64,000 nucleotides of DNA from contig NVXK01000016.1 of assembly GCA_002733905.1 (NCBI GenBank), positions 17,647 to 81,646 of the forward strand, in the 5' to 3' direction. The stretch's first letter is position 1. Each line of letters opens with the position of its first letter. Shown here piece by piece: positions 1-64,000 of this stretch. Both the position numbers and the translations under genes were made by a program. The DNA is from Robiginitomaculum sp. (lineage in GTDB: Bacteria > Pseudomonadota > Alphaproteobacteria > Caulobacterales > Maricaulaceae). The notes beneath the pieces were generated by a model. The model saw nothing but the letters and a program-made list of their open reading frames with translations, searched no databases and had not been told where the DNA came from.

Positions 1-176
1 CGCTGAGTGTTTGGTTACAGCCTCTACGGTCTTTTGGTGGTGAAAACATCCTTGCTGATCGCATTAAGCCTACATGTCGTTTTCGTGTGAATATCAATAA
101 TACAGGTGGTCGTACAGGTGTGAACAGGCTCACATCATTCAAGCTTTCAGGTAAGCAGTACTCGGAGCGATTATAA
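1..176 (+). CDS. Phage structural protein, C-terminal fragment
   Basis: The window opens inside an open frame that starts at base 3 and stops at TAA 174-176, one base before the ATG of the next gene. It encodes about 57 residues, beginning LSVWLQPLRSFGG. I do not recognise the family. Its tight spacing to the tail gene that follows, and its position in the same transcription unit, make it a phage morphogenesis protein. It is cut by the window edge, and the ORF track does not list it. Confidence 0.5.
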   Translation, partial: LSVWLQPLRSFGGENILADRIKPTCRFRVNINNTGGRTGVNRLTSFKLSGKQYSERL

Positions 177-875
177 ATGATACTTCGTGACGAATATAAT
201 GTTGAAATAGCAAAGGCCGCTTTGATGGAGCCTTTTATCAACACGCGAATTTGCATTTCGATTAAACCAGAGAGTGAAATTCATAGGTTCGTCATTGATA
301 TTGCAGAAATAGAAATAGAGGTAGATGGGAATGTGTTTAAGCCTGTTCCTTACGCGCAAATTTCACCAATAACAACGGGCGCGGGTCGGGGTGCGGATAC
401 CGCCACAATAACGCTCGATGGCGTAGATATAGTCTCAACTGGTGAGGCTTCTGTTGACGCGGTATTACAGGAATTGCAAGCGTACCCCTTAAGGGATCGG
501 CCTGTTCAAATCGGGTTGATTGTACTTAATACACAAACGGGTGTGGTGATTGGTCTTATCCCTCAGTTTATTGGGTTTGTAGATAGCACACCACTAACGC
601 GAAGTGTTGATGGTAAAGGTGTGGGGTCTTCAAAACTAGAGATTAAACTCGCGTCTGCACGTGGTTATTTCTCTAGACGAACGCCAAGAATTTACAGTGA
701 TCAAGATCACCAAACACGGTTTTCCGATGATCGTGCATGTAAGCATATCTCGGACGTAGTTTTTCGGGGTGGTCAGTACAAATGGAATGAAAAAATTACC
801 AGTGGAGGGGGTGGACGTTCACCTGGCAACGGAGGCGGTGGTAGGTTTTTTAATAACCACGAGCAATATCGATGA
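177..875 (+). CDS. Phage tail assembly/baseplate protein, gpL/DUF2163-like
   Basis: A 232-residue protein placed directly before a tail-tip gene. The middle is beta-rich. At about residues 172-190 it has a segment around RIYSDQDHQTRFSDD, resembling the Y-[ST]-D-x-D-Q segment I know from lambda gpL/DUF2163-like tail proteins near the tail tip. The C-terminus is glycine-rich (TSGGGGRSPGNGGGG) and probably flexible. The start ATG overlaps no other gene, and the stop overlaps the next start as ATGA. A structural role at the tail tip is inferred from order and this weak similarity; I cannot name an exact family. Confidence 0.55.
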   Translation: MILRDEYNVEIAKAALMEPFINTRICISIKPESEIHRFVIDIAEIEIEVDGNVFKPVPYAQISPITTGAGRGADTATITLDGVDIVSTGEASVDAVLQELQAYPLRDRPVQIGLIVLNTQTGVVIGLIPQFIGFVDSTPLTRSVDGKGVGSSKLEIKLASARGYFSRRTPRIYSDQDHQTRFSDDRACKHISDVVFRGGQYKWNEKITSGGGGRSPGNGGGGRFFNNHEQYR

Positions 876-1297
876 TTGAATGTTGGATCGCACAGCATAA
901 CGACATGCAGGCGCTGTTGGGCTTTGCTCGGGCATTCCACGCCAAGTCGCCATTTAAGGATTACCCGTTTAGCCCTTCTGGTTCAAAGCAGTGTTTTGAG
1001 CAAATCATGCTTGATCCGAATGCGGTTATATTCATGCACGAGCATGGGTGTATTGGCGCGACAATAAGCAATTACCCGTTTTGCGAGATGCGTTTTGCGA
1101 AAGAACTGTTCTGGTTTTCAGAAAATCACGGGGCCGTACTTTTAAAAGCTTATCATCATTGGGCAAAAGAAAAGGGAGCGCAAATCGATCTTATGACTTC
1201 TATAGAAAGCCCCGAAAGTAGAACAAAATTACTGCACAGGGCGTTACGTAGGAAGGGATATGCTGTGATTGAATACACTCATATGAGGGTTCTGTAA
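872..1297 (+). CDS. GNAT-like acyltransferase of the phage tail region
   Basis: A 141-residue protein whose pattern fits small phage GNAT-fold proteins. It has an N-terminal stretch about availability of moves (MIECWIAQHNDMQALL), a central hydrophobic strand VIFMHEHGCIGATI, then LLKAYHHWAKEKGAQIDLM and a C-terminal RRKGYAVIEYTHMRV. Such proteins commonly sit among tail genes, and their substrate is unknown. The start overlaps the preceding stop (ATGA) and the stop overlaps the next start (TAATG), so translation is coupled to both tail genes. Enzyme activity is inferred from fold resemblance only. Confidence 0.55.
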   Translation: MIECWIAQHNDMQALLGFARAFHAKSPFKDYPFSPSGSKQCFEQIMLDPNAVIFMHEHGCIGATISNYPFCEMRFAKELFWFSENHGAVLLKAYHHWAKEKGAQIDLMTSIESPESRTKLLHRALRRKGYAVIEYTHMRVL

Positions 1298-3411
1298 TGG
1301 CGTTATTTTCTGCACTAGCCGCTGCTGCTGCTTGGATTGTGTCTAGCTCTATTGTTGCAAACGCCGTGCTTGGTATCGCCCTTCATCTGGCATCAAAGGC
1401 TCTCACTAAAAAACCAAAATCACAGACCCAAGCTCTTGATTTTGAGCAAACGGTTAACAGGCGTCTAGCAATCGGGCAACCGCTAGAGGTGTTGGTGGGA
1501 AAGCGTCTTGTTGCAGGTATTGGCGCTTTTGACGATGGATACGGGTATAAGAACGAGTATGGCGTCTCTGTTAGTATTTTATCTGCAAAGCCGTGTACTG
1601 AATTTCACCGCATGTTCTTTGATAGTGAGCCTGTAACATTATCAGGTGATCCGACAGTTGGTGAGGTTTCCGTAACTTCACATTTTACAGGTAAAAATAG
1701 TGCACAGCGTTTAAAGGTTCGTGTATTTCTTGGGCATGATAATGCAGGTCAGGGATTGGGAGCATATTTAGCATCTAAGTTTCCAGCGAAGTATGACGCA
1801 ACTGATAATCACGGGGATTATTGTGTTGTTGTTGTCACGGCACGCAACACTAATGATGATTTTGATAAAGAAAATGGCGAAAATTACATCCCATTTCAAG
1901 GCTACCCTACGTACAAACTGGAGCTATCAGGTGCAAAAGTTTGTGACCCTGCAAATGGTGGGGTTTACGGTGATGAAAGCACATACGCTTATTCGGACAA
2001 TGCAGGTCTAATTGATGGGCAAATTGATTTTGGCTGGTATTCTGGAATAGGTGAGGGCCGCGCTCTGATAGTTGGCAATGGCTATCCACTGGAAATGATG
2101 AGTATTCCTCAAATCATCTCGAACGCAATTTACTGTGACAATGAAGGGTTTAAATGTTCAGGATTGATACGCTCGGCAAATACTGGCGATCAAGAAGAGG
2201 TCTGGAAATGTTACAATGCAGACCGTGTTGAACATGCGGCACAGATTTATTCCGTTCCAGAGGGCAACCGAGAGGTCTACGGTACGATTGATTTAAAAAA
2301 CCATATTGGGGCGTATATCAGCAATTATGACGCGCATGGATTATCAACAGAGGTCTATAATGAAATCCATACGAAATACGCCGAGCCAGAGGAATATTAT
2401 TCAGAGAAAGATTTGCCGATTTATTCAAAGCCTGAATGGATAGCAAGCGACAATCATGTGCCGCGTCAAATGTCACTACCTTTGCTGTTTGTGACGGACA
2501 AACTGCAAGCAGGGAAACTTGAAAAGCAAGAGATAAATATCTCACGTCACGCGGCGGCATGTACGATTACAGGGCTTCCATTTGGCTATATGGCTGTTCC
2601 CGTAGGTAGCTTGATCGATATAGCAAATGCAGACATTGAGGATGTTAATCAAAACGGGTGGGTAGTTAAAGGCCGAGGGCAAACTATCCGTGGCGACATA
2701 ACCCTTACTTTACGAAAATACGCAGGTACACACGCCTTCGATTTCGATCATACCACTGAAACACCTATGCCTATTGTGTATCCACGTATTGCACGAAGCT
2801 GGGATGATATGTTTACGCCAAGTGCGTTTGTGCATCCTGAAATCATTGACACGGTTGGTACGCTTCGTGAGGAATTTGATATTGTTGATGTGGCTGTAAA
2901 TCATGAGACAACAGGTTTGGCTGCGGCAAACAGTCAACTTGGTGGGATTGTTGATGGGACGCGATCTTTAAACGATGTTGTACTTACGGGGCGTGGTTCG
3001 GTAGTTGCGGAATTTAACGCACTAAACCAAAATATCAATGCAGCTATAACAGCCGCTTCCGAGGCTGGTGGTGGCTCTCTCATCGCTACGGCATCTGTAA
3101 GTACTGTACATGGCAATTCTGTTTATCCTGCCAGTGCAACAACAGCGAGTGTGACAATCACTGTCACTGGTGGAACAGCGCCATATACACACGCATGGTC
3201 AAAGCATTCTGGTGATACATTTACAGTGAATAACCCGACGAGCGCGACAACAAGCTTCACAGCAACCCCGAGTTTATATGAGAGCTTAGGCGCAATCTAC
3301 CAAGACACGATTACGGACGCAAATGGCGCGACATTCACAATATTCGTCACTGTTGGCGCTTATGAAACATCAATCTTTGGTGGTGGTAATGGCGGCTATC
3401 AGCAAGAATAG
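1297..3411 (+). CDS. Phage tail tip / host-specificity protein (gpJ-like)
   Basis: A 704-residue protein. The N-terminus is hydrophobic (AAAAAWIVSSSIVANAVLGIALHLA, about residues 7-32) followed by a basic KKPKS segment, as in many siphophage central tail-tip proteins. The middle contains VCDPANGGVYGDESTYAYSDN (about residues 210-231), similar to the DPR...YSDNPAL segment of gpJ-type tail proteins. The last ~100 residues look like an Ig/PKD-type beta domain (VSTVHGNSVYPASATTASVTITVTGG), a likely receptor-contacting module. It is the largest gene of this part of the prophage. The function is well supported by position and only moderately by sequence. Confidence 0.65.
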   Translation: MALFSALAAAAAWIVSSSIVANAVLGIALHLASKALTKKPKSQTQALDFEQTVNRRLAIGQPLEVLVGKRLVAGIGAFDDGYGYKNEYGVSVSILSAKPCTEFHRMFFDSEPVTLSGDPTVGEVSVTSHFTGKNSAQRLKVRVFLGHDNAGQGLGAYLASKFPAKYDATDNHGDYCVVVVTARNTNDDFDKENGENYIPFQGYPTYKLELSGAKVCDPANGGVYGDESTYAYSDNAGLIDGQIDFGWYSGIGEGRALIVGNGYPLEMMSIPQIISNAIYCDNEGFKCSGLIRSANTGDQEEVWKCYNADRVEHAAQIYSVPEGNREVYGTIDLKNHIGAYISNYDAHGLSTEVYNEIHTKYAEPEEYYSEKDLPIYSKPEWIASDNHVPRQMSLPLLFVTDKLQAGKLEKQEINISRHAAACTITGLPFGYMAVPVGSLIDIANADIEDVNQNGWVVKGRGQTIRGDITLTLRKYAGTHAFDFDHTTETPMPIVYPRIARSWDDMFTPSAFVHPEIIDTVGTLREEFDIVDVAVNHETTGLAAANSQLGGIVDGTRSLNDVVLTGRGSVVAEFNALNQNINAAITAASEAGGGSLIATASVSTVHGNSVYPASATTASVTITVTGGTAPYTHAWSKHSGDTFTVNNPTSATTSFTATPSLYESLGAIYQDTITDANGATFTIFVTVGAYETSIFGGGNGGYQQE

Positions 3412-3420
3412 GACAAAACT

Positions 3421-3879
3421 ATGAATAACATAAATTACGGCGCGGATGTATCAGCGGCAGGCGCGTACCCATACCATTTAACAGCGTTCCGGAATGCACC
3501 GTTTGAAGAGACATTCGATGTTCTTCATGCTGATTATGGTGGCGTGAGTTTTAAGGCTGAAATACGGAGTTATCCTGGCAGTTCAGGTGATCCGTTAGCA
3601 ACATTATCAGTAGATGTTGATGAGGTGGTCACAAAAACATATCAAGAGTGGATTGTGGCCTGTGTATTGGAAGATGGTGACTTAGAAGGCTGTGATACGC
3701 TTGATGATGATGTGATTATCTCAACACTTACAATCACAAGTGCGGAAAGTTCAATAGTAGCATTGCCCAAAGCCGTTCAGGCAGGAAAATCAACACATCT
3801 TTATTGGACACTAACCCAGTTAACACCTCAAAAAGAAATTATTGCCGTAGGCAGTTTTACAATCGTGGAGAGCGCATAA
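3421..3879 (+). CDS. Phage tail protein of unknown role
   Basis: A 152-residue acidic, beta-rich protein lying 9 bases after the tail-tip gene. It begins MNNINYGADVSAAGAYPYHL and contains no catalytic motif I can recognise. The stop TAA shares one base with the ATG of the fibre gene that follows, so the two are translationally coupled. A small accessory tail or fibre-attachment protein is the simplest reading from order. Confidence 0.5.
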   Translation: MNNINYGADVSAAGAYPYHLTAFRNAPFEETFDVLHADYGGVSFKAEIRSYPGSSGDPLATLSVDVDEVVTKTYQEWIVACVLEDGDLEGCDTLDDDVIISTLTITSAESSIVALPKAVQAGKSTHLYWTLTQLTPQKEIIAVGSFTIVESA

Positions 3880-4586
3880 TGAGTAGCAACCGTAGAGTTA
3901 TATTAAAGCCAAGAGGCAGAAATGGTAAGGATGGTGAGAATGGTAAAGATGGCATTACGGATGTGGGCGGTACGGCATTGCAGGCAACGGTAGATGGCAT
4001 CGTTAGTCCGACAGCAAATCATGATATTTATTGGGACAGTGTGTCTGGAACATCTGGCGCAGATGGTTCCAATTGGGGTAATGCGGTTTCAACTTGGCAG
4101 CAGGCGGCAGAATTAATTGTGCCAGGTGCGCGAAATGTAGTTCGGTATAACAACAATATCTTATTTGATTACATGTTTGAGCTCTCTGCTCTTGTGTCCG
4201 CGTTGGTATTTACATCTACTAACGCATCGGCGATTGCCACATTTGCGAACGCGACAAATAATTCGTATTCTCCTGGAGGCATCCAATTTAGAGGCATTGG
4301 TCCACTATATTTGGATGGTATGAAACCGCACTTGGCTAGTTCTCGTGGGTATGGTGCATTCTGGTGGAGAAATGCTGCTATAATAGGGAATTGTCCCGCC
4401 CTTATAGTAACAAAAGAATCGGGTGCTACATCCAGTTTATTTTACGCAGATTTTTCATCAAACGGGCGTATCGAATTTTCAAACCATGATTTTGGCGTTG
4501 CTGGTGCCAACATTATTTCAGGACTGTCTACCTCTCAAGACCCGAATAGTCTTAGCTGGCTCTCCTCTAACATAACTTCGATTTAG
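3879..4586 (+). CDS. Phage tail fibre with short collagen-like stretch
   Basis: The ORF track begins at a TTG at 3804, but the ATG at 3879 overlaps the previous stop and gives a sensible 235-residue protein starting MSSNRRVILKPRG. Residues 12-24 form a short Gly-X-Y run (GRNGKDGENGKDG), the triple-helix spacer seen in many phage fibres. The remainder is serine/asparagine-rich and beta-like, with no enzyme motif. It probably extends from the tail tip and contacts the host. The next gene resembles a fibre-associated protein, which supports this. Confidence 0.6.
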   Translation: MSSNRRVILKPRGRNGKDGENGKDGITDVGGTALQATVDGIVSPTANHDIYWDSVSGTSGADGSNWGNAVSTWQQAAELIVPGARNVVRYNNNILFDYMFELSALVSALVFTSTNASAIATFANATNNSYSPGGIQFRGIGPLYLDGMKPHLASSRGYGAFWWRNAAIIGNCPALIVTKESGATSSLFYADFSSNGRIEFSNHDFGVAGANIISGLSTSQDPNSLSWLSSNITSI

Positions 4587-4594
4587 GAATCAAT

Positions 4595-5092
4595 ATGCCA
4601 AAATTATACAATGTAAATGTTGATGGTGTCATGTTACAGGCGCGATCCGAAGAGTGGCTCAGGGCTAAGTACGGCGACAAAGCGGATGCGATTATTTTTG
4701 ATGCACAACAATTTGAAAGACTTGTCGTTGTAGATAAAATCCATGCTGATCTTTTAAACAAGCTTACGGGCGGCGCAAGCATTGAAGAGCGGGACACGTG
4801 GCAGGCAAAAGAATTAGCTGCCCGTGCAGTAATTGCAGGTACTGCAAGCTCTTCACAATCTCTAATGATTGGTACGGAGGCGCATTTTCTCGGTAAAACG
4901 CCAGCCAAAATAGCAGATACTATAATTGTGAAAGCAAAGGCGTTTCACAAACTTATTGGGTTGGCAGGTGGCATTCGTAGCAAATCTCGTATTGCCATTA
5001 AATCCGCAACTACCCAAGCTGAGCTGGATAGCGCAATCACAACTGCACAAGAGGACGTTGCCGCTGGCCTTGATTCCTTCAACGCGCAATGA
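4595..5092 (+). CDS. Phage tail-fibre-associated protein, DUF4376-like
   Basis: A 165-residue, largely helical protein directly after the fibre gene. The order of features, with DTWQAKELAARAVIAG in the middle, then an alanine-rich helical part and a C-terminal segment with TTQAELDSAITTAQEDV, resembles DUF4376-type regions found in fibre or fibre-assembly proteins. The match is by eye and weak. Its stop overlaps the next start (ATGA), so it belongs to the same unit. Confidence 0.4.
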   Translation: MPKLYNVNVDGVMLQARSEEWLRAKYGDKADAIIFDAQQFERLVVVDKIHADLLNKLTGGASIEERDTWQAKELAARAVIAGTASSSQSLMIGTEAHFLGKTPAKIADTIIVKAKAFHKLIGLAGGIRSKSRIAIKSATTQAELDSAITTAQEDVAAGLDSFNAQ

Positions 5093-5463
5093 CCTCTATT
5101 ACAGACTTCATGGATTACGAACGTGTCAAAGGCACACGCAAGCTTCATGGGCTTACAAGTGTATTGCCTTGGGAAATTGGAGCTAAAGGCTCTGGTTGGT
5201 GGCTAGAAGTTCCAAAAGGCTATGAGTTTGATATATCTGTACCGCGCGTTTTTGAGTGGGTACTCAGTCCGTTTGATAGGCGTGTTTTGTTAGCCGCCGC
5301 CATACATGATCGCCTTTTAGATTTGGGTCATGACATTGCATTTGCATCATCTGAGTTTCGCAGGGCCTGCCTTGTATTTGGTGTTCACCCTGCATTCGCG
5401 TGGGTTTTGTTCCTCACAACATTAATTTGGACGGGCGTGGCTCGTCATTTCAAGAAAGAATAG
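5089..5463 (+). CDS. DUF1353 family phage protein
   Basis: A 124-residue protein with the DUF1353 pattern: an N-terminal WWLEVPKGYEFDISVPRVF, then RRVLLAAAIHDRLLDLGHDIAFA with the conserved His-Asp pair, and a hydrophobic C-terminal helix (FAWVLFLTTLIWTGVARHF). DUF1353 proteins occur between tail and lysis genes in many phages, and their biochemical role is not known. The C-terminal helix suggests membrane association. Confidence 0.7.
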   Translation: MTSITDFMDYERVKGTRKLHGLTSVLPWEIGAKGSGWWLEVPKGYEFDISVPRVFEWVLSPFDRRVLLAAAIHDRLLDLGHDIAFASSEFRRACLVFGVHPAFAWVLFLTTLIWTGVARHFKKE

Positions 5464-5466
5464 TTT

Positions 5467-5724
5467 ATGTCCGATATAGCAAATGAGGTTAGAAAAACCC
5501 TCTTACAGCACATTACAGGGCCTAGGGGAGGGTTGTTTGCATTAGGCGGTCTTTCTGGTGCCGCATGCATGTATTTTTTTATGGCACACACGCAAATTGC
5601 TGAGATGGAAAGGCACTATAATTCACAGGTTAGCTTATTGCAGGGAAGAGTTGAGGTGCTTGAAAAGGAAAACGGGCGAATCCACGAACGTCTTGAGGAA
5701 ATAGCCTTGAAGCGAATAGATTAG
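5467..5724 (+). CDS. Small membrane protein with coiled coil, possible holin-related
   Basis: An 85-residue protein. Residues about 20-40 (GGLFALGGLSGAACMYFFMAH) form one transmembrane segment, and residues 45-82 form a heptad-like coiled coil (MERHYNSQVSLLQGRVEVLEKENGRIHERLEEI). It starts three bases after the DUF1353 stop. Its size, single membrane span and place at the start of the lysis region fit a holin-like or holin-accessory protein, but no family is recognised. Confidence 0.5.
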   Translation: MSDIANEVRKTLLQHITGPRGGLFALGGLSGAACMYFFMAHTQIAEMERHYNSQVSLLQGRVEVLEKENGRIHERLEEIALKRID

Positions 5725-5772
5725 CAACAAACCATCTCGACAACATTTAAAAGCAATATTTTAGCAACAAAC
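5721..5772 (+). repeat. Two direct copies of a 12-bp repeat, 40 bp apart
   Basis: TTAGCAACAAAC occurs at 5721-5732, overlapping the stop of the previous gene, and again at 5761-5772, immediately before a terminator hairpin. The exact 40-bp period in a short intergenic gap could be a small duplication or a pair of protein-binding sites. Confidence 0.55.
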
Positions 5773-5773
5773 A

Positions 5774-5796
5774 GGCTCCTGAGTGAGCCATTTTTT
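5774..5796 (+). terminator. Rho-independent terminator between tail and lysis genes
   Basis: The stem GGCTC / GAGCC around the loop CTGAGT is followed by A and six T residues. It ends the tail/fibre transcription unit, 14 bases before the ATG of the next phage gene. The lysis genes therefore either depend on read-through or anti-termination or have their own promoter. Confidence 0.7.
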
Positions 5797-5810
5797 ATGG
5801 AGAAAACACA

Positions 5811-6092
5811 ATGAAACAAACTGACATTGATAAGATTGAGCAAATTTTGAGCGATAAAGACCAAGCCATGCCTGTTGAGGGCACACTACGTATTGAAGGT
5901 GGTAAACTTTATATGGACGTTATTGGAACTGCAAGAAATCAAGGGAAGGGCGCTATTAACGCGCTCATCCACGCAGGCCTGAATACTATCATTGACGAAG
6001 ACTTTGGTACGAATGAAAACCTTGCCACTGACGATCATGGTATTGTGCGTATCTGGTGGAAACTGATCGATGTAAATCAGGTTTGGCGGTAA
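5811..6092 (+). CDS. Phage protein of unknown function
   Basis: A 93-residue protein beginning MKQTDIDKIEQILSDKDQAMPVEG, with a likely ribosome site GGAG (TATGGAGAAAACACA) upstream. It has no signal peptide, membrane span or catalytic motif that I can see. It sits between a terminator and the DUF5675 gene, so it is the first gene of the lysis block. The function is unknown. Confidence 0.5.
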   Translation: MKQTDIDKIEQILSDKDQAMPVEGTLRIEGGKLYMDVIGTARNQGKGAINALIHAGLNTIIDEDFGTNENLATDDHGIVRIWWKLIDVNQVWR

Positions 6093-6094
6093 TC

Positions 6095-6538
6095 ATGTAT
6101 ATTCTCGTAGACCGCATTGTCAGTGATGGTGATGTAACAATTTCACGTGTGTACATTGAAGGGAAACTCGTATGTCACGGGCTAGAGCAAGAATATCACG
6201 AAATAAAAGTGGTAGGTGAAACCCGCATTCCTGCAGGTATCTATGAAATGGGCGTTCGTAAGGTCGGTGGGTTCCATAAGCGTTACCTGCATAAGTTCGG
6301 TAAGCCATTCCACAGAGGTATGCTCCACGTACTGAATGTGCCTAATTTTAAGTACATTCTATGGCACGTTGGCAATTATGGCCGAGATACCCAAGGGTGC
6401 TTGTTGCTAGGCCGTGCAGACTACAACGCTATGGCTGTTTGGCAATCAAAACGAACTTATATGCGCGTTTACAACATGGTGATCGAGGCGGCTCTTAAGG
6501 GGCGTGTGACTGTTGAATATAGGGATAGCGATAGATGA
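6095..6538 (+). CDS. DUF5675 family protein, putative phage lysis protein
   Basis: The track starts at 6056, but ATG 6095, just after the preceding stop, gives a 147-residue protein with the family layout from the start (MYILVDRIVSDGDVTISRVYI). Conserved features are GETRIPAGIYEM (about residues 45-56), the central HVLNVPNFKYILWHVGN and DTQGCLLLGRA, with His and Cys in positions conserved in DUF5675. Members often replace the endolysin gene in tailed phages, next to spanins, as here. Peptidoglycan cleavage is inferred from this context rather than proven for the family. Confidence 0.65.
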   Translation: MYILVDRIVSDGDVTISRVYIEGKLVCHGLEQEYHEIKVVGETRIPAGIYEMGVRKVGGFHKRYLHKFGKPFHRGMLHVLNVPNFKYILWHVGNYGRDTQGCLLLGRADYNAMAVWQSKRTYMRVYNMVIEAALKGRVTVEYRDSDR

Positions 6539-6735
6539 GCATAATTCCATTCAAAGGTAGCAAAGATAAGGTTGTTGATTGCAATGAAGAGGCTGAGCGC
6601 GCGCGTATCCAAAAAGACCTTGAGGCTTCATATCAAGCTCTCAATGGCGTTATCTGGCTAATATCTGCAAAGCTGTCACGCGAAGAGGTTATATCTGTTT
6701 TGGAGCAAGGCTTACGTGATTTTGAGGAGCATTAA
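6535..6735 (+). CDS. Small phage protein of unknown function
   Basis: A 66-residue, charged, helical protein. It starts in an ATGA overlap with the DUF5675 gene and ends immediately before the spanin start. It has no membrane span. The coupling on both sides makes it a genuine lysis-block gene, but no function can be given. Confidence 0.5.
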   Translation: MSIIPFKGSKDKVVDCNEEAERARIQKDLEASYQALNGVIWLISAKLSREEVISVLEQGLRDFEEH

Positions 6736-7074
6736 ATGAACAAACTAATATCCTTTTTCGCAAACATGTTGAGCGGCTACGCCAGTTACGCGCTCATTGC
6801 CGCGCTAGCATGGGGTGGTTTGCAGACGTTTAAACTACATCTCTCCAAAGCCAAGACTGCAAAAACTGAAACACAGAGAGATGCATATAAGGCTGCGAGT
6901 GAAGGTAAAGACCACACCATACGCACCCAAGCCCAAACACAAGCCCGTAAATCTAAACAAGAGGAGCAATCTAATGATGCTGAAATCCATGTTAATAATG
7001 CTGACGATCCTGTTGACGCTGCCCTTGATTGGCTGCGAAACAACCCAGACAAGCCCACAATTATACCTGACTAG
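6736..7074 (+). CDS. Inner-membrane spanin (Rz-like)
   Basis: A 112-residue protein with one N-terminal transmembrane anchor (YASYALIAALAWGGLQTF, about residues 15-32). A long charged helical region rich in Lys/Gln/Glu follows, then a Pro/Asp-rich end (NPDKPTIIPD). This is the layout of an i-spanin: anchored in the inner membrane, with a periplasmic coiled coil that meets the outer-membrane spanin. The GAGG site 8 bases upstream supports the start. The decisive clue is the lipoprotein gene embedded in its 3' part in another frame, the classical Rz/Rz1 arrangement. Confidence 0.65.
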   Translation: MNKLISFFANMLSGYASYALIAALAWGGLQTFKLHLSKAKTAKTETQRDAYKAASEGKDHTIRTQAQTQARKSKQEEQSNDAEIHVNNADDPVDAALDWLRNNPDKPTIIPD

Positions 7075-7285
7075 GCAAATGTTCCAATGTGACGCTGAGC
7101 CAATATTGTCGCAAGAGAGCCAAGCCAAAGAGAAGGGCGTCTATATCACACGCCTAGCCCTTGCAGGTCGTGATTGTCGTGCTCAGCTTGATACGGTTGA
7201 AAACCATCTTGAGATTAATGGTGTGGTTATTACAGATACATTGGTGAAAACACAGAAGAAGAAAAAGCGGTTTGGGGTGTTTTAG
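6974..7285 (+). CDS. Outer-membrane spanin lipoprotein (Rz1-like), embedded start
   Basis: The ORF track gives a longer frame from 6815. The real start is most likely ATG 6974 (or 6977), which has GAGGAG about 8 bases upstream. It yields a 103-residue lipoprotein, MMLKSMLIMLTILLTLPLIGCETT, with lipobox LIGC. The mature part has the Cys-containing layout of Rz1/LysC proteins (MFQCDAEP..., LAGRDCRAQLDTVENHL). The first ~100 bases overlap the i-spanin gene in a different frame. Together the two proteins would fuse inner and outer membranes at the last step of phage lysis. It is the last phage gene before the attachment site. Confidence 0.7.
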   Translation: MMLKSMLIMLTILLTLPLIGCETTQTSPQLYLTRQMFQCDAEPILSQESQAKEKGVYITRLALAGRDCRAQLDTVENHLEINGVVITDTLVKTQKKKKRFGVF

Positions 7286-7388
7286 GGCCGTGAAATTTGG
7301 CCAAACCTTGGGCAATATATGGGCAGAGTTACGCTGAGCTAAAACAAAGCCTAGCAATAACAATTGAGTAGGTGATTATAATTCATAA

Positions 7389-7433
7389 TTGGTAATGATG
7401 AGGTCGGGAGTTCAATTCTCCCTTGCGGCACCA
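7389..7433 (+). other. Prophage attachment site: 3' fragment of tRNA-Thr(GGT)
   Basis: The bases read as the 3' part of a tRNA: anticodon loop TTGGTAA (anticodon GGT), variable loop AGGTC, T arm GGGAG-TTCAATT-CTCCC, acceptor strand TTGCGGC, discriminator A and encoded CCA. The matching 5' acceptor strand (GCCGCAA) and D arm are absent upstream, where the sequence is phage-like. This is what remains at one junction when a phage integrates into a tRNA gene. The intact tRNA and the integrase should lie beyond the left edge of the window. The exact crossover base cannot be seen. Confidence 0.7.
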
Positions 7434-7450
7434 GTAATACTGGGTTTTTT
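7431..7450 (+). terminator. Terminator of the displaced tRNA-Thr
   Basis: The stem CCAGTA / TACTGG starts at the tRNA CCA end and is followed by G and six T residues. It is the natural terminator of the original tRNA gene and also isolates murA from phage transcription. Confidence 0.65.
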
Positions 7451-7567
7451 GAGCATTTTCAATCGCGCAATATGGGCATAATGCCCAGTTTACCTTGTTG
7501 TTTTTGCTGCCCCTGAGAAAAGGTTCGCCAATGGCCTTATTTTTGCCTAGAGTTTGTAGAATGTATG

Positions 7568-7584
7568 ATTCATAATTTATGAAT
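7568..7584. promoter_or_regulatory. 17-bp palindrome upstream of murA
   Basis: ATTCATAA-T-TTATGAAT is a perfect 8+8 dyad 20 bases before the murA ATG. It could be an operator or overlap the promoter; being AT-rich, it could also be chance. The rest of 7451-7567 shows nothing clear. Confidence 0.35.
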
Positions 7585-7604
7585 TCGCAAAGGTATGAGA
7601 GACT

Positions 7605-8870
7605 ATGGATAAAATTGTAATTGAAGGCGGCCTTACGCTCTCTGGTGAAATCAAAATTAGTGGCGCAAAAAATTCTGCGATTAAACTGATGGCCGTATGC
7701 CTGTTAACGGATGAACCACTAGAATTGACCAACATGCCCAATTTGCGAGATACGCGCTCAATGGGTGAATTGCTCGCGAGCCTTGGGGTTTCTGTGAAAA
7801 CAGAAAATGACGCATCACGCATGACTTTACATGCGAAAACTTTATCCTCGACCACAGCTCCTTATGAACTTGTACGAAAAATGCGTGCGAGTTTCAATGT
7901 GTTAGGGCCGATGCTTGCACGGGAACATCAAGCAAAAGTATCATTACCTGGTGGGTGTGCGATTGGTGCTCGACCTGTTGATTTACATCTCGATGCGCTA
8001 AAGGCCCTCGGTGCGGACATCGAACTCTCAGAAGGTTATGTGTACGCCAAAGCCAAGGGCGGCCTTGTCGGAGCCAATATTACATTCCCGTTTATAAGCG
8101 TAGGGGCGACCGAGCATACAATGCTGGCGGCCGTCTTGGCAAAGGGAGAAACTGTCCTGAATAACGCCGCGCGTGAGCCTGAAATTATCGATCTGGCAGA
8201 TTGTTTGAATGCTATGGGCGCAAAAATTACGGGCGCGGGGCGTTCGGAAATGCGTATCGAAGGTGTGACAAAATTAAAAGGCGTAAGCTACGCCGTTGTT
8301 CCAGACCGTATTGAGGCAGGTACATATGCACTTGCAGCTGCGACAGCAGGTGGTTCTGTACGTCTCTTAAATGTACGCTCTGAGCATCTTGGCGCGCTTT
8401 GGCCATTGATAGCCAAGGCAGGTACTAAAGTAACAATGGATGAGAATTCAGTTCTTGTCGAACGTCTTGGCACGCCGATTTTACCAGTTGATGTTGAAAC
8501 GCAAGCTTATCCAGGTTTTCCAACAGATTTACAGGCGCAATTTATGGCAATGGTGTCATTGGCAGACGGTGTTTCCGTTATTCGTGAGAATATTTTTGAA
8601 AACCGTTTTATGCATTGCCCAGAGCTTGTGCGTATGGGCGCGAATATTACCGTTAAAGGCCGCGAGGCTATTATACGTGGTGTCAAAAGCCTAAAAGGCG
8701 CACAGGTTATGGCAACTGACTTGCGCGCTTCAGCGAGCCTTGTCGCAGCAGGTCTGGCGGCAGAGGGCACAACGGAAGTCTTACGTGTCTATCATCTTGA
8801 CCGTGGCTTTGAGCATATCGAAGTTAAACTTGGTAATTGCGGCGCACGTATAAAACGGGTAGCAGAATAA
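7605..8870 (+). CDS. murA: UDP-N-acetylglucosamine 1-carboxyvinyltransferase
   Basis: MurA catalyses the first committed step of peptidoglycan synthesis, transferring enolpyruvate from PEP to UDP-GlcNAc in the cytoplasm. At 421 residues it has the usual length. The N-terminus [22 protein letters not shown] carries the conserved Lys-Asn pair. The catalytic Cys is in [15 protein letters not shown] (about residues 112-126), the loop targeted by fosfomycin. Later signatures include DRIEAGTYA and [12 protein letters not shown]. It is the first gene of a compact housekeeping block, with the next start two bases after its stop. Confidence 0.97.
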
Positions 8871-8871
8871 T

Positions 8872-9306
8872 ATGACAACAGGACTAAAATTACGCGCAGA
8901 ATCGCAAGAGAGTTTAACGATTATCTCGGCGGCGCTCCAAGACGCGATTTTGCAAGTAGGTGATATCCGCTTTGATAAAAACGCTCATACGCTAACATTA
9001 CGCGCAAGCCGGTACATGCACGAGCAGGGAAGCGAACAAACTGGCAAGCGTATTCAATGCGGTGTACAATTTCACAATATCCTGTCAGTACAAGCAAAAG
9101 ACATCGTACGCGCCGACCCCAAAGCCTATATTGTATTATTGTCGATAGAATACGAGGAGGATAAAACACCGCCCGGGGGCGAATTATGTTTGCGTTTTGC
9201 AGGAGGTGGAGAGTTAAGGCTGCAAGCGGAATATATTGAATTACATCTTGTAGATTACTTGCAAACGCGCGACACTGACAAACAGCCGCTTCATCCTGAT
9301 GTATAA
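8872..9306 (+). CDS. DUF2948 family protein
   Basis: A 144-residue protein that follows murA almost without a gap. This is the standard location of DUF2948 in alphaproteobacteria and the main reason for the call. The sequence fits: LRAESQESLTIISAALQDAIL at the N-terminus, a central GVQFHNILSVQAKDI and a C-terminal LCLRFAGGGELRLQAEYIELHLVDY. No enzyme motif or membrane span is visible and the function is unknown. Co-transcription with murA suggests a cell-envelope or housekeeping link, which is inference. Confidence 0.8.
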   Translation: MTTGLKLRAESQESLTIISAALQDAILQVGDIRFDKNAHTLTLRASRYMHEQGSEQTGKRIQCGVQFHNILSVQAKDIVRADPKAYIVLLSIEYEEDKTPPGGELCLRFAGGGELRLQAEYIELHLVDYLQTRDTDKQPLHPDV

Positions 9307-9345
9307 GGCCTGACCTTCTGTGGTATTTGGAAATTTGAATGAATT

Positions 9346-9825
9346 ATGTCAGACACTGATCATTATATAACCGAGTTATATATCGATCCGGGGAGCTTGC
9401 CAGTTACAAGCCCGGAAATGGAACATGAACGCCGTGTTGCCATTTTTGATTTGCTAGAAGAAAATGAATTTAAACCCGCAGAATCTCCATCTGGCCCGTA
9501 TGTCGTGACCATATTTTTGGTTGATGACCGTTTAAAAATTAATGTCATACGCACAAATGGTGCGCCGCGTGGTGATTATACAATATCGCTCAAACCTTTT
9601 CGTCGTATTATCAAAGACTATTTTATGATTTGCGAAGCCTATCATGATGCAATTCGCACTGCCACATCTGCCCAAATCGAAGCCATTGATATGGGCCGTA
9701 GGGGGCTGCACAATGAAGGGTCTCGCCTTCTGACGGATAGTTTGCGAAATACGATAGAGGTTGATTTTAACACTTCGCGACGGTTTTTTACTTTGATTTG
9801 TGCACTATATAGGCGGCCTAAATAA
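9346..9825 (+). CDS. UPF0262 family protein
   Basis: A 159-residue protein with the UPF0262 pattern: the N-terminal Glu-rich HERRVAIFDLLEENEF, SPSGPYVVTIFLVDDRLKINV in the middle, LKPFRRIIKDYFMICEAYHDAI, and a C-terminal ALYRRPK. The family is restricted to alphaproteobacteria and is almost always located between DUF2948/hisD and a low-molecular-weight phosphatase gene, as here. Function is unknown. Its stop shares a base with the next ATG. Confidence 0.85.
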   Translation: MSDTDHYITELYIDPGSLPVTSPEMEHERRVAIFDLLEENEFKPAESPSGPYVVTIFLVDDRLKINVIRTNGAPRGDYTISLKPFRRIIKDYFMICEAYHDAIRTATSAQIEAIDMGRRGLHNEGSRLLTDSLRNTIEVDFNTSRRFFTLICALYRRPK

Positions 9826-10262
9826 TGTCTGATTTAGAGAATTCCAATACACCAAGTTCGGTTTTGTTCGTCTGTACGCTTAATTCCATACGCTCGCCAA
9901 TGGCAGAGGGCTTGATGAAGGCTGCATTTGGCACAGATGTTTATGTACAGTCATGCGGCCTTGAGGCAGGGGAGTTGAATGAGTTGATGGTCAGTGTTAT
10001 GGGCGAGAAAAATATTGATATGAGCGGCCATTGCTCCAGAAGTCTCGAAGACTTGGCGGATACAAGTTTTGACATTGTGATTGCTTTTACCGAAGATGCC
10101 ACAAATGCTGTAAAAGCCGTATTTGATGATAGTGATACAGATGTTGAGACATGGCTAACCCCCGATCCAACTGCGGGCGATTTAAACGTTCGTGCCATGA
10201 TGGACAATTACCGTGCAGTTCGAGACAGCATTTCCATGCGAATACAGCGAAAATTCAGCTAA
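9825..10262 (+). CDS. Low-molecular-weight protein-tyrosine-phosphatase-like protein
   Basis: A 145-residue protein. The phosphate-binding loop C-x5-R is seen as FVCTLNSIRSPMAEG (about residues 14-28), and the DP of LTPDPTAG near the C-terminus supplies the general acid. The fold is that of LMW-PTPs and thioredoxin-linked arsenate reductases. No ars genes are nearby and the conserved neighbours are infA and UPF0262, so a phosphatase role is more likely than arsenate reduction. The start overlaps the previous stop by one base. Confidence 0.85.
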   Translation: MSDLENSNTPSSVLFVCTLNSIRSPMAEGLMKAAFGTDVYVQSCGLEAGELNELMVSVMGEKNIDMSGHCSRSLEDLADTSFDIVIAFTEDATNAVKAVFDDSDTDVETWLTPDPTAGDLNVRAMMDNYRAVRDSISMRIQRKFS

Positions 10263-10372
10263 TTTCGTGCAATTTAACAAAATAACCCTATATAAAATAT
10301 GATGAACATGGTTTAAGCCATCATCACGAGTCGCGGAGCGGCACGTATTGCTATTATTTAAAAGGATTTGAT

Positions 10373-10594
10373 TTGGCAAAAGAAGAACTATTGGAATTCG
10401 AAGGCGAAGTTATGGAACTTCTCCCTAATGCGACATTCCGTGTAAAATTGGTTGGCAACGACCATGAGATCATTGCTCATACTGCAGGCAGAATGCGTAA
10501 AAACCGTATTCGCGTCCTAGCAGGGGATATTGTAACGGTTGAAATGACACCATATGACCTTTCCAAAGGCCGTATCACGTACCGCTTTAAATAA
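10373..10594 (+). CDS. infA: Translation initiation factor IF-1
   Basis: A 73-residue single OB-fold protein ([25 protein letters not shown] ... [35 protein letters not shown]), which covers the IF-1 family end to end. It binds the 30S A site during initiation. The start is TTG, with AAAAGG 6 to 10 bases upstream; no in-frame ATG exists at the N-terminus. The upstream ~110 bases contain an AT-rich CCCTATATAAAATATG that may hold its own promoter. Confidence 0.96.
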
Positions 10595-10595
10595 C

Positions 10596-11201
10596 ATGGT
10601 TGTGCGTACGCGCGACTCTAAAACATCTTTCCCTCTTATCCTCGCGAGTGCGTCACCACGACGCCTAGATTTGCTTGCACAAATTGGCATTGTGCCCGAT
10701 CAAATATTACCTGCGGATATTGATGAGACACCCGGAAAGTTGGAAATACCCAAACCGCATGCATTACGACTAGCGCAAGGCAAGGCTGAGGCAATCGCCT
10801 TATCCCATAAAGACGCCTTTATCTTGGCCGCAGATACTGTTGTGGGGGTTGGCCGCCGTATTCTACCCAAGTCAGAAGACGAAGGCACAGCACGTGAATG
10901 CCTAGAATTACTTTCTGGTCGTTCTCACCGTGTTTATACAGGCGTATGTTTGATTTCACCTGATGGTGTCGTGCGGAGCCGTGTTGTGGAAACACGTCTA
11001 AAGTTCAAACGTCTCTCTTCACAAGAATTACAAGAATATCTCGACAGTAAAGAATGGGATGGCAAAGCAGGCGGTTATGGCATTCAAGGCCTCGCAGGTG
11101 CTTATGTTTCTCAAATCATTGGTTCGTTTACAAATGTTGTAGGCCTGCCCATTTACGAAACAAGAAATATGCTTTTAGGAGCAGGATATAAAAATGGCTA
11201 A
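10596..11201 (+). CDS. maf: Maf-type nucleotide pyrophosphatase
   Basis: The track begins at 10554 inside infA. ATG 10596, one base after the infA stop, gives a 201-residue protein. Maf proteins hydrolyse non-canonical or UTP/dTTP-type nucleoside triphosphates. The N-terminal P-loop-like LILASASPRRLDLLAQIGI (about residues 12-30) contains the SxSPRR signature. Further motifs are DETP and LAADTVV (catalytic Asp), and C-terminal GGYGIQGLAGAYV. It is coupled to infA upstream and overlaps the RNase E/G gene downstream. Confidence 0.95.
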   Translation: MVVRTRDSKTSFPLILASASPRRLDLLAQIGIVPDQILPADIDETPGKLEIPKPHALRLAQGKAEAIALSHKDAFILAADTVVGVGRRILPKSEDEGTARECLELLSGRSHRVYTGVCLISPDGVVRSRVVETRLKFKRLSSQELQEYLDSKEWDGKAGGYGIQGLAGAYVSQIIGSFTNVVGLPIYETRNMLLGAGYKNG

Positions 11202-12225
11202 AGCGAACAACTCAATTGGCCTCTGCCACATTGAACATGCAGTCGGTGAAACCCGTGCTGCAATCATTTACAAGAAACAAGTCGTTGAATATTACATTCG
11301 GCGTTGGTCGAGTAAGAATACACCTCATGCAGGGGATATATTTTCAGGCCGTGTTAGCAGTGTTGATAAAGGCCTCATGGCTGCATTTATTGATTTGGGG
11401 CAAGGCCCAGCAGGGCTATTACGGTTTTCTATGTCGCCTAATGCGCCTCAGCTTAATGAAGGCCAAATGGTACGCGTAAAAATACTACGTGACGCTGAAC
11501 CTGGCAAAGGGCCGCTCGTTGGTTATGTTGAATTGAGTAAAGCCCCCTATATACAAGTTGAAACCTCGCAAAGCCTTGAAGATAGCCTGCTCGAAAAATA
11601 CCCACATGTGAAGTTTGAAGACAAACCGGTAAACGGTATCTCGTGGGCTGTCGAAGAAGAAAACGCTCTGAAAGACGGTGGATTTATTTATATAGAACAC
11701 ACACGTGCGGCCACTATGATAGATATTGATACGGCTGGTGGTCAAAAGACTAAGGTCAGTATTGCCGCGGCCAAAGAAATCGCACGCCAAGTACGTCTGC
11801 GTGGTATTGGTGGACTTATATTGATTGATTTCCCGAATTTTAGAAAGAAAAAAGACAGGGCCGATGTATGGCAAACGCTGAGCGATTGTTTCGCGAACGA
11901 CCCAAATGCTGTCAAAATCGCGCCGTTTTCGCGCTTTGATACGGTGGAACTTACACGCTCACGTTCTGGCGCAACGCTCGCGCAAATACTTTTAGGGCAA
12001 GACGGTGAACCAACAGCAGAAACCAAGGCACTTAAAGGCCTGCGACGTTTGCTGAAAGAAGGGCGTATAGACGGCGGTGCAAAACTAATATTAGAATTAC
12101 CGCAGGATGCCTATGATTGGCTTGAAGCAGAACATATTGAATGGAAAAATGGCGTTATTGGTAAAATAGGGCAACGTTTTACGCTAAAACTTGGCACAAA
12201 TATTGACGTTTACAAGGACGCATAA
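11194..12225 (+). CDS. rng: Short ribonuclease E/G family protein
   Basis: A 343-residue RNase E/G-type endoribonuclease. The N-terminal S1-like part is HAGDIFSGRVSSVDKGLMAAFIDLGQGPAGLL (about residues 42-74). The DNase I-like catalytic part contains TRAATMIDIDTAGG (metal-binding Asp, about residue 180), then IARQVRLRGIGGLILIDF and FDTVELTRSRSGATL. It lacks the zinc-link and C-terminal region of E. coli RNase G (about 490 residues). I recall shorter members next to maf in alphaproteobacteria. It overlaps maf by 8 bases and yacG by one. Confidence 0.9.
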   Translation: MAKANNSIGLCHIEHAVGETRAAIIYKKQVVEYYIRRWSSKNTPHAGDIFSGRVSSVDKGLMAAFIDLGQGPAGLLRFSMSPNAPQLNEGQMVRVKILRDAEPGKGPLVGYVELSKAPYIQVETSQSLEDSLLEKYPHVKFEDKPVNGISWAVEEENALKDGGFIYIEHTRAATMIDIDTAGGQKTKVSIAAAKEIARQVRLRGIGGLILIDFPNFRKKKDRADVWQTLSDCFANDPNAVKIAPFSRFDTVELTRSRSGATLAQILLGQDGEPTAETKALKGLRRLLKEGRIDGGAKLILELPQDAYDWLEAEHIEWKNGVIGKIGQRFTLKLGTNIDVYKDA

Positions 12226-12416
12226 TGAGCAAGGATAATTGTAAAATATGCAAAAAACCAATCATTGAGAAATATCATCCATTTTGCTCATCGCGGTGTA
12301 CAGATATTGATCTTGGGCGCTGGCTAAAAGGTGGATATGTCATTCCTGGAAATGACGGTGAAGCAGGAATACCTGCCAATGATATTGACCCAGATGACGA
12401 TTCTAAACTTTGGTAG
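12225..12416 (+). CDS. yacG: YacG-type zinc protein, DNA gyrase inhibitor
   Basis: A 63-residue protein with the family zinc ligands CKIC near the N-terminus and FCSSRC about 16 residues later, followed by DIDLGRWL. E. coli YacG binds GyrB and inhibits gyrase. The ATG overlaps the stop of the RNase E/G gene, the usual order in alphaproteobacteria. Its stop abuts the end of the convergent GDPD gene with a single base between them and no terminator. Confidence 0.93.
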   Translation: MSKDNCKICKKPIIEKYHPFCSSRCTDIDLGRWLKGGYVIPGNDGEAGIPANDIDPDDDSKLW

Positions 12417-12417
12417 T

Positions 12418-13248
12418 TTAAGGAAGCTCGTCAAAAACTTGTTTTTTATCAATAAAGTAATAGTCGATATCAAATTCATCTCTATGTCGATAAATTGTTT
12501 TCCAATCTGTATAAGAGAATGTGGAAACAAAGAGCCCGTGATTATGATATGTAGCGCTTAGGCTCTGTGTAATCATATTTTTTGGGACACAAACACCGCC
12601 ATTTGACGCTTTCAAAATAGCAAGAATATCTCCTCCTAGTGGTGCTAAAACAGCCCAACCAGATCGTTCGCCTAATGAGTATTGTTCCTCACGTCGCGGG
12701 ATATGACCATCATGAGATACATATACTTTGTGAGTAGCTTTAATAGCTATGTTGGCTGGTTTGCACCAATGGCTGAGGCACAGTGGAATGTTTGGTGCCA
12801 TTTCATGTAGTCGATATAATGTTTCCGGCACCCATGAAACATAGATACAACGGGGCGCGAGTTTGCGGCGCATGACAAGCGCATGTATCTCATGTTCGAA
12901 ACCCAAATCTTTTATATCAACAAGGAGTTTCGCTGTTGTATTTCCGTGCAGCATGACGAGTCCCAAAGCTGCATCTAATGTAGGCATATGTACAAAATCA
13001 CCGCCAAGAGCAGGAAAAGAGCTTGCTTTATAGTCGCTCAAATTACGAATAACACCGTCTTTGTCACGTGCATATTGGTCATGATAAACCATAGGCGTGC
13101 CACATGCAGCGACCCGTACATCAAACTCTAAAAGCTGAACACCAAATTCCAAGGCAGACAGCAAACCATCCAATGTGTTTTCATGTTTTGAGAATCCACG
13201 AAACCTGTGGGAGATCAAATTGGAAATATCGAGAGGAACAGTTTGCAT
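12418..13248 (-). CDS. Glycerophosphodiester phosphodiesterase family protein
   Basis: A 276-residue cytosolic GDPD-fold protein. The metal and catalytic motifs are at the N-terminus: ISHRFRGFSKHENTLDGLLSALEFGVQLLEFDVR (about residues 12-45) with the conserved HR, ENT and E-x-D, then MVYHDQ. Later parts include LLVDIKDLG. It has no signal peptide, so it probably hydrolyses glycerophosphodiesters in the cytoplasm. The first HRG glycine is replaced (HRFRG). It is convergent with yacG. Confidence 0.85.
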   Translation of the reverse strand: MQTVPLDISNLISHRFRGFSKHENTLDGLLSALEFGVQLLEFDVRVAACGTPMVYHDQYARDKDGVIRNLSDYKASSFPALGGDFVHMPTLDAALGLVMLHGNTTAKLLVDIKDLGFEHEIHALVMRRKLAPRCIYVSWVPETLYRLHEMAPNIPLCLSHWCKPANIAIKATHKVYVSHDGHIPRREEQYSLGERSGWAVLAPLGGDILAILKASNGGVCVPKNMITQSLSATYHNHGLFVSTFSYTDWKTIYRHRDEFDIDYYFIDKKQVFDELP

Positions 13249-13262
13249 AATCGTCCATAACT

Positions 13263-13289
13263 GCCTGCTCCAATAAGATTGGAACAGGC
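13263..13289 (-). terminator. Stem-loop between the M3 peptidase and GDPD genes
   Basis: GCCTGcTCCAAT / ATTGGAaCAGGC with a three-base loop forms a 12-bp stem with one mismatch. No T tract follows on either strand, so it may be a Rho-dependent or processing/stability hairpin downstream of the M3 peptidase gene rather than a classical terminator. Confidence 0.45.
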
Positions 13290-13306
13290 ACGTTTGTGAA
13301 TATTAA

Positions 13307-15475
13307 TTAGTCTTTCTGCGGTGCGAAACCTCTATCACGCATCAAGGCATCAACAGTGACGTCACGACCTTTAAATGCACGGAAGGCCTCAGCGCTATCA
13401 ATAGTATTACCTACAGACATGATGTTATCGCGAAGTGATTTCGCAACGGTCTTGTCATAAAAACTTCCCGCTTCTTTAAAACTCTCAGCCGCGTCAGATG
13501 TCAAAGTATCTGCCCAGAGATAACTATAATAGCCCGCATGATAACCGCCTGAGAAAATATGATTAAAGTGCGGTGTTCTATGACGCATAACGATTTGCTC
13601 TGGCATGCCGAGCGCGGTAAGGGTTTCACGTTCAAACTTATCCGCGTCAATTGGCTCACCACCAGCCATATGAAGTTTCATATCAATCAGTGCGCTGGCG
13701 AGGTATTCAGTCGTTGCAAAACCTTGATTGAAATTCCCTGCCTTTGAGATTTTATCCAAGAGAGCTTGCGGAATAGGTGCGCCAGTTTTGTAATGCACAG
13801 CATATGTATTCAAAATTTCAGGTGTGGTTAGCCAATGTTCATTCAATTGCGATGGAAATTCTACATAGTCACGCGACACAGATGTGCCAGATAAACTCGG
13901 GTAGATCACGTCAGAGTTAAGCCCATGCAAAGCATGTCCAAATTCATGAAACATGGTTTCTGCGTCTGACCAAGAGATCAGAACAACTTCGCCTTCCGCG
14001 CCTTTAACAAAATTAGAGTTATTGGACACAATAATTGTCGTTGGGTTTTTCGGGTCCAGTTTTTCTTGAGTGCGGTACGCATTCATCCATGCGCCAGAGC
14101 GTTTGCCAATACGTGCGTAGGGGTCGAAATACCAAAGGCCGATATGATCGCCTTTTGGGCTTGAAACCTCCCATACACGTACATCTTCATGATATACAGG
14201 CACATTGGTGATTTGATTGAACTGGAAGCCATATAACTCCCCCGCAGCCCAGAACATGCCTTCACGGAGTTTTTCCATTTGCAAATATGGTTTCACTTCA
14301 TTGAAGTCGAGGTCATATTTTGCAAGGCGAACTTTCTCTGCGTAATAACGGTAATCCCAAGGTTTAATGCTTAGATTAGCCTTTTCGGCGTCAGCAACTG
14401 CTTGCATGTCTGCAACTTCTTCTTTGGCGCGGTTAACTGCGTGCGGCCATATTTTTTCCATGAGTGCAATGGCATTTTCAGGCGTGCGCGCCATTTGGTT
14501 TTCGAGTTTCCAATGGGCATGGGTTTCATAGCCGAGGAGTTTTGCGCGTTTTGCACGGATTTGTAAAATTTCGGAAATAATCGCATTATTGTCGAACTCA
14601 CCACCATTATCACCACGGTTATAATAATTGTTCCAAACGATTTCACGCAAAGGACGGTTTTTTGAATAGGTGAGGAATGGATCCATTGACGAGCGAGTAT
14701 TTGTAATGGCCCACTGGCCTTCTTTTTCACGTGTCGTGGCAGCATTGGCCATAGAGCTGAGGAGCCAGTCTGGTAGGCCTTCCAAATCTGTTTTATCAGA
14801 TATAAATGTCACATAGCCTTGTTCATCATGAAGCACGTTTTGGCCAAATTTGGTCGTTAATGTCGCAAGACGTGAATTGAGCGTGCTCATCGTGGCTTTA
14901 TCTGCTGTGTTAAGGTTAGCGCCGCCACGGACAAAGCCTTTGTAATAATCATCAACAAGGCGTTTTTGTTCGTCGCTCAGACCATCCATGTTTTCATAGA
15001 CGGTTTTTACACGTGCAAACAATGCTGCATTTTGAGTGTAACTATCACCAAGGGCTGCAAATTTAGGGGACATTTCAGCTTGGATATCACCAATGTCGCC
15101 AATATTTAAATTACCTGCATGCACACCAAAAATTGTCGAAGCGCGGTCGAGGGCGCTCCCAGATTTTTCAAGGTTTACAATCGTGTTCTCAAAACTAGCG
15201 GCCTCTGAATTGTTCGCAATGCGTTCTATGTCAGCTTTTGACATTGCGATGCCTTTATCGAGAGTCGCTGCGAGGGTTGCAACATCAACTTTATCCCACG
15301 GCGGTACGCCGCCAAAGGGGCCTTTCCAACTGTCGAGTAAAACATTTCCGGTCATTACGTCATTAATAATTTCACTTGTCATATGTGTTTTATCTTCTTT
15401 GGTGGGGGTAGGGCTACACGCAGCGAGGTTAAAAGCGAGGAGTGTAGCGAGAGTAAGTGTGATATTGTTTTTCAT
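13307..15475 (-). CDS. dcp: M3 family peptidase (dipeptidyl carboxypeptidase), lipoprotein
   Basis: A 722-residue zinc oligopeptidase of the thimet/Dcp family. The HExxH motif is in FHEFGHALHG (about residue 511), and the third ligand Glu lies about 26 residues on in DYVEFPSQLNEHW. The C-terminal substrate-binding region has HRTPHFNHIFSGGYHAGYYSYLWA. The N-terminus is a lipoprotein signal (LATLLAFNLAACSP), so it acts in the periplasm on short peptides. Length and motifs match the family. The symbol is assigned on overall resemblance to Dcp. Confidence 0.92.
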   Translation of the reverse strand: MKNNITLTLATLLAFNLAACSPTPTKEDKTHMTSEIINDVMTGNVLLDSWKGPFGGVPPWDKVDVATLAATLDKGIAMSKADIERIANNSEAASFENTIVNLEKSGSALDRASTIFGVHAGNLNIGDIGDIQAEMSPKFAALGDSYTQNAALFARVKTVYENMDGLSDEQKRLVDDYYKGFVRGGANLNTADKATMSTLNSRLATLTTKFGQNVLHDEQGYVTFISDKTDLEGLPDWLLSSMANAATTREKEGQWAITNTRSSMDPFLTYSKNRPLREIVWNNYYNRGDNGGEFDNNAIISEILQIRAKRAKLLGYETHAHWKLENQMARTPENAIALMEKIWPHAVNRAKEEVADMQAVADAEKANLSIKPWDYRYYAEKVRLAKYDLDFNEVKPYLQMEKLREGMFWAAGELYGFQFNQITNVPVYHEDVRVWEVSSPKGDHIGLWYFDPYARIGKRSGAWMNAYRTQEKLDPKNPTTIIVSNNSNFVKGAEGEVVLISWSDAETMFHEFGHALHGLNSDVIYPSLSGTSVSRDYVEFPSQLNEHWLTTPEILNTYAVHYKTGAPIPQALLDKISKAGNFNQGFATTEYLASALIDMKLHMAGGEPIDADKFERETLTALGMPEQIVMRHRTPHFNHIFSGGYHAGYYSYLWADTLTSDAAESFKEAGSFYDKTVAKSLRDNIMSVGNTIDSAEAFRAFKGRDVTVDALMRDRGFAPQKD

Positions 15476-15536
15476 TGTGCATCCCTAGAATTATTGTTGT
15501 TGTTATTATTATTGGCCCAATACTGAAAGTATAATA

Positions 15537-17855
15537 CTACTTATTGCTAGCTTTACAATACTCCTCACAACCAATTGATATGGGTGTGTAAATATGTGCG
15601 CGGTCACCACTATGTAGAGGCGCAGAAATATCTGCGCGTAGTTTTTCCATTCCCTCTAATTGCTCAAGTTTTAAACTTAAACTATCAATGATTGCCATAT
15701 TAAGTACTTGGTCAGCAGGGCCCTTGATCACGACATTATACGTATTTAGCGCGGCACCGCGAATGGCTACAGGGCGACGATATGCACTCACGCGGTAATC
15801 TGCGGCCATCTGTCCGTTGATTTCCACAGAGTACGGAATACTTTCCGCATCGAAACCAATATTAAGAGCGTAGCCCGCATTTGACGAACGAATGTTTAGG
15901 GTTAGCGTTCTGATGTCGCCTGAAACTATATTGTCAATAATTGTATAAACTGGTGGCAAGAATTTGGCGGGGCTTGCTTTTTTAGCAACGGCTTTTCCCC
16001 ATAATATATTCATCAAGCCATAAGGTTTAATGGATGTTTCAAAACCTGCAGCTTTCAGAAATACTTCGTCTTGTCGAGTAGATGTTTCGGATATCCAAGC
16101 CGCTTTACCTGTTTCATACCCCTGCACATAAACCAGATTGTGTGCACGGGGATGTTTTGTATTAAAGCCAGGCAGAGAGAAGGAAATAAAGGTACAGCAT
16201 ATCATCAAGACGCCAAACCCAATGCCAAGTTTTTCAGAAATTCTGCGCGGTGTGGCCACAAATATTGGCAAGAGAGTCATGCTAAACAAAATAAGCGGTA
16301 ATATGCGTATGGCAGATTGCTTGTAATGCACAATGACTTCGATAGCGATATAGTGATAAACCGCCATATAAAGCGCAAGGATAAGGCCTATGTGGGCCGC
16401 GACGCTTAGGCGCTCATGCTTGCGCCAGATATCAATCATAGCTCCCAACGTGATACCAAGGGCGGGTATCAAGAAAATATAACTCGCGCCGCTTACATAT
16501 ATAGACAATGCCAATGCTATGACTGAAAACACAATACCGTTCATAATAACAAGGGCATTATAATCGAGCCAGCGTTTCATAAGTTGCGTTACGCTCCAAC
16601 CGACAAATAGGCTTGCAAACAATATAGCAAGGCGTCCAGGCCAAGGTTGAGGGTGGTCTAAATAAAATAAATCAGGCCATCGTCCCAATGGAAATGATAA
16701 TAGCCAGCCCATAAGCGGGGAGGCGATCATAACAGCAATCACTGCACCGAGACTCCCGAGGATGAAGGTTAACCCAAAAGCCGTGTCCGTCTTACTAAAT
16801 GTGCGTGATTTGAATTTTGCAAACCCTAAAAGAAGGAGCGCCCAAATAGACAGGGGAAGGTTCAAGCCCGCATTCCAATGCAACAACACCTTGCCAAACA
16901 CATCAATATATGTGGCGTTTACTGTGCCGTTCAATGCTTCTAAGTCTGCATTGCCAAAGGCATGAACTGCCGCCAGCATATTATCACCATGATGTTGCAG
17001 GCTCGTTTTATCCAAATTCTCTACAGTGTCATGCTTGGAGTGATATAATGCGACATCTCCAGTAAATGCATAATTTAATCCCATGATTCCCTGTTTTTTA
17101 TAGATGGAATAGTCTGTATCATTTGGCAGGCGTGAATAAATTTCATAAGATAATGAAGTCGCCGCTGGGCGAGGGGTATGACGCGCATATCCTTTTATGA
17201 GTGCCAAATTACCGTCGCTAGTTTCAAACATTGAACTTGGGCCAGAAGCACCTCGTGATTCAAGGTTGATCACAAGCTTTACATTTTTTATCATTGTACC
17301 ACGGTCAGTAAATTCCTGTGCACCGCGAAGCCCACCTTCTTCACCATCGGTAATCAGAAACAAAATATCATTTTTAAGAGGAGGGGTGGTTTTAAGTATC
17401 CGTGCAATTTCTAGCATGGCAACAACGCCAACGCCGTCATCTGCGGCAGCAGGGCCAGCAGGTACGCTGTCATAATGAGATGTCAGCATAATCGTATTAT
17501 TGCTATCAGTATTGGTACCTTTCAACACAACAACAATATTTTCAATCTCGGTACAGCCTGGATAATGTAGAGTACATCCGAGCCCTTTTTGTATTTCGGG
17601 GGTATAGCCCATATCGACAAATTTTTTCTCGATAGCTTTGCGAATGCGTAGGTTTTCAAGGCTACCACTTGGATGGGCCTGATTGTTACCAACCAGAGAT
17701 TCCAGTTCAGCAAAGGCTCGCATTGCCGAAAACTGATCTGTTGGTGCATTGACAGATTTAGGGTGAGGCCCCTGTGTCAGTGAAGACAGTCCCCAAAATA
17801 CACAAAAAACCAAGAGCGAGAGTATAGTAAAATAACGGTATGTTGAATTTATCAT
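15537..17855 (-). CDS. Membrane-bound M28 family metallopeptidase
   Basis: The track starts at a TTG at 17870. ATG 17855, which has AAGAA upstream, is preferred and gives 772 residues. An N-terminal anchor (YFTILSLLVFCVFWGL) is followed by an M28 peptidase domain with metal ligands in TSHYDSVPAGPAAADDGVGV (about residues 125-144), then DGEEGGLRGAQEF and YHSKHDTVENL. The C-terminal half has about eight transmembrane helices and a final soluble beta domain. The layout resembles M28 proteins of the ER/Fxna-like type found in many proteobacteria. It is probably an envelope aminopeptidase; its substrate is unknown. Confidence 0.88.
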   Translation of the reverse strand: MINSTYRYFTILSLLVFCVFWGLSSLTQGPHPKSVNAPTDQFSAMRAFAELESLVGNNQAHPSGSLENLRIRKAIEKKFVDMGYTPEIQKGLGCTLHYPGCTEIENIVVVLKGTNTDSNNTIMLTSHYDSVPAGPAAADDGVGVVAMLEIARILKTTPPLKNDILFLITDGEEGGLRGAQEFTDRGTMIKNVKLVINLESRGASGPSSMFETSDGNLALIKGYARHTPRPAATSLSYEIYSRLPNDTDYSIYKKQGIMGLNYAFTGDVALYHSKHDTVENLDKTSLQHHGDNMLAAVHAFGNADLEALNGTVNATYIDVFGKVLLHWNAGLNLPLSIWALLLLGFAKFKSRTFSKTDTAFGLTFILGSLGAVIAVMIASPLMGWLLSFPLGRWPDLFYLDHPQPWPGRLAILFASLFVGWSVTQLMKRWLDYNALVIMNGIVFSVIALALSIYVSGASYIFLIPALGITLGAMIDIWRKHERLSVAAHIGLILALYMAVYHYIAIEVIVHYKQSAIRILPLILFSMTLLPIFVATPRRISEKLGIGFGVLMICCTFISFSLPGFNTKHPRAHNLVYVQGYETGKAAWISETSTRQDEVFLKAAGFETSIKPYGLMNILWGKAVAKKASPAKFLPPVYTIIDNIVSGDIRTLTLNIRSSNAGYALNIGFDAESIPYSVEINGQMAADYRVSAYRRPVAIRGAALNTYNVVIKGPADQVLNMAIIDSLSLKLEQLEGMEKLRADISAPLHSGDRAHIYTPISIGCEEYCKASNK

Positions 17856-17935
17856 GCATTTTCTTAACAAGATTATATAGTCTTGAAAAGGGGAATAAAT
17901 ATGGGTTATTTGTTAGTCGCAATAAAAACAAACGA

Positions 17936-18697
17936 TTAAGCAGATTTCTTTACATCAATCAGGGACAAATAGGCATAAGAAAACTTATAAACATCACCAG
18001 GCCACCGCGCACTCACGAGGTTGCGGTCAACAACGACAAACCCTTTTTGGGGTGATTTTTTTGTACCAAATACCGGCAAAAACGGCCCCGTTTTAAAATC
18101 TTTCTTTCGGGCTAAAACACTGCTGACTTCATCTTGTACTGTTTGTATATAGGTTTGATAGTGCAGCCCCATAGTCTTTTGCGTAAGCCTAAGCGCTATT
18201 TTTTCTTGAAAATTGTTAAGTCCTGTGACGCGATATCCATGCAATATCGACTGCCCGCTTTCATCAAGTGTGCGCGCCAATGCCAGCACGCCATGACAAA
18301 CTGATCCCACAGGGGCTTTGCGTGCAAAGAAATGGCGACATATGGAAAACACATGTTCAGATTCCAAATAGGGTTTCATGCCCTTTGCGTGTCCGCCCGG
18401 GAGTAGCAATCCGTCAAAGTCTTGCGGAGAGACATTTTGCCAAGAGAATGGGGAGTTGAAATGTGTATCTTTGCTCATTTCGTCATAAACACGTTTATTC
18501 GCAGGGCGAATTGCGAGTGAGCCTAACATGCCTGTTAACCCATCACCTGTGAGTGTAATCTTGTCACATTGTGCAATACTGCCATCTTGCGTCGCAAAAA
18601 AGACCTCATGACCAGCCTGCGTGAGTATTTGCCACGGTATTGCGGATTCCGTTGGATCAAAGTCTGTGTTGGGGAGAAGCATAAGAATTTTGGACAT
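17936..18697 (-). CDS. DJ-1/PfpI superfamily protein (Hsp31-like glyoxalase/deglycase)
   Basis: A 253-residue protein starting MSKILMLLPNTDFDPTESAIPW. The nucleophile elbow is GSVCHGVLALA (about residues 130-140), with the Cys-His of the type 1 glutamine-amidotransferase-like fold, and the oxyanion region is GLLLPGGHAKGM. The length and insertion pattern fit Hsp31/glyoxalase III-like proteins rather than the small PfpI type. A role in carbonyl stress or as a chaperone is family knowledge and not proven here. No signal peptide is seen. Confidence 0.85.
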   Translation of the reverse strand: MSKILMLLPNTDFDPTESAIPWQILTQAGHEVFFATQDGSIAQCDKITLTGDGLTGMLGSLAIRPANKRVYDEMSKDTHFNSPFSWQNVSPQDFDGLLLPGGHAKGMKPYLESEHVFSICRHFFARKAPVGSVCHGVLALARTLDESGQSILHGYRVTGLNNFQEKIALRLTQKTMGLHYQTYIQTVQDEVSSVLARKKDFKTGPFLPVFGTKKSPQKGFVVVDRNLVSARWPGDVYKFSYAYLSLIDVKKSA

Positions 18698-18732
18698 GAA
18701 TTCAGTGTAGCGATTCTATTTACTGAGGCAAA

Positions 18733-18760
18733 TAAAAAACCCTCCGAAGAAGGCTTTTTA
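18733..18760 (-). terminator. Terminator downstream of the glycine-zipper gene
   Basis: Read on the minus strand, AAAAAG-CCTTC-TTC-GGAGG-GTTTTTT forms a short GC stem flanked by A and T runs. It would end the glycine-zipper transcript and may also act on the + strand. Nearby, TAGTC(A/T)GCTATATTTAGT is repeated twice around the stop codon (about 18774-18810). Confidence 0.6.
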
Positions 18761-18805
18761 CAAAAGTAAAATTAGTCAGCTATATTTAGTTTTAGTCTGC
18801 TATAT

Positions 18806-19522
18806 TTAGTGATGTGTATTGCAGGTATATTTTCCGTGATAGTGACGCTGGCTATGCCTACGTGATACAGGTCGGGAATGCCCGTGGTTTTGATAACGGG
18901 TATTGTAAACCTGACGACCCGAATATGTTGGCGCGCGATAGCTGGTCGTCCTAATGTTGCGTGTCGAATATACAGGTGCAGGGTAAGTCGTTGTGCTGAT
19001 GGGGTAAGTGACCGTATTCGTAGAATATGTTGTCCCGTGCCTTACACCTCCACGATTAGCCCCATAAGTTGGATTGTTATATACTGGATGTGTGGAATAG
19101 GTAATTTGGTCTGGATATTGCTGTATTGTCGAGTATTGAGTACTTCCATATTGTCCATTCCCGTATGTAGGTTGTGTGCTTGAATAACCACCAGAGCCAT
19201 ATGTAGTGGAGGGGGTGGAAACATAAACGGGATCACAATCAACAGTTTTATCAGCAATGCCTGCACCTGCAAGCCCGCCTAAAACCGCGCCAATTGCGCT
19301 ACCTTCAGTACGGGCGCCATTTCCCGACACCTGAGACCCAATGACACCGCCAGCAATCGCACCGATTACACCGCCCAAGAGTTTCTTGTCACTCTCTTTG
19401 CTCTTACATTTATCATGAGCATTATATTGGGATGGTTGATAATATTGTGTTTGGGCAAGAGAAATACTTGGTACCAAAGCTGTAATCGCAAGCAGTCCAA
19501 ACGTTTGATATAATTTTTTCAT
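18806..19522 (-). CDS. Glycine-zipper 2TM domain outer-membrane-type protein
   Basis: The track begins at 19669. The ATG at 19522, with GGAG just upstream (TGGAGTTACAAT), gives 238 residues with a signal peptide MKKLYQTFGLLAITALVPSISLAQ. Residues about 45-85 contain a glycine-zipper (LLGGVIGAIAGGVIGSQVSGNG and GSAIGAVLGGLAGAGIA), the Rick_17kDa/SlyB-like membrane motif. The rest is a Tyr/Ser/Thr/Pro-rich low-complexity repeat (TTYP, YGSTQY) ending in a His-rich tail. It is probably exported to the envelope. The function is unknown, and the low-complexity tail is unusual for the family. Confidence 0.75.
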   Translation of the reverse strand: MKKLYQTFGLLAITALVPSISLAQTQYYQPSQYNAHDKCKSKESDKKLLGGVIGAIAGGVIGSQVSGNGARTEGSAIGAVLGGLAGAGIADKTVDCDPVYVSTPSTTYGSGGYSSTQPTYGNGQYGSTQYSTIQQYPDQITYSTHPVYNNPTYGANRGGVRHGTTYSTNTVTYPISTTTYPAPVYSTRNIRTTSYRAPTYSGRQVYNTRYQNHGHSRPVSRRHSQRHYHGKYTCNTHH

Positions 19523-19654
19523 ATTGTAACTCCACATGTTGATTTTCAAACCCGAATTATGTCGAGTCGAACCGTCTATGTTTGGATACAATTTTAAACG
19601 TGAAGGGTAGCTGACACATCTTGTTATTTTACATTCATATAAAATAGCAGATAT

Positions 19655-19733
19655 GAGTGTAACAGGCATTGTTATGAACAGTATGTACGGCCTGCATGCC
19701 TACTACCCAAGGGATGATCAGCCTGTTACACTC
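19655..19733. other. 79-nt long-range inverted repeat, possible small RNA
   Basis: GAGTGTAACAGGC at 19655-19667 and its exact complement GCCTGTTACACTC at 19721-19733 enclose 53 bases that themselves contain GCATGC and CGGCC pieces. A perfect 13-bp stem at the base of an intergenic element suggests a structured RNA or a small mobile repeat. It sits upstream of the glycine-zipper gene and downstream of tRNA-Phe, both on the minus strand. Confidence 0.45.
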
Positions 19734-19864
19734 AAATTGAGTATAACTATATTTTCTTCAATTAAAATGACAAATGTCACTTTTTATTAAAAAAAACTGA
19801 AAAAAATGCGATATTCTAGGTATTCAGGCGTGTATTTGAAAAATAATTATACTTTAAGGGGAAA

Positions 19865-19940
19865 TGGTGGCCGCACCTGGATTTGAACCAGGGACACACG
19901 GATTTTCAATCCGTTGCTCTACCAACTGAGCTATGCGGCC
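19865..19940 (-). tRNA. tRNA-Phe (GAA)
   Basis: On the minus strand the 76 bases fold as a full tRNA: acceptor GGCCGCA with its partner TGCGGCC, D arm AGCTCAGTTGGTAGAGC, anticodon arm ACGGA-TTGAAAA-TCCGT (anticodon GAA), T arm CCTGG-TTCAAAT-CCAGG, discriminator A and encoded CCA. In many alphaproteobacteria tRNA-Phe follows yacG; here it lies about 7.4 kb away. Confidence 0.96.
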
Positions 19941-20278
19941 ATCAACAAATACATCTATTTGTATCTAGAGGCGGCGTTATAAGCGAAGGCTAGGCGACTG
20001 TCTATGGGGAAAGTGCCAAGTTTTAATTTTTTATTGCTTTCGTTGTGATCAACCTCGCTATGAGAGATAAAAGAAAGATACACCAAAAAGAGAATTTTAT
20101 ACATCACAGATACATGACACGCAAAATAACGGTTATTCTGGAGAGAAGCCGAGTCATCTTGACCATGCCTGCAATGCCCATAGGACTTGAAGTTTTGCAT
20201 TTTAGCGATATACACATTTTTATGGAAACTCTAGATATGAGTCGGCCTTTTTAATGAAAATTCTAAATGTGAGCCAGT
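19941..20278. other. Intergenic region between tRNA-Phe and the TIGR01244 gene
   Basis: I see no convincing gene here. The two short ORFs of the track (19955-20215 on minus, 20045-20254 on plus) lie opposite each other and have no family features. Just before the next gene, TGGAAACTCTAGATATGAGTCG and a diverged copy TGAAAATTCTAAATGTGAGCCA stand in tandem. The tRNA-Phe promoter should lie at the left end of this stretch. Confidence 0.4.
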
Positions 20279-20710
20279 ATGAGTGATTTCAAAAAACTAT
20301 CTGATGAAGTATCCGTATATGGGCAAATCTCTGAAAACCAAATGCCTTTGATTGCAAAGGCAGAGTTTAAATCTATTATTTGTAATCGGCCAGATCAAGA
20401 AATGCCAATGCAACCCACATTCTCTGTGCTTGAAGAGGCTGCAAAAACACACGGAATAGAATCCGTCTTTATTCCTATGTCGATGGGGGCGCTTGATTTG
20501 GAGGTCGTTACGATGATGCAAACTGAATTGAAAAAACTTCCAAAGCCTATACTTGTTTTTTGTGGGAGTGGTATGCGTTCGACGCTTTTATGGTGTTTTG
20601 CAAATGCATCAGAACTTGGTGTAGATGAAATACTTTCGCGCGCACAACATGCAGGTTACAATCTGGAACAGTTTCGCACCTCCCTCGAACACTACAGCGC
20701 TCAAGAATAG
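20279..20710 (+). CDS. TIGR01244 family phosphatase/sulfurtransferase-like protein
   Basis: A 143-residue protein of the type often annotated as beta-lactamase-hydrolase-like phosphatase (Blh N-terminal domain). It has SDEVSVYGQISENQMPLIA at the start, IICNRPDQE in the middle, and a C-x4-R loop in VFCGSGMRSTLLW (about residues 98-110), as in DSP/rhodanese-like folds. It stands six bases before a SulP transporter gene. Members in alphaproteobacteria are linked to sulfide metabolism, which fits a sulfate/anion transporter neighbour; the catalytic activity is unproven. Confidence 0.8.
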   Translation: MSDFKKLSDEVSVYGQISENQMPLIAKAEFKSIICNRPDQEMPMQPTFSVLEEAAKTHGIESVFIPMSMGALDLEVVTMMQTELKKLPKPILVFCGSGMRSTLLWCFANASELGVDEILSRAQHAGYNLEQFRTSLEHYSAQE

Positions 20711-20716
20711 TCATAG

Positions 20717-22462
20717 ATGAGCCTTCGCACCGCAATCTATAATAATTATGAATGGCTAAATGGATATCGGCGTGGCTATTTAATTGGTGATTTTATTTCA
20801 GCGGTCATACTCTCCGTTCTTCTCATTCCGCAATCCCTCGCATATGCATTATTGGCAGGCTTGCCACCGCAAGTGGGGTTGTATGCGGCTATTTTTCCCT
20901 CAATCGCTTATGCTTTTTTTGGGTCTTCGCGCTTTTTAGCCGTTGGCCCTGTGGCAATTACGTCCTTAATGACAATGGCTGTGATTTCACAAATGCCAGA
21001 AGAGTTACGTTTGATCAGCGCGGCTATGCTCGCCATAATGGCAGGTGGTTTTCTCGCCGTATTTGGCTTGCTACGAGGTGGCTCACTTGCGACATTTTTT
21101 AGCCGCCCCGTTGTATCCGCATATATCACAGGTGCAGCCATCCTCATCATACTGAGCCAGATTAAATACATACTTCAAATCGAGATTGAAGGCCGTCGTT
21201 TTGCAGAAATGGTCCCGTCACTGATTTCAAATTTTAGTGACGCGCTTCTTATGCCCAGCCTTATCGGCGTTGGGACAATCCTTAGCCTTTATGTGCTTAA
21301 TCGTTATTGCCTAAGATGGTTGCGCCTTGCTGGTTTGAAAAAACGACACGCACGTTTAATTATCAAACTTAGCCCAATTCTTGTGATTGCCGTCGCAACG
21401 GTGGCGACCGCGACACTTGGACTTGAACAAAAACACGGCGTTGCAACAGTTGGCAATATTCCCGCCAACTTGCCTCATTTCGTGTTTCCATTATCAGATT
21501 TAGGGCACTGGAAAAGCTTGATCGTTTCTGCGCTTCTTATCAGTCTTGTCGGCTTTGTTGATAGTGTATCCATCGGCCAAACACTGGCCGCGCGAAATCG
21601 AACCCGCGTAGACCCAAACAAAGAACTTCTTGGGGTAGGCGTTGCGAATATTGCCGCTGGACTTACGGGGGCATACCCTGTCGCAGGCAGTTTATCCCGT
21701 TCTGCCATCAATTATTCAACAGGCGCTAAAAGCCCACTTGTTGGCGTAATGACCGCAGTGATTGTGGCGATTGCCGTGCTTACCATTCTGCCGTTCTTGA
21801 AGTCCATGCCACTTGCAACCCTTGCCGGCCTTATTATTTACTCATGTTTCAGCCTGCTGAATTTCAAAGAGATTTGGCAAACATGGTGTTATTCTAAAGC
21901 AGATGCATGGACCGCAATTGGTGCTTTTTGTGCCGTGTTACTCGTTGGCATTCAATACGGGGTACTGATCGGCACAATCCTTTCAATGGTATTCCATATT
22001 CGTTTGACCCTAAAGCCTCATACTGTGGAGGTTGGGCGTTTTCTAGGAACGGAGCATTACCGTGACGCAGATCTCTATACGGTAGAAGAATTTGATGAAG
22101 TCAAAACACTTCGTATTGACGAAAGCCTCTATTTTGCCAATGCCCGTTTCCTTGAAGATACAATCGCAAAATTGGTCGTAAAATACCCGAAAATGGAAAA
22201 TTTAGTGCTTATGTGTCCAGCGGTAAACCGCATTGATGCGAGTGCGTTAGAAAGCCTCCTCGTGATCAATGCGCGTTTAGATGAGCATGATATTAAGCTC
22301 CATTTGTCCGAGCTTCACGCCCTTGTTCGGGAAAGACTACATCGCTCAACTTTCCTTGAGAAACTCACTGGTGAAATATTTTTCACTCAGCACGAAGCCA
22401 TAGAGGCATTGCGCCCAGAACCAGACTGGTCACAGTTCTCGGATCATATCGATATTCATTAG
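20717..22462 (+). CDS. SulP family anion permease with STAS domain
   Basis: A 581-residue inner-membrane transporter. It begins with the SulP N-terminal signature (DFISAVILSVLLIPQSLAYALLAGLPPQVGLYAAIFPSIAY split over residues 25-65) and has about 11-14 hydrophobic helices to residue ~430. A cytosolic STAS domain follows (DEVKTLRIDESLYFANARFLED and LVLMCPAVNRIDASALESL). It would take up sulfate or another anion, such as bicarbonate, but the substrate cannot be read from the sequence. It is probably co-transcribed with the TIGR01244 gene 6 bases upstream. Confidence 0.93.
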   Translation: MSLRTAIYNNYEWLNGYRRGYLIGDFISAVILSVLLIPQSLAYALLAGLPPQVGLYAAIFPSIAYAFFGSSRFLAVGPVAITSLMTMAVISQMPEELRLISAAMLAIMAGGFLAVFGLLRGGSLATFFSRPVVSAYITGAAILIILSQIKYILQIEIEGRRFAEMVPSLISNFSDALLMPSLIGVGTILSLYVLNRYCLRWLRLAGLKKRHARLIIKLSPILVIAVATVATATLGLEQKHGVATVGNIPANLPHFVFPLSDLGHWKSLIVSALLISLVGFVDSVSIGQTLAARNRTRVDPNKELLGVGVANIAAGLTGAYPVAGSLSRSAINYSTGAKSPLVGVMTAVIVAIAVLTILPFLKSMPLATLAGLIIYSCFSLLNFKEIWQTWCYSKADAWTAIGAFCAVLLVGIQYGVLIGTILSMVFHIRLTLKPHTVEVGRFLGTEHYRDADLYTVEEFDEVKTLRIDESLYFANARFLEDTIAKLVVKYPKMENLVLMCPAVNRIDASALESLLVINARLDEHDIKLHLSELHALVRERLHRSTFLEKLTGEIFFTQHEAIEALRPEPDWSQFSDHIDIH

Positions 22463-22559
22463 AAATAAGACTTTCTTTTTACCCTCAAACACTGCTATCT
22501 TGTGCGCGAATAGGCTTAGCGGCGCTTTTTTTTGCGACCAGCCAGAAAGTAGAGAGAGA

Positions 22560-23753
22560 ATGCCGGATAATATTAATGCCGGCTCATTGGACGACTCCGA
22601 AAACGGCGCGCCCAAGAGACGACGTAGACGTGGTAAAAATCAAGGCTCGCGACGTGGTTCCGGGCGCAATAATTCTAATTATTTTGGTGTCATTGATCTT
22701 GGCACAAATAATTGCCGATTATTGATTGCACGCTCACGACCAAATGGTTTTCAAGTTGTTGATTCATATTCCAATGTCGTGCGCCTCGGTGCTGGCTTGG
22801 CTACAACAGGTCGTTTATCTGAGGAAAGCATGGACGCGGCTGTTAAGGCCATCGCTGTATGTGCGCATAAAATGAAAGCGAAATCTGTAAAAAGATGGCG
22901 CTGTATTGCCACTCAAGCCTGCCGCGCGGCTTCAAATGGTGAAGAATTTATGGCGCGTGTGAAACGCGAAACGGGTTTAACCTTTGAAACAATTTCACCA
23001 CGCGTTGAAGCAAGGCTTTCTGTGATGGGCTGTGTCAATATTATCGACCATAACAAAGATGTTGCTCTTGTTATTGATATAGGCGGTGGTTCAACCGAGC
23101 TTTCCTGGGTTGATGTACGCAGGTTAAAATCGGAAAGCGGCGCCCGTCTTCACAGACCACCAATTAGCGCGTGGGCATCATTACCGATTGGTGTTGTAAA
23201 CTTAAGTGAGTTATATCCTGAAAACCCAGATGATCTGGCAGGGTGGTATGACGAAATGAAAGCTTGTGTTCTTAAACACATTCAAGAGCAGGGGTGTGAA
23301 AAACGTTTCGTGAATACATTTAAAGAGGGGCGCGGTCACCTTGTTGGAACATCGGGTACGATCACAAGTCTAGCGAGCGTATATTTAAAGCTACCTTATT
23401 ATCAACGTAATAAAATCGATGGCATTTGGATGGAAACCGATAACCTCATAAATACAGCGCGTCATCTGAGCTCTATTTCCCTCTCCGAGCGCCAAAAAGA
23501 ACCTTGTATAGGCGAAGACCGTGCCACAATGCTCGTGGCAGGCTGTGCAATTGTTGATGTTATTACTGAGTTATGGCCTACAGAAAAAACCCGTGTTGCA
23601 GATAGAGGCCTTCGTGAAGGCATGTTAATGGGCTTAATGAATAAAACTCAAATTGGACACAAACAAAAAAACACTGTTACTGAGGGCAAAGCAATCGTTG
23701 AAGCTAATATTGACCCAATTGCAATAGACCCAAATCAAGAGATAAGCCCATGA
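22560..23753 (+). CDS. Ppx/GppA family phosphatase
   Basis: ATG 22560, with AGAGAGAG directly upstream, is preferred over the track start 22500 and gives 397 residues. The basic N-terminus (RRRRRGKNQGSRRGSGR) may bind RNA or polyphosphate. The actin-like ATPase-fold motifs are clear: GVIDLGTNNCRLLIA (about residues 42-56), ALVIDIGGGSTELSW and HLVGTSGTITSLA. The family hydrolyses polyphosphate or pppGpp. The length is that of the short alphaproteobacterial form. Its stop overlaps the rlmE start by four bases, a common pairing. Confidence 0.93.
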   Translation: MPDNINAGSLDDSENGAPKRRRRRGKNQGSRRGSGRNNSNYFGVIDLGTNNCRLLIARSRPNGFQVVDSYSNVVRLGAGLATTGRLSEESMDAAVKAIAVCAHKMKAKSVKRWRCIATQACRAASNGEEFMARVKRETGLTFETISPRVEARLSVMGCVNIIDHNKDVALVIDIGGGSTELSWVDVRRLKSESGARLHRPPISAWASLPIGVVNLSELYPENPDDLAGWYDEMKACVLKHIQEQGCEKRFVNTFKEGRGHLVGTSGTITSLASVYLKLPYYQRNKIDGIWMETDNLINTARHLSSISLSERQKEPCIGEDRATMLVAGCAIVDVITELWPTEKTRVADRGLREGMLMGLMNKTQIGHKQKNTVTEGKAIVEANIDPIAIDPNQEISP

Positions 23754-24526
23754 GTAAAGCCAAACCGCCAAGCAAACGGTTCTCAAAACCAAGCGTTTCC
23801 AAAGGAAAAATGACGGGTTCAAAGCCTAGCGGTGAAAAACGCGGCTGGATTACGCGTGAGGCCGCCAAGAAACAAGCCGAAACGCGTATGATGGACGAGC
23901 GTGTAAAAACGGCAAGAGGTCGGAAAATATCCTCAACCTTGTGGCTGAGGCGTCAATTAAATGACCCCTATGTGAAAAAAGCGAAACTGGATGGCTACCG
24001 TAGCCGTGCGGCCTATAAAATTTTAGAACTCGATGAGAAGTTTGATTTACTGTTCAAAGGTGCAGTTGTCGTAGACCTGGGCGCTGCCCCGGGGGGATGG
24101 TCACAAATCGCGGTAAAGAAAAATGCGGGCAAAGTTATTGGCATCGATATATTGCCTGTGGAGCCTGTTGCGGGCGCTGACATTATCGAAATGGACTTCT
24201 TGGATGAACGTGCCGCAGATGTCCTTATGAACATGTTGGGCGGGAAAGCGGACCTCGTTATGTCTGACCTTGCTGCGAATACTACGGGGCACAGAAATAC
24301 AGATCATTTACGGACGGTTGCCCTTGTTGAATTGGCCGCTCACTTTGCCTTTCAGGTGCTAAAGCCGGGTGGTGCATTCGTGACGAAAGTATTCCAAGGC
24401 GGGGCAGAAAAAACCCTCCTTGATTCACTTAAAATCAAGTTTGAAACGGTGCGTCACGCGAAACCAAAGTCCTCACGCGATGGTAGCCCAGAAATGTATT
24501 TGGTAGCGAAGGGTTATAAGGGGTAA
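23750..24526 (+). CDS. rlmE: 23S rRNA (uridine-2'-O) methyltransferase RlmE
   Basis: A 258-residue FtsJ/RrmJ methyltransferase that methylates U2552 of 23S rRNA. A basic N-terminal extension of about 60 residues precedes the core. The core starts with RSRAAYKILELDEKF (K of the catalytic tetrad), followed by the SAM site VVDLGAAPGGWSQIA (about residues 106-120), MSDLAANTTGHRNTDH (catalytic Asp) and GGAFVTKVFQGG (catalytic Lys). It is coupled to the Ppx/GppA gene. Confidence 0.96.
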   Translation: MSKAKPPSKRFSKPSVSKGKMTGSKPSGEKRGWITREAAKKQAETRMMDERVKTARGRKISSTLWLRRQLNDPYVKKAKLDGYRSRAAYKILELDEKFDLLFKGAVVVDLGAAPGGWSQIAVKKNAGKVIGIDILPVEPVAGADIIEMDFLDERAADVLMNMLGGKADLVMSDLAANTTGHRNTDHLRTVALVELAAHFAFQVLKPGGAFVTKVFQGGAEKTLLDSLKIKFETVRHAKPKSSRDGSPEMYLVAKGYKG

Positions 24527-24612
24527 TTCCTACGGGATAAAAAACTACGGTTTTATCAAATCTGCACTAGCGCACCCTGTTTTTTCCTGTTAATGCGCTC
24601 CCGTAAGAATAA

Positions 24613-26082
<1,470 letters not shown>

Positions 26083-26095
26083 TCGAGATAATACT

Positions 26096-27397
26096 ATGAG
26101 ATTTGGTGGACGCATACAGGCGGCAATTGAGATTTTAGAAGATGTGCTTAACCAGCACACGCCAGCCACAGAAGCCCTTAGAGATTGGGGCAAAAAGCAC
26201 CGTTTTGCAGGGTCGAAAGATCGGGCTGCAATCGGCGGACTTGTACATGACGCATTGCGTCGTCGCTCTTCAATCGCGTGGCGTATGGATAGCGACAGTG
26301 CGCGTGCACTTGTGCTTGGTACGCTCGTTTGGGCATGGGAAGAAACGCTTGAAAGCCTTGAAGCTGCTTTTTCAGACGATGATCACGGGCCGAAACCACT
26401 CCTAAATTCTGAAAAGAAATCTCTAAGCGGTCAAAAAGACCTTAGCAGCGCACCAGAATGGATTCAGGCTGATATTCCAGAATGGGTGTGGCCAAGTTTT
26501 GAGAACAATTACGGCGAAGATGCCATTGCCGAAGGGCAATCCATGCTCCGACGGCCCCCACTTGATCTTCGTGTAAATCTACTGAAGACTAACCGTGAAG
26601 ATGCAATGAAAGAGTTGGCAGAGTTCAACCCTGTTGCTTGCGACCTTTCACCAAAAGGTATTCGTATCAATGCAGGTACAGCCCTTGACCGTTTGCCTAA
26701 CATTCAAGCTGAACCTGTATTCCTCACAGGCGGTATCGAAATTCAAGACGAGGGGTCCCAATTGGTATCGCTCCTTGTTGATGCACAACCCGGTGAGAAA
26801 ATATTTGATTATTGCGCTGGCGGTGGTGGTAAAACCCTCGCAATGGCAGGTGATATGGGCGGTGAAGGCAAAATATTTGCTTACGACATTGATAAACGTC
26901 GTCTTGCACCACTTTATCAACGTGCCATGCGGGCAGGGGCAGAAAATATTCATATGTGCCCACCTCCCATTAGCAAATGGGGTAAACTCTTAAAGAAAAT
27001 GGATCGTGTTCTCGTAGACGCACCATGTTCTGGTTCTGGTACATGGCGTAGAAAGCCTGACGCTAAATGGCGTTTATCACCTGAAACGCTAGAAGTTAGG
27101 TTAAATGAACAGCACGCGGTGCTGAAACAAGCCAAAGTCTATGTCAAACCCGGCGGTTTATTATTCTATGTCACATGCTCTCTCTTTGCAGAAGAAAATG
27201 AAGGACAGGTATATAAATTTCTGGATGAGAACCCAGAGTTTGAATTGCTTTCGGCTGGAGAAGTTTGGGAAGATAAAGTTGGTACTGAAAAATCCAAACC
27301 TTGGTCAGAAGATGGCCTGACCGTGACGTTAACGCCAGCGTCAACAAATACGGACGGCTTTTTCTTTGCTGTCATGGAACGTAAGCAAGACCAATAA
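26096..27397 (+). CDS. RsmB/NOP family RNA (cytosine-5) methyltransferase
   Basis: ATG 26096 ([18 protein letters not shown]) is chosen over the track start, which lies inside guaB; it gives 433 residues. The N-terminal helical part is NusB-like as in RsmB. The SAM-binding motif is [16 protein letters not shown] (about residues 237-252). Motif IV, with one catalytic Cys, is [19 protein letters not shown], and motif VI is [13 protein letters not shown] with the second Cys. It probably methylates rRNA. It lies between guaB and guaA, with gaps of 13 and 11 bases. Confidence 0.92.
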
Positions 27398-27408
27398 CAG
27401 GAATACAC

Positions 27409-28974
27409 ATGTCCGATACGCACCTTCACGAACAATTACTCATCATCGATTTTGGCTCGCAAGTGACAAAGCTGATCGCACGTCGTGTACGTGAAAGCGG
27501 TATTTATTGCGAAGTTCACCCTTACAATCGTATTACACCGGAGCTGTTAAAAGAATTCGCACCAAAGGCGATTATCATTTCAGGTGGCCCCAGCAGCGTT
27601 ATTGGTGAAAATAGCCCGCGTATTGAAGAAGCTGTATTTGCGCTGGGTATTCCTTTGCTTGGCATTTGTTACGGTCAACAATCTTTGTGTTTACAGCTTG
27701 GCGGCATTGTTGAAACATCCGATGAACGCGAATTTGGTCGTGCAGATATCGAGATTGTAAAAGATAGTGTTTTGTTTGATGAGATTGGTAAAGTTGGCTC
27801 CAAGCACCGTGTATGGATGAGCCATGGAGATCGCGTTAGCAAATTACCAGAGGGCTTTGAAATAATCGCTCATTCTCCTAACGCACCATTTGCCGCTACG
27901 GAAGACTTAGCCCGTAAATATTATAGCGTAATGTTCCATCCAGAGGTCGTTCACACACCAATTGGCGCTCAGCTCTTACGTAATTTCACCCATAAAGTCG
28001 CTGGCTTTAAAGGCGATTGGACAATGGCCCAGTTTAAAGAAGAGGCAATTGCCGCCATTCGCGCTAAGGTCGGTGATAATAAAGTAATTTGCGGCCTATC
28101 TGGCGGTGTTGACTCGTCTGTTGTCGCCGTTTTGCTTAACGAAGCTATTGGTGATCAACTGACCTGTGTATTTGTTGACACAGGCATGATGCGTAAGGAC
28201 GAAGCAAAAGAAGTCGTGGATATGTTCACGAAACACTACAATTTCAACCTTGTTCACGTAGACGCAGAAAACCAATTTCTTGATTTGCTCGAAGGGGTTT
28301 CGGACCCTGAACGTAAGCGTAAGATTATTGGCGCGACATTCATTGATATTTTCGAAGCTGAAGCCAATAAAATTGGCGGCGCAAAATTCCTTGCACAAGG
28401 TACACTTTACCCTGATGTGATTGAAAGTGTATCATTTGACGGTGGCCCATCGGTCACAATTAAATCCCATCACAATGTCGGCGGCCTGCCAGAGCGCATG
28501 GACATGCAATTGGTAGAGCCTTTACGTGAATTGTTCAAAGATGAAGTCAGGGAACTCGGTCGCGAACTTGGCCTTGATCCATTATTTGTAGAGCGTCATC
28601 CATTCCCAGGGCCAGGCCTAGCCATTCGTTGCCCAGGGGTCATTACAAAAGAGAAGCTTGATCTTTTGCGTGACGCGGACGCTATCTATCTTGACCAAAT
28701 TCGCAAACACGGCCTTTACAATATTATCTGGCAAGCTTTTGCGGTGATCCTACCTGTGAAGACTGTAGGGGTTATGGGGGATGGTCGTACATATGAATAT
28801 GTATTGGCACTTAGGGCCGTGACGTCATCAGACGGTATGACAGCAGATTATTACCCGTTTGAACATGATTTCCTCGGTGAAACAGCCACCCGTATTATCA
28901 ATGAAGTCAGTGGTGTAAACCGTGTTGTCTATGACATTACGTCCAAACCGCCGGGGACAATTGAATGGGAATAA
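27409..28974 (+). CDS. guaA: GMP synthase (glutamine-hydrolysing)
   Basis: A 521-residue enzyme making GMP from XMP. The N-terminal class I glutamine amidotransferase domain contains LLGICYGQQ with the catalytic Cys (about residue 87) and the His-Glu in [10 protein letters not shown]. The ATP-pyrophosphatase domain has the PP-loop [11 protein letters not shown] (about residues 227-237), and the C-terminal dimerisation domain ends [19 protein letters not shown]. It has full length and all motifs. Confidence 0.98.
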
Positions 28975-28999
28975 ACAAATATTAGGTAAAGTGCAAAAA

Positions 29000-29036
29000 C
29001 CCTGCCTTTGTACCCTTTAAGGTATCAAAGACAGGG
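29000..29036 (-). terminator. Stem-loop after guaA with T tract on the minus strand
   Basis: The stem CCCTGcCTTTGtACC / GGTatCAAAGaCAGGG closes over CTTTAA. Read on the minus strand it is followed by GGGTTTTTG, as an intrinsic terminator would be; on + there is no T run. No minus-strand gene is known upstream of it, so it may close an unseen minus transcript, or simply stabilise the guaA 3' end. A perfect ATGCGT-GA-ACGCAT dyad follows at about 29067-29080. Confidence 0.4.
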
Positions 29037-29212
29037 CTGTGTTCTGGCGCTTTACAGCAGCCATTATGCGTGAACGCATGGATAATAACCCTTAAAATAT
29101 TTATGTCCTATTAGCATACGTGGTTAAAATTTCATGAATATTTAACATTGGGAACATTAACGACACATAGTAGCCATATTCTTGATATACCTGATTCTCT
29201 GAGGAGTTAACT

Positions 29213-32200
29213 ATGAAGCGTCAATCGATATTTACTTGTACAATTTTAGCACTATTTGCCTTTGCGGGCTGGATTGGATATTCCGTTCTTGGGCAATGGA
29301 CACCAACGCGTGAGGTGCGCGTTTCAGAAAACAATGTAGCACATGATCAAATGTCTTCAGTTACAAGAACAAAAACCAAAACGAGTAATAAAAGTACAAG
29401 TACAAACACAAGTGTTCTGTCTTCACAGTTTCAATATGATGGCTGGAAAATTGATAATGGTAGCCAACCTCCAAAAGCTTGTTTAAATTTCACAAATGAT
29501 TTAAATACTGACGATGGTCTCTCCATAATTGACTATATTCGTGTTACCCCCAAGGCAAAACTAACCGCAGATATCTCGGGTAAATCAGTGTGTTTATCAG
29601 GCCTTAAATTTGGCAAGACCTATGAATTGACAATGCTGAGCGGCCTTAAAGACGCAAATGCAAATACACTGAGCGACGACAAAACCATAGACATTAGCTT
29701 TGGCAATAGACCGCCTTATGTGGCTTTCGTAGGCAATGGTGTAATCCTGCCGCGTATTGGCGCACAAGGTCTCGCGATCGAAACTGTAAATATCACCACG
29801 CTGAATGTTGAAATTTTCCGTGTTGGGGACCGAATGATTGCGCGACGTTCACCGCAAGAAGGTACAGCAACACCTGAAGGTGATTATTCTTATGAATATT
29901 CCGATGCTGCTACGCAAATTCGTGAAAGTATTTGGAAGGGGACTTTGCCCGTCAAAAGTTCTCCCAATACACTCGTCACAACGATTTTACCGCTTAATGA
30001 ATTAGTAGGGACATTGAAGCCAGGCGCGTATATCATAAATGCAGAACGACCTCATAAAAGCAATGAATACCGTACAACACGTGCTTGGCGTTGGATTATT
30101 TCAACTGATCTCGCTATGACCACATATCAAAGCGCGACGGGTCTTGACATAAGTTTACGTTCAATCGATACGGCGAAATCCGTTAGCAAGGCCCGTATTG
30201 ATCTTGTTGCGCGTAATAATGATGTATTGGCGACGGCTATAAGTGACAAGAATGGGCGCGTACATTTCTCTCGTGAAATTTTACAGGGTAAAGGCGTACG
30301 CTCGCCCCGCATGTTAATGGCCTATGGGAAAACTGGTGATTATGCGGTTCTTGATTTCAACCGTTCACCGCTCGATCTATCAGCATTCCCAATTGGTGGG
30401 CGCACGACGAGAAAAGACATTGATGCTTATGTTTTTGCTGATCGCGGTGTCTACAGACCTGGAGAAACGGCGAATATAACGGCCATGCTTCGCAGCAAAC
30501 TTGCAATCGCAACCGCTGACCGCACAGGGCATATACGTTTTACAAAACCGAATGGTATTGAGTTTAGTAAAACGCGTTTTACAGACACAGATCAGGGTAC
30601 ACTTCTGCATAGATTTGACATTCCCAAATCCTCACCGCGCGGTGTATGGCGCGCAATCATCGAAATTGATGGTATGGGGCAAGTTGGGAGTACTGAATTT
30701 TCCGTTGAAGACTTTGTGCCACAAAAATTAAAAGTTGATGTTAAAATTGAAGATACACCAATACGCAAAACAGGTGTAAAAGTTTTCAACATGTCCGCAC
30801 AATTCCTTTATGGGGCAAATGGTGCAGGGCTTGAAGGGGAAAGCGAAGCGCGTATCCGTATCGACCCTAAGCCGTTTCCGAAATACAAAGGCTATGTCTT
30901 TGGGAAATCCGACGAGAAATTTCAAGAGATATTCATGGACTTAGGTCGTGGTGTTACAGACGGCGAAGGCTTGTTAGAATTTGGCCTAGACCTTAAGAGC
31001 GAAAACATCAAGACCTCTCATCCTCTCCGCGCCGAAATTACGGTTGGCGCGTCTGAACCGGGTGGACGTTATGTAAAGAATTCAACACGCATCCCTGTGC
31101 GTACAAATGACATTTACATTGGCATTAAACCAAATTTTGACAATCGTGTAGCACGCAACACACCGTTTAGTATGAATGTTATGGCTGTTGATTGGCAAGG
31201 AAAAGCCTTGTCACTGAAAGGTGCGGAGTGGGTACTTGTAGAAGAAGACTGGCACTATAATTGGTATCGCACGCGCGGTAGCTGGCGCTATCGCCGCGAA
31301 TATCGCGATATTGAACGCGCACGCGGTAGCTTTGATATTGATGAAAAAAACGGTGCTATTTTTAAACATAGGTTAGATTGGGGTAATTACCGCCTGATTG
31401 TTACAGACGCCGAAACGAGCGTACAGAGCTCCTATCAATTCCCCGTGGGTTGGAGCGGTTCTTCAACGTCAGACGCACCAGATCAGATTCAAATAGGTGT
31501 GCCGTCTGGAGCAATGAAAGCAGGTCAAACCGTAACTCTAACGGTGAAAGCACCATATGCAGGCATTGGTGAGCTGGTACTTGCTAATGACCGTGTACAA
31601 CAAATCCGTACGATCAAAATTCCTCAAGGCGGTTCGGAAATTGATGTAACGCTCGGTAAAGACATGGGGGCAGGCGTTTACGCCATGCTGACCGTCTATA
31701 CGCCACGTAGCCTTGATAAACGCCCTGTTCCACGTCGTGCCGTTGGCATTGGTTATATCCCGTTGGATGTGGATAAACAAAGACTGGGAGTTTCAATAGA
31801 TACACCGAAAGTCGTGCGTCCTAGACAAAAACAAAATATCAATGTCAAGTTTGATAATCTACCGAAAGGTGAGAAAGTTTGGCTAACACTAGCCGCAATT
31901 GACGAAGGTGTTTTGCAAGTAACTAAATACAAATCACCTGATCCTCAAAATTGGTATTTTGGTAAGAAAGCCCTAAGCGTGGATGTACGTGATGATTATG
32001 CGCGCCTGTTAAACCCAAACCTTGGCATGGCCAGTATCGCAAAATCTGGCGGTGACGGTCTTGGCGGGGAAGGCTTAACCGCTACACCTATCAAAGTCGT
32101 TTCGCTTTATAGTGGCCTTGTGGTTGTGAAAAACAACCGCGCTATAATACCTGTACAACTCCCTGACTTTAACGGGGAATTACGTCTTATGGCTGTGGCG

Positions 32201-34144
32201 TGGAGTAGAACGGCAATCGGTAGTGATAGCAAGCCTATGAAAGTGCGCGACCCTGTGCCTGCACTTCTGGCTCTCCCTCGTTTTATGGCACCGGGTGACC
32301 GTGCATTGGCAACGATTTCTCTCGACAATATAGATGGTAAATCTGGCAAATATGGTGTCGCATTATCCAGTGTAGATATGTTGAGTGTTAAAACAGACAA
32401 ACAAAAGCTAGACCTTGCGAAAGGTGAACGTAAAACTGTGCGTCACGAAATTATCGCAAGTGAAACAGGTGTAAGCGAAATTGTTCTTAATATTTCAGGG
32501 CCAAGAAAATATAACGTTGAAACCATTTCACAACTACAAACGCGCTCACCCTTTTTGCCTGTAACCAAAACCTATACAAGTAAGTTTGTCGCAGGTCAGT
32601 CATTTGCATTTGACACAAGCCTAATCGAAGGTCTTGACCCAGGGAGTGTTGATGTTAATATTTCATTCTCGAACGCGCCAAACCTTGACCCTTCCGCTTA
32701 TGCGGCGTCTGTATCGCGCTACCCTTATGGCTGTACAGAGCAGACCATTAGTGCTGCTTTGCCACTTCTTTATGCACATGACCTTGGGGGCGTTGCAGGT
32801 ATTAACCGTTTAAAATCGCGTGAAGGGGTTCAAAAATCTATTGACCGCATACTCAATCGCCAAGGCCATGACGGAAGCTTTGGCTTGTGGTCTGAAGGGG
32901 ATGGTTATGCGAGTCCTTGGATCGGTGTATATGCGGGTGATTTTTTACAACGCGCAAAAGAGCAAGGCCATGTTGTCAATGCGAACGCATTAGACAAGGC
33001 TTATAAGTCATTAAAAGTAATCACGAAAATGGAACGTTATCCAAATCTTTCGTACAGATGGACATATTATCACGACAATACATCATCACGGAAAACCCGC
33101 CAAGCAGAGGCAGCGGCCTATGCACATTATGTTCTGGCGCGTGCAGGAAAATCAGACTTAAGTGCATTACGTTATTTCAACGATAATCACGCTCAAAATA
33201 TGAAAACCCCCTTGTCTTGGGGGCATATGGCGAGCGCGCTTTATATGATGGATGACAAAAAACGTGCAACGATTGCATTTGAAACGGCGGTAAAACGTAT
33301 AGGGTATGAAAACGATTCCAATTATTACCAATCGCAACTTCGTGACGCAGCAGGGCTTATGGCACTTGTAAATGAAGTCGATGCCAAAACTTTTTCTTCT
33401 CAGGTTCAACAGGAGTTTTCGGACTATCTCAAATCGCCAAGTGATTTGAATACACAGGAGAAAGCGCATACCATTATGGCGATACGTAGTTTCCTCATGA
33501 GGGCCGAACCTTTAAATATTAGCGCAAAGAATACTAAAATTGAAAACTCAAAAGGTGTCAGCAAAGCGCATTTTTATGGTGTGGATTTAGTCAATTCACC
33601 AAGCTTTACCAATAATAGCGATGCAGATACATGGCGTTCTATCATGGTGACAGGTTCACCACTTCAAGCACCTAAGCCGAGTGCGAAAGGCTTTATGTTG
33701 AGCAAGTCCATATTCAAAATGAATGGAGATAGAGCGGATATTGCCTCTATACAAAAAGGCGACAAACTCATTGTTCGTGTGCGTTTTCATTCTACATTTT
33801 CTCGTTCGCGCCAAGCTGTTCTCGCAGATCTACTTCCAGCAGGTATGGAAGTAGAAGCGATTTTAAGTCCTGATGACGGCGAACAACAAAATGGTCAAAC
33901 GGGTGCTTTTGAATGGCTAGGAGAATTAACAGCGTTTCAAACTCAGGAAATTCGAGATGACCGTGTGATTGCTGTTGTTGAAACACGCCGCAAAGACGAT
34001 TATGCAATTGCATATATTGTCCGCGCTGTGACAGAAGGAGACTTCATCTGGCCCGGCGCAGTTGTCGAAGATATGTATCGTCCCTCAGACCGTGCGAACA
34101 CGCAAAGCCACCGCTTGATTATCCATTCAGGCAATGAGGGCTAA
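29213..34144 (+). CDS. Bacterial alpha-2-macroglobulin (YfhM-like)
   Basis: A 1643-residue envelope protein that traps invading proteases. The N-terminus is a signal or anchor (SIFTCTILALFAFAGWIGYSVLG) followed by a Ser/Thr/Lys-rich linker, so it is held at the inner membrane facing the periplasm. It has many macroglobulin beta domains, then the thioester motif C-x-E-Q in SRYPYGCTEQTISAALPLLY (about residue 1180), and a terpenoid-cyclase-like helical domain. It is directly followed by the PBP1C gene, the classic pairing in which the protease trap and cell-wall repair act together after envelope damage. Confidence 0.95.
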   Translation: MKRQSIFTCTILALFAFAGWIGYSVLGQWTPTREVRVSENNVAHDQMSSVTRTKTKTSNKSTSTNTSVLSSQFQYDGWKIDNGSQPPKACLNFTNDLNTDDGLSIIDYIRVTPKAKLTADISGKSVCLSGLKFGKTYELTMLSGLKDANANTLSDDKTIDISFGNRPPYVAFVGNGVILPRIGAQGLAIETVNITTLNVEIFRVGDRMIARRSPQEGTATPEGDYSYEYSDAATQIRESIWKGTLPVKSSPNTLVTTILPLNELVGTLKPGAYIINAERPHKSNEYRTTRAWRWIISTDLAMTTYQSATGLDISLRSIDTAKSVSKARIDLVARNNDVLATAISDKNGRVHFSREILQGKGVRSPRMLMAYGKTGDYAVLDFNRSPLDLSAFPIGGRTTRKDIDAYVFADRGVYRPGETANITAMLRSKLAIATADRTGHIRFTKPNGIEFSKTRFTDTDQGTLLHRFDIPKSSPRGVWRAIIEIDGMGQVGSTEFSVEDFVPQKLKVDVKIEDTPIRKTGVKVFNMSAQFLYGANGAGLEGESEARIRIDPKPFPKYKGYVFGKSDEKFQEIFMDLGRGVTDGEGLLEFGLDLKSENIKTSHPLRAEITVGASEPGGRYVKNSTRIPVRTNDIYIGIKPNFDNRVARNTPFSMNVMAVDWQGKALSLKGAEWVLVEEDWHYNWYRTRGSWRYRREYRDIERARGSFDIDEKNGAIFKHRLDWGNYRLIVTDAETSVQSSYQFPVGWSGSSTSDAPDQIQIGVPSGAMKAGQTVTLTVKAPYAGIGELVLANDRVQQIRTIKIPQGGSEIDVTLGKDMGAGVYAMLTVYTPRSLDKRPVPRRAVGIGYIPLDVDKQRLGVSIDTPKVVRPRQKQNINVKFDNLPKGEKVWLTLAAIDEGVLQVTKYKSPDPQNWYFGKKALSVDVRDDYARLLNPNLGMASIAKSGGDGLGGEGLTATPIKVVSLYSGLVVVKNNRAIIPVQLPDFNGELRLMAVAWSRTAIGSDSKPMKVRDPVPALLALPRFMAPGDRALATISLDNIDGKSGKYGVALSSVDMLSVKTDKQKLDLAKGERKTVRHEIIASETGVSEIVLNISGPRKYNVETISQLQTRSPFLPVTKTYTSKFVAGQSFAFDTSLIEGLDPGSVDVNISFSNAPNLDPSAYAASVSRYPYGCTEQTISAALPLLYAHDLGGVAGINRLKSREGVQKSIDRILNRQGHDGSFGLWSEGDGYASPWIGVYAGDFLQRAKEQGHVVNANALDKAYKSLKVITKMERYPNLSYRWTYYHDNTSSRKTRQAEAAAYAHYVLARAGKSDLSALRYFNDNHAQNMKTPLSWGHMASALYMMDDKKRATIAFETAVKRIGYENDSNYYQSQLRDAAGLMALVNEVDAKTFSSQVQQEFSDYLKSPSDLNTQEKAHTIMAIRSFLMRAEPLNISAKNTKIENSKGVSKAHFYGVDLVNSPSFTNNSDADTWRSIMVTGSPLQAPKPSAKGFMLSKSIFKMNGDRADIASIQKGDKLIVRVRFHSTFSRSRQAVLADLLPAGMEVEAILSPDDGEQQNGQTGAFEWLGELTAFQTQEIRDDRVIAVVETRRKDDYAIAYIVRAVTEGDFIWPGAVVEDMYRPSDRANTQSHRLIIHSGNEG

Positions 34145-34145
34145 T

Positions 34146-36200
34146 ATGGCCACGCTTAGAAAATGGATATATGGGTTTCTGTTTTTTTGCGGTGCATTAT
34201 TAATTGCAAACGTTGCCTTTCCGCCGCCATTAGAAAAAGCCTATAATACCTCAACTCTGATTGTGGATAAGAACGGTCAATGGCTAAATGCCTATACGGT
34301 GGAAAATGGTCGTTGGCGTATCAAGGCAGAGCTTGACGGTATTGATGAAAACTTTATTGCACAACTTATTGCGATAGAGGATAAGCGCTTTTATCGTCAC
34401 AGCGGTGTTGATCCTATTGCTGTGGTGCGCGCCATTCGGTCATGGAAACATCATGGGCGCGCTGTATCTGGTGCGTCCACATTAACCATGCAACTCGTAC
34501 GCAAGCTAGAGCCTCGTCCCCGTACATTGCGCTCGAAAGCTATTGAGACTATCCGCGCGGTACAAATAGAAATGCGGCTCTCTAAACGTGAAATACTTGA
34601 GCTATACCTTACGCACACGCCTTATGGCGCTAATATTGAAGGTATTGTTGCGGCGAGCCGTATCTATTTTGACAAAACACCAAATCAACTGACACATGCA
34701 CAAATTGCCCAGCTCATCAGTTTACCCCAAGCACCAGAAGCAAGGCGGCCTGATCGGCATCCCGAAAATGCAGAAAAAACACGCAATAAAATATTGGCGA
34801 AATTGCATAAAACGGGCTTTATAACTTCACTTCAATTACGTGAAGCCAAAGAGGAAAAAATCTCTACGCGCAAATACACTCTCCCGAATGACGCGTGGCT
34901 AACGGGGCGGAAATTAAAAAACATTGCAACACCTTTATATCCCAAGATTACGTCAAGTCTTGATACGCGTATTCAAACCATGCTTGCACGTTTGGGGCGT
35001 GATTATACCCAGAGTGATCAGTTCAATGTTGCTGCTATAATTATAGATAACGAAACGATGAAAGTTCGTGGTCACCTTGGATCCGCAGGGCGAAACAAAC
35101 CCGGTGGCTGGATAGATATGACATCACGACCACGCTCTCCAGGGTCAACGCTCAAACCCTTTATTTATGCTTTTGCATTTGATGATGGTCTGTCAGCGCC
35201 GGGGTCATTTGTGCTTGATGCGCCGACACGATTTGGCAGCTACCAACCTGAAAACTTCAATCGTCGCTATTATGGGCAGGTTCGTATTTTCGAAGCCCTC
35301 GGTCACTCTCTAAACGTGCCTGCTGTGATCGCTCTTGATAAGGTTGGAACAGACAGGTTCGAATCTGCTCTTAACCTTACGGGAGCAAAAGTGTCAAAAC
35401 CCAATAGTGTCAATAGTGATGCAGGGCTCGCGCTCGCCCTTGGCGGAGCAGGTATGACGGTTGAGGATATCGCCATCCTCTACGCCGCTCTTGCCAATGG
35501 AGGGCAGGCAAGGCCGCTTGTGTGGCTTGAGAACGAAACGCCTCACTCTTCGTATAAATTAATGAGCGAAGAAAGTGCCCGTAAAATCACGACCATATTG
35601 AGACAAGCCCCAACTCCGAATGGTCGCGTACCGCATTGGTTGACCCAAAACAGCCATGCCATAGCCTATAAAACAGGCACGTCTTACGGGTTTCGTGATG
35701 CATGGGCGGCAGGATATACCGACAAATGGACAATTATTGTTTGGGTAGGGCGACCAGATGGTGCGCCACGCGTAGGTAAAACGGGACGTCAGGCGGCCGC
35801 GCCACTTTTGTTTGATATTTTTGCAAACCTTCCCGGTGTTGGTAGCGATCAACACTATCAAAAAATACAATCTGCGCCGCGTGGTCTTAAAGTGTTTGGC
35901 GGCACGGCTATAAATCAACCTGAAATTCTATTCCCACCTAATGGCGCAGAAATAGCTGTTAGCGAATTTGGCAAAGCAGGACGTGGGTTGAGTTTCGCGG
36001 CACGTTCGCCAACAGCAGATCCATTGCAATGGTATGTGGACGGAAAGCCAATTTCTAGGCAAGAAACATCACGCAAGACGATATGGTATCCTAAAGGCAA
36101 TGGGTTTTATAAAGTCAGTGTGGTGGCAAAAAACGGCTCCGCGACACATTCATTTATACGTGTGATTGCTTTCGACAGAAATAATTCGTACGAAAATTAG
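34146..36200 (+). CDS. pbpC: Penicillin-binding protein 1C
   Basis: The track starts at ATG 34134 inside the A2M gene. ATG 34146, with GAGGG 6 bases upstream and one base after the A2M stop, is the better start (684 residues). One N-terminal transmembrane helix leads to a GT51 glycosyltransferase domain (IAIEDKRFYRHSGVDP and SGASTLTMQLVRKLEPR). The transpeptidase domain has SPGSTLKPFIYAF (SxxK), GHSLNVPAV (SxN) and AYKTGTSYGFRDAW (KTG). The C-terminal ~90 residues form the BiPBP_C domain. It is probably co-transcribed with A2M for peptidoglycan repair. Confidence 0.96.
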   Translation: MATLRKWIYGFLFFCGALLIANVAFPPPLEKAYNTSTLIVDKNGQWLNAYTVENGRWRIKAELDGIDENFIAQLIAIEDKRFYRHSGVDPIAVVRAIRSWKHHGRAVSGASTLTMQLVRKLEPRPRTLRSKAIETIRAVQIEMRLSKREILELYLTHTPYGANIEGIVAASRIYFDKTPNQLTHAQIAQLISLPQAPEARRPDRHPENAEKTRNKILAKLHKTGFITSLQLREAKEEKISTRKYTLPNDAWLTGRKLKNIATPLYPKITSSLDTRIQTMLARLGRDYTQSDQFNVAAIIIDNETMKVRGHLGSAGRNKPGGWIDMTSRPRSPGSTLKPFIYAFAFDDGLSAPGSFVLDAPTRFGSYQPENFNRRYYGQVRIFEALGHSLNVPAVIALDKVGTDRFESALNLTGAKVSKPNSVNSDAGLALALGGAGMTVEDIAILYAALANGGQARPLVWLENETPHSSYKLMSEESARKITTILRQAPTPNGRVPHWLTQNSHAIAYKTGTSYGFRDAWAAGYTDKWTIIVWVGRPDGAPRVGKTGRQAAAPLLFDIFANLPGVGSDQHYQKIQSAPRGLKVFGGTAINQPEILFPPNGAEIAVSEFGKAGRGLSFAARSPTADPLQWYVDGKPISRQETSRKTIWYPKGNGFYKVSVVAKNGSATHSFIRVIAFDRNNSYEN

Positions 36201-36290
36201 CTTTATTTGGTAAAATCTGCTTCACTCTGCAATTGACCATTCACGGTGGATTTTATAATCAGGAATCTACATCAAAAGCGCGAGTCTAAA

Positions 36291-37502
36291 ATGTCCAAGT
36301 CTAATTTCTTTCAACATCTCCAAAATGAACTCCAAGACATTGAAAACAATGGCATGTATAAACGCGAGCGCCTTATCTCGGGCCCGCAATCATCACAAAT
36401 TTCTGTGCTAAGTGAAAGCGGCGAGAAAGATGTCCTTAATTTTTGCGCGAATAATTATCTTGGCCTTGCCGACAGTGCGGAACTCATTGAAGCGGGGATC
36501 GAGGCCCAAGCAAAATTTGGCTTTGGCATGGCGTCTGTACGCTTTATCTGTGGCACCCAAACTGTCCATAGAGAGCTAGAGCAAGCGATTGCAGAATGGC
36601 TAGGCTATGATGATACAATTTTATACGCGGCCTGTTTTGATGCAAATGGCGGCCTGTTTGAGCCATTGCTTGGCAAAGAAGACGCCATTATTTCAGATAG
36701 CCTAAACCATGCTTCCATCATTGATGGTGTACGCCTGTGTAAAGCCATGCGCTACCGCTATGCCAATTCTGATATGGCAGATCTTGAAACCCAGTTAAAA
36801 CAAGCCCGCTCTGATGGCGCGCGGCATATATTGATTGTTACAGATGGTGTGTTTTCTATGGATGGCTACATCGCCAACCTACCTGCAATTTGTGATCTGG
36901 CAGATAAATACGGCGCACTCACCATGGTCGATGATTGCCATTCTACAGGTTTTATGGGTAAGGGCGGACGTGGGACGGCCGAGTATCATAATGTGATGGG
37001 ACGTATTGATATTCTTACAGGCACTTTGGGCAAAGCTTTAGGCGGTGCTATGGGCGGCTTTACCTGCGCCAAGCAAGAAGTTGTCGATATGTTGAGACAG
37101 CGTTCTCGCCCATATTTGTTTTCTAATTCACTCGCGCCTTCATTAGCTGGCGCGAGCCTTAAGGCGATTGAAATGGCCAAGAATGGTGACGAATTACGAA
37201 AACGCCTTTTTGCAAATGCCAAGCGTTTTCGTGCAGGCATGAGCAAAGCTGGTTTCACACTGCAAGAGGGTGAACACCCCGTTATTCCTGTCATGTTAGG
37301 CGAAGCCAAAATCGCGCAAGAAATGGCCAATAAATTATTAGACGAAGGCATATATGTCATAGGGTTTTTCTTCCCTGTTGTTCCAAAAGGCAAAGCGCGT
37401 ATTCGCACCCAAATGAGCGCAGCCCATACTCCAGAACAAATCGACCGTGCCATTGCTGCCTTTACTAAAGTCGGTAAAGAAATGGGAGTGATCTCATCAT
37501 GA
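36291..37502 (+). CDS. kbl: 2-amino-3-ketobutyrate CoA ligase (glycine C-acetyltransferase)
   Basis: ATG 36291 ([14 protein letters not shown]) is preferred to the track start and gives 403 residues, the usual size. It is a PLP-dependent alpha-oxoamine synthase. Motifs are [11 protein letters not shown] at the N-terminus, [13 protein letters not shown] (Asp and His of the PLP site), and [14 protein letters not shown] with the Schiff-base Lys (about residue 248). It cleaves 2-amino-3-ketobutyrate with CoA to glycine and acetyl-CoA, the second step of threonine degradation; the first enzyme is encoded by the overlapping next gene. Confidence 0.96.
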
Positions 37503-38563
37503 CCAATACTGCAACACCCATAATTCCAAAAATGATGAAAGCGCTCGTGAAAGCAAAACCAGAGCGGGGACTTTGGATGCAAGACATGCCAGTGCCAGAT
37601 TATGCACCAAATGAAGTCCTTATCAAAATCCATAAAACGGCGATTTGCGGTACGGATATGCATATTTACAAATGGGATGATTGGGCCGCAAATAATGTAC
37701 CCACACCTATGATTGTCGGGCATGAATATGGCGGCGAAGTGGTTGCGATAGGCTCCACAGTGAAACGTGTGAAAATCGGCGAGCGTGTCACAGGCGAGGG
37801 CCATGTTGTTGGCAACCGCAGTCGGAATGCGCGTGCAGGGCGTTTCCATCTTGACCCAGACACCAAAGGGATTGGGGTCAACCTCCCTGGGGCCTTTGCT
37901 GAATACCTTGTTTTGCCAGAGTTTAACGTTATTCCTTTAAGCTCTGATTTTTCACTCGACATTGCAGCGATCATGGACCCGTTGGGCAATGCGGTGCATA
38001 CGGCACTTAGCTTCAACCTTGTTGGTGAAGATGTGTTGATAACGGGTGCTGGCCCAATTGGTATGATGGCGGCGGCCGTGGCAAAACGGGCAGGTGCGCG
38101 GCGTATTGTCCTCACCGACATTAATGATTGGCGCCTAGACTTGGCCAACAAAGTTGCTCCGGGTATTCGCACTGTTAATGTCGTGAATGAAAAACTTCGT
38201 GACGTCATGGATGAAATTGGCATGAAAGAGGGCTTTGATGTCGGACTTGAAATGAGTGGTTCTCAACCTGCATTTGAACAAATGCTCGACACCATGATTA
38301 TGGGCGGTAATATTGCGATGCTCGGTATTCCTGCAAAGCCATTTCCTGTAGATTTAGGCATTGTTGTTGGCAAGGCTTTGACAATTCGCGGCATTTATGG
38401 CCGCCAAATGTATGAAACATGGTATAAAATGCTTGCTATGCTCGATAGTGGTCTCGACATGACCCCTATGATTACCCACCATTTCCCTATCAAAGATTTT
38501 CAAAAAGCTTTCGATCTTATGGAAACAGGTAAAACGGGGAAAGTCATTCTGGATTGGATTTGA
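37499..38563 (+). CDS. tdh: L-threonine 3-dehydrogenase, structural zinc cysteines absent
   Basis: A 354-residue medium-chain dehydrogenase that oxidises threonine to 2-amino-3-ketobutyrate. Catalytic zinc ligands are present ([11 protein letters not shown] and GHEYGG), as are the NAD site [16 protein letters not shown], the threonine-dehydrogenase segment [14 protein letters not shown] and [14 protein letters not shown]. Known Tdh proteins carry four Cys for a structural zinc (CGHCRNCRGGRTHLC in E. coli). Here the aligned stretch is [15 protein letters not shown], so all four are replaced. Activity may persist with a zinc-free loop. The start overlaps the kbl stop by four bases. Confidence 0.93.
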
Positions 38564-38582
38564 GGCCGATACTATAAGCGCA

Positions 38583-39371
38583 TTATTGCGCAGTCCAGCC
38601 ACCGTCTATACTTAGATTTGTGCCCGTAATATTTCGCGCAGCAGGTGAGCATAGAAAGAGTAGAGATTGGGTGATTTCATCAACATCAACGAATTGTTTT
38701 GTAGGTTGGGCGGCGAGAAGAATGTCTTTTTTGACGCTCTCTTCACTAATGCCTCTTGCTTTTGCCGTGTCAGGGATTTGTTTTTCTACAAGTGGCGTAA
38801 GGACATAACCTGGGGAGATGGCATTTACGGTCACGCCGTTCTCGGCACACTCTAGGGCAACTGTTTTTGTTAACCCAACTAAGCCATGTTTTGCAGCTAC
38901 ATAAGCACTCTTAAAAGGAGAGGCGACGAGTGAATGGGCGGAAGCTATATTTACGATACGTCCCCAACCTGCGCTTTTCATATCTGCTAAACAATGACGT
39001 GTCGTATGAAAAGCAGAGGTAAGATTTATCGCCATAATCGCGTCCCACTTTTCAGGAGGAAATGTTTCGATGGGACTAACATGTTGTATGCCAGCGTTGT
39101 TGACCAGAATATCTACTGTACCAAAAGCAGATTTTGTTTGTGCGATCATGTTTGAAATTTCATCAGGTTTGCTCATGTCTGCATCGGAATAAAGAATTGT
39201 ACGCTCTGAACAATCTTGAAGTGTCTTACGGATTTCTTCAATTTCATTTTTATCTCCAAACCCATTGAGAACAACATTTGCCCCCGCATGGGCAAGCCCT
39301 TTAGCGATTGCGAGGCCAATACCACTTGTTGACCCTGTAACGAGAGCCGTTTTTCCATCGAGATTAGTCAT
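38583..39371 (-). CDS. SDR family 3-hydroxybutyrate dehydrogenase-like enzyme
   Basis: A 262-residue short-chain dehydrogenase. The cofactor motif is VTGSTSGIGLAIAKG at the N-terminus, NNAGIQHVSPIETFPPEKWD has the strongly 3-hydroxybutyrate-dehydrogenase-like segment, and the catalytic residues are Ser in NIASAHSL and Y-x3-K in SAYVAAKHG. It ends with the typical GTNLSIDGGWTAQ. It would interconvert a 3-hydroxy acid and its keto acid with NAD. It is the last gene of the TetR-controlled minus operon, overlapping the preceding gene by four bases. Confidence 0.88.
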   Translation of the reverse strand: MTNLDGKTALVTGSTSGIGLAIAKGLAHAGANVVLNGFGDKNEIEEIRKTLQDCSERTILYSDADMSKPDEISNMIAQTKSAFGTVDILVNNAGIQHVSPIETFPPEKWDAIMAINLTSAFHTTRHCLADMKSAGWGRIVNIASAHSLVASPFKSAYVAAKHGLVGLTKTVALECAENGVTVNAISPGYVLTPLVEKQIPDTAKARGISEESVKKDILLAAQPTKQFVDVDEITQSLLFLCSPAARNITGTNLSIDGGWTAQ

Positions 39372-39724
39372 TTAACATCCTTTATGAAAACCAAAGCGCG
39401 TCCAGAGCAAATGGTTTGCCCCTCTGCGTTCACGCACATTGTTTCTAAATCTACCAAGTGTTTTTCTGGTCGTAATCGTGTAATTGTTACGCTGGCTGTA
39501 ATGACGTCATCAATATAGACAGCGTGCATATATTCTGTTTCTTGCTTGAGGTAATTTGTACCAAGACCTGGGAGTTTCATGCCCAGTAAATAGGAAAACA
39601 AACTGGCGAGGAGGGGGTCTGGAACTTGGTTGTCGGTAGGAAGCTCCCCACCGAGTTCGTAATAGCTACGTAAATCTTGCCCAGAAAAAGACCTCTTAAT
39701 TTCTACCTTATGTCCGACTTGCAT
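39368..39724 (-). CDS. MaoC-like hotdog-fold protein (second subunit or dehydratase)
   Basis: The track starts at a GTG at 39763. ATG 39724 (MQVGHKVEIKRSF) shortens the overlap with the upstream gene to 17 bases and gives 118 residues. It looks like a diverged single hotdog domain of the MaoC type, with DNQVPDPLLASLFSYLLGMKLPG in place of the active-site helix and TASVTITRLRPEKHLVDLETMCVN strands. The usual D-x4-H dyad is not evident, so it may be the non-catalytic partner of the next MaoC protein or act on other acyl-CoAs. Confidence 0.7.
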   Translation of the reverse strand: MQVGHKVEIKRSFSGQDLRSYYELGGELPTDNQVPDPLLASLFSYLLGMKLPGLGTNYLKQETEYMHAVYIDDVITASVTITRLRPEKHLVDLETMCVNAEGQTICSGRALVFIKDVK

Positions 39725-40109
39725 GTACGTCTTTCTTGGTAGAAACCATGGCTTCTCCCTCACAGGTTACAGTATCATCACTTAGACGACGCACTTGTAG
39801 TTTTATATGATGGGTGTTCGATATGGTCTTGATTAATGTGGTGGAAAATTTCATTTCATCACCCGTAAATGTTGGTGCGGTGAATTTAACCTGATGAGAA
39901 ATTTGTTTTCCATTTTTGATGAGTTGGTCCGTTAAGCCACGCAAAATTGTGACAAGCAACGCACCATGTGCAACTGTTTTTCCAAACTTTGTTTTTGCAG
40001 AAAAAACGGGGTCAACATGTATCGGGTTATAGTCACCACTTAAGGCCGCAAAACGATTAAAATCGTCTTGCGTCAGCGTTTTTATAATTTCAACGTGGGT
40101 TTGTGTCAT
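39708..40109 (-). CDS. MaoC family (R)-specific enoyl-CoA hydratase
   Basis: A 133-residue hotdog protein with the hydratase 2 signature FAALSGDYNPIHVDPVFSAKTKFGKTVAHGALL (about residues 20-52), in which the Asp-His dyad is catalytic. It would hydrate an enoyl-CoA to (R)-3-hydroxyacyl-CoA or the reverse. It lies between the acyl-CoA ligase and a second hotdog protein, and the start overlaps the ligase stop by four bases. Together with the SDR this suggests processing of a 3-hydroxyacyl compound. Confidence 0.85.
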   Translation of the reverse strand: MTQTHVEIIKTLTQDDFNRFAALSGDYNPIHVDPVFSAKTKFGKTVAHGALLVTILRGLTDQLIKNGKQISHQVKFTAPTFTGDEMKFSTTLIKTISNTHHIKLQVRRLSDDTVTCEGEAMVSTKKDVHASRT

Positions 40110-41608
40110 AATTCGCTCGGCAAGGTCAGAAGGTGTTTTCGTGTTTTTCCAGCAGCTGTCCGTGGAAATTCGGAGACTGTACTAAAAGATTTTGGAACCT
40201 TAAAACGTGCCAAGTTTTCTGAACAAAACAAAGTAAGCGCGTCAGTATCTAGCGTATATCCTTGCCGTAGCATGATAAATGCATGCCCGACTTCACCCCA
40301 TTTTTCGTCCACTTTACCAATGATTGCAGCCTCAAGAACAGAGGGGTGTGTTGCGAGAAGGTTTTCTATTTCGATAGGAAAGACATTTTCACCACCTGAA
40401 ATAAACATATCCTTTGAACGTCCAACGATATAATAAAAACCATCTTCATCTTGCCTTGCAATATCTCCAGATTTTAGCCAACCGTCCTTTGAAAATGCTT
40501 TCGCAGTTTCCTGTGGGTTTTGATAATATCCCGGCGTTATTCCTGACCCTGAGATTTCAAGCTCGCCTTCATCGCCTTTTTTTACGATCTTGCCATATGT
40601 ATCGACAATACGTACACAAGAGAGAATTTGAGGTTTCCCAACTGATCCAATTTTTGATTGAACATGCGCCTCATCCATCAAAAAAAGTGTGGGCCCAGTC
40701 TCTGTCATCCCCATACCATTACAGACAAGCGCACCTTTATCAGCAAATTTTCGAATTAAAATATCTGGCATAGGTGCACCGCCACATCCAAATGAGCGTG
40801 TTTTATCAAGGTTTATGTCTGCAAATTCTGGGTGTTCTGCCAATGCCTGATACACAGCAGGCACAGCAAAGAAAGTATCTATTTCTCCGACGGACAAGAG
40901 GTCGATAACTTTGTCAGCATCAAATCCATCAAGGAGTTTTATTTTCCCTCCATTCATGAAGGTAGGCAAAGTATGTAAATTAATGCCCGCTGTATGAAAC
41001 AGAGGTAGGAAATTTAGTGTGCAGTCATCCGAAGTAATATTAATGGCTTGCCCAACATTGATCGCATTTACTAAAGCCATTTGGTAGGTCTGTATGACCG
41101 CTTTGGGTGTGCCAGTTGTACCTGATGTATAGAGCAAATACCAAATATCATCACTGGGCCAAACTTCACGTGTTTTCAGCGGTGAAAATGTCATTAATTC
41201 TTGTTCAAAAGCAATATTATCAAGCGCGAGCAGGGGGCCGAGCCCCGAGAAAATTTCTATGGCCGTTTTCGCATCTTCTTTTCCATAGACGAGTATTTTT
41301 GGATTACAATTGGAAATAATTGGCGTGAGTTCGGCAGCCGGCATGCGCCAATTTAACGGAACAAGAATTGCACCTAGTTTTGCACACGCAAATAAAATTT
41401 CAAAAAACTCAATTCGCCCTCTACAAAGGATAGAGACCTTATCCAAAGGCTGGACATCCATATCTTGTAGCCATGCAGCAAAGCGAGACGCTCTATCTTC
41501 GATATCGCTATACGTGCGTGTCTCACCCGAGATTAAATCTTCAAATGCGATTTTCTCAGGGGTTAAATGCGCCCGTTTTCTCGTTAAATCGAATAAATCA
41601 AGGCCCAT
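40106..41608 (-). CDS. AMP-forming acyl-CoA synthetase
   Basis: A 500-residue ANL superfamily enzyme. The AMP-binding P-loop is WYLLYTSGTTGTPKAVIQTY (about residues 153-172), followed by GMGMTETGPTLF (A5) and DGFYYIVGRSKDMFISGGENVFPIEIE (A8 hinge); the C-terminal catalytic Lys is in RTAAGKTRKH. It activates a carboxylic acid to its CoA ester. The acid cannot be read from the sequence, but the neighbours point to a product released by the adjacent alpha/beta hydrolases. It shares its first base with the TetR stop region. Confidence 0.93.
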   Translation of the reverse strand: MGLDLFDLTRKRAHLTPEKIAFEDLISGETRTYSDIEDRASRFAAWLQDMDVQPLDKVSILCRGRIEFFEILFACAKLGAILVPLNWRMPAAELTPIISNCNPKILVYGKEDAKTAIEIFSGLGPLLALDNIAFEQELMTFSPLKTREVWPSDDIWYLLYTSGTTGTPKAVIQTYQMALVNAINVGQAINITSDDCTLNFLPLFHTAGINLHTLPTFMNGGKIKLLDGFDADKVIDLLSVGEIDTFFAVPAVYQALAEHPEFADINLDKTRSFGCGGAPMPDILIRKFADKGALVCNGMGMTETGPTLFLMDEAHVQSKIGSVGKPQILSCVRIVDTYGKIVKKGDEGELEISGSGITPGYYQNPQETAKAFSKDGWLKSGDIARQDEDGFYYIVGRSKDMFISGGENVFPIEIENLLATHPSVLEAAIIGKVDEKWGEVGHAFIMLRQGYTLDTDALTLFCSENLARFKVPKSFSTVSEFPRTAAGKTRKHLLTLPSEL

Positions 41609-42228
41609 TATTTTATACCAAGACCATTTTCCAGCAAATCACTTACAGCATCGGCAATTTCGGAAGGGTCACGTGTATCATCCCAAACACCATATTTAAG
41701 ACCGAGAAACACACTCATGCCAATTAACGCCCACGCGCGTTCTTCATCATGACCTGAACGAATTTCGCCTTTCTTGGCGGCGTCGGCGAGATTGCGAGTA
41801 TAGCTTTCGGCAAAGATAGAATAATATTCGACATAGCTATCATTGGCGACAAATTGCGCTTCCATAACAATACGGTACAAATCTTTATGTTCGCGTGCGA
41901 ATTCGATAAAGGCAGCAATACCCATACGTTCGGCCGAAAGACGATCAGGTGCGCCCGCAATCCTTGTGGAGATCCATTCGCGGGTTAATTCCCCCATATG
42001 GGAAACAAGTGCACGAAACACAATTTCTTTGCTTTTATAATAGGTGTAAAATGTACCCAAAGCGACACCAGCCGTTTTGGTAATATCAGTTATCCCCGTT
42101 TCATGAAACCCCTTGGAACCGAACTCTGATGCGGCGGCTTGAAGGATTTTATCACGGGTGCGTTTCCCTCTTGCTGTTCTTGGTTCAGTCATTGTTTTTG
42201 GCTTTTTTAAAGTTGAATGTTGATTCAT
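41608..42228 (-). CDS. TetR family transcriptional regulator of the catabolic locus
   Basis: A 206-residue regulator. The N-terminal HTH is typical (TRDKILQAAASEFGSKGFHETGITDITKTAGVALGTFYTYYKSKE across residues 25-70), and the C-terminal ligand domain is not diagnostic. It is the first gene of the minus operon and stands 53 bases from the divergent hydrolase operon. It is therefore positioned to control both, with a possible operator TTCTAGAA in the gap (about 42250-42257). A later start at MTEPRTARGK is also possible. Confidence 0.9.
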   Translation of the reverse strand: MNQHSTLKKPKTMTEPRTARGKRTRDKILQAAASEFGSKGFHETGITDITKTAGVALGTFYTYYKSKEIVFRALVSHMGELTREWISTRIAGAPDRLSAERMGIAAFIEFAREHKDLYRIVMEAQFVANDSYVEYYSIFAESYTRNLADAAKKGEIRSGHDEERAWALIGMSVFLGLKYGVWDDTRDPSEIADAVSDLLENGLGIK

Positions 42229-42281
42229 GTTTCATATTGTGCATACTCCTTCTAGAAATACAATAAGGGATTCTTCTGGGT

Positions 42282-43172
42282 ATGCAAAAATTTGTGACAT
42301 TAAATGGAGCAAAAATAGCCTATAGTGATGTAGGACAGGGCACGCCAATCGTATGCGTTCATGGCTGGGCCATGAATAAAGATACTTTCACTGATCTTGC
42401 ACACAATCTCTCAAACGAGTTTAGAGTGATTAGCATCGACCTTGCTGGACATGGCGCTTCGCGTAATACTAGCGGCCCATACACGATTGAACGCGCCGCA
42501 GATGATGTGTACTTATTATGTGAAGCATTAGATTTGACCAACATTATTGCTCTAGGTTGGTCAATGGGCATGCATGTTTGGTGGGAATTAATCAGTCGCT
42601 ACGGCGAGGCACGATTAGCAGGGCTCGTCATCGAAGACATGTCACCAAAAATATACAATACAGATGAATGGAAATATGGCACGCTCAATGGGCGCACAAT
42701 TGACGGTATTGATGATATGCTCGATGATATGCTCCAAGATTGGACGACATTTTCATACCGTTTGGTACCTCGAATTTTTGCTAAAGGTCTTGGTGGTAAG
42801 TGGGCGGCACTCGCTGAAAGTGCAATGAGAGACACCTTAGATAATACGCCCGAGATTATGGCGAGTTATTGGCGGTCTATGGCGGCGCAAGATTACCGCG
42901 CTTTATTGCCAAACATAAAATCCCCCACATTGATCATGCGCGGAGGACTTAGCCAATTGTACGGATCAGGCGTTGCTGATTACCTACAACAAGAACTCAA
43001 AAATTCAATACTTATGCTTTTCGCGCAATCTGGTCATGCGCCACATATCGAACAGCCAGAACAATTCACCAAGACCTTGGCAAATTTTGCCGTTGGGGTT
43101 CAAAGCGTAGTGAAAAAATCAACACAACAATCAGTAAACACAAAAAAGGGAGACCATCATGTCCAAGTTTAA
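42282..43172 (+). CDS. Alpha/beta hydrolase, cytosolic
   Basis: A 296-residue hydrolase without a signal peptide. It has VCVHGWAMNKDTF (oxyanion HG), the nucleophile elbow GWSMGMHVWW (Ser about residue 95), and the late His in QSGHAPHIEQPEQF with an acid just before it. It would cleave an ester, lactone or similar bond in the cytoplasm. It is the first gene of the + operon, divergent from TetR; its 3' end overlaps the TonB receptor start by 14 bases, so uptake and hydrolysis are translated together. Confidence 0.88.
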   Translation: MQKFVTLNGAKIAYSDVGQGTPIVCVHGWAMNKDTFTDLAHNLSNEFRVISIDLAGHGASRNTSGPYTIERAADDVYLLCEALDLTNIIALGWSMGMHVWWELISRYGEARLAGLVIEDMSPKIYNTDEWKYGTLNGRTIDGIDDMLDDMLQDWTTFSYRLVPRIFAKGLGGKWAALAESAMRDTLDNTPEIMASYWRSMAAQDYRALLPNIKSPTLIMRGGLSQLYGSGVADYLQQELKNSILMLFAQSGHAPHIEQPEQFTKTLANFAVGVQSVVKKSTQQSVNTKKGDHHVQV

Positions 43173-45438
43173 AAATAACCTAAGTCTATCTGCGGTATTA
43201 TGCCTAGGAGCGGCAACTGTGCCAATGGGATTTGCACATACAGCAAGTGCACAAACTGTCATTGACGAAATTGTCGTTACTGCTCAACGGCGTGAGCAAA
43301 ACATCCAAGATGTGCCTATCGCTGTGACAGCGATTAGCGGTGATATGCTTGAAAAAACAGGCGCCATTGATATTACGAGCATTCAGCGCATGACCCCAAA
43401 TACAACTATCGAAGTAGCGCGTGGTTCAAGCTCTACATTGATTGCTTTCATTCGCGGTGTAGGCCAGCAAGATCCTCTTTGGGGCTTTGAGCCTGGAGTT
43501 GGTATATATGTCGATGATGTATATTTAGCGCGTCCACAAGGCGCGGTGATGGATATATTCGATGTAGAACGTGTAGAAGTTCTGCGTGGGCCGCAAGGTA
43601 CACTTTATGGCCGCAATACAATTGGTGGTGCCGTGAAATATATAACTAAAAATTTAAACATGGAGAGCTCTGAGCTGTCAGCACGTATTAATGTTGGTAG
43701 TTATGGCCAGTTTGATCAAATCATACGTGGCTCGCTCCCGCTTAGTGAGACGTTTGCAATTGGTGGTGCTATCGCCAATTACAAACGTAACGGCTTTGGC
43801 GAAAACCTAAATACTGGCGCGGAACATTATGATAAAGACATTCTTGCCATGCGTTTTAGTGCTGAATGGGCACCGACTGATCGTTTTAATCTACGTCTTG
43901 CGGCCGATAAAACACAAGATGACTCAAATGCAAAACATGGTCACCGTTTACTTCCGAGTGCTGATGGAAGCATTCCAGTAACCAAAAACGTTTATGATAC
44001 ACGTGCAGGTATAGGCGATGAAAACTCTGTAGAGACACAAGGTGTATCATTGACAGCCGAGTATAAACTCAACGAAAATATCACGCTAAAGTCCATCACT
44101 GCATTTAGAGAAGGGGACACCACAACTCTTATTGATTTTGATGCCTTACCTAATCCAGATTTTGATGTGCCTGCGCGTTATGATGACGAGCAGTTCTCTC
44201 AAGAACTACAAGTACTCTTTAGTGCAGACAAGTTCTCGGGTGTTGCGGGCTTATATTATCTTGATGGTACAGCCGCAGGAGAGTTTGACGTAATTTTGGA
44301 AGCCGTTTTCGGTGGTTTAACCGTGTATCAAAGCGGAACCCAGCAAAAGAAAAATCTTTCAGCCTTTGCCGATATTACTTATGATTTTTCTGATAAATTT
44401 AGCCTGTCTGTTGGGGCGCGCTATGCAGAAGACAAAACGGTCGCAGATGTTACTCGCGAACTATGGCTAGGTCTTGGGTCTGGTTCATTTGACGCGTCAA
44501 ATACATCCGTGTTTTTCACAACACAAACAGGTTATGAAGGTCTAGAGCGTAAAGATAACAGCTTCACACCTCGTGTCGCACTCAGCTATAAACCTAATGA
44601 TGATTTATCTCTTTATGCCTCTTATTCACAAGGTGTGAAGGCTGGTGGTTTTGACCCACGCGCGCGCGCCGACCTTGATCCAACGGGTCTTTCTCAAGAC
44701 GGGTTTGGACCTGAGACAGTAGACAGCTACGAAGCTGGCATTAAAGGATCTAGTGCCGACGGGACATTCAGATATAGTATTGCTGCATTCTTAGCAGATT
44801 ATACAGATCAGCAAATAACTGTGCAGCAGGGTGCTGATAGTGATAATGACGGTGTAAATGATACATTCATATCCTCAGTTTTCAATGCGGGTCACTCCCA
44901 ATATAAAGGATTGGAGTTTGAAGCGCAGTGGTATGTGAACGATAACTTTAGTCTGTCAGGAGTGTTAGGATATATTGATGCAGACATAAAAGAGATCCTC
45001 TCTAATGGCGTGGATATTTCTGAAAATTTTGTAACTCAAAATACGCCTGAACTCACAGCAAGGCTTGGCTTTAATTACAATCGCGATTTAGCGTCAGGGA
45101 ATATAAACGTGAACGGCGCGGTCTCTTACCGAGATAAATACAATCTGTTCAATGTTGAACTTCCTGGATTTGCAGCAGGAGCAAGTGCTGTATTTCCAAA
45201 TGGTGGCCCCGCACTCGACCCAGAAGCATATGCACTTGTTGACCTAGGTGTCGTCTGGACAAGTGACAGCGATAGCTGGTCGTTCGGTGTTCATGGTCGT
45301 AATCTTACGGACAAAGAGTATCGTGTGGCTGCGTATAATTTCGTAACGCCTAGCCAACTTGGTGCTGACGCAGCATATTCAGCATTTTATGGTGCACCGA
45401 GAACATTTACAGCTACACTCGGATTTAAGTTCAAGTAA
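43159..45438 (+). CDS. TonB-dependent outer-membrane receptor
   Basis: A 759-residue receptor. After a signal peptide (LSLSAVLCLGAATVPMGFAHTASAQ), the TonB box is IDEIVVTAQRREQNIQDVPIAV. The plug includes FIRGVGQQDPLWGFEPGVGIYVDDVYLARPQG and VEVLRGPQGTLYGRNTIGGAV, and the barrel ends with aromatic GAPRTFTATLGFKFK. The Y-x-RN plug motif and iron-type length are common to many substrates. A strong AGGGAG site precedes the ATG. Being inside a hydrolase/transporter operon, it probably imports an organic ester rather than iron. Confidence 0.94.
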   Translation: MSKFKNNLSLSAVLCLGAATVPMGFAHTASAQTVIDEIVVTAQRREQNIQDVPIAVTAISGDMLEKTGAIDITSIQRMTPNTTIEVARGSSSTLIAFIRGVGQQDPLWGFEPGVGIYVDDVYLARPQGAVMDIFDVERVEVLRGPQGTLYGRNTIGGAVKYITKNLNMESSELSARINVGSYGQFDQIIRGSLPLSETFAIGGAIANYKRNGFGENLNTGAEHYDKDILAMRFSAEWAPTDRFNLRLAADKTQDDSNAKHGHRLLPSADGSIPVTKNVYDTRAGIGDENSVETQGVSLTAEYKLNENITLKSITAFREGDTTTLIDFDALPNPDFDVPARYDDEQFSQELQVLFSADKFSGVAGLYYLDGTAAGEFDVILEAVFGGLTVYQSGTQQKKNLSAFADITYDFSDKFSLSVGARYAEDKTVADVTRELWLGLGSGSFDASNTSVFFTTQTGYEGLERKDNSFTPRVALSYKPNDDLSLYASYSQGVKAGGFDPRARADLDPTGLSQDGFGPETVDSYEAGIKGSSADGTFRYSIAAFLADYTDQQITVQQGADSDNDGVNDTFISSVFNAGHSQYKGLEFEAQWYVNDNFSLSGVLGYIDADIKEILSNGVDISENFVTQNTPELTARLGFNYNRDLASGNINVNGAVSYRDKYNLFNVELPGFAAGASAVFPNGGPALDPEAYALVDLGVVWTSDSDSWSFGVHGRNLTDKEYRVAAYNFVTPSQLGADAAYSAFYGAPRTFTATLGFKFK

Positions 45439-45449
45439 AGCAAATACCT

Positions 45450-45488
45450 CCTGCAGATAGAGAGCCGTTCCCACTCGCTATCTGCAGG
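45450..45488 (+). other. Strong stem-loop between receptor and second hydrolase
   Basis: CCTGCAGATAG / CTATCTGCAGG is a perfect 11-bp stem with a 17-base loop, 11 bases after the receptor stop. Only a weak AAATTATTT follows, so it is more likely a partial terminator or mRNA-stabilising hairpin that sets different levels of receptor and downstream genes. Confidence 0.6.
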
Positions 45489-45510
45489 AAATTATTTATG
45501 GTGTAGAGCT

Positions 45511-46425
45511 ATGTATAAATATGGACTTTTAATAAGCGCCACAATCTTTATTGCAATGACAGGCTGTAACGAAAAGCAACCTGTCATAACTGATGGAATG
45601 CCGCAAACAGAAGCTGAGACTCACGAGCAATATATTGCCGTAGATGGTCTTCGTATTCGCTATAAAATTGAGGGAGAGAATGGTAAACCCGTTCTCGTTT
45701 TAGTGCATGGCTTTACCTCTTCGCTAGAAGGTTGGGATGGTCTAACAGCCGCGTTAAAAGACGATTATCAGATTGTTCGCTTTGATCTAGCTGGTCACGG
45801 CCTTACAGGTCCTGACAAACAAAAAAGATATGGACATACCGCACGCGTAAAAACCGTTCGAAACCTTATTGATAAATTAGGCTATGAAAAGCCAAATCTT
45901 ATTGGTAGCTCTATGGGCGGGAATATCGCATGGCGATATGCATCAACTTACCCAAATGACGTCAATAAGCTTGTTCTCATTGATGCCAGTGGCTTTCCAT
46001 TAAACGAGTTGAAAGATACCCCACTCGAACTTCCTCCTATGCTTAAAAATTATTTTTTAAAGCCAACAAAGTTTGCGGTAAATTATGGCTTGAAAAACCA
46101 ATATTATGACACCAAAAACATTCCAGCAGGGCGCGCCGATAAAATTCTCGAAATGATGAAATATCCCGGGAATGGTCAGGCATATGTTGACATGTTTAAA
46201 ATCTTCACATTGCCAGACCCATCCAATGATTTGGCGAAAATTACAGCGCCAACCTTGATAATATGGGGTTCTGATGATGCCGTTATATCTTCAACACACG
46301 CTGAGTTGTTTAAAGCAGCATTGCCAAATGCCGAAATCAACATAATTGCTGATACGGGGCATGTCCCCCATGAAGAAAACCCAACAAAAACAGCGAAAGT
46401 CATTGCAAGTTTTTTAACTAAATAA
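45511..46425 (+). CDS. Alpha/beta hydrolase, lipoprotein
   Basis: A 304-residue hydrolase with a lipoprotein signal (LLISATIFIAMTGCNEK), so it is exported and membrane-bound. The fold markers are LVLVHGFTSSLEGWDG, RFDLAGHGLTG, GSSMGGNIAWRYA (nucleophile Ser about residue 136), the acid in WGSDDAVIS and the His in DTGHVPHEENP. It would cleave the imported compound in the periplasm, while the first hydrolase of the operon is cytosolic. It is followed 11 bases later by the MFS transporter gene. Confidence 0.88.
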   Translation: MYKYGLLISATIFIAMTGCNEKQPVITDGMPQTEAETHEQYIAVDGLRIRYKIEGENGKPVLVLVHGFTSSLEGWDGLTAALKDDYQIVRFDLAGHGLTGPDKQKRYGHTARVKTVRNLIDKLGYEKPNLIGSSMGGNIAWRYASTYPNDVNKLVLIDASGFPLNELKDTPLELPPMLKNYFLKPTKFAVNYGLKNQYYDTKNIPAGRADKILEMMKYPGNGQAYVDMFKIFTLPDPSNDLAKITAPTLIIWGSDDAVISSTHAELFKAALPNAEINIIADTGHVPHEENPTKTAKVIASFLTK

Positions 46426-46436
46426 TAGGTTCTTAT

Positions 46437-47774
46437 ATGACCTCATCTTCTCCGCATATCGTCCCCGCCCATTCCAAAAGCTACCGCACATTGGTTATGT
46501 CCATGTTGGTGCTCGTCTATGCTTTTAACTTTTTAGATCGTCAGATCATAGGTATATTGGCAGAACCCATTAAAGCAGAATTTGATTTGTCAGATAAACA
46601 AATGGGGCTTTTGTTAGGGCCATCATTTGCCATATTATACGCAGTCTTAGGGGTGCCGATTGCATGGCTTGCTGACCGCAGAAGTAGGGCGTGGATCATG
46701 ACCATAGCACTCACGATATGGAGCGGCATGACGGCCTTGTGCGGAGTTGCAGGTAGTTTCACACAATTATTTGTTACACGCATTGGCGTGGGCATAGGCG
46801 AAGCGGGTGGTGTTGCACCTGCATATTCCCTTATTTCAGACTTCACCCCCGTCAAACAAAGAGGGCGGGCGCTCTCAATGTATTCTTTTGGCATTCCCAT
46901 TGGTAGTGCAATTGGTATTGTTTTCGGCGGTGTGATTAGCACTATTTTGGATTGGCGCTGGGCGTTTATAATTGTTGGCCTTTTGGGTATTGCGATTGCC
47001 CCAATTTTTCGCTTCATAGTGCGTGAACCCAAGCGCGGATATTATGATCCGCCTACGGCCAAAGTCGAACCTGCCAGTATGAAAGAAGTTACACAGACTA
47101 TATTCAAAAAACCAAGTTTTTGGTTCATGTCATTTGGTGCGGCTTCCTCTTCTATGATGGGGTATGGATTATTTGGGTGGATGGCCTCTTATCTTGTGCG
47201 AAGCTTTGGCAATGATTTGCCTGAGTTTTTTAGTTGGCTGCCGAGTTGGATGCTTCCAGAAAACCCGACACCAGTTTTATATGCTGCTTATTTTTACGGA
47301 ACAATTATTTTATTCGCGGGCATAATAGGCATGTGGCTTGGTGGTTCGTTATCAGACAAATTCGGTAGCAAAGACAAACGCGCTTATGTACTTGTGCCTA
47401 CGATTGCTTTTGCCATAATTATTCCGTTTTATATACTTGGGCTTATGTCTAATAATTTGACCGTTATATTCTTTGCCTTGATGATACCAACAGGACTTGG
47501 GCTCGTTTGGCTTGGCCCGGTTCTCGCGGCCATACAAGGCATCGCACCGCCGAATATGCGCGCCAGTGCGGCAGCTCTTTTTCTGCTCATCAATAATTTA
47601 ATAGGCATAGCTCTTGGCCCATTTTTAATTGGTGTTATTTCCGATTCCCTAAGCTCTAAATATGGCAACGAATCTCTTAGATATTCCATACTTGCAGGCA
47701 CCATTTTTTATGTTATTGCCGCGATACTTCTCTACATGGCAAGTCGTCATATCGAACGTGATTGGGAAAAATAG
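46437..47774 (+). CDS. MFS transporter (spinster-like)
   Basis: A 445-residue inner-membrane transporter with about 12 helices. The N-terminal half has NFLDRQIIGILAEPIKAEFDLSDKQMGLL and GVPIAWLADRRSRAWI, matching the MFS motif A and the spinster-like group common in sphingomonads and Hyphomonadales. Such genes are usually near TonB receptors and hydrolases. It would carry the hydrolysis product across the inner membrane. It is the last gene of the + operon. Confidence 0.92.
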   Translation: MTSSSPHIVPAHSKSYRTLVMSMLVLVYAFNFLDRQIIGILAEPIKAEFDLSDKQMGLLLGPSFAILYAVLGVPIAWLADRRSRAWIMTIALTIWSGMTALCGVAGSFTQLFVTRIGVGIGEAGGVAPAYSLISDFTPVKQRGRALSMYSFGIPIGSAIGIVFGGVISTILDWRWAFIIVGLLGIAIAPIFRFIVREPKRGYYDPPTAKVEPASMKEVTQTIFKKPSFWFMSFGAASSSMMGYGLFGWMASYLVRSFGNDLPEFFSWLPSWMLPENPTPVLYAAYFYGTIILFAGIIGMWLGGSLSDKFGSKDKRAYVLVPTIAFAIIIPFYILGLMSNNLTVIFFALMIPTGLGLVWLGPVLAAIQGIAPPNMRASAAALFLLINNLIGIALGPFLIGVISDSLSSKYGNESLRYSILAGTIFYVIAAILLYMASRHIERDWEK

Positions 47775-48327
47775 TTTGTATTAGTCAGACATGGCTCGCC
47801 CATAAATGTGGAAACGTTATTAAGTAAAAATTGCTTTCCACATCTTTTGTATGGCTCATTTTACTATAAAATAGGAATGCACGGCAGGCATAAGACCGTT
47901 CATATATTCCAAACTCTCCATCACAATCTTGAATGCAAAATTACCTAGACACCACACATTGTGTGGAGAAAACATGCCTGCAATAATACTATTATCTGCA
48001 ATGGTATATGTGATTATACTGCCCTAAGACATTGATCTACATCTTAAAAGGTACTTGCCGACAATGTTTTGCCTCATGGTCATCATGTGTCGATTCACAC
48101 CGATATTACGGGCTTTTCAACCAAGTATAAATAGTACTTTGTTTAGCCATATCACAATAATTCAAGCGATTTTCACTAAAATGTGACTGAGGAGTTACTT
48201 GAGTTAAAAAAAATTCATCATTAGGTAGAAAATCTGAATTCATAGAAATTTGTCTATGAAGAAATAATTTTAACCCCACCGAAGTGTTGGGAAATACTAC
48301 AAAAATATTTCAAAATCGGAGATTTTA
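47775..48327. promoter_or_regulatory. Long AT-rich intergenic/leader region with three dyads
   Basis: There is no gene in these 553 bases. ATGTGGAAA / TTTCCACAT (47807-47844) is a 9-bp stem after the MFS stop, followed by CTTTTG, a possible terminator. CCACACA-T-TGTGTGG (47952-47966) is a perfect palindrome. TTCATAG / CTATGAA (48239-48260) lies shortly before the receptor start, whose ribosome site is CGGAG. The size and the dyads suggest a regulated receptor promoter or leader. Confidence 0.45.
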
Positions 48328-51273
48328 ATGAGAAAAATTTATAAAAATAGATTGCTATTAACGACTTTATTGTCAGGAGCTGTAATGGCATCCATGACTG
48401 TGACAGCCTTTGCACAAGAGGTTCAAGATGAAGTTATCGTTACAGGTTCACGTCTTAACGTAAACCCGAACTTGGCTGGTGCAAACCCAGTTTTAACCGT
48501 TACTGAAGATGATATCAGTAGACAAGGTACAGTCAATATTGAGAGCTTGACCAACAACTTGCCACAAGTTTTCGCGGGTCAAGCCAGTGAAATTTCCAAC
48601 GGCGCTTCAGGTACAGCGACACTTAATCTTCGTGGACTCGGTTCTACACGTACATTAACAATGATTGATGGTCGCCGCCTTCCTTATGGTTCATCAACTT
48701 TCTCACCTTCAAACCTTGACCTTATTCCAACAAATTTGATTGAACGCGTTGAAGTTCTCACTGGAGGTAGCTCGGCTGTTTATGGCTCTGACGCTGTAGG
48801 CGGCGTTGCAAACTTCATCCTTAAGAAGAATTTTCAAGGTGCCGAACTTGACGTACAATACGGTTTTGCTCAAAATGGCAATGGCGTCGAAGAGTATGAC
48901 GCTGTTACGCGTGCTGCCGGTCAACCTGTTCCTGGCAGTAGTACAGACGGTGAAGAATTTAATATCTCTTTGACACTCGGTGCAAATACAGAAGATGGTC
49001 GTGGTAATGTTACTATGTTTGCCTCTTATCAAGACCGCAAAGCAATTACCCAAGATAATCGTTCCATTTCAGCATGTGCACTTGGTGCTGATGCTGATGG
49101 TGTTAACGGTCTTGCTTGTATTGGTTCAGGTAATTTTCGTTTATTTGGCGGTGATGGTGGGAATTTCTTTCAACAAGAAGATGGTACGATTGTACCTTTT
49201 GTTGGCGGAGGGGCTCAGACATTTAACTTTGGGCCATTCAATTTTTTCCAACGTCCAGCCGAACGCTTGCAAATTTACGCGCAAGGTCAGTACGAGATTT
49301 TTAACGATCACGAAGTTTTTGCCAGCGTTTCATTTACGAACAATGTTTCGGATGCTCAAGTTGCACCAACCGCTTCATTCGGTAGTCATTCAATCAATTG
49401 CGACAATCCATTTATTCAAAATACGCCAGGTGTATTACTAACAGACGTTTACGGGTGTTCAGCTGCTGATATTGCCGCTGGTACTGTTAAAGAGAGCGTC
49501 TCATTGTCTCACCGTAACGTTGAGGGTGGGGCGCGTAATTCGCGTTTGGAAAACTCTGCTTATCGCTTAGTTGGTGGTTTACGTGGCACGGTTTTTGAAA
49601 ATTGGGGCTATGAAGTTTTCGGTCAATTTTCTCGGACAACAGATCAGTCAATTTCAACCAATGATTTTATAATTGCGAACTTACAGGATGCTTTATTTGC
49701 CGTTGATGATGGGAATGGCAATGTCGTCTGTCGTAGTGGAAATGCAGGATGCGTTCCTTATAATATTTTCCAACGTGGTCCAAATGGTGAAAGCTTAGTG
49801 AGTTCTGATTCCACCGACTTTATTCAAGGTATTGGCATTACGAATGGCCAAACGGAACAAATTGTTATCGGTGGTAATACACAGACCGATCTTGGTGAAT
49901 ACGGTATGAAATCTCCTTACTCTGATTTTGGCATTGGGCTTCTCGTCGGTTTTGAATACCGCGAAGACAGTTTAGAATCTGTCCCTGATCAAATCAGTCA
50001 AGTTCCTGGTGGTGGTTTCACGGGTGTTGGTGGCGCAACCCTCCCTGTTCAAGGGAAAGTGAAAGTCACTGAATTTTATGGTGAGCTTCAAATACCTCTT
50101 ATTACGGGTATGCCAATGATTGATGAATTAGTGTTTAACGGTCAATACCGTAATTCTAGCTATGACACTGATGGTAATGGCAGTCAAAATAGCTTTAACA
50201 CAGATGCATATGGTTTGCAGTTGACTTGGGCTCCAAATCAGGATGTCAAGTTCCGTGGCCAATATCAGCGCTCCGTTCGCGCACCAAATGTAATTGAGCT
50301 ATTTACGGGACAAAATACTAACTTGCCAAACCTAAATGCTCTTTCTACTGGGGCATTTGACCCATGTGCAACGAGTGCACCGACAGCTTCGCTTGCTGCA
50401 TGCCAAAATACAGGCGTGACGGCAGCACAATATGGAAGCATTCTCGACGTACTCGCAGGGCAAACCCAGAGCATTACAGGTGGTAATCCAAACCTAGATC
50501 CTGAGTTCTCGGATACTTACACAATTGGTGCTATCTTCACGCCATCATTTATTAGCGGTTTAACGGCGTCAATTGACTATTTTGATATTACTGTCACTGA
50601 CTTTATCCAACCAGGTATTGGAGCGCAGACAATCCTTGATCAATGTATATCAACGGGTGATGCTGCGTTTTGCGATCTTATCACACGAGACGGTCGTGGA
50701 ACTCTAAACTCTGGTAATGCTGGTGTTGGCTTCGAGGCAACCAATGTTAATATTGCTGAATTACAAACGTCTGGCATTGACCTTCAACTTGGATATGGGT
50801 TTGACATCAATAATTGGGGTAGTGTAGATTTACAATACGCTGCAACAATCTTGACTAAGTTTGACTTTACACCATTTCCCAGTGGAACAGTTATTGAGTG
50901 TGCGGGTCTATTTGGCAATCAGTGTCAAGAGCCTGTTAACCCGTCATATCGTCATAATATGATTGGGACTTGGAATACGCCTATAGACGGTCTTCAAACA
51001 ACTGTGACATGGCGCTATTTTGATGGTGTTGACAATATTGCTGAGAGTCCAGCGCCCGTTGATACAAGATTAAATACGAGAAATTATTTTGATCTTTCTA
51101 GTCGTTATGAAGTTTTTGAAGGCGTCATTCTTCGAGGCGGTGTATCGAACATATTCAATGCTCAAGCGCCCGTTTCTATATCTGCAGGTGCACCATTAGG
51201 TAATGGGAACACCTATCCATCGACTTATGATACAGGTCGTTTTATCTTTATGGGCTTGAAAATAAAACTCTAA
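48328..51273 (+). CDS. Large TonB-dependent receptor, Caulobacter type
   Basis: A 981-residue outer-membrane receptor. A signal peptide (LLTTLLSGAVMASMTVTAFAQE) is followed by a TonB box DEVIVTGSRLNVNPNLAGANPV. The plug has IESLTNNLPQVFAGQ, TATLNLRGLGSTRTLTMIDGRRLPYGS and VEVLTGGSSAVYGSDAVGGVANFILKKNF, which is typical of the long nutrient receptors abundant in Caulobacterales and sphingomonads. The barrel ends FIFMGLKIKL. Substrates of this group are often saccharides or peptides; none can be named. It is transcribed alone and has its own terminator. Confidence 0.94.
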   Translation: MRKIYKNRLLLTTLLSGAVMASMTVTAFAQEVQDEVIVTGSRLNVNPNLAGANPVLTVTEDDISRQGTVNIESLTNNLPQVFAGQASEISNGASGTATLNLRGLGSTRTLTMIDGRRLPYGSSTFSPSNLDLIPTNLIERVEVLTGGSSAVYGSDAVGGVANFILKKNFQGAELDVQYGFAQNGNGVEEYDAVTRAAGQPVPGSSTDGEEFNISLTLGANTEDGRGNVTMFASYQDRKAITQDNRSISACALGADADGVNGLACIGSGNFRLFGGDGGNFFQQEDGTIVPFVGGGAQTFNFGPFNFFQRPAERLQIYAQGQYEIFNDHEVFASVSFTNNVSDAQVAPTASFGSHSINCDNPFIQNTPGVLLTDVYGCSAADIAAGTVKESVSLSHRNVEGGARNSRLENSAYRLVGGLRGTVFENWGYEVFGQFSRTTDQSISTNDFIIANLQDALFAVDDGNGNVVCRSGNAGCVPYNIFQRGPNGESLVSSDSTDFIQGIGITNGQTEQIVIGGNTQTDLGEYGMKSPYSDFGIGLLVGFEYREDSLESVPDQISQVPGGGFTGVGGATLPVQGKVKVTEFYGELQIPLITGMPMIDELVFNGQYRNSSYDTDGNGSQNSFNTDAYGLQLTWAPNQDVKFRGQYQRSVRAPNVIELFTGQNTNLPNLNALSTGAFDPCATSAPTASLAACQNTGVTAAQYGSILDVLAGQTQSITGGNPNLDPEFSDTYTIGAIFTPSFISGLTASIDYFDITVTDFIQPGIGAQTILDQCISTGDAAFCDLITRDGRGTLNSGNAGVGFEATNVNIAELQTSGIDLQLGYGFDINNWGSVDLQYAATILTKFDFTPFPSGTVIECAGLFGNQCQEPVNPSYRHNMIGTWNTPIDGLQTTVTWRYFDGVDNIAESPAPVDTRLNTRNYFDLSSRYEVFEGVILRGGVSNIFNAQAPVSISAGAPLGNGNTYPSTYDTGRFIFMGLKIKL

Positions 51274-51299
51274 CGTAACAATTACACAACGAAGAAAGT

Positions 51300-51326
51300 G
51301 GCGACCTTCGGGCCGTCATTTTTTTT
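51300..51326 (+). terminator. Terminator of the large TonB receptor gene
   Basis: GGCGACC-TTCG-GGCCGTC, a GC-rich stem with a stable TTCG loop, is followed by A and eight T residues. It stands 27 bases after the stop codon. Confidence 0.85.
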
Positions 51327-51508
51327 AAAAAAACTTCAGCATTCTCGATTTGAATATGGCTTTAAGCACCTCATTTAAGAACTCTACTTAGTCTTTCGAT
51401 AAGAAAGGCAGAGTTCGGATGATATAATAAGGATCATTGAGGTTTCCCAGAAGAGCAGGGGGGCCCTGTATATAAATATATCTACGTTGGTATGAAATGT
51501 TTGTGTTA

Positions 51509-51913
51509 TTAAGATTGCTGCGGTTCTTTTAAAAATCGTTCGAGTACAAAAAGACACAGAAGGCCAATGAGTATTTCAAATACACAAACTTGCATGAGCT
51601 CCTTATCGGGCAACCCGTCTACAGCCATGCTATATAGTCTCGACATACCGTAAGATAAAAACAAAATAGTCGATATCAGCAGAGCGGTGAGTGTGAGGCG
51701 ATACACAAAGGCTCCTGATAAAATTAAAATACTAAGCGCTAATATTGCACCGCCCGGTGCTCTTGTCTCATTAAGTAGGCTTGCGCTGCTATCCAGAGTA
51801 ATACCGCTCGTTGCGTGCAAAAAGTCAGGGGCAAATAGGGTGGCAATGCCAACAAGCATGCTCACCAAACCCGAAGTAATGAGTACTATTTTCTGTGGGG
51901 TTGTAATTTTCAT
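51509..51913 (-). CDS. DUF4345-like small membrane protein
   Basis: ATG 51913 (MKITTPQKIVLITSGL) is chosen over the track GTG at 51958, which would lie inside the operator dyad. The 134-residue protein has four hydrophobic helices (about residues 8-28, 48-70, 72-95 and 108-125) and an intervening DFLHATSGITLDSSASLLNETRAPGGA, as in DUF4345 proteins. The function is unknown. It is divergent from a TetR gene with a perfect operator between them, so it is probably the regulator's main target. Confidence 0.7.
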   Translation of the reverse strand: MKITTPQKIVLITSGLVSMLVGIATLFAPDFLHATSGITLDSSASLLNETRAPGGAILALSILILSGAFVYRLTLTALLISTILFLSYGMSRLYSMAVDGLPDKELMQVCVFEILIGLLCLFVLERFLKEPQQS

Positions 51914-51949
51914 GGTTTTACTTTCACGTCTGTTTCGTACAAGTACAAT

Positions 51950-51968
51950 ACTTGACACAGTGTCAAGT
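51950..51968. promoter_or_regulatory. Perfect TetR-type operator between DUF4345 and tetR genes
   Basis: ACTTGACAC-A-GTGTCAAGT is a perfect 9+9 palindrome. It contains a TTGACA -35 box on each strand, and a second TTGACA on + (about 51968-51973) has TAGTTT 17 bases on. A repressor bound here would cover both divergent promoters. Confidence 0.75.
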
Positions 51969-52001
51969 TGACAATCGATTCAGTATGCGATAGTTTACAC
52001 C

Positions 52002-52586
52002 ATGTCAAGTGCAAGCCTCAAAACCCGAAAACGTATTTTGCAAGCCACTATCCATTTGCTCGAAGCAAGCGATGGCCGGGTGGTACGCATGACGGATATA
52101 GCTAAAAAGGCGAGTATAACGAGACAAGCGTTATATTTACATTTCAAAACCAGGGCAGAGCTTTTGATACAGACAACATACTATCTTGATGAAATCTACG
52201 GAAGTGAAGCGCGTCTCATGCAAAGCAGGGCAGCAAAGACTGGAGCTAAGCGTCTTGATGCTTATGTTGAAGCATGGGGGAATTATATACCTGAAATATA
52301 TGGCGTTGCCAAAGCATTGATCGCTATGAGTGATACAGATGAAGCGGCTGTTAAAGCATGGAAAAAACGGATGCAAGATATGCACGAGGGCTGTGCTGCC
52401 GCCATCAATATGCTAGACCACGAGCGGCGCCTATCACCTAATTTCACCCCTGAGCAAGCCACTGATTTTTTGTGGTGCCTATTGTCTGTACAAAATTGGG
52501 AACACCTCACAATCGAATGCGGTTGGTCACAATCCCAGTATATTGAAAAGTATAAAACTTTAGCCCAAGCCGCTTTTATCAACTAA
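52002..52586 (+). CDS. TetR family transcriptional regulator
   Basis: A 194-residue regulator with the N-terminal HTH in TRKRILQATIHLLEASDGRVVRMTDIAKKASITRQALYLHFKTRAELL (read across residues 7-55). The C-terminal domain carries EAWGNYIPEIYGVAKALIAM and a Trp-rich end. It stands divergent to the DUF4345 gene and 33 bases from a perfect palindrome, so it is expected to repress itself and that gene. Its inducer is unknown. Confidence 0.9.
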   Translation: MSSASLKTRKRILQATIHLLEASDGRVVRMTDIAKKASITRQALYLHFKTRAELLIQTTYYLDEIYGSEARLMQSRAAKTGAKRLDAYVEAWGNYIPEIYGVAKALIAMSDTDEAAVKAWKKRMQDMHEGCAAAINMLDHERRLSPNFTPEQATDFLWCLLSVQNWEHLTIECGWSQSQYIEKYKTLAQAAFIN

Positions 52587-53020
52587 TTTTGGAGGCTTTG
52601 GATTAAGGAGTCTGAAGTGGCCTTGAAGAGTTCCTCAGGCATGTAAAAGAGAAATTAAAAGCATCGAACCTCACCAAGTTTAAGTAACTTTGGCTGTAGC
52701 CAATGCTGTTTAGATTAGCTTTATCGACAAAAGGGAGCATTGGTCATTGATCTCGTTAACTTTGACGCGTCACATGAATTCTGACAACAATACTGTCGGT
52801 AGTCTCAATCGATGCGACTCATTAGACATTCTGGAAGCCACCATTGATGAGGCAGGGGGCCTCACTAATGGTGAATACTGGCATCTATATTTCTAGGGGT
52901 ACATCAGTATACTAACATATAAATTGCATATTAACACTGATGATGTTGGTATGCTAAAATGACGTTAGAATTAAACAAACACCCTGTACTTAATAGGTTG
53001 TTCGTTGAGTTATTAGAAGA
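52587..53020. other. Intergenic region holding repeat copy A
   Basis: There is no supported gene. The ORF 52959-53177 runs into the antisense of the FG-GAP gene and is a shadow. The main content is repeat copy A at about 52759-52882. Around 52712-52735, TTAGCTTTATCGACAAAAG only loosely resembles the complement of the transposon-end repeat seen further right. Confidence 0.45.
52759..52882 (+). repeat. Repeat copy A of an undescribed element with hairpin
   Basis: This copy runs from TTTGACGCG to ATACTGGCA and matches copy B at 54538-54708 in the same orientation, with about 12 differences in the last 80 bases. It ends in the hairpin CACCATTGATGAGGC / GCCTCACTAATGGTG. The stem bases differ from copy B by paired changes (GAGGC/GCCTC here, GAGAC/GTCTC there). 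Confidence 0.7.
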
Positions 53021-54283
53021 CTATTTTTGGATATCAAATACATATACCGAACCTGATTCATTGCCATTGTCGTCGTCGCGACTTGCGCTAACAATTCCAG
53101 TTTCGTCCGAGAGTGCCACGCTCCATCCGAAGACATCACCCGTTGCGCCATCAGCGGCAGTTAGCTTAGCCTTATAGACCCAGACCTTGTCCTTGCGCTT
53201 AAACAAATATGCTGATCCCGAATTTTCGCCCTTGTCGTCTCGAAACATGGCGCCCACTAACGCCGTATCGCCCATAAGAGCAACACTACGACCAAATCTG
53301 TCGTCTGCAACGCCGTCAGGAGCCGTCAGTTTCTCCTGCTGAGCCCAACTTGTCCCAGACCTAACAAATACATAGGCTGACCCTGCGTCAACACCCATTA
53401 TATCGTCGTCATCTCTTCGGGCTGAGATCAAAGCGGTATCGCCGGAAAGAGCGACCCTTACGCCGAAAATGTCAGTCTCACTACCGTCTGCAGCGGTTAG
53501 CTTGGCTTGTTGACTCCAGTTATCACCAGACCGCGTGTAAACATAAACCGCGCCTGCATTGGGGGCAATCTCATCATGAAGATCTGCGCCCACTAAGATG
53601 GTGTCATCGGATAATGCTACGCTGATACCGAATAGATCACCGGCGGCACCATCGTTTGCCGTAAGCTTGGCTTGTTGGTGCCAACTCGTCCCAATGCGGG
53701 TGAACACATAAACCGAGCCTGTGTTCTCGCCGTTGTCATCATCACGTGGCGCTCCGATTATAACCGTATTACCAGACAGAGCGAGGCTCTGACCAAAGGC
53801 GTCATCTTTTGCTCCGTCAGCCGCGGTAATCTTTGTCTGATGATTCCAGATATTTTCGGAACGAATATATACATGGGCGGAACCAGAGTTCTCGCCTTTA
53901 TCGTCATCACGCATAGCACCTATGACTATCGTGTTGCCAGAAAGTACAACATTACCGCCAAAAGTATCGTTCGGCGCGCCGTCTATGGCAGTAAGCTTGG
54001 CCTGTTGGCGCCAAATTTTTCCAGAGCGAATGAAAACATATGCAGACCCTGCGTCAACACCCAATATCTGGTCGTCATCTTTAAAGGAGCCAATAACTGC
54101 AGTGTCGTCTGAGAGCGCTACACTATAGCCAAAAAAATCCTCGGAGGCACCGTCATTAGCGGTCAGCTTCTGCTGCGAGTACGGCGTAGCCGCACAGGCT
54201 GTCAAAGCCATAACGATAAAGGGAAGTACAACGATTAAACTAAAGCGACTTTGCTTCGAATACTGATTGAAAATAGTTGTCAT
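53021..54283 (-). CDS. FG-GAP repeat lipoprotein, seven-bladed beta-propeller
   Basis: A 420-residue protein with a lipoprotein signal (VLPFIVMALTACAATP). It is followed by seven tandem repeats of about 54 residues with the pattern KLTA-x-DGA-x2-D-x-FG-x2-VALS-x-DT...GS-x-YVF...SW-x-QQ. Seven FG-GAP units would close one integrin-like propeller. The repeats are highly alike, suggesting recent internal duplication. It is probably surface- or periplasm-exposed and adhesive or ligand-binding, but nothing defines the ligand. It stands alone between two copies of the repeat described here. Confidence 0.85.
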   Translation of the reverse strand: MTTIFNQYSKQSRFSLIVVLPFIVMALTACAATPYSQQKLTANDGASEDFFGYSVALSDDTAVIGSFKDDDQILGVDAGSAYVFIRSGKIWRQQAKLTAIDGAPNDTFGGNVVLSGNTIVIGAMRDDDKGENSGSAHVYIRSENIWNHQTKITAADGAKDDAFGQSLALSGNTVIIGAPRDDDNGENTGSVYVFTRIGTSWHQQAKLTANDGAAGDLFGISVALSDDTILVGADLHDEIAPNAGAVYVYTRSGDNWSQQAKLTAADGSETDIFGVRVALSGDTALISARRDDDDIMGVDAGSAYVFVRSGTSWAQQEKLTAPDGVADDRFGRSVALMGDTALVGAMFRDDKGENSGSAYLFKRKDKVWVYKAKLTAADGATGDVFGWSVALSDETGIVSASRDDDNGNESGSVYVFDIQK

Positions 54284-54771
54284 GTTTTTTCCTGCCCGAG
54301 AGAATGAAGCTTACTTGGGATTGTGAATTTCCCTATAAAACGCACACCGTATAGTCTCGAACCTGTTCAGGGCAAATACAAAACGACACCTTTCGTAATT
54401 GTAATGTGGTCAAATCAGCTACATGCATTAACGTCTGCAATGAGGTTTTAGGATCTGAAATCTCAAAGAAAGCCCGAGCCAAATTGTAAGCTCTATAAGT
54501 TACTCAAGTGGTGTAGGAGAGGTAGAGTCTAGGGAACATTGACGTTGAGTCTTATGAATTGTGATGTCGGTAATCTCAATTGATGCGACTCAAACTCTAA
54601 GTATAACGTCAATCTAATTTTTAATGTTCTCAATTGATGAGACTCATTAGATATTCTGGGAGCCACCATTAATGAGACAAGAAGTCTCACTAATGGTGAA
54701 CACCGACAGGAACGGCCGCTTTATTAGCCAACAACATGTTGATGTTAAAACAGCAAATCTATTAGTAGCGC
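54284..54771. other. Upstream region of the FG-GAP gene, with repeat copy B
   Basis: No gene is seen. The left part should hold the minus-strand promoter of the FG-GAP gene, the middle shows nothing clear, and the right part is repeat copy B (54538-54708), after which the hipA stop region begins. Confidence 0.4.
54538..54708 (+). repeat. Repeat copy B, with internal partial duplication
   Basis: This copy aligns with copy A (52759-52882). The unit TCTCAATTGATG-x-GACTCA appears twice here, at about 54574-54592 and 54628-54647, separated by ~40 extra bases. Its hairpin is CACCATTAATGAGAC / GTCTCACTAATGGTG. It has the same orientation as copy A, so the two are direct repeats about 1.75 kb apart that bracket the FG-GAP gene. 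Confidence 0.7.
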
Positions 54772-56040
54772 TTAAATTTTGAAGTCATTTTGAAGTCTGC
54801 CCCAATGAGCTCTGAGCTTTTCGTTGTGTTTTGCATCCATGGGCAAGGTCTTCAATGCTTCTGGCCATAAAGAGCGGGCTTTATCCATTGTATCGTCAAT
54901 ATGGGGCTTGATAGCTCGCCAGGGAATACCAGAATTGTTAGCCCATGCCTGAAAATGTTTTTCTGTCACTGAATACCATTCTTTTGTTTTACCAAGATTT
55001 AAAGCATATTTTGTTTCATCGTCGAAATAAACATTGGTAGTGACAATATCATAGGCAGGGGAGAGCCTTGGTGTAATTTGGTCTGGATAGTATAGACTCC
55101 AGTTTTTCAAATGGGCATCACCATTTGCCAGTAAGATATTTACAAGTAGGCGCCTGGCAAATTGCTGCGCGTCTGCTAGACCGTCACCCGAAAATTCATA
55201 AAGTACTCTACCGATTTGCTCATAATTTGCAGAATCATATTTGTTACGCGGGTCTTTCACTAAGACCTGCGCAAAGTCTTCCATGTGAATTCTTGTATTC
55301 CCGTCACGATCAAACCGTTTAATGGCAAATGCCAGTTCTTCATCGGGAAGGTTTATTGACGGCAAATTGTCCAATCGTGTGCGCTCTATCAGTTTAATCT
55401 CCGGAATATCTACACCTGCAAGTTCTGCCAATGTCATAGCTGTGAACTCATTGAGAGGGACGTGTTTATGTTGGGTGGATGGAGTTTTGATGATCCAATC
55501 ACCAAGTTCACCGTTTTCGCTAAAGTTATATCGGCTACCCATTGCCTTCATAGAAAACTTCATTTGAACACCGGCCAATGAAAACTTGGGTGTTTGGTCC
55601 ATTTCTCCAAATTTTATGGCTTGGGCTGGCCCATGTGTATTCATGATGCTCGTTGGGACATCTTGTGGATCCATTGGGGTCGCCACTAAAGCTCCGGGGA
55701 GATCTCGACCAAGATGTGAAAACATCCTAAACTCGTTATCAATATGAATTTTTAATTCCTGAGAAAGCAAGTCTCGCGGGCTACCTTCGGGAAGAAGGTT
55801 TGATAAAACTGGATGTAGTTTTTGTTTTTTTGCCCATGTTTGTGACATGAGCTCTTCCGACTTGGGAAAGTTTGGATGTGTGACAAGGCTGAAGGTTGGC
55901 CGCCCAGGATTATTTTTATATTCTGGCGCAAAACTCAAAACATTGCGCCCGCTTTGAAAGCCGGCTAAATACCCGACGAGCTGGCCATGTAAGGTAAGCT
56001 TGAGAACGCTCACTTTATCTATTTGGTCATTTGAGCTCAT
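54772..56040 (-). CDS. hipA: HipA-type serine/threonine kinase toxin
   Basis: A 422-residue HipA family kinase. The N-terminal HipA_N part is VLKLTLHGQLVGYLAGFQSGRNVLSF and the ATP-binding part has FSLAGVQMKFSM and WIIKTPSTQHKHVPLNEFTAMTLAELAGV. The catalytic region is LLANGDAHLKNWSLYYPDQ (catalytic Asp and Asn) followed by SPAYDIV. Such kinases phosphorylate glutamyl-tRNA synthetase or related targets and cause growth arrest. It is intact and full length, and overlaps the hipB-like antitoxin gene by four bases. Confidence 0.9.
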   Translation of the reverse strand: MSSNDQIDKVSVLKLTLHGQLVGYLAGFQSGRNVLSFAPEYKNNPGRPTFSLVTHPNFPKSEELMSQTWAKKQKLHPVLSNLLPEGSPRDLLSQELKIHIDNEFRMFSHLGRDLPGALVATPMDPQDVPTSIMNTHGPAQAIKFGEMDQTPKFSLAGVQMKFSMKAMGSRYNFSENGELGDWIIKTPSTQHKHVPLNEFTAMTLAELAGVDIPEIKLIERTRLDNLPSINLPDEELAFAIKRFDRDGNTRIHMEDFAQVLVKDPRNKYDSANYEQIGRVLYEFSGDGLADAQQFARRLLVNILLANGDAHLKNWSLYYPDQITPRLSPAYDIVTTNVYFDDETKYALNLGKTKEWYSVTEKHFQAWANNSGIPWRAIKPHIDDTMDKARSLWPEALKTLPMDAKHNEKLRAHWGRLQNDFKI

Positions 56041-56366
56041 TCCTCATCTCCTAATAGGTTTTTCCAAGGATCATTGGCAAGTTGACCTTTCTCACTCTTT
56101 TTGTTGGCAATCTGTTTAAGGGTGTCGAGAGAAAGCGTATCATCTTCAAGGACTTTCTTTATAAGGCTTAGCTTGTCATTGGGGACCAATATCAATTCAC
56201 TCTTTAGCCCTGTGGCCAGAAGTGTTAGGGTCTCGAGCCTGGGGTTGCCTCTGGATTCTAAGTGCTGGTATTGTTTACGTGACATACCGATACGAAGCTT
56301 CATATCTTTTTGCTTAAGCCCTAAAGCCAATCGGCGAATTTTTAGTTGTTCAAGTATATTTTTCAT
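56037..56366 (-). CDS. hipB: HipB-type HTH antitoxin
   Basis: The track begins at 56474. ATG 56366, with AGGGG about 6 bases upstream, gives 109 residues. The N-terminal XRE HTH is QLKIRRLALGLKQKDMKLRIGMSRKQYQHLESRGNPRL (about residues 5-43), and the C-terminal tail should bind HipA. It would neutralise HipA and repress the operon. The dyad AATAAG-GGG-CTTATT at 56406-56420 lies just upstream and is a candidate operator. Confidence 0.85.
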   Translation of the reverse strand: MKNILEQLKIRRLALGLKQKDMKLRIGMSRKQYQHLESRGNPRLETLTLLATGLKSELILVPNDKLSLIKKVLEDDTLSLDTLKQIANKKSEKGQLANDPWKNLLGDEE

Positions 56367-56405
56367 AATAACCCCTATATACGACCATTTTCCTAAAAAG
56401 CAATG

Positions 56406-56420
56406 AATAAGGGGCTTATT
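56406..56420. promoter_or_regulatory. Candidate hipBA operator
   Basis: AATAAG-GGG-CTTATT is a perfect 6+6 dyad 40 bases upstream of the hipB start. A related half-site AATAACCCC overlaps the start region (about 56367). HipB-type proteins normally bind such dyads. Confidence 0.45.
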
Positions 56421-56504
56421 ATAAATAAAGGAACATATGAATGGGTGTTGTAATAATGCTCTAATTTGGTCCATGATTGGAGTTTTGAGCCGTATTGAAT
56501 TTAT

Positions 56505-56559
56505 TTTGCGACACTAAAAGCTAATTGACGCACGTCACTAAAAGCTAATTGTTGCACGG
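56505..56559 (+). repeat. Transposon-end array 1 (two 24-bp direct repeats)
   Basis: TTTGCG is followed by ACACTAAAAGCTAATTGACGCACG and TCACTAAAAGCTAATTGTTGCACGG. The same arrangement with period 24 occurs at 61341-61394 in the same orientation, in front of tniA. Multiple tandem transposase-binding sites inside an end are typical of Tn7/Tn5053-type elements. This copy lies between hipBA and the CBASS operon, with no tniA following it. Confidence 0.7.
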
Positions 56560-57080
56560 TTCTGAAATTAAACAATATAAATATATATGGTGGACAATCT
56601 AGAAATTTTAGTAGCAGGACAAGCCTGTTAACGGCGTCATGATTATTTTTGGAACGCTGATACATATGCTAACAATACCAGCTTACATGATCAAACTATG
56701 TAAAACCTGCGGGATGAATATCAGCGGAACTTAAGGCGCATTAACGATGGGGTTATATATACCCAAAAAAGTGAACAATTAAACTGAAAAAACCCCATGT
56801 TGGCAGTCTTATTAATGGAGGCTAATACCCTACGTACTTTCGTGCCCAAATCGTGGAAAAAGCACGGTGACCTTGTCGTTCAAAGTGGTGGTTCGATCAC
56901 TTATTTGGCCGATATTATGCTTCAATAACTCATTGTATTAAAGGAATTTACTTTGCTTTTCCCTAATATCTGGCCGGTTGGTTGGCCGATCTATTTGAAC
57001 CCAACATGGCATACGAGCAACTATCTATGAAAATGAACAAAGGAGACATTAACAATAGTAAAGAATAGAACAAGTTGTAT
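56560..57080. other. Region between end array 1 and the CBASS operon
   Basis: No supported gene is seen. A 37-codon ORF (56815-56928, MEANTLRTFVPKSWKKHGDLVV) may be a remnant, but I do not recognise it. ATGGGGTT / AACCCCAT (about 56748-56797) forms an 8-bp stem with a long loop. There is no clear terminator after the capV-like gene, whose transcript would run into this stretch. Confidence 0.4.
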
Positions 57081-58076
57081 CTAAGAGTGGTGCCGTTCGT
57101 ACTGGAGAACTTGGGTTTCAAAGAAATGGAGCATGTCTGATTTATTATCTGTGAATGCCTTCTTACCTAATGACGGAAGCCGTGATGCAGCTTCCTTATA
57201 ATCATCCATGTCAATTTCCACTTTAATAGTGGGATCAACTCTTAAAACATTATTTCTTCCAATTAGTAAACCTGCTTGTCCCAATGCATTATGAGATTGA
57301 AGATGAGATGCAAATCGTTGTGCATTTGCTGCCCAGTATGTCGCACCTTTATTTGCGATTTTTTCATCAAAGGTTAGAGGTGTATGACCGCAACCAATGG
57401 ACAAAACACTAATTTTATGCCTCTGAACTTGGTAACAAGCTAATGCATCTACAACAGCTGCCATAATAGGATTGTTGATAAACAAGCCTCCGTCCAAGAA
57501 AATCTCTTCACTTTCCCTATAGCCACCGAGGAAAAGAGGCGCAGCGGAAGTTTCAAGAGCAACAGATGCCATTTCCCGTGCGTGATCTTTTTTATAGTCT
57601 GGATGATGTGCAGTTTTTCGCATTACCGGTTCGCCTTCATTATATAGAGACGGGATGCATAACCGAGTATTGGCTTCGCCAAACTTTCTTTTTCCAAGTG
57701 TTTCACGGACAATACTTTCAAGAGGTCCGCGATCATGAATGGTAGAGAAGGGGGAAAGTAGAACTTTCCCTTTTTTTGGAAAAATCTCTGAACCACGATC
57801 TAAATACATTGAAAGCAAATCTCGAGCTTTTACCCCAGCGGCTAGCCCTATAGCCAAAATACCTCCAGTTGAAGTGCCCGTAATCATGTCGAAATAGGAA
57901 CTTATTGGCTTTCCATTGCATAACTCCACTTCAATTTCAGCTAATATTTGTGCAGGTAAAATACCTTTAATCCCACCACCGTCGATAGATAAAATTTTAA
58001 ATTTTTTATCCTGCGGCCAAGGCAATTGGTGACGTTGTTGTAATAAGGTTCCTGATGACCTTCTGTCGCTCTGCAT
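57081..58076 (-). CDS. capV: CapV-type patatin-like phospholipase, CBASS effector
   Basis: A 331-residue patatin-like phospholipase. The motifs are complete: oxyanion ILSIDGGGIKGILPAQIL (about residues 28-45), nucleophile GTSTGGILAIG (Ser about residue 70) and the catalytic Asp in IFLDGGLFINNP (about residue 195). In CBASS such effectors are switched on by the cyclic oligonucleotide made by the neighbouring nucleotidyltransferase and degrade the inner membrane of infected cells. The start has an ideal AGGAGA site and overlaps the E2 gene by 71 bases. No membrane helix is present. Confidence 0.9.
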   Translation of the reverse strand: MQSDRRSSGTLLQQRHQLPWPQDKKFKILSIDGGGIKGILPAQILAEIEVELCNGKPISSYFDMITGTSTGGILAIGLAAGVKARDLLSMYLDRGSEIFPKKGKVLLSPFSTIHDRGPLESIVRETLGKRKFGEANTRLCIPSLYNEGEPVMRKTAHHPDYKKDHAREMASVALETSAAPLFLGGYRESEEIFLDGGLFINNPIMAAVVDALACYQVQRHKISVLSIGCGHTPLTFDEKIANKGATYWAANAQRFASHLQSHNALGQAGLLIGRNNVLRVDPTIKVEIDMDDYKEAASRLPSLGKKAFTDNKSDMLHFFETQVLQYERHHS

Positions 58077-58539
58077 ATTCTATCTCCTGATTTATTTTAT
58101 GTGTTTTACCTCCGCCATACCAAATGCCGGTGACCTGCCAAATTTCGTAAAACTGTAGCCACTCACATGCGTCTGGGATTGTTGTCTCAGAAATAAAATG
58201 ATCCCAGTTCCAATCTCCACTTCCTGGTAGGCATATGCACAGAATAGGGCGACGATCTGGTTCGTCTTGTCTTGCAGGGTACACATGAGGAAAGTGGGCT
58301 AGTTGATAATCCGTCATTTTTAGCAAAGAGGGATGCCAAAACCTCACATGTGGAATATATTGAAAAAAATCTTGTTTGTATTTTGATTGGGGTAACTCAT
58401 ACTCTATTTTGAGAAGGTAATATTTTTCTGATGGTTTTACCCAGCCTTGCCACACACCAATTTTTTCTTTTTGAACTACCATTTTAAAGTTTGGAAAGTC
58501 CCTGAGTAATCGATTGTTTTGTTCAAGGATTGATAACAT
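58006..58539 (-). CDS. CBASS E2-like conjugating protein (short type II)
   Basis: A 177-residue protein with the CBASS E2 pattern. A beta-sheet region has WQGWVKPSEKYYLLKIEYELP, then HVRFWHPSL, and the active-site region ILCICLPGSGDWNWDHF (candidate Cys101 or Cys103). The C-terminal EWLQFYEIWQVTGIWYGGGKTH is highly characteristic. In short type II CBASS this E2-only protein acts without the E1 and JAB partners of Cap2/Cap3 and modifies or primes the nucleotidyltransferase. It lies between the CD-NTase gene (2-base gap) and capV. Confidence 0.85.
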   Translation of the reverse strand: MLSILEQNNRLLRDFPNFKMVVQKEKIGVWQGWVKPSEKYYLLKIEYELPQSKYKQDFFQYIPHVRFWHPSLLKMTDYQLAHFPHVYPARQDEPDRRPILCICLPGSGDWNWDHFISETTIPDACEWLQFYEIWQVTGIWYGGGKTHKINQEIEYAERQKVIRNLITTTSPIALAAG

Positions 58540-58541
58540 TA

Positions 58542-59753
58542 TTATTGGCTTCCAAAGTTTGTTCGCTTAGGAACGGATGGGTACACATTAGGAGCCACCG
58601 ATACTGAGCCTCCAACTCCAACAATGGTCCTACCTGCGGCGCGAGCTTCACCAAGTCTTTTAGAGTAGGTTTTAATGGCATGTGTTGCAGCAGTTTCGCC
58701 AAATAACCGGACAAGGATCTCGTTTTGTTTTTCAACATCCGTAGTGCTACGCAACACGTTAATATCCATTATCAAACTATCCAAGTCTTTACGGAAAGTA
58801 GATTGATCGGAATTATTTGAAGGCCATCGATCTGTAAAACAGTCAGGGCGATATGATACATTTCTTACGTCTAGGAGTACACCTGTGCGTTCACACTGTA
58901 AAATAGTATCCCTAATATGCGTCGCAACATTCAATAGCTCTTGGCTAAGGCTAGGGGATAAAATTGGCCCCGCCTCTAATGCGAGTCCGGCTTTTATTAC
59001 GGATGGCGGCTTGCGTTTTCGCGAAGATTTATTTGAACGGTAAGAAACATCGCGCGCTCGCTTTATCAGCTGTAATGCCACTATGCGCGGAGATTTTCTA
59101 TCAAGACTTTCAAATTCTGGAAAATCCTCAGTTTCAGCTTTTGCCAATAAAGCCAGACGATGGCTGCCAAAACGTTCCATGAAGATATCGTTTGTACCAA
59201 CTCGGGATTTAAAGTGTTTTGTAAACCCCTTTGGATTAACATCCTTATGGTAAGATTCTCGGGTTTCTTTTTTCCAGTGGAAGAGTTGGGATACGCGTTC
59301 AGTAAGGATGTTTGCTCGTCGAACTACTGGCATAACGTCTAGTGTGTGACCATCCGCATAAGTTATAGTTATGCAACGTGAGTTTCGCTTTACCATTTTA
59401 TGGTAACGTGACCCAGGTCCGCGATCTAGCGAACGTTCAAGAATTGTTAGCACCCATTCAGGATCAGAATTTTCAGGTAAATCAAGTTCAATAACTACAT
59501 CAATATCATGCTTATGGGCTTTAATTTTTCCCAAAATTGGAGCGCCTATACCAAAGGAACCAGATGGGTAAATGATTATCACTTTACCCTCTAAGAGTGA
59601 TCCTGAGCCATCTACATAAGAGGAAACCGCTTCGTAGTTTTGTGTTGCTTCCTTATAATCAGAAGGCGTGAGCTGTATTTTAAATGCTACGTCCATCAAT
59701 AACTGGTCTGCAATACTTGCATAAGTCGAGAAGTCGAAATTTTCAAAGCCCAT
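58542..59753 (-). CDS. CBASS CD-NTase (cyclic oligonucleotide synthase)
   Basis: A 403-residue cGAS/DncV-like nucleotidyltransferase. The active site is complete: VIIIYPSGSFGIGAPI with the G-S (about residues 56-71), HKHDIDVVIEL carrying the first two Asp (about residues 80-90), and ITYADGHTLDVMPVV with the third (about residue 136). It should make a cyclic di- or trinucleotide on phage infection. The C-terminus is flexible (VGVGGSVSVAPNVYPSVPKRTNFGSQ), the end that E2-type proteins act on in type II CBASS. AAGGAGAG precedes the ATG. The clade cannot be assigned by eye. Confidence 0.88.
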   Translation of the reverse strand: MGFENFDFSTYASIADQLLMDVAFKIQLTPSDYKEATQNYEAVSSYVDGSGSLLEGKVIIIYPSGSFGIGAPILGKIKAHKHDIDVVIELDLPENSDPEWVLTILERSLDRGPGSRYHKMVKRNSRCITITYADGHTLDVMPVVRRANILTERVSQLFHWKKETRESYHKDVNPKGFTKHFKSRVGTNDIFMERFGSHRLALLAKAETEDFPEFESLDRKSPRIVALQLIKRARDVSYRSNKSSRKRKPPSVIKAGLALEAGPILSPSLSQELLNVATHIRDTILQCERTGVLLDVRNVSYRPDCFTDRWPSNNSDQSTFRKDLDSLIMDINVLRSTTDVEKQNEILVRLFGETAATHAIKTYSKRLGEARAAGRTIVGVGGSVSVAPNVYPSVPKRTNFGSQ

Positions 59754-59881
59754 GTGGCTCTCCTTTATATGTATGCCCTTGCTTACATGCTATTATCCTG
59801 ACGCTTTGGAGTTTTACCGCTCCAACGCCTTGTCTGTTAAAAGCAAATGATAAGAGTTAGTAACTCGACTCACATTTCTTA

Positions 59882-59897
59882 CATACGAAAACGTATG
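59882..59897. promoter_or_regulatory. CBASS operator O1 downstream of candidate CBASS promoter
   Basis: CATACG-AAAA-CGTATG is a perfect 6+6 dyad. On the minus strand TTGACA (59934-59929) and TGTATG, 17 bases on, form a candidate promoter whose start site falls at this dyad, so a bound repressor would block CBASS transcription. A second dyad GCTGTGT / ACACAGC (59897-59918) lies next to it. Confidence 0.65.
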
Positions 59898-59944
59898 CTG
59901 TGTAACATACAACACAGCCCTTGCTATCTGTCAACCCCTCGTGG

Positions 59945-59956
59945 TACGATTTCGTA
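59945..59956. promoter_or_regulatory. Operator O2 upstream of the XRE regulator gene
   Basis: TACGA-TT-TCGTA reads on the minus strand as ATACGAAATCGTAC, a near-copy of O1's ATACGAAAACGTAT. It overlaps a plausible -10 (TACGAT) with TTGCTA 18 bases upstream for the divergent regulator gene. Two matching sites in one divergent gap indicate one protein controlling both directions. Confidence 0.6.
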
Positions 59957-60003
59957 TATGAGTAATTTTATTCTAATAAATGAGTATTGAAGGGGATATC
60001 TAT

Positions 60004-60333
60004 ATGTCATTTGCGGTTAGGTTAAAAAAATATCGAGTAGCTCAAAAGCTATCATTGCAAAGTTTAGCGGATTTAGTGGAGGTTTCAAAAGCTCACATTT
60101 GGGATCTAGAAACAGAAAGGGCGAAAAACCCATCATTGGAAGTGCTAAAAAAACTATCTACACATTTAAAAATACCAATTGCTACATTAATTGGAGAGAA
60201 TCCAGAAAAAGCAGAAGGTATTGCTCAATCAGAGTCTGTAGTTATGTATCGTGATCTGCAAGGGCTGAATGAACAAGATCGAGAAACTATAAAAATAATG
60301 ATGGAGCGGCTCAAAAAACGAACAGATATTTAA
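60004..60333 (+). CDS. XRE family regulator, CapH-like
   Basis: ATG 60004, with GAAGGGGAT upstream, is preferred to the track start at 59980 and gives 109 residues. The HTH is RLKKYRVAQKLSLQSLADLVEVSKAHIWDLETERAKNPS (about residues 6-45), followed by LIGENPEKAEG and a C-terminal helix (DRETIKIMMERLKKR). It is divergent from the CBASS operon and directly followed by an ImmA/IrrE peptidase gene. In known CBASS loci a CapH repressor is cleaved by a CapP peptidase when DNA damage occurs; the same pairing is inferred here. Confidence 0.85.
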   Translation: MSFAVRLKKYRVAQKLSLQSLADLVEVSKAHIWDLETERAKNPSLEVLKKLSTHLKIPIATLIGENPEKAEGIAQSESVVMYRDLQGLNEQDRETIKIMMERLKKRTDI

Positions 60334-60338
60334 CCGAT

Positions 60339-61241
60339 ATGACTTTATCGATTTCCAGAATGGACTTGGACGGTAACTGTTCACCAATAGCTTTGGTAAC
60401 AAAAATTCTAAAACTTGAACCAAACTTAAAAATCCCTATTCCAATTGAAGAGTTAGCATACAAACTAGACATCAACTCAATTCAGGAACTTACTACTGCT
60501 GGATACGAAGGGGGATTAGTTACTGATGAAGCCCGTAGCTCTGGTGATATTTTAATTAAAAAAGGAATGTATCATCAACGCCGCCGTTTTACTATTGGGC
60601 ACGAGCTGGCTCATTTCCTGATTTCGTATCATAAACCTTCAGCCCCTAATGGTTTTTTGTGTGACAAGACTGCGATGAACAACTGGGACCTTAAGGAACA
60701 AATTAAGGCGAGAAAAATGGAAGCACAAGCAAATCAGTTTGCCTCTCTTATTCTTATACCTCCACCACAATTGAGAAAAATTTTAAATCGAGACCGTTTC
60801 ACTTACCTTGATAGAATGTTTGAAATTCATGAGTTTTTTGATGTAAGTAAAGAAGCCGCTGCTCGATCATTTGTAGAATACAACCCTGAATGCGTATCAA
60901 TTCTAATTTGTAAAGACGGAAAATTATTGCGGAAATATAGTAAAAGAGATTTTCCGTGGATAAAATTGAATAAAGGCCAAGCTATCCCTGATATATCAGC
61001 ATTGTATACTCATCCTGTAACAACTGATAAAACCAGCTCTCTTCAGGAGACAATGGCTAAAGAATGGATTGATGTAAAATTTGGAAGCCGTACACCAAAA
61101 ATGTATGAACAAGTGGTGCATCAAAATTATGGGTATTCCATGATTATGCTGAAAACAATTGCCTTTGCTGACATGGATTACGATCCAGAAGAAAACCTGA
61201 CTTCAAAGCAGAGACTCGCGAAACGAGCACAAAATAGGTAA
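60339..61241 (+). CDS. ImmA/IrrE family metallopeptidase, CapP-like
   Basis: A 300-residue protein. The gluzincin motif is RRFTIGHELAHFLISYH (HELAH, about residue 88), and the third ligand region is KMEAQANQFASLILIPPPQL (about residues 127-146), the standard ImmA/IrrE pattern. The C-terminal ~110 residues are a further domain. The gene begins six bases after the XRE gene. Its proposed job is to cleave the regulator and release CBASS expression in response to a stress signal. It could equally form an independent XRE/ImmA module; position next to CBASS favours the first. Confidence 0.85.
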   Translation: MTLSISRMDLDGNCSPIALVTKILKLEPNLKIPIPIEELAYKLDINSIQELTTAGYEGGLVTDEARSSGDILIKKGMYHQRRRFTIGHELAHFLISYHKPSAPNGFLCDKTAMNNWDLKEQIKARKMEAQANQFASLILIPPPQLRKILNRDRFTYLDRMFEIHEFFDVSKEAAARSFVEYNPECVSILICKDGKLLRKYSKRDFPWIKLNKGQAIPDISALYTHPVTTDKTSSLQETMAKEWIDVKFGSRTPKMYEQVVHQNYGYSMIMLKTIAFADMDYDPEENLTSKQRLAKRAQNR

Positions 61242-61641
61242 CGTTACATTGGATACTCACATGGTAAACCAAGTTTGACCTTATCGATAGACTTTAACAA
61301 AACCTTGTCGAAAATGAGCGGTTTCAACCCGTGTTAATTTTTTGCGACACTAAAAGCTAAAAACCGCACAACACTAAAAGCTAATTTTTGCACATAAATA
61401 AAATCAGAAAATGCATTCTAGTTTTTAGCAATACATATTTTTTAGAAATAATTGTTGGCTTCAACATTTGGATTTATTGTATATCTATATTGATAAGGTA
61501 AAGTTTAACTCGACCAAACAGTAAGGCATTAATGAATCAAACTCGCTGATACATAGTGGTATTTAGTCACCATGTTTACTAACTATTAAGTAAACATCTT
61601 CTTTTTCAGAGTTTTCATATTATGCGGATAGTCAACCGATT
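61242..61641. other. Intergenic region with transposon end array 2 and tniA leader
   Basis: There is no gene in these 400 bases. The left 90 bases are the tail of the CapP-like gene's unit and show no terminator. The end array lies at 61341-61394, possibly starting from TGTTAATTTTTTGCG at 61332. The right ~245 bases up to tniA are AT-rich and should hold the tniA promoter. Confidence 0.5.
61341..61394 (+). repeat. Transposon-end array 2 (two 24-bp direct repeats) before tniA
   Basis: TTTGCG is followed by ACACTAAAAGCTAAAAACCGCACA and ACACTAAAAGCTAATTTTTGCACA. The consensus ACACTAAAAGCTAA-n5-GCAC is shared with array 1. Lying about 250 bases before a TniA-type transposase gene that reads away from it, this is the expected place for the tniA-proximal end of the element. 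Confidence 0.75.
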
Positions 61642-63285
61642 ATGACTATTGACGTAAATGACATTCAAGATGTTCCCACAGAAAACTGGACAGTGGCTCA
61701 AGAATGGGCCCGTCATCTTTGGCCATTATTGAATTACAATTCCATCCCATACTACATAGTGGAGGATGTTTGCTTTCATATGGAATGCAGTAGGGCGACT
61801 TTTTTTCGTAAACTTGCAAAATTCAAAAAACACCAAACCGCCAGTAGCTTGTTGCCCAATACGCGTGGCATTAAAAAAGAAGATACAAAAATTGATCCAA
61901 ATATCGAGCAGGTCATAACCGATAATATTAGGAAGTATTTTTTGAAGCGTCCCAAGCAAACTATCCAATATGTATGGGAGGCAACCGTAATGGATTGCCA
62001 TACGCGCGAATTATGCCCCCCAGGATATTCTACTGTACTCAGAAGGAGCAAACTTATTTCACGAAAGGATAGACTTATGGCGCACAACGGTTCGAGGGCC
62101 TACAGATCGAAAAACTCATCTGCGCGGGGATCTTTGGAGGCCGATTATCCACTTCAAAAAGTGCAAATTGATCATACAAAAGCTGATATCATAATTGTTG
62201 ATACTGTATCTAGAGAGCCTATAGGTAGGCCAATATTTACGGTAGCGATTGATATCTACAGTCGTATGATTTTGGGGTTCCATCTTGATATCATTGGGCC
62301 AAGCTCTTGGAACGTTTCCGAAGTACTAACCCAATTAGTTTTCAAAAAAGATGAATGGCTTAACTTTCGAAACATTCCACATGAATGGCCATCCTACGGA
62401 ATTCCAGAGTGTCTAATGCTCGACAATGGAAAAGATTTTCGCTCAAAGGCTATGACTATAGGGGCAGGGGAATATGGTATTCAGTTAGACTACCGGCCTC
62501 CCGGAAAAGCTCATTTTGGCGGGCATGTTGAACGCGTCATTGGTACATTTATGAAAAGGTTACAGTCAGTACCTGGCACAACATTTTCAAATATAGCTAA
62601 TAAAGGAGATTACGACAGTGCGGGTAAAGCAGTTATGACGCTTGCCGAGTTAGAGATGCTATTTTCCGAGTTTATATTGGGACGGTATCATAACCGTCGC
62701 CATAGATCCCTAAATGCTACACCGTTAGAAAAGTGGAACGAAGCCCTTGAAAACGGATTTTCCCCGCGACTATGTCATCAAAACCCACTTAAGTTTAAAA
62801 TAGATTTCTTAAAGTCAGAGAGCAGGGTTGTATCCCGAGAAGGTATTGAGTTTAAAACCAAAAAATACTGGAGTGATATCACTCAATCCTTGTATGACAA
62901 TGGCACAAAACGAGTTCAAGTATTTCCGTTCCATAGTGATATTTCTAAGGTTCTCATAAGGGAAACCTCGGGGCAGATACATATTGTACATTCAAAAAAC
63001 GTACGCACACCTCATATTAGCTGGTCAGAGTTTAATGAGGCTAAGAAATTATCAAAGCGGTTCTCTGGATTGTCGGCAGAACAGATTTCAGATCAAATTT
63101 CACGAGAGCGAAAACTTATTAAGAAAAGTCAAAAACTGACCAATGCTCAACGCAGGCAGAATGAAATTGATCGTTCACAATCGGCTCATCCAATACGCAA
63201 AGCTGGAGGCGGGGAGCACAAGCCAAAGAATAAAAAAGTATCTGTTGATTTCAAATTTCAACGGCTGAATGTGATTGGGGACTAA
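61642..63285 (+). CDS. tniA: TniA/TnsB-like DDE transposase
   Basis: A 547-residue Mu/Tn7-type transposase. An N-terminal HTH region has IPYYIVEDVCFHMECSRATFFRKLAKFKKH. The rve catalytic core is VQIDHTKADIIIVDT (first Asp), PECLMLDNGKDFRSKAM (second Asp) and GGHVERVIGTFMKRLQSVPGT (Glu), spaced as in TniA. A C-terminal beta-barrel and a basic tail follow. It catalyses cutting and joining of the element's ends with the ATPase TniB. It reads away from end array 2, and its stop is one base before the tniB ATG. Confidence 0.92.
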   Translation: MTIDVNDIQDVPTENWTVAQEWARHLWPLLNYNSIPYYIVEDVCFHMECSRATFFRKLAKFKKHQTASSLLPNTRGIKKEDTKIDPNIEQVITDNIRKYFLKRPKQTIQYVWEATVMDCHTRELCPPGYSTVLRRSKLISRKDRLMAHNGSRAYRSKNSSARGSLEADYPLQKVQIDHTKADIIIVDTVSREPIGRPIFTVAIDIYSRMILGFHLDIIGPSSWNVSEVLTQLVFKKDEWLNFRNIPHEWPSYGIPECLMLDNGKDFRSKAMTIGAGEYGIQLDYRPPGKAHFGGHVERVIGTFMKRLQSVPGTTFSNIANKGDYDSAGKAVMTLAELEMLFSEFILGRYHNRRHRSLNATPLEKWNEALENGFSPRLCHQNPLKFKIDFLKSESRVVSREGIEFKTKKYWSDITQSLYDNGTKRVQVFPFHSDISKVLIRETSGQIHIVHSKNVRTPHISWSEFNEAKKLSKRFSGLSAEQISDQISRERKLIKKSQKLTNAQRRQNEIDRSQSAHPIRKAGGGEHKPKNKKVSVDFKFQRLNVIGD

Positions 63286-63286
63286 A

Positions 63287-63967
63287 ATGGGTGAAATTGT
63301 ATTTAGCGAATATTTTGAAGATCGTTTTGTTGTGCACGCAAAGGCAAGTGATATTTTGCGTGAAATGGAACATATATTAAGACTGTCAAAACTCAATAAA
63401 AGACCGAAAAACTTACTGATTACTGCCGATGCGGGTTGCGGAAAAACGGCTGTTGCTGACACTTTCATAAAATCAGCTAGAGCAAACTTGGATGATACAA
63501 ACTCTCCTACAACAGCTCAAATAGTCGGGATGCAGATGCCTGCTATGCCAACCGAGAGTGACATTATGCTGGAGTTACTTTCAAAAATGGGTGTAGATTT
63601 TGTTGGGAAAAAATCTCAAGCACACCTTCTATCCGTATTGCGAAACATCAGTGGTGCGGCAGGACTAAAGCTTATCGTGATTGATGAGTTTCATAATCTC
63701 ATGGCAACATCAAAAATGAAAATTTTATCATCTTTGAATTTTTTGAAATGGATAGGAAATGAACTCAAAGTCCCAATAATTGCATTGGGTACAAATAGCT
63801 GTCAGTTATTATTACCATACGACAATCAGTTTAGTGAGCGTTACAAACAAGCATTTTTACCAGTGTGGAGTGATGGGGATGACTTTAGGAACTTTATATT
63901 TTGTCAACGGCGGAGTAAAATCAGTCCACGTGGCGGCGTAAAAGTCTACCAATGTAGCTACGCTTAA
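63287..63967 (+). pseudogene. tniB: TniB-like transposition ATPase, truncated by an IS
   Basis: The track starts at a TTG at 63275. ATG 63287, with GGGGA upstream, is preferred. It is an AAA+ ATPase with Walker A NLLITADAGCGKTAVADTF (about residues 42-60) and Walker B LKLIVIDEFHNLM. Near residue 205, after AFLPVWSDGDDFRNFIF, the TniB match stops, and the last 21 residues (CQRRSKISPRGG...) are coded by the end of an insertion sequence starting at 63902. Full TniB proteins have roughly 280-300 residues, so the C-terminal lid region is lost and the transposition operon is probably dead. Confidence 0.8.
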
Positions 63968-64000
63968 ATAATATAACAAAGGGGCCAATTGGCCCCTTTG
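63902..64000. mobile_element. End of an IS21-family-like insertion sequence
   Basis: TGTCAACGGCGGAGTAAAAT is followed by a related unit GGCGGCGTAAAAGTCTACC, the multiple GGCG-x-AGTAAAA terminal repeats typical of IS21-family ends. The element begins inside tniB and runs out of the window; istA/istB are not visible. At 63980-63999 a palindrome AAAGGGGCC-AATT-GGCCCCTTT probably ends the IS transcript coming from the right. Confidence 0.65.
63978..64000 (-). terminator. Strong palindrome inside the IS end, probable terminator
   Basis: CAAAGGGGCC-AATT-GGCCCCTTTG is a perfect GC-rich stem. On the minus strand it is followed by TTATATTATTT. It would end an IS gene (istB) entering from the right and so protect the chromosome from IS read-through. 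Confidence 0.5.

Follow-up and report, generated by a model that had tools for sequence, protein, structure and literature searches.

Two direct repeats that lie on either side of a single FG-GAP gene in the 64-kb stretch of Robiginitomaculum DNA analysed here (the window) are probably degenerate, non-autonomous miniature elements, either MITE-like or made of fused left and right ends. The layout of their termini suggests descent from a TniA/TniB transposon belonging to the Tn5053/Tn7-like elements. They are most likely worn leftovers bordering an island of defence genes, and not a new selected RNA or a gene cassette.

The repeats and the gene between them

Copy A is a candidate miniature element of 90 bp (positions 52794–52883) and copy B one of 144 bp (54565–54708), both given in the plus-strand direction. 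Both start with TGTCGGTA, after which comes a site of 19 nt, TCTCAATYGATGMGACTCA. Copy A runs from TGTCGGTA to TACTGGCA and has a degenerate right terminus; copy B runs from TGTCGGTA to ACCGACA, the inverted form of its start, with both termini intact. The strong core of the repeat (52803–52883 versus 54628–54708) is ungapped, with 84% identity over 81 nt. In copy A, a putative transposase-binding site, TCTCAATCGATGCGACTCA, occupies 52803–52821, followed by the hairpin at 52839–52873, whose arms may be interpreted as a pair of inverted sequences resembling binding sites, CACCATTGATGAGGC and, on the minus strand, CACCATTAGTGAGGC. Copy B contains two such putative sites, at 54574–54592 and 54628–54646, and its hairpin spans 54664–54698, the 3′ arm of which forms, on the minus strand, the right terminal site (TGTCGGTGTTCACCATTAGTGAGAC, read from 54708). 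The two sites of copy B, in which TCTCAATTGATGMGACTCA occurs at positions 54574 and 54628, constitute the partial duplication (TCTCAATTGATG-x-GACTCA) that an earlier note on this DNA had described. Copy A matches copy B less 54 bp, precisely the interval at which the direct 19-nt sites of copy B are spaced. Within the window, the hairpin and 19-nt patterns match only copies A and B, with 0 matches expected by chance.

A weaker homology between the copies extends leftward from TGT for some 35 nt (p about 0.001 against shuffles), and accounts for the lengths of 125 and 170 bp previously ascribed to the repeats. The left flank of copy A (52757–52793), homologous to that of copy B (54535–54564), has a 9-nt insertion beside TGT and a further inverted site-like sequence; in the left flank of copy B, an inverted site-like sequence is found at 54546–54564 on the minus strand. 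The right flanks of A and B lack homology (p = 0.57), and the similarity stops at the ACA/GCA terminus.

The gene between the copies (53021–54283, minus strand) encodes a protein of 420 aa with seven FG-GAP_2 matches, plausibly a lipoprotein from its N-terminus (a signal-like stretch and LTAC). It is present in 3 of 13 congeners at 83–86% and, at 55–75%, in a single genus belonging to a different family. In the three congeners, the gene is found in other gene neighbourhoods, and the repeats are absent. Synteny with a tetR relative in one genome (G006) yielded no empty site. Elsewhere in the Robiginitomaculum genome (L034, 5496–5655), there is a second copy (75%) of the first 38 codons of the FG-GAP gene and its upstream region, without the gene body. 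To the left of copy A, in the intergenic region that a tetR gene shares with a divergently oriented DUF4345 gene, lies a palindrome, TTGACACAGTGTCAA (51952–51966), which is likely to be a TetR operator. The idea that the repeats are themselves operators of the adjacent tetR gene was dropped because this palindrome, by eye, sits in the tetR intergenic region.

No third copy of the repeat was found in the genome; the only two copies are at one place, within 2 kb. A covariance model of the repeat, run on this genome, on 137 family genomes and on 398 order genomes, recovered only the known copies. Blastn searches of plasmids and phages with the repeats gave no match, and the exact repeat patterns were absent from viral contigs. 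In about 85,000 genomes, a 17-base hairpin pattern had 18 matches, 0 of them with the rest of the repeat, which is nothing beyond chance. The earlier note had said that its view would fail if there were no further copies anywhere and every relative carried the whole segment at the same position. The first of these was found in everything searched; the second was not, since the three congeners carry the gene elsewhere and without the repeats.

Terminal sequences

The left end of copy B reads TGTCGGTAATCTCAATTGATGCGACT; the right end, taken on the opposite strand, reads TGTCGGTGTTCACCATTAGTGAGACT. Anchored at TGTCGGT, the two termini are mutually inverted, with 18 of 26 positions identical (p = 0.004). 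When the two ends of copy A were compared, they were not significantly alike (p = 0.59), its right end being degenerate. A terminus pattern, TGTCGG-N5-9-MATYNRTGMGA, written after A and B had been seen, has exactly three matches in the genome, namely the left end of A and the left and right ends of B, and 0 for the reversed control; four other genomes of the genus have 1 match each.

TniA relatives on alphaproteobacterial plasmids (33–39% identity) have termini of the same layout, TGTCG...TGMGA. The element on Paroceanicella profunda pD4M1E (L095) has the termini TGTCGCGTAGCCCTTAATTGTGAGA and TGTCGCGTTGCCCTTAATTCTGAGA and a perfect 5-bp target duplication (CCGCG/CCGCG), and another (L107) has a target duplication, CCGGC, and weaker termini. 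A terminus from Sulfitobacter sp. OXR-159 (L105), TGTCGGATGACCGGAATTGATGAGA, has TGTCGG and AATTGATG in common with copy B, at a spacing that differs by one base. This Sulfitobacter locus (8986–19500) consists of three tniA-tniB elements in tandem and in the same orientation, in which 5 bp separate a right end from the left end that follows, and each left end has several TGAGAC sites. In nine TniA-transposon termini from outside the window, TGMGA (once TGTGA) is at positions 21–25; in A and B it is at 20–24. With a matrix built from the outside termini alone, 8 of the top 200 matches in the window fell inside the two repeats versus 0.94 expected, although this count includes homologous copies, so that the matches are not independent. 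Unanchored alignment of copy A or B with the left ends of L094 and L095 was not significant alone (p = 0.06–0.14), and no close autonomous partner of the copies was found.

Set beside the usual description of a MITE, the copies are short (90 and 144 bp) and have no transposase gene inside, and their termini resemble those of autonomous elements in the nine-termini layout and the matrix enrichment. TGT...ACA terminal inverted repeats are present in copy B only, and the copies are two at one place rather than multiple and dispersed. A 5-bp target duplication is absent from copy A (AATAC/TCTAT), from copy B (TGTGA/GGAAC) and from the unit as a whole (AATAC/GGAAC); it could have been lost if the insertion is old.

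Origin of the pair and nature of the hairpin

In the origin proposed here, the transposase would bind at the termini, TGTCGGTA...(T)ACCGACA, and at the TCTCAATYGATGMGACTCA-type motifs, and the hairpin would arise from adjacent direct and inverted binding sites, its symmetry serving DNA recognition and not RNA. The A form may have been derived from the B form by a deletion of 54 bp between the direct 19-nt sites. Between the copies, the FG-GAP gene would be a passenger, beside an island with HipAB-like, CBASS and tniAB genes. We infer that TniA bound the motifs, that the copies moved in the past, and that the FG-GAP gene was carried along with them.

The island begins with HipA-like and HTH (HipB-like) genes (54772–56474, minus strand), followed by CBASS genes for a patatin effector, an E2-like protein and a CD-NTase (57081–59753, minus strand). 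A CapH-like regulator and a CapP-like M78 peptidase are encoded at 59980–61241 on the plus strand. The CBASS genes with these regulators (57081–61241) adjoin the gene for a TniA/TnsB-type DDE transposase (61642–63285, plus strand), which is followed by that for TniB (PF05621; 63275–63967, plus strand), in which an IS21-type end takes the place of the 3′ part at the end of the contig. At 63896–64000, the end of tniB passes into sequence that matches the end of an IS21-type element, and the contig stops there. The tniA-tniB pair is 7 kb from the repeats, beyond the HipAB-like and CBASS genes; the repeats adjoin a defence-gene region linked to a Tni-type transposase. The HipA protein matches congeners at 41% identity at best, over short stretches, so this neighbourhood is not common within the genus as far as tested.

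A second direct-repeat pair (56504–56576 and 61340–61412, 78%), consisting of two 24-bp units, ACACTAAAAGCTAA, has one member upstream of the HipB-like gene and one upstream of tniA. It may represent further transposon ends, as we first assumed, although a similar four-unit array precedes a Fic gene on a Saccharobesus plasmid (L098). With these ACACTAAAAGCTAA boxes just upstream of the resident tniA, copies A and B may not be the ends of the resident TniA itself.

It is conceivable, if rather improbable, that the pair is a Tni/Tn7-type counterpart of the TIME-COMP composites described below, in which paired miniature TniA-type ends captured and moved the single FG-GAP gene, with the transposase possibly supplied in trans from a Tni element such as that of the neighbouring island. 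The anatomy fits this reading; the FG-GAP gene occurs elsewhere without the repeats, and the outer ends of the unit have no duplication (AATAC/GGAAC). Should the pair still be mobile, it would constitute a small device for gene capture within the Tn5053/Tn7 group.

The homology to the left of TGT is not expected of two independent insertions, and suggests a local duplication or a larger ancestral unit. We considered the possibility that a worn transposon end, or some other palindromic intergenic stretch, was copied together with its left flank when the FG-GAP gene arrived, neither copy having moved by itself. The shared 35 nt, the lack of target duplications and the presence of only two copies, both within 2 kb, are consistent with such a segmental duplication. 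However, the right edges of the homology end at the ACA/GCA terminus, as for an element boundary, and the terminal symmetry of copy B and its match to outside transposon ends would be left unexplained; this origin is unlikely. A doubtful alternative, and a still weaker one, is that two full-length Tni transposons inserted in tandem and are represented by A and B as solo left ends, the remainder of the first having been deleted. The copies do point in the same direction, as do the tandem elements of Sulfitobacter, and an island bearing tniAB lies to the right, but each copy also bears, at a distance of 90 or 144 bp, an inverted terminus of right type (degenerate in A) and so seems to hold both ends, and a matching right end was not found elsewhere in the assembly.

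The hairpin stems are as previously described, GAGGC/GCCTC in one copy and GAGAC/GTCTC in the other. The earlier note had taken compensated pairs, in the plural, as proof of a selected fold. There are 13 differences between A and B in 90 aligned positions, all of them transitions, and exactly 1 of the 22 pairs is changed on both sides, while 4 are changed on one side. At least one doubly changed pair arose in 37% of trials with 13 differences placed at random (P = 0.37), a test that, with two sequences only, has little power either way. The folding z-scores for the two hairpins were −2.6 and −5.8 on the plus strand and −3.4 and −6.3 on the minus strand; the minus strand thus folds as well as or better than the plus strand, and there is no strand preference. 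A search of Rfam with the repeats, at E values up to 10, gave no match. With a single compensated pair at this P value and folding on either strand, the hairpin is real as a DNA palindrome, and nothing here shows selection on it as RNA. The terminus layout, like that of Tni/Tn7-type transposon ends, allows it to be interpreted as two neighbouring binding sites, one direct and one inverted.

The least probable reading is the one originally put forward, a structured RNA or recombination-site hairpin that is under selection and makes up a cassette unit together with the FG-GAP gene: it draws on the stable plus-strand hairpins, the one fully compensated pair and the direct copies on both sides of the gene, but one such pair is within chance expectation, folding is equally good on the minus strand, Rfam has no match, further copies were not found, and congeners have the gene without the repeats. 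What holds of that proposal is that the repeats are specific and that repeat, gene and repeat together resemble a mobile unit. The covarying, selected hairpin is not supported, in view of the one pair, the negative Rfam search, the lack of strand preference and the Tni/Tn7-type end layout. A terminator or retron-like interpretation was dropped as well, since no T-run follows the hairpin and there is no reverse transcriptase among the annotated genes of the window. A hairpin built of inverted transposase-binding sites can be mistaken for a selected RNA fold.

Comparison with known systems

As probable remnants of TniA-type ends, the copies resemble the ends of Tn5053/Tn402-type (Tni) and Tn7-like transposons, such as the P. 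profunda pD4M1E element. Like these, they have a TGTCG terminus, a TGMGA core some 20 bp further in, multiple repeated sites at each end, which are inverted between the two ends, and tniA-tniB nearby. Unlike them, they have no transposase between the ends, the TGMGA is one base nearer the terminus, there is no target duplication, and the resident tniB is broken. Several TnsB sites per transposon end have been described for a type V-K CAST, the gene set of which is grouped with TniA, TniB and TniQ of Tn5053 (PMC9527255).

Integron gene cassettes with attC likewise have hairpin sites as direct repeats on both sides of a single gene; in contrast to these, no cassette array was seen here, the attC consensus was not seen by eye, and the sites resemble transposon termini. 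In Acinetobacter johnsonii, 439-bp MITEs flank a Tn402-like integron with blaPER-1, and their movement is argued from the insertion site (PMC3934969). There, too, a MITE pair bounds a passenger segment, although the size differs and the likeness considered here is one of arrangement.

The closest described arrangement is that of TIME and TIME-COMP, Tn3-derived miniature elements and their composites (PMC4133298, PMC13367494). In both cases, short non-autonomous elements with transposon-type inverted ends occur as two copies flanking passenger DNA, here in the same orientation. The pair described here differs in that its ends are of Tni type and not Tn3 type, that the copies are 84% identical rather than near-identical, that 5-bp duplications are absent, and that its mobility is putative.
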